NCBI RefSeq assembly: GCF_964355755.1
Contig: NC_092675.1
Span: forward strand, 9,127,312 to 9,191,311
Length of the DNA stretch: 64,000 bases
Reading direction: 5' to 3'
Origin: Antedon mediterranea
Lineage: Eukaryota > Echinodermata > Crinoidea > Comatulida > Antedonidae
Shown here piece after piece: positions 1-64,000 of this stretch. The notes under the pieces were generated by a model. That model saw nothing but the letters and a program-made list of their open reading frames with translations. It had not been told where the DNA came from and did not search any database. Position 1 is the stretch's first letter; every line of letters begins with the position of its first letter. The position numbers and the translations under genes are program-made.

Positions 1-2674
1 AAGTTAGCCAATAAAATCTATTTTGGCACTAATATCGAGCTGGAGCTAGTTTTCCTTACATATGTGACTATCGTCGATTCAATCAGGTTTTACTTTACAT
101 ATACATAAGCATTTTAACCGACCAATCAGAACAGGGTTATTTATTATTATTGTCTCCTGGCAAAAAAAATTATTTACCTGAAAAAAATAGTAAAATTGTC
201 TGGTTTTGTGTTAAATTCAACGTTTTATTTTGTTTATAAGCTAAATCATCATAACCTCATTAAAACTGCAAAATAGCATATTCAAAGTCTGATTTTATAA
301 ATCTTTACTTTTCATGATTTTGGGGGACAATACATCATTAAACTTTTGATTCTGTGTGGCTGGCTTACAAATCCTAACTTTGTTAGATTGTAATGCAATT
401 AAATCAGAATGCTAATTGTTATTTTGCCCGAATGTATGCAACCTCCAAGGTGATCCACATAATAATTACCCTCAATTACTTGAAAGTTGATAATAACCAC
501 GTATATATAATTATACAGGTATATATATTTACCGTAATAACGATTAGCTCACCAGAACATGCTGGCCTAGCCTTGCATGATACAGACCACTAATTGGGCG
601 TTATACAGGCCAAATGTTGAGAACTCCTGTTAAAGGCATTAACAGTAAAATGAACAAAAGGGCTGCAGTAATAATAAACTATTAATGAATGTGATGATTG
701 AAAAAAAAGCAAGATGATTCAATAGTATATATTGATTTATTTTTACATTTAATATACAACTTTGCATACACCTAAAATAATTCTTGACACAATCTGGACT
801 ATTACACATAATATTTCAAAAGTTATTGGAAAGCTATGGGTCTAATTTGAAAATTGGTTAAATATAGTTACAGCAAAATAACATTGGCAGGATTACAGGC
901 TTATAAAGGTTCTATTTCATACATATCCAACAGCAAGTAACTGTCAATTTCAGGATGAGTAAACCAAGTCTCTTTTGAGGCATGGAGGAGTAAAAACAGA
1001 GTTACATTACAATCAATTGAACCATGGAATTTTAAGGCAAGCATGGTAACCACAAGCTTTTCACATCTGCAAAATGTAACAAGCTGTAACCAGGTTTGCA
1101 TACTGTGAAGACAATTTTGTGGAAAATCTCCCGAGATTTCACAGGGGTTCCTTGTAAAATCTCGAAGAAAAACATACCAACAAGAGGCCTGTGTTTTTGT
1201 TCCGAGTTCTTACTGCGTGCATGTGTATTGCCCTGGGATTAAATGTCCAATCATAGTAATCAAATTGTGCGCAACATGGTTACAATTTGTTACAAGTTGT
1301 ACAAATTTATGCAGATGTGAAAAGGGTATTGACTATTATTGTAAATTCGTATGAATCAAATTCTAGGCAAAAAGAATAAGCTATATAAAAAGATACAATA
1401 TATGTACTAATGGTATAACATAAACTGTACAAACTTACTACAATAATATAAAGATTATACAGAACGGTATAAAATAGGCTATATTTAAATAGAATAAAGG
1501 ACCTAACAACAATTAAATTTAAATAATATCAAATATATGAATATAAAAAATATATATTGCAACAAAATAATAGATATATATTTCTCTACAATAACATTGT
1601 GTCAAGTTTATAACAGAACAATATGTAATTACAATGTATAGTTGGTAAATAGTTGGTTTGTGTGCAATTTTGCTGGATTCTAATGTATGTATCGGTTGTT
1701 TTTTTTCTAGTGTTTCCGCTGTATTTTTATTTTCTTATTACGTTATTGGAGGCAATTCAGTTTTATACTGCAATTTCTTTTTTAAATATAAAATAAATAA
1801 ATAAATAAATATTAGTTTTAAATTAAAATATTGTATAACACCAAGTAAAAACAGCATTGTATTTTTAATTTATTGTCATGGTTTATCAATAAATACTGTA
1901 TTAAATCATTACAATATACAAATTCTAAAGTACATTAAAAGGCCTACAACAAATGACCTTGTTAAAATAATGTAGTTACACCTCATTAAGACCATCAAAT
2001 GTACCAACATAAATCAAAATTATTTGAACATTTATTGACCATATACTCATAATTTGCATGAATTAAAATAGACCTGTTATAAATTGTATACAAAATAACC
2101 TGAATCTGATAAAATATGATATATTTCTAGACATTTAAATACCAATAATTACTACTATTAAACTCCTAAATAATTTACATTACTGTATATTGTTTACAAA
2201 AATATTACACTTTCTGAATTCAAGTTCGATTTATAATTTTTTATGTGCAACATATATATATATATATATTTACAATACTGTAGCACTCTGCCATGATTTG
2301 GAACCAGCAATTCATGGCAAAATTGTACTGCACCACATAGTGGCAATGAATGACATGGTAACATGATAAACTGACAATAAATGGCAGGTTTTACATAAAG
2401 TCTGGCTTTTAAAATGTGTTTTCCATAGTAGGAAAGACTTGACCTTTATGACCGTAAGTACATTTTGATTTTCAAAGACATTCTATTAATCAAGGAGTTG
2501 GAAAGTGTATCACTTATTTTCAAATGTATATTGCACTTATTACGTAAGGCATTTAAAGAAAACTATTTCATTAGTAAATTTTAATCTGTTAGATTGGTAC
2601 ATTGCTTTGTAGGAACATACACACAGGAGGAGGAGGAGGTTTTATGAAAGACAATATCTGGCAATATGAAATGT
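1..2674. other. AT-rich intergenic sequence 3' of the FERM gene
   Basis: I see no convincing exon here. The sequence is AT-rich with A- and T-runs and a short (TA)n tract near 2255. A segment at about 1735-1812 ends in an (AAAT)n tail and resembles the 3' end of a plus-strand LINE, but too little is present to classify it. Part of the stretch could be 3' UTR of the minus-strand FERM gene, since AATAAA on the minus strand occurs more than once, but I cannot place a polyadenylation site. Confidence 0.4.
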
Positions 2675-2872
2675 TTGTTGGGTGGGTGAAAGGGGTGGAT
2701 TGTCACTATAACTATATTAATCCTATGGTTGTCATGATGCTTGTTGGGTGGGTGAAAGGGGTGGATTATCACTATAACTATATTAATCCTATGGTTGTCA
2801 TGATGCTTGTTGGGTGGGTGAAAGGGGTGGATTATCACTATAACTATATTAATCCTATGGTTGTCATGATGC
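2675..2872. repeat. Tandem repeat, exactly three 66-bp units
   Basis: Three near-identical copies start at 2675, 2741 and 2807. The unit begins TTGTTGGGTGGGTGAAAGG and ends GTTGTCATGATGC. The period is a multiple of three, so an open frame runs through it on both strands. That openness is a by-product of the repeat and I do not call a gene. Confidence 0.95.
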
Positions 2873-3623
2873 TTGTTCCGTTTGTGATGGCATTCTACAA
2901 TATACCATTTATAATTGAAAAATTCTTGTATGTTATTGATGCATAATTACAGGTCACAAAGAAGTTAATTAATTCTTGTGCCTCTGTGTGTATCTAGAAA
3001 GTTGTACAGATGTTTGAAACACAAAAAATGAAAAAAAAAATATTCTAAATTTTAATTGGCTATATCAAAGTAATATTAAAGTTATTCACTTTAAGTCGAA
3101 AATTCGAGCCAAAAACAACAGTTTACGTAATTAACAGGTAAATTAATTAGATTACATTTCGTCTGAGAAATCGTCGCAAGCGAAAGTAAACAAAGATTTC
3201 AAACCATGAGTATGCATTATGCATGATGCTAATTAGGATTGTTTACAACTCATCACGGTTGAGCAGGTGTTTTCACACAGATCGCGAGGAAGTTTTATGA
3301 TTATGCATACAGAGTAGCCAAACAAGCGCATTGCATTATGGGATATGTTTTGATTGAAAACTTTGACTGGAAGTCAAAGTTATTTTTTGAACAAAAAACA
3401 TCTGTATTTCGGTTAAATTATTTTTTTTTTTACTAATTTTTGGTGAAAGTTAATAACTATTATAATACTTCAAAATGATCCACTTTTTTTCCAAATTAAA
3501 AAAAAAAAATTTTTTTGGAATTAGTCAAAGGGACAATACATCTTTAATAAAAAGTGGCTATTTGTTAGAATGAAAACAAAATTTAAATAGGTAAATATTC
3601 AAAACCTTAATATTAATTGTAAA
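2873..3623. other. Non-coding, possible 3' UTR or flank of the FERM gene
   Basis: No exon is seen. The phrase GGGACAATACATC at about 3530 also occurs near 326, which suggests an old interspersed repeat. Long A/T runs lie at 3420-3515. Confidence 0.35.
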
Positions 3624-5277
3624 CTATTTATTATTTTTGCGCAAATCTTGACTAGATTCTGTTAAAGTTGAAAATAAAACAGACCGTAATTTATGCAAGA
3701 CTGATAATGAATAGTCATAGATGGTTATTACAAAATTCTCATGAATTATTGAATAAAATTCGGTAATGCTCTGTTTCAGAGGTGTGTAGTAGTCTGAATA
3801 AAAATCGCGTACACATTGTAAACTCCTGAAATCGCGTACTGCACTCAAATTTGTGCAATCAATTTCAAACAAAATGATTAGGACTAGTGTCAAACTGAAA
3901 ATAGCAACACTGCAACAAGGAAGAAGTTTAACAAATATGGAAGGTTTGTTCTGCATGATCTCCATGTTGGAGTCTGACATTGAATTAGGTTTGAAAGATT
4001 TGTGCTCAACAAAGGAATGGTTGTTTGCTACAATATTATCCTCTTGAGAGTTGCAAGGCGGTACATCAGACAAGTTGCAAGGAGGTACATCAGACAAGTT
4101 GCAAGGAGGTACATCAGAGAGCTTGCAAACTTCAGTACATGGTGCAGTTGTAGTATCCTCAATGTTTTCATGATCAACAGGTTGATAGGATGGCAGTTGG
4201 TTATCATACCTCCGTGGGGTTGAATGATTGGAATCCGAGATGTTCGAAAAACCTACAAAAGATTAACATAATTAGCAATTACTTAAATTTATCTTTTTTT
4301 TAAAAGCAAACCTATTCAAAAGGATGAGTTATAAAAAGAAATTAAAATTGAAAGGAATTAGCTTGACAATTATCTTGATGATCGAAAATGGTGCTTTGAT
4401 TTTAGCAATCAGTATTTAAAAAGTTGAAACAGTAATTTATAACTGTATCTATAACTGTTCACAATTGTCTTCAATTCAACCAATAATGAACTTACCATCA
4501 TAAGCATGTACATCTGAACTGTAAAGATGATCCATAAATGACTTTGTTCTTCTTGGCTTTACTAGAGGTGGACTCCTGCATTATGCATACAAAAATAAAA
4601 CACTATGATTGAAGACATTTCATTTATGTTACAGGTCACACTCAACATTGCAAACAACCAAAAATATCTCAGGGAAACAATCAGAATTGACGAACAGGAC
4701 ATGTTACATTTGATGGAGAGAATGATAGTTTGGGTCATTATTGAAAAGGACGCTTATTTGAAGGAGTATGGTATACATGTTTTGCGCTCATATGGTTGGT
4801 ATTTGATAGGAGCATACATGTCATATTTGAAGCAGGCAGTATATAATTCAGTTCATTCTTTCTGTGTTTAAATTTACCTTGCAAAAATAGGTTCTTCTCT
4901 TGTAATGTTTGCACTCTGTTCTAACAATTCGTGTTGTGTTCTCCCACTATATTAATTTAAAACAGTAATTGTGTAAGAGAAGCAAGACATTTTCCATATA
5001 CAATGGTATCTCTGAATACCAACCATCTGAAAACTTATATTAACATCCTAAACTTACTCACTATTCTTCTTTTAATCAAATACATTAGGATTTTCCTTTT
5101 ACAATTCTGTATGATTTATTCAGTTCGTTGGTTGGTGTAAAATACATTTTTAAAAGTAAAAGTGTAGAAAATACCTTAATGCCTTGAGAAAAATAAGTTA
5201 CTCACGAGAACCTAAACCGTGTTCCACGAAATAAACTACCAGATGTCTTTGTTGTCACATCTTTTGATCTTTGAAAC
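3624..5277 (-). CDS. FRMD5: FERM gene exons 9-12 (FERM-adjacent region, linker, membrane anchor, stop)
   Basis: The exons are 5206-5277, 4878-4946, 4496-4575 and 3624-4252. Exon 9 ends the basic GSLFRGTRFRF motif and exon 10 continues SGRTQHELLEQSA, a strong match to the FERM-adjacent region. Exon 12 holds three copies of an 8-residue unit (LSDVPPCN), encoded by a 24-bp tandem repeat at about 4050-4123. It also holds the hydrophobic segment (VAIFSLTLVLIILF) and an 80-residue tail before TAG at 3626-3624. Confidence 0.87.
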
Positions 5278-8200
5278 CTGACAAGCAAAAGTTCAAATTC
5301 AATATAACGTATACAGTGACATTTCATATTTTCATTATCCATCCATATTAGTAGATTGATGTATCATTTACATTTGTTTCAGACAGGCTTTATTATGAAA
5401 GACCCCACTCATCCGTTACATTACTGTTATAACTTAAATAGATCAGGCATTAGGCTACGACCTCCAAGAGCAAATCTTTGTAGAACTAGAAAATCCTTCG
5501 TTTTAAATAGCATTCATATTTTTAATTCTAATGTAAGACGTTAATGCAATTTTTAATAGTTTTACATTTTTAACAGTATTTTTTAACTTTTTATCTTGTA
5601 TTTTTAATCTGTTATTATACTGCACGTTTTTAAATTGTTGCAATATTGTTGTTTTAATCTACCAAGCAAAGTGAATTTCCATTTTTATGGACAAATAAAA
5701 TTTCTTGAATCTTCTTGAATCTTGAATCTTTATTCATCCATTATAGTTTAGTGTGCTGCTGTGTTCATATCATTATATTTAAACTACATTCAACTATATT
5801 ACAAAATTATTTATTAGAGTATTGTTTCCCAAGTTGTGCTGCTTATAATATAGCCACTATACTATGACAAAAGAATACCAGTTTGTATCCTGAAAAAGAT
5901 GCAGCAAATCAAAATAAATGGGGCTATGTTCGCTGGAATGTTTCAACTAACGTCAGTATAGCTATGTTTTGCCTAGTTTACAACAGCCTAACTTGAATCA
6001 TAACTCTTACAATTATTATTTCATACATTATTATATAATACAAAATATAAAATGGTAAATGCCAGGCAGGGACAGCTTAAGCAAAGTACATTTTTTAAAA
6101 CTAAAATCAACCAGCTACCCCAATTTAAAAATGATTTAATAATAAATTACAATAATAACTACAGTAATTTCAATATGTCTATATATCCTCCTTTAAAATG
6201 CATAAAACAAAAGAATATAGTTAGAATAGGTAGAATCAAGCAGGTTAGACCATATAGAGAAAAGATTAGTGGAATCTCATCCTTTAAATATCACATCAAG
6301 ATTATAAAAAAAAACTTACTTGAAGAAAGACTGATGATCTACTGCACACTTCCAGAGATGTTTACTAGCTGCAGATGTTTCTGAGCGAAACCGATGAATT
6401 ACCTTACGCTGGACAAAATAAAACAAAGTTTCACATACATATACAGGTAGTAGAATTCATAACCACTATTAATAATAGAAACAATAATGGGAATATTCTG
6501 AAGAATCATATCAAAGCAATGTTTGATGTCTGTTTTCTCTGTTTAGTAGTATTAGCAGTACTTGACTGTGTAGGACAGGTAAAATACTGTAAAATGATAC
6601 ATCCTACTTAAAACTCACAGGTCTACAAGCTTCATATCTTTTTATATCAGCTGAATTTTAGCCTCTCGTATTTATTGGTACTATTTACTGATCTCTTCAA
6701 ATGCACTGTCTAAGCTAGCCCTAATGACCACTAACACGAAGGATACTCCTGCCACGCAAGCACAACAACAAGACAATCAAAACAAACCTGTCCTGCCACG
6801 AGGGATGAATAAAGATATACTTATATAGAATGTTCCTACCTCATTCACCAAAGCACTTATATAGAATGTTCTTCCATCAAACGACAGTCTAGAAACCTCT
6901 TTCCATGTGAAATGCTGTAGCTCTTCCCGGCCTTTAAGTAAACTAATGCCTTTGTATGTCAAACCTATATACACTAATGTTCCATAGATATCCTGTGCAA
7001 AAAATATAGGGATATCTTTAATTGTATAATCATTAACAAATAAACTTTTGGGTTTCAATAGGTTTACATACAATAATGTATTTTTACTATTGTATTTTTA
7101 TTTCTATGTCGGTCAGTTGAGCACTAACTTGAGCACGTATATGGCCTTGTTATCTAGAAGAACAGTGTTGATGTCAAATCGAGTGGTTATGGAGAAAAAG
7201 TCACTGATGTCATAAAGTGAACAATTGGCATTCAGTAAGAATATTCATAAAATACATCAATTTAAAACACATTCTAGTCTGATTTCCATATCATATTCTC
7301 CCTCTCTTTTTAAATACATCCTGCGAATAGTATAGGCTAAATCTTACTTACCCTGACTGGATGAGGGTCCACTCCGTAAGTGAGTAGAGTGTGGGCCTTT
7401 TTTATGAAATTCTTTTCTGCATTAGCTACACTCATGCCCCTGTAGATAACATGAAAACAAAACTGACATAAAAATAAATGAATGACATACCATATTTATT
7501 CGAATCATTTGAAATAAATGACTTTCTAAAACGCTATTGATTTTGGTTTTTAACCAGGTTTTTGAAAATAGTATTTGTTTGAAATATATTGGGGATAATT
7601 CATTCACAGACTTTAGTTATTAATAATTTTAACAATTAGACAGCAATAGGAAAGTAGGAGAAGCAATTGTTACTGTACCCTAAACACTTGTGCTTGTTTT
7701 CCACTGCCTTTTCAAATCTATTAGACTGTTTTGGAACCAACTTGAATCTGTTCACATAATCACCAATAGCAGACACATCATAATCACCAACATTTGCTGG
7801 ATAAAAAAAGTAACGCAGTATAAATTGCCATACATGTCACATGTATGGCAATTTATACTGCGATGTCGACAGAAGTGTGCAAACCATTGCCACAACATTT
7901 ACACAGGTTCAAGGCTCTCCTTGACCATAGGTCTGGTGGTAGTCTTTACAGATAAGGACTTAGACATTGGCCTTTGTACATCAGTTGATCTGTACTGATC
8001 CACCTTCTCAGCCCCTATCGGTATGTATACATAAGGACACCCTAATTAAAATTTCCTCAATGGAGGATGAATAATGTCACACCAAAAAATAAAATAAATT
8101 AGACAATCGAGTTTGAAATTGAGAAATTCTGTAATTTTAATAACTAATATTATCATCATCAAAATGATCTTACTACCTTGAATAATATAAGCTGCTAATA

Positions 8201-11200
8201 TGACTAAGTCTTCCTTGTTGCATAGCAGACGACCATGCTGCAAATCTCTACAAAGCTGTAGGAATAGGTGGTATTGAGTTATTCCTTCTTTGATGGCCTG
8301 AGGGTTAGCTGGGTAAGTCTTCACTCTGAACACAAGGTTGTAAGGTGGCCCTCCTATAAATAAATTAAATAAACATACACTTAAAGCCCGATTTGAAAAT
8401 TTTTCATATCAAGTTAACCATGTGGTTCAGTCTTTTCCAACCTTCCAGAAATTGGACTTTATTTTTGTTCTAATTTCAACTACAGTATGTTGATTTAGAT
8501 GATGATATTGACCTTTAATCAATTTAATTGAACTCTCTATTTCTATTTTCAGTCGCATTCAACAGCGGGAAACCCGCCACTAATAGAATGGATTAAAAAT
8601 ATCGAAAACATTATGAAAACTTAAAACTATATATATATATATATATATCTATCTATCTATCTTTCTCTAAGTACCTTCACTTGCACTGATGCAAAGGCTA
8701 GTGTTGCCCGAAAGCTCTGCTAACTTTTCTGGCTGTTTTACTTTATCGTTTTGATTTAGCTTTTCGCTTTTTTTTTGCATCTCCATTGAGATCCAGCCAC
8801 TGATACCCACAGTATTGTCATTTTTTTTTAAATTTATATTTTTATATTAGCCTAATTCGATCCGTATACAAATTAAATTATTTTCTTGGCACAAGTCCGA
8901 CTTAAACAACGTCACGTCATAGCGACAACGAGAGATGCGGAAATTCACCACGCGATGGAATGTTTAGGAGGCCTAGCGCTTTCTGGGTACGCTATGAAGT
9001 ATGTGGTTCGTCGTGATCATACTTTGTTGGAGGCCTAGAAAATATGAAAGTTACCGTACCGCCATGGTTCTTACACACATTTTTATGTTTTTGTTTGTTT
9101 TTAATCAAAAGCCCTTTACTTTTAAATTAATACACAATTATTTTTCATAAATAGTCCTGATACGTAAAAAGCTTTGTTGTAACAAAATGGAAAGTGATAT
9201 TAATGGGCAAATACTTTCTTATCATTGGCCAATTAATAGCCTTTGTTACCCAGAAGTGTGAAACTCGACTAAAAGCTCAACTTCATTAAAGTCGAACTGC
9301 AAACTTCGACTACTTCTTTTATGAATCGAATTTGAAGTAATAGCAGGAACTACTTATTGAAGTTGAAGTTCAAACTACGACTAAATATGATGTTTACAGA
9401 ATCAATCTGGAGTATGGAGTGCCAAACATAATATTGTCTGTTACTACAGCCTATATCTCACAAAATTGGCAACAGAACATTTTTACAAGAATTTAAACAT
9501 TTATTTGAAAATGTTCCAATAAGGTTTTTGATAAGATTTGCACAGCGTAATTTATGCACGATTTTATGAAATTCATCATAATTCCAAAACCAATAGTCAT
9601 ATTTTATTGAAACTGAATACAATTAATATCAAGTGTCAACTCAAGGAGTAAAAATGGCGTGTTGCACAAGAAATTATATCGGTGACGCCTAGATAGATCA
9701 GGCGTTTCTCGTCTGTCAACCTTGTTAAGTGTTGGTTTAGTTATTTATACCAATAAATATTTAATTTATTTCTTCTGTCATGGCTTACTGTCATGCAGTC
9801 AACGTAATAAATAATTCAGACTCATGAAAACACATTAAACATGATGGGTGGTGTTACTTTTTATTTCAATTCTGTATTTTCCAACATATTAATATTAATA
9901 CAATATCATAACAAAACTGAAAAAAAAATTGTTTGGGAGGAGCTGAAAAATAGTAAAGAACTAATTGTGATGATAGCCCTCTTTTACACACAATTAAATT
10001 TTAAATAAAAACCGGTAAATTTCCTTCCGTTTGGAAACGTTCCAATATTGTTCATATTCATAAGGGGGGACCAAGAAATTGATTTCTAACTATAGACCTA
10101 TCTCTCTGTTGTCTACCATTTCTAAATTGTTTGAAAAAATTGTTTTTAACCATATTTCGACTCATGTTTCTCCTGCCATTGCTTCCTGTCAGCATGGCTT
10201 TGTAACTGGTAGGTCATGTGAAACAAACCTTGCCACCCTGTTGACCACAGTTTACGAAGCCATTGATGACAGGAAGCAATGTGATATTATTTACACTGAC
10301 TTTTCTAAGGCGTTTGATCTTGTTCCTCATAATTTACTCTTATCAAAATTACAACGTTTTGGTTTTCATAATGATTTTATCTCCTGGTTTCGTAGTTATC
10401 TTAATGGTAGGTTCCAGAGAGTGGTCATTGAGGGTATATCCTCTGAATGGCTTCCTATTCAGTCCGGTGTCCCTCAGGGATCGATTCTTGGTCCTCTCCT
10501 TTTCAATCTTTTTGTCAATGATATCCCAAAACTCTTCACCCACTCCAGATGTCTTATGTTTGCTGATGATGTTAAGCTATACAGAATTATTGGTAGTGTT
10601 GAGGATGCTGACAGGCTTCAGGTGGATTTGGACAAGCTATGTTATTGGGCTGCTTTATGGGGTATGTCCCTCAATCCAGTAAAGTGCAATATTTTAACTA
10701 TTACTTCGGAAAAGAACATTTTATTTTATAATTATTTAATTAATGACAATCCCATTAATAGGGTGCAATCGCAAAAAGATCTTGGTGTTTTTATTGATAG
10801 TTCCCTTTGTTTTTCTTTTCATATTGATTATCTTGTTGGCAAGTGCAATAGACTGCTTGGGCTGATGTGGCGTAATTGTAAACATTTTGACAGGCAAACC
10901 AAAATCCACCTTTATTATTCAATTATCCATCCCATTCTCAACTTCAGTTCTGTTATTTTTAATTCTATTTCGAAAACTCAGTCTACGCTCATTCAGCGTC
11001 TGCATAACCGTTTTTTACGCTACATCAGCCACAACCAGAATCCTGACTTTCATTTCCATGTCCGATCTCCTGAGTCTCGTAGAACCTTTTTTGATCTTGT
11101 TTTTTTGTATAAATGTATTAATTCTTTATTTGACTGTAACTTAGTTAGTAATTTTTATCTTAGAGTCCCTAGTCGTCGTCTTAGAAGAAATACTACTTTT

Positions 11201-14200
11201 CATATTCCTTTTAGTAGAGCAAATGTTTTTAAAAATGGTTTTATTAGTAGATTAAGTCAAACTTACAATTCTTTTACTTTAAGAAACCCTGAGTTAGATA
11301 TTTTTAGTAATAATTTCCGTAAGTTGAACCATGAGCTCACTGTTGGTTGGGAAATAAAAAAATAAAATAAATAAATAAAATAAATTATTTAGTTATTATT
11401 ATAAATTAATTATTAAATTTATTATGATTTAAATTAATATTTAATATAAATTAATCACCTAAAAACTAACTAATATATATATTTTTTTAATAACATATTA
11501 TACCCTGAACAGAAATTGACCAATATTATTGTTAAACTTGGGAATAATTATTCTTGTTGCGTGGTGGTGTTGAACTTATTATTAAAACTTGAAATATTAT
11601 TGGCGGAAGACAACAATTGTTGGCATAAATTTGTAAAATACCATCATCATAACTGAAATTTATATTGCTCTTTAAATAATGGTAATGTATGTCCTAGCCT
11701 CTGAGTACAAGTCATCATGTGTTGCCCCATACCTCCAATGCATGAAATATGTGGCAGAATTAAATTAAAAGTAATTAAAATCACTCCACTAAGGTCATAA
11801 TGACACGCATACCCCACCAGCTATATGTGGGGATTAATCTAATCATGTGATAATTAAATACTGTCCCCTATAATTGTTACTGCCCCCTATAATTGTTATC
11901 AGTTCAAATTAATTGCTTTCTTTTGTATTCATGAACCGGTCAAAGAAGCAACAGATAGTTTTTGTCTTTTATTTAATTAAAGATCTTCACCATTGCAGTT
12001 GCAAGATTAAAGAACCATACTGATCTCTTTTTTCATGCTAAAAACAATTAAAGCCAAAAACACCACTGGACCGTGAACAAAGTGAGAAAAGGCTTGTCTT
12101 TCCTTTTGTGTTGTCGTTCACATCCTTACATATATATTACAATTAAAATAACTATGCATCTTGGGTAGGGACGTCACTCCACTAAGGTCATAATGACCCG
12201 CATACCCCATCATCTATATATTACAATTCAAATAACTATGCATCTTGGGGTAGGGACGTCACTCCACTAAGGTCATAATGACCCGCATACCCCATCATCT
12301 ATATATTACAATTAAAATAACTATGCATCTTGGGGTAGGGACGTCACTCCACTAAGGTCATAATGACCCGCACCCCTCCACCTATATTACAATTAAAATA
12401 ACTATGCATCTTGGGGTAGGGACGTCACTCCACTAAGGTCATTATGACCCGCATACCCCATCATCTATATATTACAATTAAAATAACTATGCATCTTGGG
12501 GTAGGGACGTCACTCCACTAAGGTCATAATGACCCGCACCCCTCCACCTATATTACAATTAAAATAACTATGCATCTTGGGGTAGGGACGTCACTCCACT
12601 AAGGTCATATTGACCCGCACCCCTCCACCTATATTACAATTAAAATAACTATGCATCTTGGGGTAGGGACGTCACTCCACTAAGGTCATAATGACTGGCA
12701 CCTCTCCACCTATATTACAATTAAAATAACTACAGTATACATCTTGGGGTAGGGACGTCACTCCACTAAGGCCATAATGACCGGCACCTCTCCACCTATA
12801 TTACAATTAAAATAACTACAGTATGCATCTTGGGGTAGGGACGTCACTCCACTAAGGTCAAAATGACCGGCACCTCTCCACCTATATTACAATTAAAATA
12901 ACTACAGTATGCATCTTGGGGTAGGGACGTCACTCCACTAAGGTCAAAATGACCGGCATACCCAAACCACCTATATATTACAATTAAAATACCGTAACTG
13001 TTTCGACCAAACTATATTTGTTATGATTACATTATGGGCGCGCTCCTTAAAGCGTCGTAGATCCACATAGCGAGTAGTTAGCTTGCACACTGATGTTTTT
13101 GCTGCTGTTATTTCAGTAAAATACCTGTTTTTTTAAACACTGTCATTATATACCATTTACTGTGATGTATAGGGTAATGGATATGAATACTATTATTGGT
13201 TTTAAGATTATTATTTATACTTTTTATGGAATTAATGATGATTTGAGAACGCATTGGAAGAGCTATGAATATGTTATGTAGTGGCTAGTAAAGCCTTTGT
13301 TTGAGCCTAGCTATTATTTCTAGAAAATGTAACTGTATTTTGTTTTTATTTGAGAAATAAATTTATTGATTGATTATTATTATTATTATTATTAGCTTGG
13401 TAAAGCTCTGTTGGATTCGCTCAAGTCTTAAGCTTATAATATGTATGGTATAATTAAGTTCATGAGAATTTATGTTATATATATTTGGTTTCCTTCAGTT
13501 AAGTCATAATGGTTTTATAAGATGATATTATGTTGATTTATGAGTTTTTGCCAGTATAGACTAGTTGCTAAAGCATGTTACCTAGCCGTTTGTTCTGAAT
13601 GCTAATAAATATTCATGAATTCTATTGTTTCAGTGACTATACAGGAAGTTGCCTGATTAGAACTGTTTATGTGACTTGCCTTTGTTTTCTGTTAAGCTTT
13701 TAATCATAATATCTAGAAATGTACTGTATGCTTTACTAGGTATAATTCTAAGTTTATTATTGTACATGCATTTAGACTTAATTATTAATATTTTAGGATC
13801 TACCATCCCCTGCTTACCTGTATGGTATTGATGCTTACCAGACACTGTTGTGTTGAATGTTTTATTACATCAGGTCAAAGCATTAAGTTTATTTACATGC
13901 CCTGTGAACTGTTTTAAACTGATTTATTAGTTTTTTAACTAATTATTCAATTTTGGGTGTGTTATAACAATTACTGTACGAGATTAATGATTACATGATT
14001 CATTATTGGAATATATCGCCATCACACTCACGTCTTTGTGTATTATAGTTGTTACAGTGCGCCACCTTGTGCCCTTTCGGGAAACATTGTTTTCACTTAT
14101 TGTTAGTTGGTTCGTGATATACTATATAGGCCTAGAAGCCTAGTGTCGGTTGATATTATTCTTTATTTATTAAAAGTGTTCATATCTACGTAAAGTTGAT

Positions 14201-17200
14201 GAGTCTTTATTGCCGTGGTGGCAGCGCATTCACCCACTACTGCGAAACCACTTCAATAAACAGAAAACATGTAGACACTTCATACATTTACAAATCAATG
14301 AACATTTTTTTGCCCCCTAGGCTACCGGACTCGATCCCGAAGTCTAGCTCGCATAGATAAATCAAACGCCCTCTCAGCCGACATGTGAGTAAAGCCTAGC
14401 CTTGTTACGTTACTGTCAGCGTCTACCGCTCACATCATAGCTATTGCGAGAGCCCAAAACAATGGCAGCTTACCAAAAATGAAACAGTTAACTCTTTTTA
14501 AAACTGGCGACAGAATTTATTATATATTTTTTAAACCTTAAATAGCACTGATCCTGTCATCTTCATTATACAATCATAACAGAATTTTTCTTCTGTTAAC
14601 AACTAGTGCTCTTAGTCTGTCACGTACCTTATCACAGACATCCATGGCCTTGTACAGGGTTTGCTGACTAATTGTAAGTTGTAGCAGCTCATTTTCGGAT
14701 CTGTCAATTCAACCTTGAACAAATGTTACTAAATTCAACCATTTGAGGTGAGGCAACTATAAGTTCACCAAAATCACTTTTTGACGTATCGTAAGCTTTG
14801 AAATGTGTGAACAAAAATGATTGATCATTTAAAGTGGCATCGGGAACTAACAGAGCCAATCGACACTGATTACAAGGACCAAGTGCTTCGTGGTAAGAGA
14901 GAACTACAAAGATACCCAGTAATATAGGCCATTGTATTTGCCTCTGGAAGATCAGGCACTATAGAATAGGTAAAAACTGCCTTTGGAAGTCTGCGACTGT
15001 GAGCTGTTGGAACAATATGGTCTATTTCTTTGAAAATCAGATAAGGTGAGCATAAACTTATCCATTTCAAGGCACAATTTTCTGACATGGCAGAAACAAT
15101 CAACTGGGTGAGTCGTTCTTGATGTCCTTCCTAACACGCCATAATCTTCAAATCCTTCAATTCTATCATTACTCTCATCATAAAATAGCTGTGTTCTTAA
15201 ACTCATCTCATCAAATGCAATTACACACAATTTATTCCTATCCTTGAAGTGTGCAACCTTTCGTTGCATTACGTTTAGGATGGTGTTGTTAAACCCTGGT
15301 TGAATTTCGCTGATTTTTAACCATTTATGTAATGATGATGGTGGAGGCTACTTGTCTGCTAACACCTTGTCACTGTATGACCCTCTTCTACCCCTGGCTT
15401 TAGTCACAAACATAGAATTCTTAACCTGTGAGGAGAAAAATGACAATGCTGGTTCTTTCATGTATTGTTTCACCCCATCTATAATACTAGCAATGTCATT
15501 CATTGCAACATTTGTCCCTATTTTTTTTTTTACTGTTTGTTTTAGTTTACGTATGCCATGTGTTAGTCTAGATGTTTATAACAATTAGTTTTCGTTGACG
15601 TTCTGCATCAGGTTGTCGGTCTTCATCACAATTATTTTCAGCAAATTGCACATAGATGTGATCATGAATAGCATCAGTAACTGAAATGTAGGAACATGAC
15701 CACACTGTAATGTTATTGTATACTGTATGCTTTTTGTAGTTAACCATTATGTGTAGTATTTTTAATATACTGAGTCTAAAGCAAAATTGTTAATATGGAA
15801 AATTAACCTACCGAGCCATAAATATTTGTTACTGAGTTATATTGTAACATGACCAATGCATTTAAAATATTAATTTTTTAGAAAATGGTCATGTACTGTA
15901 ATGCTTCATCAATGTCATCTAATGAATTGTAGTGTTATTTTAATAGTTTCCTAGAATACTTTTGTTACATTAAAATGTATTGTTTTTTTAAACACATTTT
16001 AATACTCTTCTCTTATTGTTAATGTTAGGTTACATTTCTGTATTTGTTCTGTAATTAACATTATGTAAAGGCAGTCTGAAACAAATTTAGTTAAAATGCT
16101 TTTTTATTCATTATGTATTAAAGTAATGGTGAGTATAGTATTCATTGTGTATTAAAGTAATGAGTATAGTATTCATTGTGTATTAAAGTAATGAGTATAG
16201 TATTCATTGTGTATTAAAGTAATGAATATAGTATTCATTGTGTATTAAAGTAATGAGTATAGTATTCACTGTGTATTAAAGTAATGAATATAGTATTCAT
16301 TGTGTATTAAAGTAATGAGTATAGTATTCACTGTGTATTAAAGTAATGAATATATTATTCATTGTGTATTAAAGTAATGAGTATAGATTCATTGTGTATT
16401 AAAGAAATGAGTATAGATTCATTGTGTATTAAAGAAATGAGTATAGTATTCATTGTGTATTAAAGTAATGAATATAGTATTCATTGTGTATTAAAGTAAT
16501 GAGATAGTATTCACTGTGTATTAAAGTAATGAATATAGTATTCATTGTGTATTAAAGTAATGAGTATAGTATTCATTGTGTATTAAAGTAATGAGTATAG
16601 TATTCATTGTGTATTAAAGTAACGAGTATAGTATTCATTGTGTATTAAAGTAACGAGTATAGTATTCATTGTGTATTAAAGTAATGAGTATAGTATTCAT
16701 TATGTATTAAAGTAATGAGTATAGTATTCATTGTGTATTATGTGTATAGTATTCATTGTGTATTAAAGTAGTGAGTATAGTATTCATTGTGTATTAAAGT
16801 AATGAGTATAGTATTCATTGTGTATCAAAGTAACGAGTATAGTATTCATTGTGTATTAAAGTAACGAGTATAGTATTCATTGTGTATTAAAGTAATGAGT
16901 ATAGTATTCATTGTGTATTAAAGTAATGAGTATAGTATTCATTTTTTTTTCCGAAATAAAAGATGAATGAATAAAGTAATGAGTATAATATTCATTGTGT
17001 ATTAAACGAGTATAGTATTTTGTAATCAAACAACTAGAATGTAAAATGACTGTTCATGGTATGTGTGCTTACCAAATTGTGATGTAAAGATGAAATTACG
17101 ACAATATAAAGTATTAGTTCAGTTACATTATAATCTTATTTAGTAGTCAAAAGTTTGTACACTTTTTAACACATTGTTTCAACTATTTATAGTATAATAC

Positions 17201-20200
17201 CTATTTTCAATTCATGTTCCTTCTTTTCCTTCTTTATTTATAGACAATGCAGGATTTGGGAAATCAAAAATTGTTGGAATTGCATTGAAGTTTAATTTTT
17301 TCTTCTTGCTGCATGTGAATTCACTTGGTTGAAAATGATTGGATTCTTCACCTATCTTCGTGATCTACAGTATAATAATAATTAACAATGATATTAATAA
17401 TATATATTTGGGAAATATGCCCAACTTTTTAAGTAGTTTATATCAGCATAACAAAATTAAAATAAATAATACATAATATAGTTTATTTTAATTTTTTTAT
17501 GCTGTCGGAAGTACGGCAACATTATTCACAACATCACCTTAAACATTTCAGTGTCAATCAAGGATTTACGAAAGTCGGAAAAGGTCTCGAAAAAATCTGA
17601 AAAAGCCGCAGATGATATAAACTACTTAAACAAAATATATACTTTATTAATAATTTAAAAAAACAAAATTGAACTATACATTGTAATATTAAAGTAGAAA
17701 TAATAGTACAGAAGAAATCTTATTGGTATATTATCCTATACTATATATTTCAACAATAAACTCCCTTTTTAAACTTTTAAATATAGGCTTTACAACCCTA
17801 TACCTACCGTATATTATGGGCATATAGGCCAAGCTAGTGTTAACAAAAACCTAGAATTAGGTACTTTTCAGTAATCACTCTAGCTTATTTTAAACATTTA
17901 ACAATATAAATTTACAATACAGTGTAGCCTAGCTAGGCATATTATTGAATACAGTATAGTTAGTTATATAGGGCCTGTCGCATACAAACTGTTTATAGGC
18001 CTATTATTTGTTTAGAATAGGCCAAAAGTATGCAATCCCTTTAAAACTTATAATGACTTATTATTATGAGAGCCTCTTAAAAAAATACACATTTGAGTTA
18101 ATACTCACCAAATTTTACCTTTTGTGAATTGAAAAATGACATTTCTGGACATTTTAATTGGCGATTATATGACAGTTAATCGCTGAACAATGGCTATGCG
18201 ACATGACTGCACCATATAGTGGTTACGAAGACTTTACGCGCGCCACATATGCCTTATCGCCTGCATACAAATGTAGCATACAATCAGTCAGTGCTAACTT
18301 CGTACCTATTTTTACAATTATATACGCCTATAGAAGTGTAATAACAAACATTTATATAAATATTCTTCCATTTTGACGCAAAAAATGAAATAAAATCCTA
18401 CTCTTTAATCTTATATTTTTTTGCTAAATTCATTATCTTCCAAAATTGTCATCTTCAAGTTTATTTTGATAACGTCATCTTACCCAAAAATTAGAACATG
18501 ATGTGGGTCCAATAATTTCACCTAAGCTACACTGTATACAGTATACTCAGGGAGGTCTTACACCTGCCTGGTATACTGTACATATTCTAAATGAAACATA
18601 ATAGGCACATATAGTAATATAAAAAAACACATGATCATTTTGGTGATTGCTATACAATAAGAGTGTCATTTCTGACCAACTAAAGGTGCCATTTAATCAT
18701 GAATTTTATGTGGGAGTACCATTTCCGACCATCTATGGGGTCTCATTTACCAAAATTCGCTCAAATATTTGGCGCCTAAAAAAATGTTAGACTCATTAAA
18801 AATGCAGTACAACAATCAGACATGTACTGTAAGAAGAGTAACCTACAGTGTGGTGTGGATAGTCTATCAGTTATTAAAATAAAATACAAAACAAAACTTT
18901 TTCAAATTGAGTTAAAATGTATTATTACCTTTCATCTGCTTTACAATATTCTTTGTAGGGTCAATCCAATGCTGTAAAACAACATAATTCAAATATCAAA
19001 ATCATACTTATCCTATGTAAAATTCTGTGCATATTTTGAGTCTATAAATATAAGATTGTTTTTTTAAAGCTACACTTTTAATTGTTCCGTTTTATAGAAG
19101 ACTTTATCGTTCAATCAATTATATACAGTATATAATTATATAACTAACTATGAAACTGAACAATTGTTATTATTAATGTTTTGTTCTGTTCCGATAAAAG
19201 TGGTACATAATTTATTGTCGAAACATGTTGCAAATATAATAGTTAACATAAATCTCCATTTGATTTCCTGCAGCAATTTTAATGTGAATTATGAACTGTT
19301 TTCTCAAAAACCAATCAACGAATCTTCATCTTCAATCTTCTTTATAATAAATAATAAATAACATTTATAAAGCGCAAGAGACAAAGGTTTCAAAGCGCTG
19401 TGTTTTCCAAGATCTGTGCAAGTAGTAGCGTGTGATAATGCTTCTCTGAAGAGATGAGTTTTGAGTTTAGTTTTAAATGTGATTACAGATTTTGATGAGC
19501 GTATTTCGAGGGGTAGAGTGTTCCAGAGTTTTGGGGCTGCGACAGCGAAAGCACGATCACCGTAAAACCGAGTTCTGGAAAGGGGTCCAGGTTTAAGAAG
19601 AAGTCTGCTGGATGAACGAAGCGTAGAGTTTGTTGACGGAGTAATGATGTCACATATGTAGGCTGGAGCACATCCGTTGATGGCCTTATATGTCAGCAAC
19701 AGGATTTTAAAACGAATGCGCTGATCTACAGGCAACCAGTGTAAGTCACGTAAAACGGGAGAAATATGTTCATGTCGTTTAGTGCCAGTGATAAGTCTTG
19801 CGGCGGAACTTTGGATTCGTTGAAGAGGAGACAGGTAAGAAGTTGGTAGGCCGTACAGAAGCGAGTTATTACAGTCCAGACGAGATGAAACGAAAGCATG
19901 AACAAGACGTTCAGTTGATGTTTTGTCAAGGTACAGTACTTACGAATCTGGCCGATCTGGTAAATTCCAAAGGAAGCACCACGGCAAACATTACGAATGT
20001 GTTCTTTTAAACCGAGGCTGTTGTCTAGTTGGACGCCAAGATTTCTGGCTGAGCTGGAGGTAGAGACACTAGTATCTCCGATATGGACCAAAGGAAATGA
20101 TGATGCCTCACGGAACTTTGAATGAAAATGGATCATTACAGTCTTGGAGTCTTTGAACATGAGTTTATTTTTAATGGCCCATGAGCGAACATCAGCGATG

Positions 20201-23200
20201 CATGATTCAAGGCTGTTAACAGATTCAGAATGATGTATAGGTTTCATGATTAAATATAGTTGAGTGTCATCTGCATAGATCATATGACGAACTTCCGGGT
20301 GGGAATCAATGATGTTGCTGAGTGGTCCAGTGTATAAGATGAAATCGAGTGGACCTTTTACGGATCCCTGCGGTACACCCCAGGGTAGAGCGAACTCATC
20401 AGACATCGAATCACCCACAATGATTGCTTGTCTACGATTCTCAAAATATGAAATAAACCATTTCAATGCGGTTCCGCTTATGCCGTATCTTTTCTGAAGA
20501 CGTTGAAATAATAAATCATGATTGATAGTGTCAAATGCGGCGGAGTAGTCGAGTAGAATAAGTACCACTTCATTACCTTTGTCTAAAGCAAGTAGTAGAT
20601 CGTTTGTAACACGCAATAAAGCGGTTTCAGTTAAGTGGAAGCGGCGGTAGGCTGATTGGACTTTTGAAAACAGGAAATGTTCATCCATATATGCTTTTAT
20701 CTGAGCAGTTGCAATTCTTTCCAAGACTTTGAAAAGGAAGGGAAGATTTGCTATTGGTCTATAATTTTGTAGGACGTTGGGAGTCGAGATTTTGCTTTTT
20801 CAACAGTGGCATAACGAGGGACAATTTAAATGCAGATGGTACAGTACCTGATGACAGCGACATGTTGACGATTTTAGTGATATGCGGTAGTAGAGAGTCA
20901 ATGCAGTTTTTTAGTAACCGTGTTGGAATTGGGTCAAGTCTACTGGACTTAGATGCGCTTTCAGCGATGACTTTGCGTACCGTATCTTCTGATGTTTGCT
21001 CAAATTCAGCGAAACTACTATTACATGAATCGTCGACGTTGACAGTTATTAGTATTCGTATTCATTCGTATTCATTCTGCTTTTATTCAATATTTCTCTT
21101 TGCAGTATATATAAAATAAAACTGAATTGCGAGAGATTTACATATAAAATTGGTACAAGCTTTCAAACATCAAAATTTACAACATTAAAAAGTTAAAAAA
21201 AATATTTTTAAAAAGGAGATATTACACATGGAAGAAACTGATGAAAGTACTTATTACTTATTATATTATTATTGTTGTGTTTATTTTGGATTATTAATTA
21301 GTCTACACAGTGCTGGGAAACATGAGTTGTTGAATCTTTTAGTATTGCCATATATTTCACTTTGCTTCTTCATTCCTAAGTATCCTGCCACACGTTTCGC
21401 CTCTCAATTTAGGAAGTGCGTTAGGAACGATTTTGTTAAGATTTTTAGCAAAATCAAGAAGAATATCTTCTCTTCTTTGATCTAAAAATTTAAGATTAAG
21501 TAGTTTAATTGCTTGATCATAGGATGCATATTTTTGTCCGAGAATTATTCTACATGCGCGTTTCTGTATAGATTCAAGCTCCGTGGATTGTGCTATGGTT
21601 AAGGCAGAGTGCCATACCGGACACGCATATTCAGTTACAGGTCTTATGTGGCTAATATACATTTGACGCAGATGGTTACAAGGCATTCCAAATCTTTTTA
21701 AACATGTCAACATATGTAATCTCTTACTGGCTCTATTAACAACATTGTGGATATGCATATTCCATTTCAGATCATTAGTGATCTGAACCCCAAGTAACTT
21801 TAAGCATTCAACATTGGTTATTTTTATATTATTTATCGTAAATGATTTAACAATGGGTTGAGATTTGGCAAAAGAAATGTTCATAAAGTTAGTTTTTTCA
21901 ATATTAATTATCATATTATTGTCTTTGGTCCATTGTGATAGTTCGTTTAATTGATCTTGAACATTAGGCGGGGTTTTCTTGTTGTGAACTTCACATATTG
22001 ACAAATCATCTACATACTTCCACCGATTTGGGAAGTCTCTAAGCGAATTGTTAACCATTACTTGGAAAATTAAGGGACCCAGTTTCGTCCCCTGAGGAAC
22101 TCCGCAAGTTATTCCTTGCCAGTTTGAAAAACCGCCATTGAGTTTCACTCTCTGTTTACGTTCGCTCAGAAAATCACAAATCCACGGCATCAATTCAGGT
22201 TGAACTCCAATATCAATTAACTTCTTGACAGCGATTGTATGATCAATTAGGTCAAACGCTTTACGAAAATCAACTGCAATAACCGTTGCTTCGTGTCCAG
22301 GTTTATCAAGACCTTGAAGTAAATAGTGTAACATTAGTGGAGTGTTTATGGAGTTAAGTTTCTTGCAAATCTTCAGAGTCTTTTCATTAAAGAAACAGCC
22401 AAACTGGTTTGCAAGATCCATTGAAGATGTGTGTTTTGGCAGAATAGGAGAAGAATCGACCGAGTACAGTTTACTTATGATGCGGAAAAGGTTCTTGTCA
22501 TCCGCATTAGCGATTTCATTGCGATGAAAATTGCATTTTGCTAGATCTAGCATATCTTTATATGCTTTGCATTCCAACTTGTACCACTGTTTGTCGATAT
22601 CCAAACCAGATTTCAACATTCTGCGTTCTGATCTCCGTTTGACGCACTTCGCTTCACGGAGTTCATTCGTGTACCATGGTGCCCGTGGTCTAATGGTGAC
22701 CAGTTTAGTTGTTAACGGAGCATGTTGGTCAAGGATGTACTGCAATACATTATTGTATTGGTCAGCGAGATCGGAGACATTATCTTCCGGTGCGCAGACG
22801 AGCGGGGAATTCATTATATCTTCCACAAAACAATTTAGATCAATGTTACGAAGTTTGCGGTAAGAGGTTGTCCGCGTTGGTTGTTTAGGATGTGATAAAT
22901 CCACCAAGCTGATGACAGCCATATGGTCGGATGGTAGTCCTTGTTTGACAGTGGTTTGTTTTATTAATTGTCGTTTTTCCGAGAGATTAGAAGGTCCAGT
23001 GTGTGCCCGCTAACGTGAGTGGGGCCTTGGACATGTTGATGAAGACAACTCGTGTCAAGCAGTTCATCAAATCGCTTGGTGTTGTTGTCCAAGAGGTCAT
23101 CTGTGTGAATATTGAAATCACCAACTATCAGAAGGTTTTTGGTGCAAGAGACTGATTCAAGAAGTGATGAGAATTCAGTGATGAACAAGTCAAAGGTAAG

Positions 23201-26200
23201 TTTGTTTTTGGTCGATGGTGGTGGTCTGTAAATTGCTATCAAGTTAATTGAAACATTTGGTGTTATTTGGAGTCCACGGTGCGAAATGATGCATATTCCA
23301 CCTCCGCGTCCACCTGTAGGGCGTGGCGCATGTGACACGTCCGCGATAAAGTGGTTGACAAATCCGGCAAAGAATGTTGAATGAACCGTGGATACGGCTG
23401 ACCGCGAAGGCTGACTGCACAGGAATGTGAGTAGAAAGGCAAACGAAACTGGCCTAGGAAAAACTGAACATTAGTTTCGCTAGTAGACCAACGATGTTAT
23501 CTTCACAAATACATACAACGGTCAGTAATAACCAGGAAAAGTTCGATGTGGCATTAAACACACACATTTCAGTATACAGAAACTGTAATTTTACAGAAAC
23601 TTGGAGAACAGATCAGACTGGCCGCTTGTATTGTAAGGCGCACACGTCAATCAATTATTGATTAAATTGAATCAAAATGTATTAAACTAAACACTTTTAT
23701 AGCTCACAACATGGATAGCAAATCCACCAGATCCTGCAATTCCATTTCAAACATGGGTATTAATAAATGGGGAATAATAGGTGACTTGCAGCCTACTGTA
23801 CTCGCACATGTGTGGACGACACATACCACTGAGCTTTCTTCTAAGGGTCCCTTCATGTCGAGTGCTGCAACCAAATCTTTTATTTCTATTATTAAAGTAT
23901 TTAAATAATTTCTGTGTATATTTTATGCGAATGACAATAAATAGAAGTAATTTTCTGATGAATGAAAGTGCACACAAGCCACATGTGTACACTGGACCTA
24001 CTGTACAGCCTTAATTCCTTATACGAGAACCATGGTGTCTTGAACTTGTGCCGATTGTATAGCTATGGTTTGCGGCAACCCTGCCTTAAACACTTGGCCA
24101 CACAACTGATGTTTAGGTCCATGTCAAGAATATATGTCCGTGGGCGTGCTATTTAATATCTTGCATGAAAGATATGGGTAAGTTAAAAGAATACACATTG
24201 TTCTTTTTTATGTGTGAAGTTATTAATTATTGATTTTTGTTTGGGATTTTATTGAAATACATTAGGAATGTTCTGTAAATATATTTAACTATTTACACCG
24301 AATAAATCAGAATGAATTCAAAATAGTAGGTGGTATCACGCTAACATAAAAACACGGCATGAAGTACTATACTTGGCTAAATTTAGTCAAATAATAAATA
24401 ATATAATACTAATAGGCACAAAAGAAACTCACGGTACCAATTATAAAAAAGTACCAATTCGATTTATAATTGATTTAAAATATAAATTATAAAAAAAAAA
24501 TAAGGTGAAACTGAAAAGCATAAATAAATGTTTCCAATAAATGTAAAAAGGTCAATTTCATTAGCATTTCATGATTTGACATTTAGCGAGTAGTGTTAAA
24601 TTTTATTAAAGGGAAAACTGGATGAACAAGCACATTAATCAAGGCCTGCAGTCGGTCACATGATAATATTAAGATAAGATATAAATGAAGAATCCTAAAA
24701 GCTATATTAAACAAGATACAAAAAACTTATTTAAAATATTGTTGTTTTATTTACATTTACATTTTTCTGAATTATTATTAATTAAAATCTATCCCAACAA
24801 TTTTGTTTAGGGTTATTTTAAATGTCCAAGCAAGGTGTAAATTATAAAAAATCGGATATTTTAGGTTTTTTAACTGCATTTTTATAATGAAACCGTACTA
24901 ATAGGAATGAAAATTATTTATTATACACAAGATAAATGCAGTTTTGGGAATAGAGTGTAACCACTGCAGTAGTAAATTATTTATCCAGTAAAATAGTACA
25001 CCTCTAGGTTGATGCTATTTTTGGTATTCTACGACAATATATTGAGTGTGTTGGTCTCTGCATTGTAATGTGTATTGTGTTACAAAGTAGTAAAAGAAAA
25101 TTAAAAAAAAAAACAAGTACCCTTTGTTTTTCTCCATCCATGAATCTAAGACTAAAGTAATCCTTCTCCATGATATTTAGCTTGCTAAAAACATAGTCCA
25201 ACAGTACCTGACCTTTTGCATCTTTCTACAAAAAGGAGGGAAAAAAACATTTTCACAACCTATTATTAGTATTTATCAAACATCCATTGAGCATGCCCTA
25301 TTGATCGTCATTGATCATCAAAGATAGTCACTATTTTTTATAAATGAATGTTTAATTCAGGCCTACAGTAAAAGTAATACATCAATTTTTGTTGAAATCA
25401 TTTTATTTTACCTAACAGGTTTCAAAGAAGTACCTAGGTGTAATGTCAGGCCCGTAGCCAGGGGGGGTTTTTATGGTTCGGGCGAACCCCCCTTTACAGC
25501 GAACCCCCCTTAACCGACTGCGAACCCCCATCCCCGACATGCCCAATACCTCACCCTCATCTCCGAAAATCGTCCAAATACGTGCCCCACAGTACAAAAA
25601 GTTGTTCGTAAATTAAAAAATTCGTAAACTCGTTCGGAATAACTCATACAGTACCTTCTTCCCTGTATGAGCGTACTTCGAGCGATATAGTCTGTAAATT
25701 TCTAAGAGTTGCAAATGAATTGCCGATTTTATCAACATGATATTGACGCGTCTCACAGCGAGCTGGGGGACGAACGATTTGTACAAAGGACACCACCAGA
25801 CAACTGCGTACCAATTGTTTAGATCACTGGCAGTCAGGCAGCATGCATAAAGTATATAGCCTTCCGACATACATCAGTATTTATGTGTGGCTATGAAGTA
25901 TAATGTATCATAGAGGATTATAGTGAATATTAATATTTTACACTATAATATCTATGGTATCATGTACTGTAGTTCACATTATGGCATCCGATTATTTTTT
26001 TCTAGACCACCAGCCGATATGTACTCAAATGTATCAATATCACCTATTTACATTGGCATATTTAATTTCCTCAACAAATTGCTTTAAATAAATATTATAG
26101 ATAGAGCTATAATAAGAATTGCATTTTCCTTCACCCAGTGTGCTTTTTTCGGGGCTTCTCCTAGACGTACGTTCGCATTGAACTTGAACGCAAAACCAAA

Positions 26201-29200
26201 TATCGAGTAAAATGATCTAACAATCGGCGGTTCCGCACAGAGCACGCGCATCTAACATACGGCAACAAATGTTATCGTTTAAATAGTCCACGAGTCCAAG
26301 TACGATCGTTTTGCTCATTGGTAGCATGCTGCATGAGAGTGTCTTTTCCGGCCATCTAGGGGTGTCATTTAACAAAATTTGCTTCGCCGATACGTACTCA
26401 AATGTATCAATATCACCTATTTACATTGGCATATTTAATTTCCTCAACAAATTGCTGTAAATAAATATTATAGATAGAGCTATAATAAGAATTGCATTTG
26501 CCTTCACCCAGTGTGCTTTTTTCGGGGCTTCTCCTAGACGTACGTTCGCATTGAACTTGAACGCAAAACCAAATATTGAGTAAATGATCTAACAATCGGC
26601 GGTTCCGCACAGAGCACGCGCATCTAACATACGGCAACAAATGTTATCGTTTAAATAGTCCACGAGTCCAAGTACGATCGTTTTGCTCATTGGTAGCATG
26701 CTGCATGAGAGTGTCTTTTCCGGCCATCTAGGGGTGTCATTTAACAAAATTTGCTTCGCCGATACGTACTCAAATGTATCAATATCACCTATTTACATTG
26801 GCATATTTAATTTCCTCAACAAATTGCTGTAAATAAATATTATAGATAGAGCTATAATAAGAATTGCATTTTCCTTCACCCAGTGTGCTTTTTTCGGGGC
26901 TTCTCCTAGACGTACGTTCGCATTGAACTTGAACGCAAAACAAAATATTGAGTAAATGATCTAACAATCGGCGGTTCCGCACAGAGCACGCGCATCTAAC
27001 ATACGGCAACAACTGTTATCGTTTAAATAGTCCACGAGTCCAAGTACGATCGTTTTGCTCATTGGTAGCATGCTGCATGAGAGTGTCTTTTCCGGCCATC
27101 TAGGGGTGTCATTTAACAAAATTTGCTTCGCCGATACGTACTCAAATGTATCAATATTTATTGATTTATTTATTTTTTCGGGGCTTCTCCTAGACGTACG
27201 TTCGCATTGAACTTGAACGCAAAACAAAATATCGAGTAAATGATCAAACAATCGGCGGTTCCGCACAGAGCACGCGCATCTAACATACGGCAACAAATGT
27301 TATCGTTTAAATAGTCCACGAGTCCAAGTACGATCGTTTTGCTCATTGGTAGAATGCTGCATGAAAGTGTCTTTTCCGGCCATCTAGGGGTGTCATTTAA
27401 CAAAATTTGCTTCGCCTCAGGCCCACCCCAGGGGGGGGGGAGGTATGGGGGTGGGGTGACCCAAATACTTAGTGTGCGAACCCCCCCTTGACAGATCCTG
27501 GCTACAACCCTGAATGTGCTCTTACAGAATTTGTGATTGTTAAATTAGGGATGTGTAACAAATTACTGTGGTTGAGACCTGTTGCATTTTGACTAAAACA
27601 TGGTAGAGGCACGTGTATAATATGTTCTTAAAAAGTGAACACATAATTATGAATTGTATTATACCATATGGACAATTGTCTGATATAAAAGTTGAATTAA
27701 ATTGAATATACCCTACCAATGTATTTTCGCGCGGCTTTAGCCAGCTAAAACCCCAGGGGACATAATCAATAAAACCTGTATCAACGCGAAAGCGAGTAAA
27801 CTCGACGAATTGATAGGTCCAAGCTGCTGGACGCAAAAAAACAGCTGGGAGGGCTGAGTCTATAGTATGAGGGCTCACGGTTTAACGATTTTTTATTCTC
27901 GCCCTTTGATTGGTTGATGCGAATCAACAGACTACCGTTGTCTCTGAGGACTGCTGAATGTCCTGGCATGTCCAACACACATCAGGAAAATAATATATTA
28001 AAATTCTTTGAATGAGGCTAAATAAACACTCTTTTTATTTAATAAATGCAGCTTCCACTAAAACTAACAAATTCGGCATTCCCATTTTATGTAAATGGTA
28101 ATGTTTTTTCTATATAAAATAAAAGCTATACATTTTAAAGTAAAACTGGTGTAGGGCTACGTATCAGTCGGCAAATGAGATTGTTTTTAATGTATCGAAA
28201 AGCGGGCAATCCTGCCGGGAAAGCAGTTGGTATGTATTGTATAATGCTTAATTTAGGCTAGTGTCTTACCGTAGTAATCATTCACAACAAGTAGCTGATA
28301 AATACCAAGTATTTATAAGAGACATTAGTTTTAATGTTTTGATTTGTCCACTATATTCTATTATGCGTATTATACTTTTTTTATTTCTGCATATTATTAT
28401 TTAATAACCCAAACAAGGCTCATTAAAGCATAATATTTCCCTTTTTTTTCAATTGTATTTGTTTCATTTTAACCACTTGAGTTTATAACAAACAAGTTAC
28501 CGGTATCTGTTTGACAGTGAGGGTATGGATTGATAGGCGCGGCACAGCAAAAATGTCCTAAGTTGTTATCGATATAAATAACAAAGTATTAATACTGGTA
28601 AATAATTTCTAAAATATCTAAAGTAATTTCGAACATTTAAATAATACAATTTGCAAAATAAAACGAAAACCCCAAAACCACTTTATTTTCAAAAAGCACA
28701 CATACTTCTTCGCACTTGTAAAATAAATTGAGGGAAAAAATGTATTAGGTTAATAAAAATTCAAAGTGCAACGTTTGCTGAAAATATTAATATATTATTA
28801 TTCACTGTAGTGATGGCGATGTGCACACCAGAAATATCACTGCTGTTTCTGGAATTGAAGACCGCCAATTCGGCTTCATAATACAGACGTATTACTATTT
28901 AGTAAAATATTAACATTTTAACACACATGGCGTGTCATACATATTCAAGAATAATTACAATTCTGGCGGCCAAAATGAACAATTCAATACATGTTTTGTC
29001 CTTTTTGGCGTTTAATGAATTTGGCAATTCCATAACCGGCGGCCGAAATGATCAGACACCCTACTAGGTCGTCTATCTATAATATAAGACTAGCCGGCGA
29101 GGCCTATTAAGTATAGGCCTACTACCTATAGGCCTAGCCTACTAGCCCTACACGCTACTAGCCTAGCCTACCTACTAGCTAGGGCATACTAGCTAGTACT

Positions 29201-29452
29201 ATACTACTCATAGGCTAACCAGTCCAGGATAGGTGGTAGAGGACTCTAGGCTAATAATAAGGAGTAGGGAGACCGGCCGGGAGACCTGGGCTCGTTGGGG
29301 GAGGGGTTGCTTTGCACTCTACCTAGCTAGGCTACTCTGACCATACTGACACTCTGACAGGCTCTGTTTGAGTACGTACGTACCTCAAAAACGCATACGA
29401 GAGGCTCGATTTGCTCTTCAAGGCGTCGAATTTTACACTGATATCGATTCAT
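3624..29452 (-). CDS. FRMD5: FERM domain protein, FRMD3/FRMD5-like, 12 coding exons, 560 aa
   Basis: Exons in transcript order: 29384-29452, 25121-25225, 18929-18971, 8177-8353, 7688-7796, 7352-7439, 6840-6992, 6320-6408, 5206-5277, 4878-4946, 4496-4575, 3624-4252. All introns are GT-AG, every phase matches, and the sum is 1,683 nt ending in TAG. Residues 1-280 form a FERM domain: F1 lobe in exons 1-3, F2 in 4-6, and a PH-like F3 in 6-8 with KHLWKCAVDHQSFF. A FERM-adjacent region follows (GTRFRFSG, about 297-303). A long linker then leads to one hydrophobic membrane segment (about 457-480) and a short C-terminal tail. Known FRMD3/FRMD5 proteins share this plan and similar length (just under 600 aa). 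They are membrane-cytoskeleton adaptors at cell edges. I cannot separate FRMD3 from FRMD5 orthology by eye. Introns hold most of the transposons described between 4 and 29 kb. Confidence 0.88.
5380..5735 (+). mobile_element. 5'-truncated LINE 3' end with (TTGAATC)n tail
   Basis: A short open stretch (about 5395-5541) encodes HPLHYCYNLNRSGIRLRPPR, the C-terminal signature of many LINE ORF2 proteins. It is followed by a T-rich 3' UTR and a repetitive TTGAATC tail at about 5706-5733. It lies in FERM intron 8, on the opposite strand to the host gene. It is dead by 5' truncation. Confidence 0.65.
6320..8353 (-). CDS. FRMD5: FERM gene exons 4-8 (F2 lobe and PH-like F3 lobe)
   Basis: The exons are 8177-8353, 7688-7796, 7352-7439, 6840-6992 and 6320-6408. 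Exon 4 carries FRVKTYPANP and DLQHGRLLC, typical of F2. Exon 6 has TYGVDPHPVR. Exon 7 has IGLTYKGISLLKG and RLSFDGRTFYI, the PH-like core. Exon 8 has KHLWKCAVDHQSFF, the closing helix. An 11-13-bp sequence is duplicated across the exon 7 donor (ACTTATATAGAATGTTC at about 6827 and 6857), so the exon/intron border may have arisen by local duplication. Confidence 0.88.
7814..7862. repeat. Perfect 49-bp palindrome (23-bp arms)
   Basis: The 23-bp arms starting CGCAGTATAAATTGCCATAC are exact reverse complements around a 3-nt loop. It lies in FERM intron 4, just upstream of exon 5. Confidence 0.95.
8354..9990. other. Intron 3 sequence, no gene seen
   Basis: It contains an (AT)n/(CTAT)n microsatellite at about 8627-8662. 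At 9240-9390 there is a stretch rich in repeats of a GAA(G/C)TTCGACT-type word (AACTTCGACT, GAAGTTGAAGTT). I see no exon or classifiable transposon. Confidence 0.4.
10005..11392 (+). mobile_element. 5'-truncated LINE with reverse transcriptase, one frameshift
   Basis: The main open part (10079-11365) starts at NYRPISLLSTISKLFEKI. It carries TDFSKAFDLVPHNLLL, SGVPQGSILGPLLFN and the FADD catalytic box, then a thumb and C-terminal region, and stops next to an (AAATA)n tail at 11358-11385. The same RT block continues upstream in another frame (FPSVWKRSNIVHIHKG). The break sits in the G-run at 10064-10069, consistent with loss of one G. There is no endonuclease domain. It is probably in the Jockey/CR1-like part of the LINE tree, but I do not assign a clade. 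It lies in FERM intron 3, antisense to the gene. Confidence 0.85.
11400..12127. other. Intron sequence with one diverged unit of the downstream array
   Basis: One diverged unit of the next array (CACTCCACTAAGGTCATAATGAC) lies at about 11783-11830, about 300 bp outside it. Nothing else is recognised. Confidence 0.5.
12128..12985. repeat. Tandem array, about ten 81-87-bp units
   Basis: The units contain ATTACAATTAAAATAACTA, CATCTTGGGGTAGGGACGTC and CACTCCACTAAGGTCA. The copies differ in the tail (CATACCCCATCATC or CACCCCTCCACC), and the later copies share the insertion ACAGTATGCATC, so subtypes are grouped along the array. Confidence 0.93.
12986..14860. other. Intron sequence, LINE tail and possible LTR/primer-binding-like motif
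   Basis: At 13320-13396 a segment ends in GATTGATTATTATTATTATT, like a LINE 3' tail. At 14217 the sequence TGGTGGCAGCG follows an AT-rich stretch. This resembles the primer-binding site that follows a 5' LTR in some Gypsy-type elements. I found no second LTR and no coding region, so this is a weak suggestion. Confidence 0.3.
14870..15590 (-). pseudogene. Decayed P-element/THAP9-like transposase fragment
   Basis: On the minus strand, 15590 down to about 15330 reads in one frame (LTHGIRKLKQTVKKK and KARGRRGSYSDKVLADK) and meets a stop. The frame continues to 14952 with VIAFDEMSLRTQLFYDES and IEGFEDYG, the pattern around the first catalytic Asp of P-element-type transposases. A second frame (14870-15103) ends with EANTMAYITGYLCSS. 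The stop and frameshift make it a pseudogene. No DNA-binding THAP domain or TIRs were found nearby. Confidence 0.55.
16115..17015. repeat. Tandem array of about twenty-eight 31-bp units
   Basis: The unit is AGTATAGTATTCATTGTGT followed by ATTAAAGTAATG. Some copies are shorter by 1-3 bases (about 16385, 16430, 16735). A foreign 35-bp segment starting TTTTTTTTCCGAAATAAA interrupts it at 16943-16976. Confidence 0.95.
17016..18928. other. Intron sequence, mostly featureless
   Basis: At about 18658-18775 there is a diverged copy of the phrase GTGTCATTT...GACCATCTA...TCATTTA...CAAAATT. The same phrase is found in the 372-bp units at 26-27 kb, so this is probably an old copy of the same family. No exon is seen before the 43-bp exon at 18929. 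Confidence 0.45.
18929..18971 (-). CDS. FRMD5: FERM gene exon 3 (end of F1)
   Basis: This 43-bp micro-exon encodes HWIDPTKNIVKQMK plus one base. The W-x-D-x-x-K motif closes the F1 lobe and joins in frame to exon 4 (GGPPYNLVF). The flanking introns are very large: about 6.1 kb upstream, filled with LINEs, and about 10.6 kb downstream. Confidence 0.87.
19341..23390 (-). mobile_element. CR1/L2-like LINE (host copy), split by a second LINE
   Basis: In minus-strand order, 23390-22964 is the C-terminal half of an endonuclease/exonuclease/phosphatase domain (LIAIYRPPPS, LIVGDFNIH, HTLDLLIS). After a frameshift near 22964 comes the EN-RT linker (22922 to about 22340: PWYTNELREAKCVKRRSER, FFNEKTLKI). 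Another LINE then intrudes (21054-22332). The reverse transcriptase follows at about 21050-19726 (VQSAYRRFHLTETALLRV, LLDYSAAFDTINH, GVPQGSVKGPL, YADD box). A C-terminal tail in a shifted frame (19735-19304: RIRFKILLLTYKAINGCAPAY) ends at GCGCTTTATAAATG and a TTATT tail. At least three frame breaks mark it as dead. It lies in FERM intron 2, in the same orientation as the gene. Confidence 0.85.
21048..22338 (-). mobile_element. Second LINE nested in the first, 5'-truncated, 6-bp target duplication
   Basis: The open part (about 22330-21357) encodes VDFRKAFDLIDHTIAVKKL, CGVPQGTKLGPLIF, the box YVDD and a C-terminal EYACPVWHSALTIAQS block. It ends in a GAATACGAAT repeat tail at 21054-21080. ATTAGT flanks it at 21048-21053 and 22333-22338. 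Removing the insert with one ATTAGT copy puts the two halves of the outer LINE back in the same frame, so these borders are well supported. Confidence 0.85.
23391..25120. other. Intron sequence, no gene seen
   Basis: This is the 5' flank of the LINE (23391-23700) and AT-rich intron. I see nothing supported. Confidence 0.4.
25121..25225 (-). CDS. FRMD5: FERM gene exon 2 (F1 lobe)
   Basis: This exon has 35 codons in phase 0-0, with acceptor TTTTTGTAG and donor GGTACTTG. It contains the F1 hallmark NIMEKDYFSLRFMDGEKQR, matching the N-x-x-E-x-D-Y-F-x-L pattern found in most FERM proteins. Confidence 0.88.
25447..27512. mobile_element. Nonautonomous hAT-like element with 5-bp target duplication
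   Basis: The ends are CAGGCCCGTAGCCAGG and CCTGGCTACAACCCTG, imperfect inverted repeats. AATGT abuts both ends (25442-25446 and 27513-27517). GCGAACCCCCC words lie near both ends. The core is four tandem 372-bp units. No transposase frame is present. CAGGG-type termini suggest hAT. A 5-bp duplication is unusual for hAT (normally 8) but has been described for some hAT subgroups. Confidence 0.65.
26014..27417. repeat. Four tandem copies of a 372-bp unit
   Basis: Copies begin near 26016, 26390, 26762 and 27134 (CGATAYGTACTCAAATGTATC). The last copy lacks an internal ~140-bp part. Copies are about 97-99% alike by eye, which points to recent amplification. They contain the only CG-rich words in this intron (CGATCGTTTTGC, GCACGCGCATC). 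Confidence 0.93.
27513..29383. other. FERM intron 1, AGGCCTA-rich segment
   Basis: At 29090-29240 the words TAGGCCTA, CTAGCCTA and ACTAGCTAG recur densely. No exon was found before the one at 29384. Confidence 0.4.
29384..29452 (-). CDS. FRMD5: FERM gene exon 1: start codon and first beta strands of FERM F1
   Basis: This 23-codon exon opens with ATG at 29452-29450. An in-frame TAA lies six codons upstream, so this start is the only one possible in the exon. It reads MNRYQCKIRRLEEQIE and ends in phase 0 at a GTACGT donor. The next exon continues KDAKGQVLLDYV, which rebuilds the start of an F1 ubiquitin-like lobe. The exon is short and far from the rest of the gene, so it is easy to miss. The large MULE begins 379 bp upstream of the ATG. 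Confidence 0.75.
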
Positions 29453-29831
29453 TTTTTTAAATAAACCATCATCAGGTTAGAGAAATAGAATTGACGTTGT
29501 GTAGACCTAGGCCTACCGACAAGCAAAAATGATAAAAAGCCATAAAAAAAAACAATCTCAATATGTCTTAAACAGATGATATCCAAAACACAAATCGTCT
29601 TTTCTCGGGAGACACATCTTGTGTCACACCGCACGCGACCGTCAAAATAATATCGCACGATATTCTCTCGTCGTATGCAAATTAGATTAAGTTATTTGCA
29701 CGTTTAACCCTATATCTTTATTATTTTGTGGAAATGTGCATAGTTTATTTGGCCTACGTTGAAGTTCCGGTGGTCGTTGAAATAACCACTTGCTTTCGGT
29801 ATAGGAGAAGAAGGGATTTGGGAAAACATAA
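29453..29831 (-). promoter_or_regulatory. Putative upstream region of the FERM gene
   Basis: This is the 379 bp between the FERM start codon and the MULE end. It contains CpG-bearing words (CACACCGCACGCGACCG reading 29628-29644) and an octamer-like ATGCAAAT at 29675. The transcription start is unknown, so the transposon could sit in the promoter, a 5' UTR or a 5' intron. Confidence 0.3.
29822..29831. repeat. Target-site duplication of the large MULE, left copy
   Basis: GAAAACATAA directly precedes the terminal GGTAAGCGTTATATGGGCAC. The identical 10 bases follow the other end at 43056-43065. Confidence 0.9.
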
Positions 29832-30175
29832 GGTAAGCGTTATATGGGCACCAGTCGTGCAGGTTATGAATATTAATGAGGAGGTACTATTTGAATATTC
29901 ATTTGTCAAAACCCAGCAGACCAAGACGATTCTCAGCCTGCAGCTTCTCGATTCCGTAGGCTTACACAGTACAGTTACTAATAAATTCTAGACTATGGGA
30001 TAGTTAACTATTATGTAACTATAATTAGCATAATGATGGTTTAGGGTTTAGTAATTTTTATTGATGACATTACGAAATATTGAATCCATAATTTACAATG
30101 GCGTGTATTTATGTAAAACAAATATAAATGACCCACCAATTGTTTTCACATTCAGAACTGCAGATATAGGACACA

Positions 30176-30352
30176 CAGGGAATAATTTCGCCAGTGTAGC
30201 ATAGCAAAAAGCTATACAAAACAACCTTTTTGCTACACGTATTTCTACAATTGTGTAGCAAAAAATACAATACAAAACTATGTTTCTTGACTAAAAAATC
30301 AGTTTGATTAGCAATTTTGCTAAACAAAATTTTCAAATGAAATTTTTCCCTG
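30176..30352. mobile_element. 177-bp hAT-like MITE inside the left MULE arm
   Basis: The termini are CAGGGAA and TTCCCTG, flanked by ACACA on both sides (30171-30175 and 30353-30357). The right MULE arm at about 42705-42722 shows the uninterrupted site with a single ACACA (reverse-complemented), which proves the insertion and its 5-bp duplication. Confidence 0.85.
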
Positions 30353-30418
30353 ACACATAATTACTTCGTACAAGAATGGTGCCCAAAACTATATTATGAG
30401 ATATATGTACACATTATT

Positions 30419-31105
30419 AAATGCACGGCTGGTGCCCATCTGCAGCACTGGTATAATATTAACTATTTAACATCAGAATCAGATAGATATAAAAATGCAC
30501 GGCTGGTGCCCATTGCAGCACTGGTGCCCATATAAACTCTTTAACATTAGATAGATATAAACATGCACGGCCGGTGCCCATCTGCAGCAATGGTGCCCAT
30601 TTTAACTCTTTAACATTGGATAGATATAAAAATGCACGACTGGTGCCCACCTGCAGCACTGGTGCCCGTATTAACTCTTTAACATTAGATAGATATAAAC
30701 ATGCACGGCTGGTGCCCATCTGCAGCAATGGTGCCCATTTTAACTCTTTAACATTGGATAGATATAAAAATGCACGACTGGTGCCCACCTGCAGCACTGG
30801 TGCCCGTATTAACTCTTTAACATTAGATAGATATAAACATGCACGGCTGGTGCCCATCTGCAGCACTGGTGCCCGTATTAACTCTTTAGCATTAGATAGA
30901 TATAAACATGCACGGATGGTGCCCATCTGCAGCACTGGTGCCCGTATATAACTCTTTAACATTATAGATATGAACATGCACGGATGGTGCCCATCTGCAG
31001 CACTGGTGCCCGTATTAACTCTTTAACATTAGATAGATATAAACATGCACAGCTGGTGCCCATCTGCAGCAATGGTGCCCATTTTAACTCTTTAACATTA
31101 GACTC
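30419..31105. repeat. Left subterminal array of 69-bp units
   Basis: There are about ten units of TGCACGGCTGGTGCCCATCT, GCAGCACTGGTGCCC and AACTCTTTAACATTAGATAG. Two subtypes alternate (GCAGCACTGGTGCCCGTATT and GCAGCAATGGTGCCCATTTT). Open frames that cross the array on both strands are repeat artefacts. Confidence 0.95.
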
Positions 31106-31581
31106 TTTTTTTTTTAACTTTTAAACAATTGATAGATATACAAATGCATGTACACAGTATACTAGACTCATTCAATTTAATTAATTAAATTCTTTTAATT
31201 GAGACGTAATGTAAGTCCATATTTATAGAAAACAAAACAAGAAAGTACAAAATAAATGAAAGTTATAATAAAGCCTGTAAAACAAAAGGACTAGTAACAT
31301 ATTTCTTTCTCAAATTACATTTTAGAAATCGGAGAAACAACATTTGCAAATACACATATATATGCATATATTTATTAATATGTAGTTATGCAGGGTGGAG
31401 ATGGGTAAGGTGCCCGGCCTAAAATTCATTCACCCAGTTTGATTTCATTTGAAGGCCTTCCACCCAGCTGAATTTCAGCCTAGCACAGTTTAAGTACTTT
31501 TAGGCATATGTAAAATTGAGGTTCCACTGTACTGTATTTGTATATCATTAGTATTAATTTGATCAATAAGTAACTTGATAC
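31106..31581. other. MULE interior 3' of the transposase gene
   Basis: This is non-coding and includes the 3' UTR and terminator region of the MULE gene. Nothing else is recognised. Confidence 0.4.
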
Positions 31582-31863
31582 TTATTCATATTGGGCTGTA
31601 CATATTGGACAAACGTAGCCACCTCGTGGTCTTGATTTTACATTAACACATTTAAAGTGACACCATCGGCCACATACATCGCACGCAACCCAATCTGCTG
31701 GCAACTTTGGCTTCATACAACCAACAATATCACACAGTCTCCGCTGTGATTTAGGCTTCAGGGAGGATTGCAAAAATTTTGCTAGAACATATTTCCTCAT
31801 GGCAAGTGCATGAGCCTGGCCCAGACTGGTTGGTAATATGTTCCGACTTAAAGCAAGAGCATT
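31582..31863 (-). CDS. MULE gene exon 19: C-terminal PHD finger and stop
   Basis: The PHD finger uses Cys1206, 1211, 1223 and 1226, His1231, and Cys1234, 1247 and 1250 (C4HC3), with the aromatic WCHFKC core. Its zinc spacing is standard except Cx4C in the first pair. The frame ends in TAA at 31584-31582. A C-terminal PHD suggests binding of histone tails, possibly guiding target choice. Confidence 0.88.
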   Translation of the reverse strand, partial: NALALSRNILPTSLGQAHALAMRKYVLAKFLQSSLKPKSQRRLCDIVGCMKPKLPADWVACDVCGRWCHFKCVNVKSRPRGGYVCPICTAQYE

Positions 31864-34800
31864 CTGAAAATAAATAAAAAATTCAGTACATTTCAAAATA
31901 TTTTATAATATTTATATTACATTTAATATATACATTAGAGCACATGAGTAGTGACTATTATTTCTTACCAACATGACAAATGCTCCGCAGGAACTTCCAT
32001 CACTTTGCTTTCCTGATAGTAATTGTGTGTCATGTATCCATTGATCTTTTAACTCACCAGTTGCATCACTACGACATCTCATGTATTCTCTGTAGTGAAC
32101 AAACCAAAAAGGTATGTACAGTGTTAAACTCAAACATTGAACTCTATGTGAATTTCTGTTTTTCTAAACAAATTAAAACACCAACCTGAACTTATTAATA
32201 TAGATTGAGTTGTCTCTTCCAGGCAAGGAGTCTAACAATGAAACCCTCATAGTGGGAACATAAGCAGCCAGGAGTATCCAATGATTTTGGTTAATGTTAA
32301 TTGGAAGAAAAATCCAAGAAAACTTGACCAACTTAACCTAATGTTTAAAAAATAACAATTTTAAATAATGATAAAAACCAAAATTGATTCAAGTGTGAAG
32401 GTTAGCTAACACTAGAGCATATTGAAGCTTATGTGGGTACTAAAAACAGTTAATAATTATTTACTAGGGACAATACTGTTTATGAAAATGCACTAATAAT
32501 AAACTAACCTTCTTGAACAACCAGGGGGCTAAACTATCCACACTCCATTGAACAGCTACATAAGATGGCATTATGAAAATGTGACCATGGTCTTCTGTGT
32601 TTGTTTCTCTTTTTAGCAAATGCAAGTAAGCATTTATTACCTAATTTTGGATAAACAAAATGATAAAAATATTGAATGGCTGATATTATTTTTCAAAAAT
32701 TTTCTTTTTAAAGCACTTATTTATGTGTATTTATTTGAGGCTATGAAATTAAATATCATAACAGAGAATCAGTACTATTGTTGCATAGTAACTGATAAAA
32801 TGAGTTTATAGTTAACAGTATAGTAATCAATTCTTATTAAAGTAAATTTTTCTTAGAAATGATCCTTTTTGTCATATGTGTAGAAAAATTAAAACAAGTT
32901 TTGTTTAGGTGTGTTAAAGGACTTACTTTGTCATTTAACCAATTTGGATGAACTAAACACTTGAAGTCATCATGCTCTATTACATCTCCTCCAACATGAT
33001 ACCTCACTTTCTTGCTTTTAGGTACATCAACATTTTTTTCGGATGTTAGCTCAACTAAAAGTGTGTCTGTATTAAATGAAACAATGTTTCTATAACAGTC
33101 ATAATAAGAACATTCAGTAACCGTTAACAGTAAAAATTAAAAATTATTAATTATTATAACATTATATTAATAACATTATATCATCAACACTTTTTTTAAT
33201 CTTACTCAACTGGGAGTATGTCTGTAATACTGTGAAATAAACATAACATTTTAACAACAACAACAAACAAATCAATATCATAAAAACTTGCCTTTCTTGT
33301 TATTGGAAAGAAATGTTTGGCTAGCAAAAGAAATCGCTTTCTCTTTCTTCTGTGGTGATATTTTAGGCTTGTATGAATCAACTTCAGGTGCTGTAAATTG
33401 TAAATGTTATATATGTAAAATATCTCTTCGTGAATTAATATACTAAAAAGATTAAAAAAGGATGAAGGTAATTTCTCACTACATACAGATCTTTTTTAAT
33501 GTACTTTAAAATTAACAAAATAAAAACATGCCTCTCTTATTATCAATCTATGCCTGAAAGTTTGATCACAATTAAAATATTAATATATAAATAAATCACT
33601 ACTATTTCTTTTTCCAAAACTCTCCTACTTTTGTAGGAAAGGCCTCTATACCATTATGATTTACACAAAAAATATAGCAGAATTAATATTTAATTTAACT
33701 TGTGTATACTTTATATTTTTTTTCCGTATTTATTATTATACAATGTGAAAAGTCATAGTCATAGTCATATAGTCATATATACTTTATTGTCCATTTAAAA
33801 AAACAGAAATGTGATTTGAAAACTGGCAAAATACAAAGAAAGGTATTTGACAATAATATTATTATTTATTGGGTGCAAGGCTTTACCTGAATGCACAGGT
33901 GATTGCATTTCCGTATCTTGTTCAGAAGGTGAACAGGGAGCTGGAAATCATAAAAATAAAATGTGACATACACATAATAAGAGTATCATCTTGATTTTGA
34001 ATACATTTCCATACAATTTGAGTACTATATAATCAAATATTACAAAGTAATACAGATGGCAGATGAAAATACTGTATAACAGGGCTCAAATTTTACTTTT
34101 GTATCAACTACCAAACATTTGCTAGTTGTAAAAATCTAACTAGCAAATTGAGCAACCCAACTAGCAAGTAAGATAAGGAAAATTAATCTATCTCTGGTCC
34201 CTCTACACATTCATAAAATGGTTTGCTTCAAATATACATACATACATACATTCAACATAAAATAGCTGACTAAATATAGAAATCTTTTTTTGTAATAAAT
34301 ACTTAATAGTAAGTTATATAATGTGATTTATGATAAGTACCTTTAAAATATCCATCAATCTTTGTGTTTACTAAATTCACTTTTCTGAAACCTCTTCTGG
34401 TCATTTTCTTTTTTTTCTTAATGACAGGTAATTCTCGATGTTGAGGACTCTTTCTCTTTCGCTCAAACAGTTTTGGCTCTGCATCAGGAATTAAGCCTTC
34501 TTCATTGCTTAAATGCTGCCTGATATACTCTACGGTGTTTAGTATTTTCTTTTCCATTTTCCTTAAGATTTCTTCTTCTTTGCACAGATAAGTCATGTCT
34601 CGTAGGAGAAGTAGTTTCTCTCTACAAGAAGCAGCTACTTGTTTTGCAAAAGAAGGTCTTAGAGGCAAGCTGCTATCATCAGGGGGTAAATGACACTCTT
34701 CTATTTCATGTTCTAGAATTACCTTTTCAGGTTCTCCTAGAAAGGTTCCAACTAACTTATCAAGCGTGTGAAGTGGAGATTCACGAAGACTTTCGGGAAG

Positions 34801-37800
34801 ACTTTCCCAAGTCACATCTTCTATGTAAGTGAGAATTGAAAAAATATGTTTACATGGCATTCTCAACTTCAACCAATCTATACACTCACACACTGACATT
34901 GCACTCGGCGACATGTCTACTAAGTAACTTGATTGTCCTTGCAGACTTTGACTTTTCACCTGTAAATAAAAGAATATTAAACACAATTTAAAATTGTTTC
35001 TTTTTCTATATTTTCCCATAAATATTAATATTTTTACAATTTTAAATACTTATGTAGTTTTTGAAAGCAAGTTCTATCCAAACTTTTTAGCAACTGACAT
35101 CTATTCCATTTTTTTATAAAATAATCATATATAGAATATCATAAATTATTTTTATTTAATAAATCAATAAATTAAATACAAAATAGATAGTTGTGGGTTT
35201 ATTAATCATTTAAATGCAAAGTTGCAATCAAATAGAAGTAATCTGCAGATCATATAAAAACCACTCTTTTACCTTAAATTTATCCTTATCTATTCTTGTG
35301 ATGTCCTTTGATAATATTTCTTGAGATGACTCGAAACGTGATAAGCAATGGCTAAGAAAAGCAGGAGGCCTGTTTTGAAGATAGTGCGGAACCTCTTGTT
35401 TGTATGTCCGACCATAAGTATCATCAGCCTTTACATTCGCTGTGATGTATCTGATAACAAAAAATTATGTATGAACTGTACCATTAACTTTTAAATAATA
35501 TTTATGCTAACCAATAAAAAATGTAATTAACCTTACGGTAGATGAACATTTCTGTACAATAAACTATTCTTAGAGCCGCAAGAAATGAACCCAAATCCCT
35601 TTACTTTAATTGAGGGGTTTTAGTACTGTAAAAAACAAAACACAATTAACACAACGGTACCAAAATTTATTAAAATATTTTAAAATATGACTTTATACCG
35701 TACTTCATTTTTCTGCTAGGCAGGTATTCATTGTGAAGAGCTGATATCATGCCAGAAATTGAAAATGAGGCTCGGTCTACTAAAAACTTGTGTTTAAATA
35801 CTCGATTTTGCCGCTCAAGACCATTGTTGGTATGTGCCTGTAGACCTTGGTCTTTTCGGTAGGACCATGCCCAGAGCTAAAAGTAAAAATTTAAGTAAAT
35901 TATCATCTATAGAGTTTATGCAATATATTTTCTTTAATAAATTAGAAAATTACTCACCTCGCAATGTGGCAGCCATTTTTTGGATAACCATTGCTGAAGT
36001 CGGCAGTTTTTTTTCCAAACCTCCGACATTTTTAATGTGTTTACAGCTTTTTTGTACGCAAGAACCGTTGTAGCATGAGCACAGCGTCGTAAGTGAGCAA
36101 GAATCTGGTCCTTGGACTTTGTAACGCCATTATCAGTCTTGCTCACCCAACGGATCCAGGCTTGCTCCCGATGAAAGTCGCATATGTAAGTTTTTGTTTC
36201 TAGTGATAAAGGAAAGTGTAAATAAATCTCTGAAAACAATGAAAGTTCTAGCATACAATTGTAGAAAAATAATTAAAAAAAAATCAATATAACAAACAAT
36301 AAATTACCAGGAAACAGTTCCTTGATAGCTGAGAGCTCCCTTTCACAGAAGTCTGTTAAGAAATTGGTGGGGTTCCAGCTAAGATTTGCCTGTTGCATAA
36401 ATTGTTTGATTGTAGACAGACCCTCAAGAATGGCTGCTTTGGTTTCCATCTGAACAACAAATTCACCAACCACACTGTAACCAACATTTGTTTTTACTGC
36501 CAAAAAGAACAATGGCAAGGCATATCGTGTGGTCTTATAGGTAGCATCAAGAAAACACAAGTTTGTTCCATATCTAAAGTAACATAAATATAATAAATAA
36601 TAAAAGAACAGTGAAACCATAAAAAATATGAGGGTGATGTAAAACATAATAATTGCCTTTATTGTCATCTTGGTTGTCAAAATATATCTGTCCCAAAGCT
36701 TCAATCACAAGAAAACAAATAACCTACCGGTTTAAAAGATGCCTCTGAAATTCTGTTTGATGAGCGAAAAAGAAAGCAGATGAACTTTGCGATGATTCAG
36801 CAGGAATCAATTCATCATCATCTTCATTAACATAAAACTCCTTTGTGGGCTCAGCAGAAGCAAGCCTTAAAAAGTAGTTATCTAATGGATGTTGCTTCTG
36901 CCACTCCTCCATTTGTTGTTTCAGGTTCTCCTGATCTAGCTTTGAATACCTAAAAAAGGTTAGAACATTGGTACATAACTTAAAAGTAACAACATTTTTC
37001 GGTTTTATAAATGAATAAGTTTATAGGAAACAAAAAGGTACTGTACAGTAATAGGTAGCAAACCAAAATGTGCACCCTGGTAGACACAGCAGAGATTTTC
37101 AATAATTCCCCATAAATGTTTTCTACTGTATATATATATTTTGTAAGAGTAGAGCAACAATATAATTATGGTTTTATAAGCTGTACATATAAAAAACAAA
37201 CCTTAATGCCATTAAAGAAGTGTAAATATGGTTTCTCAATGTCTGGTCCTGCGGGTAGTAGGCTGTATTTGTCACAGCAGGACGAGTTTCTGCATCCGGA
37301 AACAATACTGTTTCCACATATATTTTTAAATGCCTCCTCATCTCCTCTGTACCGTTTACACCATGGCTGACCAATTCATGAATTTTGTCCTTTATTCCTT
37401 TATTTATTGGATTTAAAAATCCAGCAAGCTAAAAGAGTTTTAATAGTTTAGGAATCTCATATAAAAACCATTATAGTTTAAGTAAACATATTATAAACTT
37501 TAATTGTTTTAAAATAATTTACTTTTCACAATTTCACAATAAATGATCCATTCATCAAAATTAAGGACTTCAGAACATCACTGCTAATCCTGGTGTTGTA
37601 GTACGCCAAATGAGAACATAATGTTTTGTACATCTGCTGTGCCTTATATGAACTTACAAAAATTGAAAGTTTAAGTACTTAAACAAAATTATTTTGTTGT
37701 TGTTTTTTGTTAAACTGAGAATCAGCTTTTAAAAATAAATGCATTGCTATTAACAAATCTATTTACCGTGCCAATTTTGTGAAAACTGTTATGTTCCTGA

Positions 37801-40800
37801 TCTGATGGTAGAGATACATAGATTCTTCTCTCTGCCTTTAGGTCTGCACCACTTTTAACAGCCTTCCTAAGCGCTTGACTTTTCTCGTCACAAACACACC
37901 TGTTCTGTGAAACTGACTATAAGAAGTAACAACAAAGAAATCAATCACTTATAAATAATCATAACATTATGATTTTTATTTATGTTTACCTAACACAGTG
38001 ATTAAAAAACTTAAAAATAACAATAATAATAATAAAAATATTAATAATACAAATAATAATAACAACATAGACATAAAATAATTATTATTTTTGTTTTAAA
38101 GAAATTAATAATTACTAGATGGTACGCTCGCTTCGCTCGCGTACCATCTAGGTCGTGCCCACAGATGGTTCTCGAATACATAGTAATTTCAGCATAAAAA
38201 AACGGTGATTTATGTAGCCAACTAAAATTAGTACCCTGGCAATTACTTGAGTAAACAAAACCAATTTGTGTTTTGTAATGTAACATTAGGGTTGAAGGAT
38301 GGTAAGAGGGTGGGTGCAAAGAGGAACCATTTTTTAAATATATTCTTTATCCGTAACGACATATTTGTTTTTATGTTTTATAAATAATAAACCACTAAAC
38401 ATTTGCGATACTTTATTGAAACTGTCACTGTCATAGTCGATTGAAATAGTTAAGTACATGTAATTGTAACAATACACCACTATGACTTTTATATTCTTTG
38501 TAATTATTAATAATACTATTAAGAAGCAACTGTCAGTATTAAAGTTTAATTATGTGTTTAAACAGTACCACCACACTCGTAAAAAGAAATTGTGCTTTAA
38601 ATGGGACACAAATGGTTTATGTATTTAATGTAAAAGGTTTTTAATTTATCCCCGAAGGGCACGTAAATTTACCGTAAATTTGCCTACTTGTGTTATACCA
38701 AATGTGGGGAGAGATTGGAATGTTCCATTCATCGCCAAGCAATCCTTTTGTATAAACGCATATTTTAAATCTATCAAAATAGTATTTTTTAAAGAAAATC
38801 GGCCTGTCTTCAACATTATGATGCTGTACTCGAGCTGTTCAACCGGTTTTCAGCTATTAAAAACAATTATCCTAGGAGGAGATAGGAAAATGCAAAGCAT
38901 CCTCGTATTATTGTGTGCGGGTATTTTTTAAGACGGATATCCATTAGACAGTGTATTCCACGATCGGAAAACACCCCTATTTGGGGCAAATCGTTGAACC
39001 TAAATTCGTTTTAATTGTCAATAACTAATTATCTAACTCAATTTAATTAGTAAACAGGGTTACATCAGGTGGTTAAAATCAGTAACGAAAGTACGAACCA
39101 ACTTTATATACCATCGACTAAAAATTCTAGAAATAACGCACAATTTACCGAATTTTGCCCTTACATAAATTTATATATAGATTTTAAAATAGAAAATTTG
39201 AAGTTTAATTTAATTAATGCAAATAAAAAAATACAAAGTAATTGCTTTTTAAAATGCATTTATGTTTACCGTAAATAAATAGAAAATAAAATAAATAGAC
39301 AATGCAGCTATTACAAACATTAAAATCTCAATGTCAGATTTAAAGTAAGGTACTGTAAACAAAATTGTAAAACTGTGAATTGTTAATAGTATTTTAATTT
39401 AAATTTACCTTAAATTCTGGAAATCTAATAATTTCCTTTAATTTTAGTTTTGCTGGGCAGCCTTTCTTTTTGGAACATTGCATCCTCCTTCTTCTCTTCT
39501 TTCCTGTTGGATGGTCACTCTATTATCAAGATTAACAAAATACAGATTGATAATTATATATCGATATTATAAAAATGAAATACTTCATTAGGGGTCAGAA
39601 TTAATTACTTACAGCATATGTATACACTATATTTAAAAATCATAAAATGTACTGTATGGATACCTTGAGTTCATTTTCACGGTTATCTGCTTCTTTTTCT
39701 TGAGCACATCTGTGCTTATTTCGTCCATACATACACCCTAACGTATATGATGCTGTTATCATGAAAGGAACTCCATCAAAATCTATACCATCTTTCCTGC
39801 CTGAAAATCTTACCAAGTGTGATGCAATACCTTTGGAATGTAATATAGAAAAGGCATGTTAAGTATTAGTATTTTGTATTCCTAAATTACAAAGGGTTGT
39901 CAATTCAGTGAAATGTTTGTCTAAATATTCGTACTGTACCTTCCTAAGTTTGCCTGACAAGATAGCCAACCCTAGGCCTATCTATAGATAATTTTTTTTA
40001 AACCATATAAACATAAAAAAAAGTTGTACATCTATCCGATTTTGCACACAATAAGAAAGTTAGTTAATTATTAGGTTTTGGTATCTTAGGGAGGATGGGG
40101 TGGGGTGTGACAGCAAACAAAACACACTGATTTTAATATAACAGTAGGCCTCTAGGCCTAGGCCTATATTATATACTTTTTTTCCCCAATCATTAGGGTG
40201 CTAGGGAGAGAACAATACAACTTTTCTTGATATGTGACATTTTTTGAATTGAAAGTTTCATATAAAATTGAAAATTCACTAGGCCTAGATCTAGTAGTAC
40301 TAGGTAGTAGGTCTATCCTAGTCTGGTCCCCTTTTTACAGTAGGCCTAGGATAGTAGATCATGCAAGGTATTGTCGAAATAAATCAAAATGCTCATTCAA
40401 GGTATTGTCGTAATAAATCAAAATGCTCATTCATATTGTGTCGAAATATATCCCAACATGATGCCATAAATGTATATTTATGGTTTACTTTCTTAAACAA
40501 CGAATAAAGGGGCTAGGCTAACCTGGTGCAGATGAGGTATTGATAAGACCAATTTCGCCAATTTCAACGTTGTCCTCCTGCTCTTCTACGCCGTTGGTAG
40601 TACAATAGGCATTGGCCTGAGGCGGAAGCGGAGAAAACTTTATTTTTCCGAAGTCTCCCTTCTTGTTTCCAACGAAATGTAATGACTTCGCATTTTCGAA
40701 TACGTTTCGTAGCTCTTCACAATCTGATAAACCACAAACCCATCCTTTTAAATAGTTTTCAGACGGAGAATTTAGAAATTTTGCCCACAATGGCAAACAA

Positions 40801-40856
40801 TTTGTGTCAACTGACATGTTTTCAGACTCACACAATACACACGCCACACATTTCAT
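31582..40856 (-). CDS. MULE transposase fused to SWIM, Ulp1-type protease and PHD finger, 1,255 aa
   Basis: Nineteen exons: 40523-40856, 39664-39830, 39409-39519, 37767-37916, 37538-37642, 37202-37428, 36728-36949, 36308-36573, 35958-36199, 35699-35876, 35273-35439, 34341-34959, 33887-33940, 33292-33390, 32927-33066, 32509-32640, 32186-32337, 31969-32089, 31582-31863. They sum to 3,768 nt, with every phase continuous and no internal stop. Order of domains: Cys-rich N-terminus (1-111), FAR1/GCM-like zinc-binding region (about 112-204), MULE DDE transposase (about 430-640), SWIM zinc finger (747-761), basic nuclear-targeting-like segment, C48 (Ulp1/SENP) protease (about 1015-1162), PHD finger (1206-1250). 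Expected roles are DNA cleavage and strand transfer in the nucleus, removal of SUMO or a related modifier, and chromatin reading. The exon 5 donor (GTGAAA) is the least certain junction. Confidence 0.85.
31969..33066 (-). CDS. MULE gene exons 15-18: Ulp1/SENP-like C48 cysteine protease
   Basis: The exons are 32927-33066, 32509-32640, 32186-32337 and 31969-32089. CLVHPNWLNDKVINAYLHLL is the substrate-groove entry motif. INQNHWILL holds catalytic His1090, VSLLDSLPG holds Asp1107, and GKQSDGSSCGAFVML holds the oxyanion Gln1150 and nucleophile Cys1156. The order H-D-Q-C and spacing match the family, and no catalytic residue is missing. Confidence 0.88.
34341..34959 (-). CDS. MULE gene exon 12: SWIM zinc finger and basic linker
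   Basis: VCECIDWLKLRMPCKHIF matches C-x-C-x9-C-x-H (C747, C749, C759, H761), the SWIM signature that usually follows the MULE DDE domain. The remainder is charged and ends with lysine-rich KKKKKMTRRGFRK, a possible nuclear-localisation signal. Confidence 0.88.
35699..36573 (-). CDS. MULE gene exons 8-10: DDE transposase core
   Basis: Exon 8 (36308-36573) holds the first catalytic Asp in LCFLDATYKTTRYALP (D448) and the second in FLTDFCERELSAIKE (D513). Exon 9 (35958-36199) holds the C/H insert motif ICDFHREQAW (C534, H537). Exon 10 (35699-35876) holds HTNNGLERQNRVFKHKF with the likely third acid E629. All expected catalytic residues are present, so the enzyme may be functional. Confidence 0.85.
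38115..39181 (-). mobile_element. Nonautonomous Helitron, copy 1 (1,067 bp)
   Basis: Read on the minus strand, it begins TCTATATATAAATTTA and ends with a hairpin (AGATGGTACGC stem, 11 bp) and CTAG. It sits between A and T with no target duplication, the Helitron rule. It has no coding capacity. It lies in intron 3 of the MULE gene, so it came in after that element formed. Confidence 0.82.
39409..40856 (-). CDS. MULE gene exons 1-3: N-terminal Cys-rich and FAR1/GCM-like region
   Basis: Exon 1 starts at ATG 40856-40854 and encodes CVACVLCESEN and other paired cysteines. Exons 2-3 encode FMITASYTLGCMYGRNKHRC and MQCSKKKGCPAKLKLKEI. This C...C...H/C layout is typical of the DNA-binding module in front of many MULE transposases. 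Joining is by a phase-1 then a phase-0 intron. Confidence 0.75.
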
Positions 40857-41484
40857 AACTTCCCGCGAATCGCTGTATCAGGTTCCAATAATGAATATTC
40901 AACACGTCTGCTGTAAAGCCTAGGTTCCATAAAATCGCTACACGCGACAGAGCGTAGCGATTCTATTGAAACGCTAGAATTTATCGGGGATCTAGTACGC
41001 GAGAGCGCTAAATATTCTTTGGTACGCGTATTATTATACGATTCATCGCCGACAAAATCGGCAAAGTAAAGTTGAACATGTTGAACTTTGCTGATTTAAC
41101 TGCGATTGCGTCGGGGACATCTGCGCGTGTAGCGATTTTAATGGAAACGCGGTAGCGATGGTGTGACGTGTAGCGATTTTATGGAAACCGGCTTAAATGC
41201 GCGCCAGTGCTGCGCAGTGTTGGCAACCGTCACGTCACGCGCATTTCATGCGCAGTGGAATTTTTTAGTGAGCTATCTGCTCACGTTCGGCGCACACTTG
41301 AGAGGAAAATGGCACGAGTGCCAATAAATATTAAACACGATAGATATTTTCCTCAGCGGCACGCATGGCTGATTCCTCATGAATTCCCCAGCGCACACTG
41401 TGAGGCTAGCCAAGTGTTACTCGTGCCTGTTGGCTCAGCCGGAAGCTTTAGTGTGCGCCGGGCTCAATATAATAAGGGCAGTTA
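40857..41484 (-). promoter_or_regulatory. MULE gene upstream region with a 267-bp fold-back MITE
   Basis: From 40923 to 41189 the ends are GGTTCCATAAAATCGCTACA and its inverse (CGTGTAGCGATTTTATGGAAACC). Internal repeats of TGTAGCGATTTTA are present, and the region is CpG-rich compared with its surroundings. The element ends 67 bp before the start codon, so it probably supplies or disturbs the promoter. Its target duplication is unclear. Confidence 0.55.
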
Positions 41485-42650
41485 ATACGGGCACCAGTAC
41501 AGCCATGCATGTTTATATCTATCTAATGTTAAAGAGTTAATACGGGCACCAGTGCTGCAGATGGGCACCAGCCGTGCATGTTTATATCTGTTATATCTGT
41601 TATGCGCGATTTGAACGATTTGCGCAATTTGAAATTGCGCAAAAAATTTCTTGCGCACTTTGAATTGAAACATGTGTTTCAAATTGCGCAAGCAACGTAT
41701 TAAATTGCGCAAGTAATCTGCAAATTGCGCAAGGTTTTTCGACAGATTGTGAAATCATGCACACCCATATTTTTTTAGTAATTTCTAAGAGTGATTCAAA
41801 ATTAAAGATAATATCGCATTTCCTTACCCTCCCGGGAGCCTCCCTCCCGAATTTTTTTTTCCGAATAAAAAAAATCTCGAATTCCCAATGGTTCTATAAA
41901 ATACCATATTCACACATAATATGAGGAGAAGGCATAAATAAATACCAATAGTAATATAATAATTTCAATTGAAATATCAGTACTAATGACGATTAATAAG
42001 ACTAATAACGATTGCATGTTTATATCTATCTAATGTTAAAGAGTTAATACGGGCACCAGTGCTGCAGGTGGGCACCAGTCGTGCATTTTTATATCTATCC
42101 AATGTTAAAGAGTTAAAATGGGCACCATTGCTGCAGATGGGCACCAGCCGTGCATGTTTATATCTATCTAATGTTAAAGAGTTAATACGGGCACCAGTGC
42201 TGCAGGTGGGCACCAGTCGTGCATTTTTATATCTATCCAATGTTAAAGAGTTAAAACGGGCACCATTGCTGCAGATGGGCACCAGCCGTGCATGTTTATA
42301 TCTATCTAATGTTAAAGAGTTAATACGGGCACCAGTGCTGCAGATGGGCACCAGCCGTGCATGGTTATATCTATCCAATGTTAAAGAGTTAAAATGGGCA
42401 CCATTGCTGCAGATGGGCACCAGCCGTGCATGTTTATATCTATCTAATGTTAAAGAGTTAATACGGGCACCAGTGCTGCAGATGGGCACCAGCCGTGCAT
42501 GGTTATATCTATCTAATGTTAAAAAGTTAATACGGGCACCAGTGCTGCAGGTGGGCACCAGCCGTGCATTTTTATATCTATCTGATTCTGATGTTAAATA
42601 GTTAATATTATACCAGTGCTGCAGATGGGCACCAGCCGTGCATTTAATAA
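41485..42650. repeat. Right subterminal array of 69-bp units, interrupted
   Basis: This is the inverse of the left array. About two units lie at 41485-41592, then a 420-bp insert, then about nine units to 42650. The insert (41600-42010) opens with six repeats of AAATTGCGCAA (41615-41740). Confidence 0.93.
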
Positions 42651-43058
42651 TGTGTACATATATCTCATAATATAGTTTATATGGGCACCATTCTTGTACG
42701 AAGTAACATATTTATGTGTCCTATATCTGCAGTTCTGAATGTGAAAACAATTGGTGGGTCATTTATATTTGTTTTACATAAATACACGCCATCGTAAATT
42801 ATGGATTCAATGTTTCGTAATGTCATCAATAAAAATTACTAGTTAAAACCCTAAACCATCATTATGCTAATTATAGTTACGTAATAGTTAATAACTATCC
42901 CATAGTCTAGAATTTATTAGTAACTGTAAGCCTACGGAATCGAAGCTGCAGGCTGAATCGTCTTGGTCTGCTGGGTTTTGATAAATGAATATTCAAATAG
43001 TACCTCCTCATTAATATTCATAACCTGCACGACTGGTGCCCATATAACGCTTACCGAA

Positions 43059-43067
43059 AACATAAAC
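43059..43067. repeat. Target-site duplication of the second element, left copy
   Basis: AACATAAAC precedes GGTAATCTCTTCTTCC. The identical 9-mer follows the other end at 49767-49775. It overlaps the right target duplication of the large MULE by seven bases (43059-43065). Confidence 0.85.
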
Positions 43068-43369
43068 GGTAATCTCTTCTTCCTCGGTCACATTTGCCTC
43101 ATTTTAATATATGTCACGCGCTAGGCTGAACAACACTCTCAAGAATAATAAACAGTTGATTAGGTCATACTATAAAACTGGGATTTAAGTTATAAGCAAA
43201 AATATCCTCCAGGGTGGATTTAAAATGCAGTTTTAAAACGCAGCCTGTGTTAAAAATTTGGGATTTTTCAGATTCCATTTTGGCCCCCATTATTGGTTCA
43301 AAGAAGGCGAATAATTTTTCAATTCCCACTTCTAGTGAAAATTTTAGTATGGTTTTTTTGGTTCTAGGA

Positions 43370-43630
43370 CACCTACCCCCTAGACAGTTACCCCCCGGAT
43401 GTTTACCACCCGGACAACTACCCCCTTAGGACAACTACCCCCCGGACAACTACCCCCCGGACAACTACCCTCTTAGGACAACTACCCCCTTAGGATAACA
43501 ACCCCCCGGACAACTACCCCCCGGACAACCACCCCCTTAGGACAACCACCCCCTTAGGATAACTACCCCCCGGGTAACTACCCCCCGGGTAACTACCCCC
43601 CGGGTAACTACCCCCGGTCAACTAACCCCC
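43370..43630. repeat. GACAACTACCCCC array (left)
   Basis: About 18 degenerate units of 13-16 bp (CCCCCGGACAACTACCCCC and CCTTAGGACAACTACC). The reverse complement recurs at 45540-45670 and 49065-49395. Confidence 0.93.
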
Positions 43631-43650
43631 GGTCATCATCTGTTTTTTAC

Positions 43651-44910
43651 GGGTGTTTCGAAACTAGAGACCCGAGACCAGAGACCTGACACGAGACCCA
43701 ATACGAAAAGGGTCTCCCTTTTCGTATATTAGGGTCTCCCTTTTCGTATAGTGTGGTCTCTCTTTTCGTATAGTGGGGTCTCCCTTTTCTTAACTTATAG
43801 TGGGTCTCCCTTTTCGTATATTTGGGTCTCCCATTTTGTATATTTGGGTCTCCCTTTTCGTATATTTGGGTCTCCCTTTTCGTATATTTAGGTCTCCCCT
43901 TTCGTATATTAGGGTCTCCATTTTCGTATAGTGGGGTCTCCCTTTTCGTATAGTGGGGTCTCCCTTTTCGTACGTGAGTCTCCCTTTTCGTATATATAGG
44001 CAAAGAATATATATCACAAGAATGAGTATTCCGCGATTTTTGCATGAGAAATTTGTAACAGAGAGCTCCAGAGAGTGATGCCCGCCCTCATAAGGGCGGA
44101 TGTATACATACTAAATAAGACTTGATTTAATAGATATTATACATGTCACATTAAATAGAATTATGATAATATATTTTGCAATTGTAAACTATTTTATAAT
44201 ACATATTTATTAACAAACTAGTGTACATTCACTTTTACAGACAATTATTTACTAACATGCTAAGTTAGTTCACAAAAAAAGCCTAACACAGCAACACCAA
44301 AATCAACGAATCGTTACTCAGCACGGCCTATTCTATACCATTGCCGTGTACTACTCTACGCCCGGTAAATTAAGTATTGTTTTTATGATATAAATTAGTA
44401 TAAAATACATGTTATTAATAGGACAAAATGTTAAATATCATTAACATTTATTTGTTTTACCAGAAACAAGTTAAATATAGGAATATTATTAAACTATCGT
44501 TCGTGAAAACGCGTAAACACCAACACGCCCGGTCACGCTATCGTAGCGCCCGGTTGATAAAGCAAACTGTTTATACGGCAGATTTTACTAAATAAATTGC
44601 ATAAAACGAACAATTAAATATCCAAATAGTATTTAATATGATGTTGGCATGTAGTTGATAACATTTTTTATCATGAAAATACTACCGGTGGTCTAGCCTT
44701 TGATTATTGAAACCGTCACAAAAAGTTGTATACATCCCAGATACATCCACACTTATGGTGGCGCCCTACCACATGGACAATATTACTGTTACAGGGAAAA
44801 TCGCGGATTACTCATTCTTGTGATATATATTCTTTGATATAGGTCTCCCTTTTCGTATTGGGTCTCGGGTCTCTGGTCTCTGGTCTCGGGTCTCTAGTTT
44901 CGAAACACCC
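43651..44910. mobile_element. Nested 1.26-kb TIR element with GGTCTCCCTTTTCGTATA array
   Basis: The termini GGGTGTTTCGAAACTAGAGA and their inverse (44891-44910) are followed by alternating CCCGAGACC and CAGAGACC words. The flanks GTTTTTTAC and GTTTTTAAC match at 8 of 9 bases. The left arm has an array of about fifteen GGTCTCCCTTTTCGTATA units (43715-44000). The inner arms ATATATCACAAGAATGAGTA also pair (44010-44036 against 44800-44830). No coding frame was found, so it is a nonautonomous passenger in the second element. Confidence 0.75.
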
Positions 44911-46340
44911 GTTTTTAACCGATTATTCTGTTTAACAGCACGCTAGACCCTAGATGTGCTAGATTTAAAGTACCGTATTTATTGAAAAAACGGCCTGGGC
45001 TGTTTATTGTTTAGGTGGTTTTTAGGTGGACATTTATTGGAAGAAAGTTGTTTATTCAATGGGAGGGGGTATAATCTAATGGAAATAGACGCCGATTATT
45101 CCATATGATGTTTCATGGGAGTGACATGGTCACCGTTTATTTGAGGGGAATTTATTTAAAGATTGCCGTTTATTCGGTGAGTGAACATTGAGGTCAAATA
45201 TCAAAAGTGATATTATTCTTCAAGTGTACAAAAATACATATATGACAAATTTTAGACAAAAATTAATTCTTTTAAGACCAGTGGTTATCGAAGCATTGTC
45301 CTGACCCAAAAATTATTATTATTATTAGCGAACCCAGTCTTTACAGTAAATACAGGGAGTATAATACGTTCGACTATCCTATGATCATGTGTGACAATCT
45401 TCAGTTTATATACCAGGCTATATTTATGTTCAATCTTTTACTTTTGTTTACAATAATGAATAGTAATTCGTCAAAGTAACGAATTAAAATATAGTTAAAT
45501 ATATAGGTATATTAGTTATTCCTATTATACACTGTTGCAGAGTCAGGTTGTTGAATGGTCTGGGTGGTAGTTGTCCGTCCGGGGGGTAGTTGTTCTAAAG
45601 GGATAGTTGTCTGGGTGGTAGTTGTCCAGGGGTTAGTTGTCCTACGGAGGTAGTTGTCCTAAAAGATTATTTGCCCTCTAGTTAGGGTTAAAAACGTCAT
45701 TTTTGAACCAAACCTGGAAAAAATTATTTACAAAGGATTTTTATCATCAAACTTAACATATAAGTCCCAGGGGTCACCAAAAAAAAGTTCTAGTGATTTT
45801 CTCTATGGGGGAAGGAGTTATGACCTTTTATATAAAGGTCAATCTATTTTTAGTAACGAGTTAGTACTTCGTTAACCACACAGTGTAGATGCTTAATTTT
45901 AGTCTCAAATTGTTCGCAATGTACAATTTCCTATTTGCAATAATGGAATATTTTTCTAAAAAATTACCAGCAATGCTATTTCTGACCTTTGACCTTTCTT
46001 GACCGGAAGTTTCATAGCTACATAAGTATTTGACCTAGAGAGTTGGTTTTGGTCTTAATTTGTTTATAATGTACAACTTTATATTTGCAGTAATGACACA
46101 TTTTTCTATAAAGCAAGTAGAAATACCATTTATTGACCGTTGAACCCAATTAACCAATATTATTCAATTATTATTAATAATATAATTCAAGTATTAACAC
46201 CGCCACCACATGGCTGTACATAGGCTAAACTTTTTGACCAATCAGGAAGCGCCATCTAGCAGGCTACATTTCAAATGTTTGTTAGAAAGAGTGCAGCAAG
46301 AGCATATCAAATGCAATTTTGGTAAGCATAAATAGTATAT
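44911..46340. other. Second element, non-coding arm
   Basis: It contains a GTAGTTGTCC array in the opposite sense to that at 43370 (45540-45670). From about 45670 it contains the inverted partner of 48690-49055, so this stretch is part of the element's long inverted arms. Confidence 0.6.
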
Positions 46341-46347
46341 ATAGCAG

Positions 46348-48300
46348 AAACTGGTTCTTATACAACTGAAGACCTATGTGAAATAATGAGAGAGTTATCA
46401 GATGATGGGAGTATTAGTGATTTCTTTTACAGTTCAAAGTATTTGAAAAAACTACTTCTTGAAGAGTTTGGTAATGAGATTTACTTTTCTAGTGAAAAGG
46501 GCAGAAAAGATATTGTATGCTTTAAGAGTACCCAAAATGAAATATTAAGAGATTATTGGAGTTCTACTAGGGAGGACACAGACACTGAAAAGTTAAAAAT
46601 TATCATGACTGCATCCAGGTTGATTTATGATGATATAAAATGTTTAAAGTTAAGTACATCTGTATATCCATCCATTCAGAATATGATAGGTCCAATAGAC
46701 ACAGTTCCAGAATCATTAAATCGATTTTTACATAATATGATTAGATCTGAACATGTTGCTAATAACCTTAGTCAGAACATTGTTAAGGCATGTCGGCCGA
46801 ATACATATGTAAGCGGGCCAATGCTTGGTCTTTCAATTCATGATCATAAGTTTGGTTCTAAGTGGTTAATTAATAGACTGAATAGATTAGGATGTTGTGA
46901 GAGTTATAATGAATTACGTCGTTATAAATATAACTACATCAGTCAAATGAATGATATGAGAATTAGTACTAATGATAATAACAGTAGCAATACTAAGATT
47001 GTTCAGTTTGCTGGCGATAACCTTGATTTGGACATTCGTTCATTGCACGGGAATACATCATTTCATGCAATGGGGTTGATCAAGATGACAAATGATAATA
47101 GTGGAACACCTGCTCATATTATCAACACAACCTATAGAATACACCGCAGACAAATGAAGGATTTAGATACAACCAAAATTTTAAAGGACTGCAAAGCTGT
47201 GGACGGAGTTTCATTATATAGTAACAATAATAGTACGAAACTTCATAAGAGCTGAACGAGAAAACAACTGGGAACTACACATTGAGGCAGTTGGACAAAT
47301 GCTGCCTTATTTTGCAGCGTGTGGACATGCTCACTATGCTAAAGGCAGCCGTATATACATTCAGACTATGTTGCAGCTGAAAAAAGATGATCCTGTCACA
47401 TGGGCGATATTCTGCAATGGGGATCATACCATCAGATATAACGAAAAACAGTGGGCAGGTGTATGGAGTGACATAGCAATTGAACAGACCCTTATGAGAC
47501 ATTCAAAATCACAGGGCGGTTTGTCTATGGGCCGGATGAGGGGTACTTCAACTACAAGCGGAGCAACATACCTGCCTTGGGTACTGACTTTGAATCATTT
47601 TTCTGAGATTCATCACCTACTAGAAGACAAAGGAAACACTCCAAACCTGCCAAACAAAGAATGCTCACAAAGTGCAATGAAAATTGACACATCTACCTTC
47701 GGTCAAGTACTCAATTGGTTCAATGAACGTTCTCCATTTGAAGATCCACAGAATAGTAAAATCATCGTTTCACTGTCGACAGGTTTATCCACTGAATTCG
47801 TCAACGAAGTAAATTGTGACAATGGCTACAATATAGGTCTCACCATACAGAAACAAGTAGATGCTAAACCTCTGAATCACAGAATGTCTACACGAAACAT
47901 TAAACCATTATCATGTCTACAAAAATGTGTGAAAGTTGGAGGAAAGAATGCTTATGTCAACAATACAACCCTATTTACAAGACTTGTCCTCAGTGAACGT
48001 GATAACTTTTCACTACGTGAAACATTAAAATATGAACTGACACCTATACCAACATCCCTGTATGATACCTCTGAATTTTTACGGAAGCCTGACAAGGTGT
48101 TGTAACTGTAAATCTTGAAATGGTAATGAGATGTGTACAACGAATAGATGTAATTGTAGAAAGAGTAAGCTTAAATGCTTTTAAGCATTTAAGCTTACTC
48201 TTATCACTTAAAAGTGCATGTGGGTCATGTATGGGCAAATGTGAAAATGGCTCATGTAATTTTTCATTAAGTGACCATGATTTTTCTGATGAAGACACCT
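46348..48300 (+). pseudogene. Unrecognised transposon gene with CXC-like Cys-rich tail, frameshifted
   Basis: A plus-strand frame (46348-47255, acceptor-like ATATAGCAG before it) holds LSDDGSISDFFYSSKYLK, a DNLDLDIRSLHGNTSFHAMG motif and a long mid-region. Near 47215 a one-base shift leads to the second frame (to 48105) with ENNWELHIEAVGQMLPYF, ACGHAHYAKGSRIY, WAGVWSDIAIEQTLMR and SKSQGGLSMGRM. After a stop, a third frame gives CTTNRCNCRKSKLKC, then a 42-bp palindrome, then ACGSCMGKCENGSC, a split CXC (tesmin/TSO1-like) pattern. I recall related hypothetical proteins from invertebrates but cannot name a function. The position inside a TIR element suggests a transposase or accessory factor. 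It is broken in at least two places. Confidence 0.6.
48161..48202. repeat. Perfect 42-bp palindrome splitting the CXC motif
   Basis: The 20-bp arms AAGAGTAAGCTTAAATGCTT pair around a TT loop. It falls between the two halves of the Cys-rich motif, so it probably arose by local inverted duplication that broke the gene. Confidence 0.93.
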
Positions 48301-49064
48301 AGGCTTTACTGACACAGTAATAATCTGGCTAGTCTAAAAAAAAAAATCATCAGCTTTCGTCTAAGTGACGGTGTATGTTTTAAATAAAGTTGATTATTTG
48401 GTAAAAATAATATCATTGTACGTCTATAATTACATGTAGATTTTAAACTATTACCAATAATAAGGAATCTTTAGTAAGTAAACGACTGGGAGCAATATCC
48501 AAGTTTCGTTGTTTTTACATGATGAATAATCCCCTCCCCCACCCTCAAAAACATTTAAAATGTGATTTTTTTTCTCAAGTTTGGTGCTCTTTTCACATAT
48601 AAGGTTAAAAGTTAATAAAACCATACTTCTTGTCACAATTGTACATAATGCTCCATTATACCAAATAGGAACATACATGTTCTTAACAATTTGAGACCAA
48701 TATGAAGATTATGCGACCAGTAGTTATTGAGATATAATAAGCTGAGGTCAAAGGTCAAAACGTCAGAAATATCATTTCTGGTCACTTTTGGACAAAATGT
48801 TTCATTATGAAGAATAGGAATATGTATCTTCTAAACAATTTAAGACCAAAACCAAGTCTCCATGATTAATGGTTACCAAGATACAAGCATGTCAAGTTGT
48901 AAGCGGCCATTTTGAAAATGGCGCCAAAAAAAAGTTTCCCATGGGCCAAATCCTTAGAACTTTTTTTTGGTGGTATTTTAGATTCATATAAAGGTTTTCC
49001 CATAAAAATCGCTTTGTAAATAATTTTTTCTAGGTTTGGTGCTGATTTTCCCTAACTACTCGGA

Positions 49065-49395
49065 GTATTGTCCAGGTCCAGGAGGTAGTTGTCCTACGGG
49101 GAGTATTGTGTCAGAAGTAGTTGTCCGCGGAGTAATTACCCGGGGGAGTGGGGTAATTGTCCGGGGAGTAATTGTCCGGGGAGGAATTGTTCCTAGGGGG
49201 TAATTGTCCGGGGGGTAGTTGTCCAGGGGGTAGTTGTCCTAAGGGGGTTTTTGTCCTAAGCGGGTAGTTGTCCGGGGGTTATTTGTCCGGGGGGGTAGTT
49301 GTCCTAAAGGGGTAGTTGTCCTAAGGGGGTAGTGGTCCAGGTGGTGGTTGTCCGGGGGGTAGTTTTCCGGGGGGTAAATGTCCAGGGGGTGAATA
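49065..49395. repeat. GGTAGTTGTCC array (right)
   Basis: About 20 degenerate units (GGGGGGTAGTTGTCC, GGGGTAATTGTCC). This is the inverse of the 43370 array. Confidence 0.93.
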
Positions 49396-49993
49396 TCCGG
49401 ATACGAATAATAGTGCTACATCCGTTGTCAGCAGCCCAAAATCAAATAGATGAATATGTGTTCATGTCACTTAATTTGGTAATTGTTCTCAAGAAAGCAC
49501 TTAAATTGAAAAATGAAAAATCCAGTTTATTCATAATAATCATTACATAGTATTTGATACAATAAATAATATCTTGTTTTATCTTTTCCATCCAAGTCAA
49601 ACAATTACTGCCCAATACTGTAGTGCAAGTGAAACTTATGAATATTCAAGAGGTAAAATCCCAGTTTAGTATGACGTAATCAACTGTTTATTGAGAGTGT
49701 TGTTCAGCCTAGCGTGACATTATATTAAAATGAGGCAAATGTGACCGCGAGGAAGAAGAGATTACCAACATAAACAACACTGACAACGCACGTGTACTTT
49801 GTGGTGACGAGTTTACCAGCACCCCACCAATGTGGGTACTTAACATATACTATTACTGTGCAAAGGGGCCTAGGCGAAATCAGAAAATATTTGGTGAGAG
49901 TGAATGTCAACAAGTGAACATAGAAAAGCAGAAAAGGTAGGCCTACCTAGGCTAGCTAGTAAACGTACGTAAGCTGGGCGCTGTTATTTTTAA

Positions 49994-50438
49994 CGTTATG
50001 TCTAAAGATACGGTACCGTATCCATACTTTTTAAAACTAAAGGTACGGTAATTATAGAGGGCGCTATGTAATGTGGATGTTAATCAAATAGGTTATTGCA
50101 TTGGTTTTCTGCAAGCTAGTTGTGTAGCCTAGTGGGCATGAGATGAGGCTTTGGCTTAAGGGGTTGGGGGTTCGATGCTCTTCTTGACGTCTTTTTTTTA
50201 TTTTATTTTTTTAGTTTTTAATTTAAGAGAGATTATTTAGAGGGTTAGGTTTTTAATATTTAGGAAGGAGTTTAATATTTAGGAAGGAGTTTTATATTTA
50301 GGAACGAGTTTTATATTTAGGTACGAGTTTTAGGAATACAATTTTACCGTACTTTTAGCAAACGGAAGCGCCCTCTATAATTACCGTATCTTTAGTTTTT
50401 AAAAGCATGGATACGGTACCGTATCTTTAGCAACGGCG
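49994..50438. mobile_element. Fold-back MITE 1, 445 bp, exact 9-bp target duplication
   Basis: TATTTTTAA flanks it (49985-49993 and 50439-50447). The inverted arms share CTAAAGATACGGTACCGTAT and TACGGTAATTATAGAGGGCG. The terminal word is CGY(C/T)RTKGCTAAAG-like, the same as MITE 2. Its centre holds a tRNA-like segment (see 50128-50182). Confidence 0.85.
50128..50182 (+). other. tRNA-like RNA polymerase III box A/box B pair inside MITE 1
   Basis: TAGCCTAGTGG resembles box A and GGTTCGATGC resembles box B, about 35 bp apart as in tRNA genes. The flanks do not pair as an acceptor stem, so I do not call a tRNA gene. It may be a captured tRNA-derived SINE head. Confidence 0.4.
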
Positions 50439-50509
50439 TATTTTTAATTAGATTAATTTTAGGCGCCTACCTACCGTTCTACTATTCTAGCTAGAGGTAA
50501 GGTAGGCTA

Positions 50510-50583
50510 GGGCCTAGCCTATCCCTCTACAGCTAGGCCTATCCCTCTACAGCTAGGCCCTATCCCTCTACAGCTAGGCCCTA
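50510..50583. repeat. Short tandem repeat CTACAGCTAGGCCTATCCCT
   Basis: Three to four copies of a ~22-bp unit. Confidence 0.85.
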
Positions 50584-50637
50584 CAAGAGGGTGACAGATG
50601 AAATAGGTCGCGCATGAAATATGAGATAATGCTAACA

Positions 50638-50825
50638 AGTCGCCCCATCGCAAAGTCGCCCCATACAAAGTCGCCCCTTACACAGTCGCCCCATCGCAAA
50701 GTCGCCCCAAAACAAAGTCGCCCCGACACACAGTCGCCCATTGCAAAGTCGCCCCAACGCAAAGTCGCCCCATCGCAAAGTCGCCCCATCACAAAGTCGC
50801 CCTATCGCAAAGTCGCCCCAAAACG
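50638..50825. repeat. GTCGCCCCATCGCAAA array (left of an inverted pair)
   Basis: About twelve 14-16-bp units. The reverse complement (GGGGCGACTTTGCGAT) recurs at 52370-52552. Confidence 0.93.
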
Positions 50826-52369
50826 TTAAAAATAGTTTACAAGTGCGTAAAATGTCGCAATGATACACAAAATAACACGGAACGTGTAGGCATAAAATGG
50901 GAAGCCCCGCCATGTAGTCTCAGGTCACACGATCGGCACGCACCCCCATCATCAGAGAGGAAGCCCCCGACTAATCACTCCGCGGTCGCAATAACGTGCT
51001 AGCTTTACCAAAAGGAAACCCCCGTAATTACTCCGCCGTTGTCGCACTACAACGCACCATCTGAAGATGGGGAAACCCCGCCGGAGATAAAATGATGTTA
51101 TACGATCTAGATTATTTTTACTTTGGTCGATGAATATTTATTATTATTATTAGGCCTATATTAATAATTGATTTTTGTTTTTATTTTACAGGTCAGTATG
51201 ATGAGAAAGATGTTTACAAGATGATTACAATTTGTAAACATAGTTTAAGATTATAGTATTATCCAGCATAATGTCATTTAACAGTACATAATTATTTAAA
51301 TGTGAAATATTTTATAGGAAACGTAGGCTACGTCTGTGTCTTTTATTTTATACGTAAAACAATTTATTTATAAACATTCAGTTTACTATTATATACATAG
51401 TATTACAATGAACATTGATTGTAAGCCTGGAAAGGCAATCCCATCATTATATCCATTATAAAATTGCATCATATCACCACTATGTCGTATATAAATGATG
51501 ACGTCCGTGTACGTATTATTCCGTGCCTCTTCACTGTCTTGTTTAAATTAAAATTAAATAAACACCCGATATGAGGATATTTATTAGGGATGATAATTAG
51601 AATGTTCTATAACCAAAAGGGTTGAAAAGAATGTCTTCAGTAAAATGATCATTGTGCTGTTGAATAAAAGGCGACTCGCCATCTGAAACATTCTCTGAAA
51701 CCAATCGGAGCCGCGCCTTCTGGTATCTGCAGTTTCCTCACAGCTGCTACGTCTTTCTGCTGACCGTTGGGGATTCCCCTTTTTAAAAAACACGCACACG
51801 ATACTGTACGATGGTTTTTCCATGGTCAAAATGTAGCGTTTTAATTTTACTAAAATACCTGCATGTAAAATATCGGCGATGAAATCCTTTTTTTTTTTTA
51901 TTTCTTCATTTTGAAAAGTCATTATAAAATTAAGACACATAACTTGTCAATAAATGCAAAATGATCAATAAGTAGCCTATATAACACTCATTGTTTTAAC
52001 TACTGTAAATCTATACGAAGGCCTACTACACATGTATACATTTATTATATTATCCTAAAAAATGAGCTGGTATCCACGCCGCACGCGTAGGTTGAAGAAA
52101 GATTCGTAATTGTGGCTCTGGTAACTAATTTTAAAATCCTATTAAATTAACATTTTCGAAACTATAAATCAGGGATAATCTTTTTAGAACTTTCAAACTA
52201 GGGACTATTTTTTTAATGATTTTTAAAAAGCACATCACTCCATTAAAACCTGTAAAATAAAAATTAAAACACAAATTATAATAGGATAAACATTATAATG
52301 CATACGACATTTAGCGCGACCAAAGTAACAACGCAATCGATATCAAACGCAACCGATATGATTAAAACC
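50826..52369. other. Spacer between the inverted GTCGCCCC arrays, no gene seen
   Basis: It has some CG-rich words near 50890-51090 (GGAAGCCCC, AATCACTCCGCGGTCGC) and is then AT-rich. No open frame shows a recognisable domain. Confidence 0.45.
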
Positions 52370-52552
52370 GTGGGCGACTTTGCGATGGGGCGACTTTGCG
52401 TTGGGGCGACTTTGCGATGGGGCGAATTTGCGATGGGGCGACTTTGTGATAGGGCGACTTTGCGATGGGGCGACTGTGCCGGGGCGACTTTGCGATGGGG
52501 CGACTTTGTATTGGGCGACTTTGTATGGGGCGACTTTGCGATGGGGCGACTT
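52370..52552. repeat. GGGGCGACTTTGCGAT array (right of the inverted pair)
   Basis: About eleven units in inverse orientation to 50638-50825. Confidence 0.93.
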
Positions 52553-52868
52553 GACTGGATCCCGAAATATGTAGCGTCTAATTTTAGTCGTGATAACATC
52601 CGGTATTTTGTATAGGGAAGTCCCGCTAGTAGTAAGTGTCTAATTTCGGGTTTATAAATGAATCAATTTTAAAACTTTTTGAAATTTTAAAAGTTAGTTT
52701 ATTCAGATAAATGAACATGTATTATAGTAATACATGTCAAGCGTATGTTTGGCGCAAACTTTATTATATATGTCGTATTTTATTCGTATTTATAAATACA
52801 TACCGTATATGATTCCATGTTGCTGTCATCCATCATATTTATGGAGTATACAAAGATAGAAAAAATAA

Positions 52869-53334
52869 CGCTGTGGCTAAAGATACGGTACCGTATCCTA
52901 ACTTCCGTTTGCTAAAGGTACGGTAAAATTGCATTACGTCATAATCAGCCAATGGGGTGCTGGTACGTGTGTGATGTCATCGTATAGGGACTTGGGATTT
53001 TTTTTTCATATCGCGAAATAAAAACAGTGATCAACCGGCGGCTTAACATTTTCTTTATGCTTCATTCATCGCTATTATAAACGCCGTGGCTAAAGATATG
53101 GTACCGTATCCTAACTTCCGTTTGCTAAAGGAATAAAAAATGAAGCAAAATAAAGAAAATGTTAAGCCGCCGGTTGATCACTATTTTCGCGATATGAAAA
53201 AAAATCCCAAAGTCCTTATACGATGACGTCACACACGTAACAGCACCCCATTGGCTGATTATGACGTAATGCAATTTTATCGTAACTTTAGTAAACGGAA
53301 GTTAGGATACGGTACCGTATCTTTAGCCACGGCG
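52869..53334. mobile_element. Fold-back MITE 2, 466 bp, exact 9-bp target duplication
   Basis: AAAAAATAA flanks it (52860-52868 and 53335-53343). The inverted arms share GGCTAAAGATACGGTACCGT, TAACTTCCGTTTGCTAAAGG and GCCGCCGGTTGATCACT. A third, internal copy of the terminal sequence lies at about 53083-53130, so the element was built by internal duplication. It has no coding frame. Confidence 0.88.
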
Positions 53335-53343
53335 AAAAAATAA

Positions 53344-55180
53344 CAGGTTAGGAGTTATACAAAATTTATTTCCATTATATTCTTTGATACTATAGTAATG
53401 TATACAGTATTTTTTTCTCGATTAATCAAATAATGATTGTTTTTAACATTTATTACTATTAGTATGATTTGATACGTTCAAAACCATTTAATATTCCAAC
53501 ATATATTAATTTTCAGAAAATAGTATATGACTATCACTGATGGTTTACAAAATTCTGTTAAACTAATATTACAAACCATTGACATAGATTAGTAGAAGAA
53601 TATTGTTTATATTTCAATTATGCCACATATTTGCATTCATTACTAAAATATTTTTGGATTTAAAAGGATAAATATCCATGTGACCAAGATTTGATTTGAA
53701 TATGTTTATTGACCACATAAATATACAATGTTAATAATAACATAATATATGATATACAAAATCTACAGCACAACAAAAAAAATCCCCTGGCAATAACAAA
53801 AAGTCATCTCCGTCACAACAAAACATTAGGAAATGTGATGTATTTAGCACTTAGGACAGCCCAGGATCACATCGTAGGAATGTCTGACAGTGAAGATGGA
53901 GTACTGTACTGCTATATATCGTGACTAAATTGTACTTCCGGTTGAAAAAAAAACAGAAATTATAATTATTTAATGAGTTCTATACCATTTGGATATGAAG
54001 TTCAATAAAAGTACGCAACTCTAATTTTTCATTTATAATGCTCTACTCGCCTGTACAATTTAAGTATGCCTGGGGCATTCCACAGTATTTGGTCCGTGGG
54101 TTTAAAAATTTCATTTACTGATTTTAATGTAACTCTTGGCCATTTCTCAAAGTAGACATGTTGAAGTTTATTAAATAACATTTGTTTTATTTTTTCTGAT
54201 ATTTATTTTTTAAGTTATTGAATAATAAATATGAAAACACCATATTTAACGTTACGGACGGGACATTTTAATCCTATTATTTCATAAACTATGCATCTTT
54301 TTACTGTTTTTTCAACAGATATAGTTACTTTAAATAAATGTCTCAATAATACATAATCAAGTATTTAATTTAAATTTGTTGTTTATTAATTTCATACAAT
54401 TATTTCACAAACCATGAATCTTTTAAAAAAAAATTTCCAGATATAGTATTCTGTGTACATAGTCAAGCATTATAACACATTTTGTTTATTAAATTTCATA
54501 GATACATTTCAAAATTCATAATTCATCCGCGACATTTTAATAGTAGTTTTATGGTGTTTTTTACATTTCAGTTAAAAGTATTAATACCACAATTTAATAT
54601 TTTGTTTTCTCCTTTTAAAAACTATATGCAATACATTATAAACAAATATTTTGAAACTTTTGGTGAAAATATCATATTCAAAAATATATTGATGACATTT
54701 TTTGTAGGAACGGGACAGACATTTTTGTTTAAGGATGGGACATTTAAATCCTTTTTATTTCATAAAACCATGTATCTTGTTAACATTTTCCCCCATAAAT
54801 ATACTGTAGTTAACTTTTTATTTCACAGTAAGCTCCCATTGTTCATAATCAAGTATTTTATTAAAATTGTTTATTCATTTCATACTTGCATTTCAAGATT
54901 CATTGTTACTTCTGGGACATTTCGATTATGGTTTTTTAATTCTTAATTTTAAATCATAATTTTCAACTCTTAAAATGGATATGAAACAATATCAAAATAT
55001 CAACAAAAATAATTTTATATGAATGCTTTAGATATAAAATAGCAACACACAAAAAATTAGGTTTAAATACATTGTAAAACTTGAGAAATAAATAAGATAA
55101 AATTCAGTGTAAAACCACCGAAAGATGGCCGACCAACCATCATGCCATCTTGGATTTCATTAACGTTCTAAACAAACGTA
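53344..55180. other. Intergenic AT-rich DNA with degenerate GGGACATTT repeats
   Basis: At about 54240-54930 a diverged unit recurs, with GGGACATTTWAATCC, TTTCATAAAMYATG and CATAATCAAGTATTT. No gene is seen. Confidence 0.45.
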
Positions 55181-55199
55181 CGCGGAATCTTCCGATTAA

Positions 55200-55390
55200 T
55201 TTAAAACGCCCGCTTTTGTATCCACAGCAGCAGCTGTTTCGTGATTGGTTAAGAATGCCCAACTACAGCCAATGAGCTTCTTTCAAAGCGGACAGGAAGC
55301 GAACGTAAACAACATACGTCACACGAAACACACATGGTGTCAGCCGATTCTAGGCTAGGCCGGTCGCGAGTGTTTACATTTTCTCCGAAA
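55200..55390 (+). promoter_or_regulatory. Putative POLG promoter and first untranslated exon region
   Basis: CpG-rich relative to the flanks, with an inverted CCAAT box (GTGATTGGTT, 55233-55242) and a direct one (AGCCAATGAG, 55268-55277) about 30 bp apart. POLG's first coding exon begins with an acceptor (56103-56104), so an upstream untranslated exon must exist and this is the best place for it. Confidence 0.4.
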
Positions 55391-55416
55391 ACTATTAATT
55401 TATTTATTAAATTGCA

Positions 55417-55500
55417 ATATTATAATAATAATAATAATTTAGGTATTTGTATAGCGCCAGAATCAACTAAACCGAAGTAAAAATCAAAGGCGCTTATATT
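55417..55500 (-). mobile_element. LINE (CR1-like) 3'-end fragment
   Basis: On the minus strand GGCGCTATACAAATACC is followed by an (ATT)n tail. This ending matches the one at the 3' end of the CR1/L2-like LINE near 19.35 kb. Only the tail is present. Confidence 0.5.
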
Positions 55501-55849
55501 GGATGTTAAAAGTTTTAAGTTTTTTAAAACTTGAATATTAAAAAAAAAAAACATTACTATAAAAATGTATTGAATGTTATGGGACATTTTTTTTTATTAA
55601 AAAGTGTTTTTGTACTGTAGGCTGGTAAGTACTGTACAAAGGTGTTAACTGTTGTATATTAATCACAAAACATTGTGGTCTGTATTTAAAATAACAATCC
55701 ACAAAAAAACAATACCTAAATCCAAAACAACATGACCAGTATGAGTTTGAACAGAGTTGCAAGAGGTTTATGGATACTGTTTTAATGTAATTTGTTATTG
55801 AAAAAGGCACAACAAATTGAATGTAATACAATTAGCTTTCTAACAGGGT

Positions 55850-56020
55850 AGGTGTCATGTGAAAATAGTTATCCTTAGTTGGGGTAGTTGTCCCAGTAGG
55901 TAATTGTCACAGGAGATAGTTGTCCCAGTGGGTAGTTTTCCTAGGAGATAGCTGTATGGATGTTGTTTTCATAGGGTGGTAGGTGATAATTGTCGGGATG
56001 GTAGTTGTTCAGATACAACA
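55850..56020. repeat. Degenerate GTAGTTGTCC array upstream of POLG
   Basis: Words such as GGTAGTTGTCC, GGAGATAGTTGTCCCAG and GGTGATAATTGTC recur about ten times. They match the subterminal arrays of the second TIR transposon (43-49 kb), so this is probably an old relative. Confidence 0.7.
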
Positions 56021-56104
56021 TCGCTCAAATTACATTCTTGGCCCCTCCTTGTTTTAATGGCTTAATTGCTCAGAATCTGAGCTTTTTCCTCTTTTTTTTG
56101 TCAG

Positions 56105-59100
56105 ATCTATGCAGTATGTTTAGTAGATCAGCAGGATGGTCAAGATGTCATCAATGTGTCAGTTTTTTCTTGGAACAGCCATCAATTATGTTTCACAGTT
56201 GTTCGAATTATTGCACATCCCCTCAAGATCCACCATCCAGATTCAATCCTATCAAGATCCAGATGATTTCAGAATCTCTCCACAAACAAATTTTCAAAGA
56301 TGCAAAGCAAATAGACAGCAAACTACAACGGGAGATGATTAATAAAAGCATAGAGGAATTAAGAACACATGGTCTTTGGGGAAAACGAGGATCAGTAGTT
56401 GCTGATGTTAACTTTGATCTTCCTAAGCTGCATGGAAATACAATAGATGAACATTTTAGAGAAATTTCGAGGAGACAGATAGAACAATATGTTAAATTGG
56501 CAAATTCACTTACGAAAAATCCATTACCTCCGAAGCCAAATGAATGGCTTATGCGTAGTGGATGGACACGTTACAATGCAAAAGGTAGCGTTGAAAAGGT
56601 GAATTATCCACGAGAAGATGTAGTTGTTTTTGATGTTGAAGTCTGTTTAAGTGAAGGAAGTTTGCCAACATTGGCTGTTGCAGTTTCTCCAAAAGCATGG
56701 TAGTTTATTTATTAATATTATTAGTGAGATTATTCAATTGGATCTGTTTTCAAAATTTGGTCAAGAAGCACAATTTAAATTATATTGTCATTATTTTAAA
56801 ATATTTCTTTAATTGGAGATATTTGCCTGTGATGCACTAATGTAACATATCAAGCATATGTGTGTGACTCTAATGTAAAGTTTCTATTGCCACAGTTGTG
56901 GACAGTAGGATAATGGCACATGGTTGACCTTGCTGATAGAAAATAAGCCATCAGGAAATACAGTACTAAAGTTCCCATGATCAACTGTGCCAGTGAGGAA
57001 AACTTAAAATTATATGCAAGGTTGACTATGGTGATAGCATCGTCTGAAAAGTAAAGAGCACTGCAGAAAACTTTAATCTTCTTGATTTGAATAGAATATA
57101 ATCAACATCATAAAAATCCTTAGAACAAAATCTCCTGTAAAATATTATGTTTCATTTCATTTTATCTTTTACCAGGTATAGCTGGTGTAGTCAGAATCTG
57201 ACTGAAGATCATCTGGTGATCTCCTCTGGGACAGGAACACTAAAGGCATCATTAAAAGATTTAATATCTCTTGAAAACCCTTCCAAAGCATCCCAACCTC
57301 GTCTTGTTATTGGACACAATGTTAGTTATGATCGGTCATATATCAAAGAACAGTATCTAATTAAGGTAAATTATAATAAAGTTACAAAAAAGACCTCTAG
57401 ATCCTTGCTGTAATATCTGAAGGATAATAAACTCAGTAAATCAGAATGTTAGTGTTGCTAATATGTTTCCATCTACTAATGGCACTAAAACTGGTACAGT
57501 TGTTAATAAGTATTGAAATGTTTTTGATCATATTTTTTGGTTTTATATCTTAGGGTACTAACATGCGATTTCTGGACACCCTCAGTTTACACATGTGCGT
57601 TTCTGGCTTGACAACATTTCAACGTTCCCTTTGGAAAGCTTCAAAATTATCAAAAGGCAGTAATACCAAAGAAGTCCGAGAACATAACGAAAAAGTCAAA
57701 AAGAAAATGGGTTTTGTGGTAATTTGTTAAATTTTATATTTCATACAACATTGTTATCAAAAATTAAAAAGAATCAAATTTCAAGAAAATTTTATTTAAC
57801 TAGATGGTACGCTCGCTTCGCTCGCGTACCATCTAGGTCGTGCCCACAGATGGTTCTCGAATACACAGTAATTTCAGCGTAACAAAACTGGCAATTTCAA
57901 ATGTACGTACCGCAGGACTATAATACATTGTCGTTTACAGAAACGAATAAAAAGACACGATGATTTATGTAGTCAACTAAAATTAGTACCCTGGGAATTA
58001 CTTCCGAAGGAGAAACTTATCACAAAATGAGTCCAAATTTTTGATTTGGACTCATTTAAAGAAACCCAATTTGTGTTTTTATGTAACATTAGGGTTGAGG
58101 GATGGGAAAGCGGATAGGTACAAAGAGGAACAATTTTTAAATATATTCTTTATCCACTCAGTAACGAAATATTTTGTTCATGTTTTATAGGCCTATAAAT
58201 AATATACCTCTAAATACAGTAAAACATTTGCGATTTAATACTTTGTTAAAACTGTCACTGTCATAATCGATTGAAATATTAAAGTACATGTCACGATACA
58301 CCACTACGACGTTTATATTTTTGGTAATTATTAATTAATACAAACGTTGATGAGAAGGAACTGTCAGTATAAAGTTTATTTGTATATCTAACAGTAGAGC
58401 CTATCCACAATCTCAGTAATAAAGTTTATTTGTATATATTTTATGTTACATCTAACAGTACGAACATTCACAGTAAGAAATGCTCGATTCAAATGTGGAC
58501 CAAAAATAGTTAATAGGTATTTACAGTATTGTCAAAGTATTGCAAGTTTATTCTCAAAGGACCCATATATTTACCTACCGTTTGTGTTAAACCAAGGGCT
58601 CATAAATTTACCTACTTGTGTTAAACCAAACTCTGGCAGACTGAGAGATTGGGATGTTCCATTCATCGCAAATCAATACATTTGTATAATTGTATATTAA
58701 ATCTATCAAAATAGTATTTTTTAAAGAAAATCTGCCTGTCTTCAACATTATGATGCTGTACTCCAGCTGTTCAACCGGTTTTCAGCTATTAAAAACAATT
58801 ATCGTAGGAGGAGATAGGAAAATGCGAAGCCTCCTCGCATTTTTGTGGCGGGTATTTTTCAAGATGGACATCCATTAGACAGTGTATACCACGATCGGAA
58901 AACACCCCTATTTGGGGCAAATCGTTGAACCTAAATTCGTTTTAATCGTCAATAAATAATTATCTAACTTAATTTAATTAGTAAACAGGGTTACATCAGG
59001 TGGTTAAAATCAGTACCGAAAGTACGAACCAACTTTATATACCATCGAGTAAAAATTCTAGAAGTAAGGCGCGATTTACCGAATTTTGCCCTTACGTAAA

Positions 59101-62100
59101 TTTATATATAGATAAATGAATGAGTGAGATGTTGATTGGGAAATAATGTATTTGATAATTTAAAAATAAATTTATACTTTAATAAATAAATTTGAAATAG
59201 CTTGATTATATGTTATTAAATAGGGACATCATGCTTGGCTAGATGAAGGTAGTCCTAACAGCCTGGCAGATGTGTATGCACTATATAGTGAAACAGGAAA
59301 GAAATTAGACAAAAGTACTAGAGATGTGTTTGTCACTGGTACCATTGAAGATGTTAAAACACAATTCCAGGTAAGAAATATTACGAGTTCAAAATGACAA
59401 GATACATTGCTTTTTAGTACGATGTCAAGCACCTAGGAATAGACCTTCAAACTTTTTGCTTAAAAATACTACTGTATTCATATGCAGTAATACCCAGCTC
59501 TTCCCTAAAAAAGAAATAAATAATTTAATGTTTTAGGTTATTCTTGTTTTAGGAGGTTATGTCCTATTGTGCTCAAGATGTTTCTGCTACTCATGAAATA
59601 TTTGTCAAACTTTTAGAAGAATTTTGTACAAGGTAAACTAGTGTTATTTTTATCAACTATCTATTGTTTTACTGCATTTCAAATGTAGTCTGTTACTAAA
59701 TACAATCTATTACGGTTTGAAATTCTTTGCTAGTTGCAATCCATTATGGCCGCAATCAGTTGCTAGATGCAGTCCATTGCTGGTTGCAAAATATATGGGT
59801 GCAATATATTACTGTACATTACTGTATGCATACATGGACGTAATTTATTACTGTATGCAATATATTGACGCAATTTATTACTGTATGCAATTCAGCAAAA
59901 TTCATTACTGTATGTAATGCCTACAAGTGCAATGCATTATTGAATGCGAATTGATATTGGAATTTTGACTGAATGTTGATTCTCAACTAAACAACAGGAA
60001 GATCTTACAGTACCTCTGTTCCTGGATGCCATTTATTTACCTGAAGTTCTGAACTGAAAGTAGTGGAAGCAGCATCGCCATGCATTTAAAAATCTCATCC
60101 TTTTGGATTAAACATTGCCATTAAACATTGCTATTTTTGTTGAATTGGAGATTGTGTGGATTAAAGTTTACCAAAATCAGACATTGGGAAGTGGGTTAAT
60201 TTGAATTTATGGTAATTAACCCACTTCCTAAAGTCCGATTTTGGTAAACTTTGGAAATGATCTTTATTTCAACAAGGAGAATGTCAAGACACTTGTTTTC
60301 CTGCAGTTCCTAAATTGTTTGCATAATATAATGTCATTTAAGCAGTTATATTATAATATGACGTCACAACTTCTATGACATCATATGGGAATTTAAATAT
60401 GGTAATATTAGAATGTTTAATATCACATTTAAATCTACTCGTAATGCACTTAGATGGCCTAAATCCAACCGTTAAGGAGATATGGGGCTTTAAAATAGCA
60501 AAAATGCGGCCATGTATGTATGTACAGTATGTAACAATCCATTACTGTATGCAATCCATTACTGTAAACCATTGTATACAATTCATTACTGTAAACCATT
60601 GTATACAATCCATAACTGTAAACCATTATTGTATACAATCCATTCTGTATGTAATCCATTATTGTATCCAATCCATTACTGTATGTAATCCATTATTGTA
60701 TCCAATCCATTACTGTATGTAATCCATTATTGTATACAATCCATTATTGTATGTAATCCATTATTGTATACAATCCATTATTGTATGTAATCCATTATTG
60801 TATCCAATCCATTACTGTATGTAATCTATTATTGTATACAATCCATTACTGTATGCAATCCATTATTGTATGCAATCCATTACTGTATGTAATCCATTAT
60901 TGTATGCAATCCATTATTGTATGTAATCCAGTATTGTATGTAATTCATTATTGTATGTAATCCATTACTGTATGTAATCCATTACTGTATCCAATCCATT
61001 ACTGTAAACCATTGTATACAATCCATTACTGTAAACCATTATTGCATACAATCCATTACTGTATCCAATCCATTACTGTATGCAATTCATTATTGTATAC
61101 AATCCATTATTGTATGTAATCCATTATTGTATGCAATCCATTATACTGTATTTAATCCATTACTGTATGTAATCCATTATTGTATACAATCCATTATTGT
61201 AAGCAATCCATTATTGTATGTAATCCATTACTGTATGTAATCCATTACTGTAAACCATTATTGTATACAATCCATAACTGTATCCAATCCATTACTGTAT
61301 GCAATCCATTACTGTATACAATCCATTATTGTATGTAATTCATTGTATGTAATTCATTACTGTATGTAATCCATTACTGTATACAATCCATTATTGTATG
61401 TAATCCATTATTGTATACAATCCATTATTGTATGTAATCCATTTCTGTATACAATCCATTATTGTATGCAATTCATTACTGTATGTAATCCATTACTGTA
61501 TACAATCCATTATTGTATGTAATCCATTATTGTATACAATCCATTACTGTATGTAATTCATTACTGTATACAATCCATTATTGTATGCAATTCATTACTG
61601 TATGTAATCCATTATTGTATGTAATTCATTACTGTATGTAATCCATTATTGTATACAATCCATTATTGTATGTAATCCATTTCTGTATACAATCCATTAT
61701 TGTATGCAATTCATTACTGTATGTAATCCATTACTGTATACAATCCATTATTGTATGTAATTCATTATTGTATGTAATCCATTATTGTATGTAATTCATT
61801 ACTATATGTAATCCATTATTGTATGTAATTCATTACTGTATGTAATCCATTATTGTATGCAATCCATTACTGTATGTAATCCATTATTGTATGTAATCCA
61901 TTACTGTATACAATCCATTATTGTATGCAATTCATTACTGTATGTAATCCATTATTGTATGCAATCCATTACTGTATGTAATCCATTATTGTATGTAATC
62001 CGTTACTGTATCCAATCCATTACTGTATGTAATCCATTACTGTATGCAATCCATTACTGTATGCAATCCATTACTGTATGCAATCCATTACTGTAATCCA

Positions 62101-63936
62101 TTACTGTATGCAATCCATTACTGTATGCAATCCATTACTGTATGTAATCCATTACTGTATGTAATCCATTACTGTATGCAATCCATTACTGTATGCAATC
62201 CATTACTGTATGTAAACCATTATTGTATGTAATACATTATTGTATGTAACTTATTATTGTATGCAATCCATTACTGTATGCAATCCATTACTGTATGCAA
62301 TCCATTACTGTATGCAATCCATTACTGTATGTAATCCATTACTGTATGTAATCCATTACTGTATGTAATCCATTACTGTATGTAATCCATTACTGTATGT
62401 AAGCCATTATTGTATGCAACCCATTATGCAGGTTTGCAGACCTCTGTCCCACTACCAATTATACTCATTTTATACATAACTCCAGGTTTCCACATCCTGT
62501 TACATTTGCTGGAATGCTTGAAATGAGTCAAGCCTACCTGCCTGTTAATCAGAACTGGAATCGATATATTGAAGAGTCACAAGATTCATACCTGAACTTG
62601 CAACAGGAGATGAAACTGTCACTGATGCACCTTGCTAATGATGCCTGCTCACTTTTAAATCATGAAAGGTATACTGTACCCTCTTTTTTTTCTTAATTCT
62701 GTTGTATATTTGTTAAGTGGACCAATAAAGAAATCTATATACTGTATACCCAAAACACCACCTTATACCACACATTGTACCCTTTCATGTATAAATATTT
62801 TTACTACCAAAACACTTTTCTTTTTAATTTAATAGATATTGTCCTTTCTTACCACCATCTTTCTAGCTTCCACAATTCACATCTTTATTCAATGTTTTTT
62901 AAATGATATGTTTGCAGTTTTAAAGATGATCCTTGGTTGTGGGATTTAGACTGGAAGTCAACCAAAATAAGACTTAACAAGGAAACTGTCACAAAGAAAT
63001 GTACAAATGGAATAAAAAATAATAGTTCAAAAGAAAATGAACTGGTACATACATGTGCGACAGAAGAAAAACCTACAGAACAGAAGGACAAAGGTACTAC
63101 AAATCAAGAAGATGAAGAAGAGAAGGAAGCAGCTCGTCAGCGCATTCAAGCAGTCCTTGAAACTTCTAAACGTCTTCCAAAAAATCAGCAACATATGTCT
63201 GGATATCCAAAGTAATACAGTATTTTACTATATTCATATAGTTGACAAGTAATGTCATCATTTACTTTATTAACTCATACAAGGGATTACTTTCTGCATA
63301 TCTTGCACATAATCCACCAATAAAATGATTTTTACGGTACAGTAAGCAACCATGCACAAAATTACCAGATTTGTACTAGGAAGGCTTTAAACTACATATA
63401 GAAACCCAGACTAGGGAGCATAGTGGAATTCTGTTTTATTATACATGCTTTTCATTTGCTCATTATTATACAGTAGTAAGTTACTTAACTGAGAAGAATT
63501 CAGGTTTGAAAGTTTTATATAATAGGTGGTATCGTGAACTGTGTCCAAAGGTAAATGGTACTGATTGGGCGCCTGGCCCTGCCCAAATCAGCTCGCAAGT
63601 ACGAGTCACTCCTAAGCTGCTTCGACTTACCTGGGATGGGTACCCATTGTACCATGAGATCAAGCATGGATGGGGATTTCTTGTTCCAAAAAGTCTAGAA
63701 AAACAACAAGTAGAATGTGAGAACAAACCAGACAATAAAGATGCAAATGATGAAGAACCAAAACCAATTTTTCCAATAAAGTAAATATTAAAATAGTTAT
63801 TAATTTTATTGTTATTTTAACAATTTACTGAAAGGAGTATTTTTTAATATTTTTATGTATATATTTTACTAGGTCTTTACTGAAAATGATTGGCAATTCC
63901 AAGGATGCCTTAAATATATCACTAAAAACAGGACAG
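56105..63936 (+). CDS. POLG: Mitochondrial DNA polymerase gamma catalytic subunit, 5' part (9 exons, 654 codons)
   Basis: Exons: 56105-56699 (ATG at 56116), 57176-57365, 57554-57718, 59224-59370, 59553-59632, 62486-62668, 62918-63211, 63526-63780, 63873-63936; it continues past the window. All junctions are GT-AG and in phase. The enzyme replicates mitochondrial DNA. Residues 1-35 are rich in Arg, Ser and hydrophobic residues with no Asp and one Glu, fitting a mitochondrial presequence. The exonuclease motifs are Exo I VVFDVEVC (D173, E175), Exo [11 protein letters not shown] (D247) and Exo [14 protein letters not shown] (D371). [10 protein letters not shown] and WLWDLDW mark the start of the spacer. 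The polymerase domain lies beyond the window. No frame break was seen. Confidence 0.93.
56116..57365 (+). CDS. POLG: POLG exons with presequence, N-terminal domain, Exo I and Exo II
   Basis: The exon 56105-56699 includes 11 nt of 5' UTR, then [18 protein letters not shown]. An ATG further upstream at 56005 lies in the intron, before the acceptor TTTTTTTTGTCAG, so it is not used. Further on come [17 protein letters not shown] and the catalytic pair of Exo I. The next exon (57176-57365) starts YSWCSQNL and ends with Exo II. Confidence 0.9.
57800..59112 (-). mobile_element. Nonautonomous Helitron, copy 2 (1,313 bp), in a POLG intron
   Basis: Same ends as the copy at 38115-39181: minus-strand TCTATATATAAATTTA to an 11-bp-stem hairpin and CTAG, between A and T. 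It carries extra sequence relative to copy 1, including a 33-bp fold-back (AAATGAGTCCAAAT, 58026-58060). Confidence 0.82.
59224..59632 (+). CDS. POLG: POLG exons with Exo III
   Basis: 59224-59370 encodes [20 protein letters not shown] and ends FQ. 59553-59632 encodes [17 protein letters not shown], with Asp371 completing the three proofreading motifs. Confidence 0.92.
59690..62440. repeat. 17-bp tandem array (AATCCATTACTGTATGT) in a POLG intron
   Basis: The dense part, 60536-62430, has roughly 110 units of AATCCATTRYTGTATRY. Looser copies begin at 59690. The unit length is not a multiple of three, so the open frames seen on this array read three units as 17 codons and are artefacts. Confidence 0.95.
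60165..60256. repeat. Imperfect inverted repeat, about 38-bp arms
   Basis: AAAGTTTACCAAAATCAGAC and GGAAGTGGGTTAATT pair with the segment ending GATTTTGGTAAACTTT. It is a candidate MITE remnant within the POLG intron. Confidence 0.8.
62486..63936 (+). CDS. POLG: POLG exons of the spacer/intrinsic processivity region
   Basis: 62486-62668 ([20 protein letters not shown]), 62918-63211 ([10 protein letters not shown], then a charged stretch), 63526-63780 ([34 protein letters not shown]) and 63873-63936 ([13 protein letters not shown]). Order and motifs agree with animal POLG. The last donor, GTAAGT, is intact. Confidence 0.92.
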
Positions 63937-64000
63937 GTAAGTTAGTTCTAAAACAAATTCGATCCAACTTGGCCCTAAACCGTCTCGGCCCCACGTCAAG

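Follow-up and report, generated by a model that had tools for sequence, protein, structure and literature searches.

Several of the features discussed below are already known from MULEs. The arthropod survey PMC13359780 describes 322 types, which measure 1.4-10.0 kb and whose inverted repeats span 13-1,193 bp. Minisatellite-bearing MULEs are represented by Rehavkus and the aphid Phantom (PMC6446971, PMC2836005), and PMC2836005 cites Repbase entries for MuDR transposons with Ulp1 and PHD domains in Hydra magnipapillata and Branchiostoma floridae. KI-MULE (Kaonashi) is described as lacking inverted repeats and carrying Ulp1 in reverse orientation (PMC2528002). On the side of host genes, FAR1/FHY3 are presented as the exemplar of transcription factors derived from a MULE transposase (PMC10027918, PMC13306707), although their DNA-binding family differs from that of CARF/ALS2CR8 (Calcium-Response Factor). 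The ancestry of CARF is described as unique, with no homology to other factors, and its second conserved region (aa 292-472 in mouse) is assigned no function in PMC2877716; neither CARF nor ALS2CR8 occurs in the main text of PMC10027918, which surveys animal transcription factors of transposon origin.

We analysed a 64,000-nt stretch of Antedon mediterranea NC_092675.1 (hereafter the window), in which positions 29832-43055 (13,224 bp) constitute, with a probability that we put at roughly 0.85 from the sequence, an animal MULE, structurally complete and potentially autonomous, that belongs to a CARF-bearing lineage. We recognized MULEs by a MULE-type DDE transposase, a target duplication of about 8-11 bp and terminal inverted repeats, often long; the element has a PF10551 core, a 10-bp duplication and arms of more than 1 kb. 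The preliminary description had also presented it as a complete MULE, and the core, the tips, the duplication and related copies all back that assignment. It had further called such elements unusual in animals, which holds for the size, since 13.2 kb lies outside the 1.4-10.0 kb given in PMC13359780, but not for minisatellites or Ulp1/PHD domains, which the accounts in PMC6446971 and PMC2836005 already record from animal MULEs.

The element resembles the hydra and lancelet MuDR transposons, here compared by description only, in joining a Mutator transposase to Ulp1 and PHD (figure legend of PMC2836005) in an animal host; CARF does not occur in the main text of that paper. With Rehavkus, as described in PMC6446971, it shares a minisatellite beside the inverted repeat and a MULE-like DDE; the PHD finger of Rehavkus has a candidate counterpart here, which passes the cut-off of 24 bits on the segment (30.3 bits) and falls below it in the whole protein (22.1 bits). 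The reported 9-bp duplication of Rehavkus contrasts with 10 bp in the element (9 bp in a second family, see below), and neither ALS2CR8 nor ULP appears in the main text of PMC6446971. The combination of MULE core and Ulp1 protease recalls KI-MULE and other plant MULEs treated in PMC2528002; unlike in KI-MULE, Ulp1 lies in one spliced frame and long arms are present. Ginger1 also possesses Ulp1 and PHD, but with a Gypsy-integrase-like DDE core, whereas the element has a MULE core, and no integrase-core family was listed for its transposase at Pfam E-values up to 0.5. The PF15299 DNA-binding domain is shared with CARF/ALS2CR8 (PMC2877716), but unlike that stand-alone factor the element's gene also encodes DDE, Ulp1 and PHD domains. 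We found no report joining CARF/ALS2CR8 with a MULE in the open-licence full texts searched, and the preliminary description does not mention the domain, to us the most interesting feature of the element. The locus provides both a base-exact, apparently intact animal MULE and a concrete, testable proposal for the origin of CARF.

Ends, arms and array motif of the element

The main structural features are as follows:

29822..29831: target duplication, left copy, 10 bp GAAAACATAA, abutting the left tip exactly
29832..31102, forward strand: left arm (tip, unique stretch, 69-bp array at 30421-31102)
29844..29860, reverse strand: copy of the 17-mer GCACGGCTGGTGCCCAT at the tip (allowing 3 mismatches), with its mate at 43027-43043 on the forward strand
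42013..43055, reverse strand: right arm (69-bp array at 42013-42643, unique stretch, tip)
43056..43065: target duplication, right copy, 10 bp GAAAACATAA, abutting the right tip exactly
43068..49766: TE-B, a separate element with array-bearing arms, whose tip adjoins the right duplication of the MULE

The 20-bp tip GGTAAGCGTTATATGGGCAC is present in exact copies at 29832-29851 (forward) and 43036-43055 (reverse), with no third copy in the window at up to three mismatches, and this copy number was matched in none of 100 shuffles. By itself, the 10-mer GAAAACATAA has an expectation of 0.70 per window and reached at least two copies in 16 of 100 shuffles, so its weight lies in its position at the tips. 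The inverted termini, the perfect 10-bp duplication and the array-bearing arms of more than 1 kb claimed in the preliminary description were all recovered, and its delimitation to the base is not weakened by the adjoining TE-B.

The 69-bp tandem array comprises 9.8 copies in the left arm and 9.1 in the right, near which an extra array fragment is found at about 41489-41590. Outside the arrays, 434 of 444 aligned bases are identical between the arms; given the 10 differences and 7 internal gap runs (the largest, of about 177 bp, corresponding to sequence present in the left arm only), the element need not be young.

At up to three mismatches, GCACGGCTGGTGCCCAT occurs 23 times within the element and nowhere else in the window, and the array copies in each arm are oriented opposite to the tip copy; likewise, 42 of the 43 window copies of TGGTGCCC fall inside the element. 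We propose the 17-mer as a putative transposase-binding site. The element shows no enrichment of the human CaRF motif YSANAACGAGGC (1 match, with one mismatch, versus 1.02 expected), and the sole match lies in the transposase gene, outside the arrays. The arrays are therefore not supported as sites of the human CaRF type, and their binding by the CARF domain is putative; the array-borne motif nevertheless offers a direct handle for a binding test linking the element and the CARF factor.

Transposase gene

Between the arms, the reverse strand carries the transposase gene:

31582..40856, reverse strand: transposase gene (gene model), 17 coding exons, stop included
exons 1-6, reverse strand: 40523-40856, 39664-39800, 39409-39519, 37767-37916, 37202-37428, 36728-36949
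exons 7-12, reverse strand: 36308-36573, 35958-36199, 35704-35876, 35273-35450, 34341-34959, 33887-33940
exons 13-17, reverse strand: 32927-33066, 32509-32640, 32186-32337, 31969-32089, 31582-31863 (stop included)
37219..39789, reverse strand: CARF/ALS2CR8 DNA-binding domain PF15299, aa 116-314, exons 2-5 (Pfam E 1e-35)
35704..36573, reverse strand: MULE DDE core, exons 7-9, with PF10551 at aa 401-492 (D403, D468, E584)
34846..34890, reverse strand: SWIM-type motif C-x-C-x9-C-x-H, aa 704-718, under the Pfam cut-off here and above it in the diverged relative L006
34471..34671, reverse strand: post-SWIM helical module, aa 777-843, common to the host CARF gene L010
31786..32944, reverse strand: Ulp1/C48 SUMO-protease domain PF02902, aa 946-1112 (H1014, D1031, C1080)
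31600..31719, reverse strand: PHD finger, aa 1135-1174 (Pfam)

The model encodes 1,179 aa without internal stops, and all 16 introns are GT-AG. At least three of its boundaries (the start codon, exon 12 and the exon 13 acceptor) were decided by frame alone. Of the 19-exon open gene announced earlier, the absence of stops and frame breaks stands, while the exon number becomes 17 in this RNA-independent model. On the spliced transposase PF15299 scores 124.2 bits (E 1e-35) across four joined exons, a match that supports the splices between them. PF10551 scores 44.6 bits against a cut-off of 27.6, and the Ulp1 domain aligns with yeast Ulp1 at E 1.8e-12. The residues D403, D468 and E584 of the DDE core and H1014, D1031 and C1080 of Ulp1 are taken to be catalytic from their motifs and their conservation with L006; no expected catalytic residue is missing, as the preliminary description had stated. 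The resulting domain order is CARF, DDE, SWIM, post-SWIM module, Ulp1 and PHD.

For the CARF domain, no PDB relatives were found at E-values up to 1. A zinc finger of the WRKY/GCM1 type was considered, but the first Cys of the element's C-x5-C pair, kept in the CARF-domain locus L011, is absent from host CARF, L006 and L007, and this reading is therefore not supported.

In the mechanism that we envisage, the CARF domain, perhaps together with the SWIM finger, would recognize the motif of about 17 bp located about 12 bp inwards from each tip, and its reversed repetition through both arrays would load many transposase molecules on each arm. The DDE core would cut at the GG/CC tips and insert the element into a staggered target of 9-10 bp. 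The Ulp1 domain may strip SUMO from the transposase or from repair factors; chromatin is a possible ligand of the PHD finger.

Relatives in the genome and the CARF genes

The assembly yielded one intact copy of the 13-kb element, the sole two-ended copy found of its family. Copies of the tip GGTAAGCGTTATATGGGCAC occur at four other loci, three of them exact and one with a single mismatch, each with one end only within the stretches fetched, and a 349-bp arm query partially matched three of these four. Absence of any other copy, which the preliminary description would have counted towards a fixed host gene, is thus not what the genome presents, as the tip recurs at four other loci and parts of the arm at three. 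No empty site was found in the assembly among the joined-flank matches (best 40 of 47 candidates scored); the 45 matches listed comprise the two flanks themselves and 43 right-half matches, copies of TE-B. One locus, L005, is a decayed internal relative, which shows no excess exon conservation against the element (43 differences in 770 exon positions, 30 in 920 intron positions). Scattered in this way, the remnants point to earlier movement of the family.

A second, diverged family of about 15.6 kb, represented by L006, has the same domain order, which recurs in part in L008. Three of its five two-ended copies are flanked by 9-bp target duplications, two of which would be 11 bp long if the tips were drawn shorter. 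CARF-type domains accompany MULE cores at several diverged loci, but only 2 among at least 36 PF10551 matches lie within 10 kb of a PF15299 match (at least 14 matches); because so few are close, we consider CARF a trait of a minority MULE lineage. No relatives were confirmed in viral contigs.

The joined exons of the host gene L010 match PF15299 at E 2.4e-18. The gene ends in a Q-rich tail, has no DDE, SWIM, Ulp1 or PHD match in the 8 kb read, and its ORF matches only itself in the genome. With the element it shares the PF15299 domain, the post-SWIM module and a 111-bp exon with identical bounds, phase-0/phase-0 in both as modelled. The post-SWIM similarity was spotted by eye and evaluated statistically afterwards: the module reaches E 1.4e-7 on L010 (best shuffle 0.21 among 2,000), and its profile scores 29.2 bits there versus at best 15.5 bits among 177,635 PDB sequences. 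The profile also detects L009, a CARF-MULE left out of its construction (16.7 bits, E 3.6e-4). Host CARF also shows a FAR1 match below threshold (E 0.035), which is a lead only. L010 need not be the only host CARF: exons of the CARF domain also occur at L014 and L011, which showed neither a MULE core in the 8-9 kb read nor a module match at E below 1. L014 resembles host CARF more closely (E 2.6e-4), L011 the MULE, and either may be a further host CARF-like gene or a MULE remnant.

With its two modules, the common exon and no core, L010 is plausibly a domesticated CARF-MULE transposase, and the comparison suggests a possible transposon ancestry for the CARF transcription factor. Whether this extends to neuronal CARF, which would have kept the CARF domain and the post-SWIM module, lost DDE and SWIM and gained an activation tail, with CARF-MULEs as its structured relatives, we regard as evenly poised; if it does, the second conserved region of mouse CARF, aa 292-472, would contain the post-SWIM module.

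In the opposite direction, a MULE could have captured the CARF domain, introns included, from a host CARF gene in the manner of Pack-MULEs, and captured gene fragments can indeed contain introns. Uptake of gene fragments by MULEs is described in PMC2528002, the common exon boundaries taken alone fit either direction, and most of the PF10551 matches listed are not near a CARF domain. However, the two modules of L010 lie on opposite sides of DDE and SWIM in the element, the post-SWIM module being C-terminal to both, so that under capture the core would have to enter a CARF gene, while domestication requires one internal loss; the co-occurrence of CARF-type domains and MULE cores in several diverged loci also speaks against capture, which we consider doubtful.

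Still less probable is that the element is itself by now a host gene, domesticated and fixed, in which transposon ends persist only as relics. Only one intact copy was found, and the frame has stayed open while 7 internal gap runs accumulated across about 440 aligned bases of the arms, so it was probably maintained by selection over that time; but an active lineage selected for transposition would keep it open too, and the perfect tips and duplication, the DDE and Ulp1 residues, the remnants at other loci and the second family with its duplications favour a mobile element. That separate CARF-like, MULE and Ulp1 neighbours were joined into one gene is very improbable despite a transcript-free model with frame-based boundaries, given the recurrence of the domain order in L006 and partly in L008, the rise of the spliced PF15299 match to 124 bits and the uniformly GT-AG introns.

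The adjoining element TE-B

TE-B is flanked by the 9-bp duplication AACATAAAC at 43059-43067 and 49767-49775, the left copy of which overlaps the right duplication of the MULE. Its right copy keeps part of the original target of the MULE and is an independent trace of that target. The overlapping duplications fit either order of insertion; we lean to TE-B having inserted first, because its arms are less identical (106/113) than those of the MULE (434/444).

Structure of the element and its transposase

The stretch at 29832-43055 is a real, structurally complete MULE, in whose lineage the transposase bears a CARF domain. The element tips, GGTAAGCGTTATATGGGCAC, are exact at 29832-29851 and, inverted, at 43036-43055, and GAAAACATAA directly flanks both of them, in agreement with the inverted termini and the perfect 10-bp target duplication claimed in the preliminary description. 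Of 444 arm positions aligned outside the arrays, 434 are identical between the two arms; there are also seven internal gap runs, the largest of about 177 bp.

Arms of the element
29832-31102, left arm, contains a 69-bp array
42013-43055, right arm, contains a 69-bp array

The transposase gene on the minus strand was modelled from DNA only as 17 exons with GT-AG introns, encoding 1,179 residues with no stop; frame was the sole guide for at least three of the choices made, namely start codon, exon 12 and one acceptor. The stop-free frame reported earlier was thus recovered, while the predicted exon count is 17 rather than the 19 then proposed. Pfam searches with the whole protein detected ALS2CR8, i.e. 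the CARF DNA-binding domain (aa 116-314, E 1e-35), the MULE domain (E 2e-11), the ZSWIM1-3 RNaseH-like domain (E 1.3e-9), and Peptidase_C48/Ulp1 (E 9.2e-12), the last of which was also aligned with yeast Ulp1 (1euv, E 1.8e-12). The PHD finger scored slightly under the Pfam cut-off on the whole protein and above it on the segment alone, and the SWIM motif C-x-C-x9-C-x-H was found with a Pfam score under the cut-off in the window copy. All expected DDE and Ulp1 catalytic residues are there, in line with the earlier claim that no catalytic residue is missing.

According to PMC2836005, hydra and lancelet have Mutator elements that encode Ulp1, and its figure legend mentions both Ulp1 and PHD for Mutator transposases, so that the presence of these domains in MULEs is already known. 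Rehavkus combines PHD with minisatellites, and aphid Phantom also has a minisatellite (PMC6446971). For arthropod MULEs, lengths of 1.4-10.0 kb are given (PMC13359780).

Within the window, 42 of the 43 occurrences of TGGTGCCC fall inside the element (0.65 expected), and the 17-mer GCACGGCTGGTGCCCAT, at up to three mismatches, has 23 copies in the element and none elsewhere. The 17-mer near each tip points the opposite way from those in the array beside it; we take it as the putative transposase-binding site, multiplied in the arrays. The array motif is unlike the human CaRF consensus YSANAACGAGGC (PMC2877716), which shows no enrichment within the window.

Relatives of the element in the genome

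A search of the assembly (G000; 354 Mb, 18 contigs) for the tips, proposed in the preliminary description, revealed six occurrences at up to one mismatch, two in the element and one at each of four other loci (L001-L004). The first 349 arm bases have partial matches at three of these (L001-L003), and L003 keeps the exon-1 region too. L004 shares about 28 bp including the tip, with no longer match and with unrelated sequence adjoining; its lone tip (6178-6197, i.e. C3:23293677-23293696) perhaps belongs to another subfamily. No second tip (up to five substitutions) was found in the 6.5-7.4 kb examined at each of the four loci, which therefore look like one-ended remnants. The decayed internal relative L005, carrying stops and deletions, differs from the element at 43 of 770 positions in exons and 30 of 920 in introns, hence this pair gives no sign of constraint. 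Neither a second intact copy nor an empty site, for which a search had also been suggested, was found in G000.

We also found a second family, represented by L006, with the same domain order as the element and about 38-55% identity over the core.

Element of the second family
C2:37182489-37198073 (L020+L006+L021), about 15.6 kb, arms of about 2.5-3 kb

Pfam detected here ALS2CR8 (E 5.7e-15), RNaseH-like (E 1.3e-13) and C48 (E 3.7e-9) domains and SWIM above the cut-off, with PHD at 23.0 bits (cut-off 24) and the MULE domain at 27.5 bits (cut-off 27.6); the exon-3 homologue is interrupted by a stop. The arm units of about 90 bp (one arm analysed) contain GTGCCCTGACGG in palindromic arrangement. 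The 12 occurrences of this family's tip include five pairs, which we took as two-ended copies. Exact 9-bp duplications flank three of the five (ACTGAACTC, GCTAGGCTA, TATTTGCAC), two of them also readable as 11 bp with the tips then shorter, and the copies on C2 and C8 have none. Additional relatives bearing CARF-type and MULE sequence are L007, L008 and L009.

CARF-MULEs are a minority in G000 among the matches listed: PF10551 lies within 10 kb of PF15299 in two cases (the element and L006), among at least 36 matches of the former and at least 14 of the latter. MULE transposase domains are widespread in G000 (E up to 0.001), most of them away from CARF domains; several equal-scoring matches sit in 651-aa open frames, and these two features suggest young intronless families.

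The host CARF gene and the origin of CARF

The chief value of the element is its link to the origin of CARF. CaRF has been described as lacking homology to other factors, and mouse aa 292-472 as a second conserved region whose function is unknown (PMC2877716). No other relevant paper appeared among the matches listed for CARF/ALS2CR8 together with transposons; CARF/ALS2CR8 is absent from the main text of a survey on transposon-derived animal factors (PMC10027918).

CARF-domain loci with no MULE core in the 8-9 kb examined
C5:1688500-1696500, L010, host CARF gene
C7:19683000-19691000, L011, CARF-domain exons closer to MULE
C2:9851500-9860500, L014, CARF-domain exons closer to host CARF

The host gene contains an ALS2CR8 domain (E 2.4e-18, Pfam, joined exons) and a Q-rich tail, with no match to the MULE core within the 8 kb examined, and the sole genome match of its main ORF is itself. 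Its DNA-binding domain and that of the element are identical at 60 of 205 aligned residues; its exon B and exon 3 of the element, both as modelled, have the same length of 111 bp, start and end in phase 0, and agree in 14 of 37 residues. A similarity in the post-SWIM segment was spotted by eye and tested afterwards with a profile built solely from five MULE segments, which gave the host gene 29.2 bits (E 1.4e-7 among 2,637 sequences) and gave 16.7 bits to L009, a CARF-MULE that had not been used to build it. None of 2,000 shuffles did better than E 0.21, and none of 177,635 PDB sequences scored above 15.5 bits.

The shared DNA-binding domain, 111-bp exon and post-SWIM module tie the host gene to the element. 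Since the post-SWIM segment follows the DDE core and SWIM motif in the element (aa 777-843) and directly follows the DNA-binding domain in the host gene, derivation of host CARF from a CARF-MULE by a single internal loss would explain the arrangement more simply than insertion of the core into a CARF gene. L011 and L014, in which we detected no MULE core in the 8-9 kb examined and no post-SWIM module at E <1, may be further genes or remnants. Exon B of the host gene, shared with the MULE, also has a sub-threshold match to FAR1 (PF03101, E 0.035), which might connect CARF with FAR1-type MULE DNA-binding domains.

Neighbouring transposon and other content of the window

A different transposon, TE-B, begins in the right flank of the element.

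43068-49766, TE-B, GGTAATCTCTTCTTCC tips, 9-bp duplication AACATAAAC on both sides, minisatellite arms

The final seven bases of the element's right duplication are also part of the left TE-B duplication, thus both insertions went into the same dozen bases. The TE-B arms (106 of 113 positions identical) are more diverged than those of the element; the overlapping duplications fit either order of insertion. Among the four other TE-B loci examined, both tips were seen at L018 and L019, whose duplications are AAGAAGCAT and GTACAATGC, and one tip each at L016 and L017. The TE-B ORFs at 46332-47252 and 47185-48102 matched no Pfam family; by its tips, duplication and arrays TE-B would be MULE-like.

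Other matches in the window
10064-11362 (+) and 21360-23009 (-), retrotransposon reverse-transcriptase ORFs (PF00078)
14955-15347 (-), TNP-like RNase H N-terminal domain (PF21787), probably part of another DNA transposon
56005-56700 (+), mitochondrial DNA polymerase exonuclease domain (PF18136), apparently the start of a POLG gene, some 6 kb beyond the right end of TE-B
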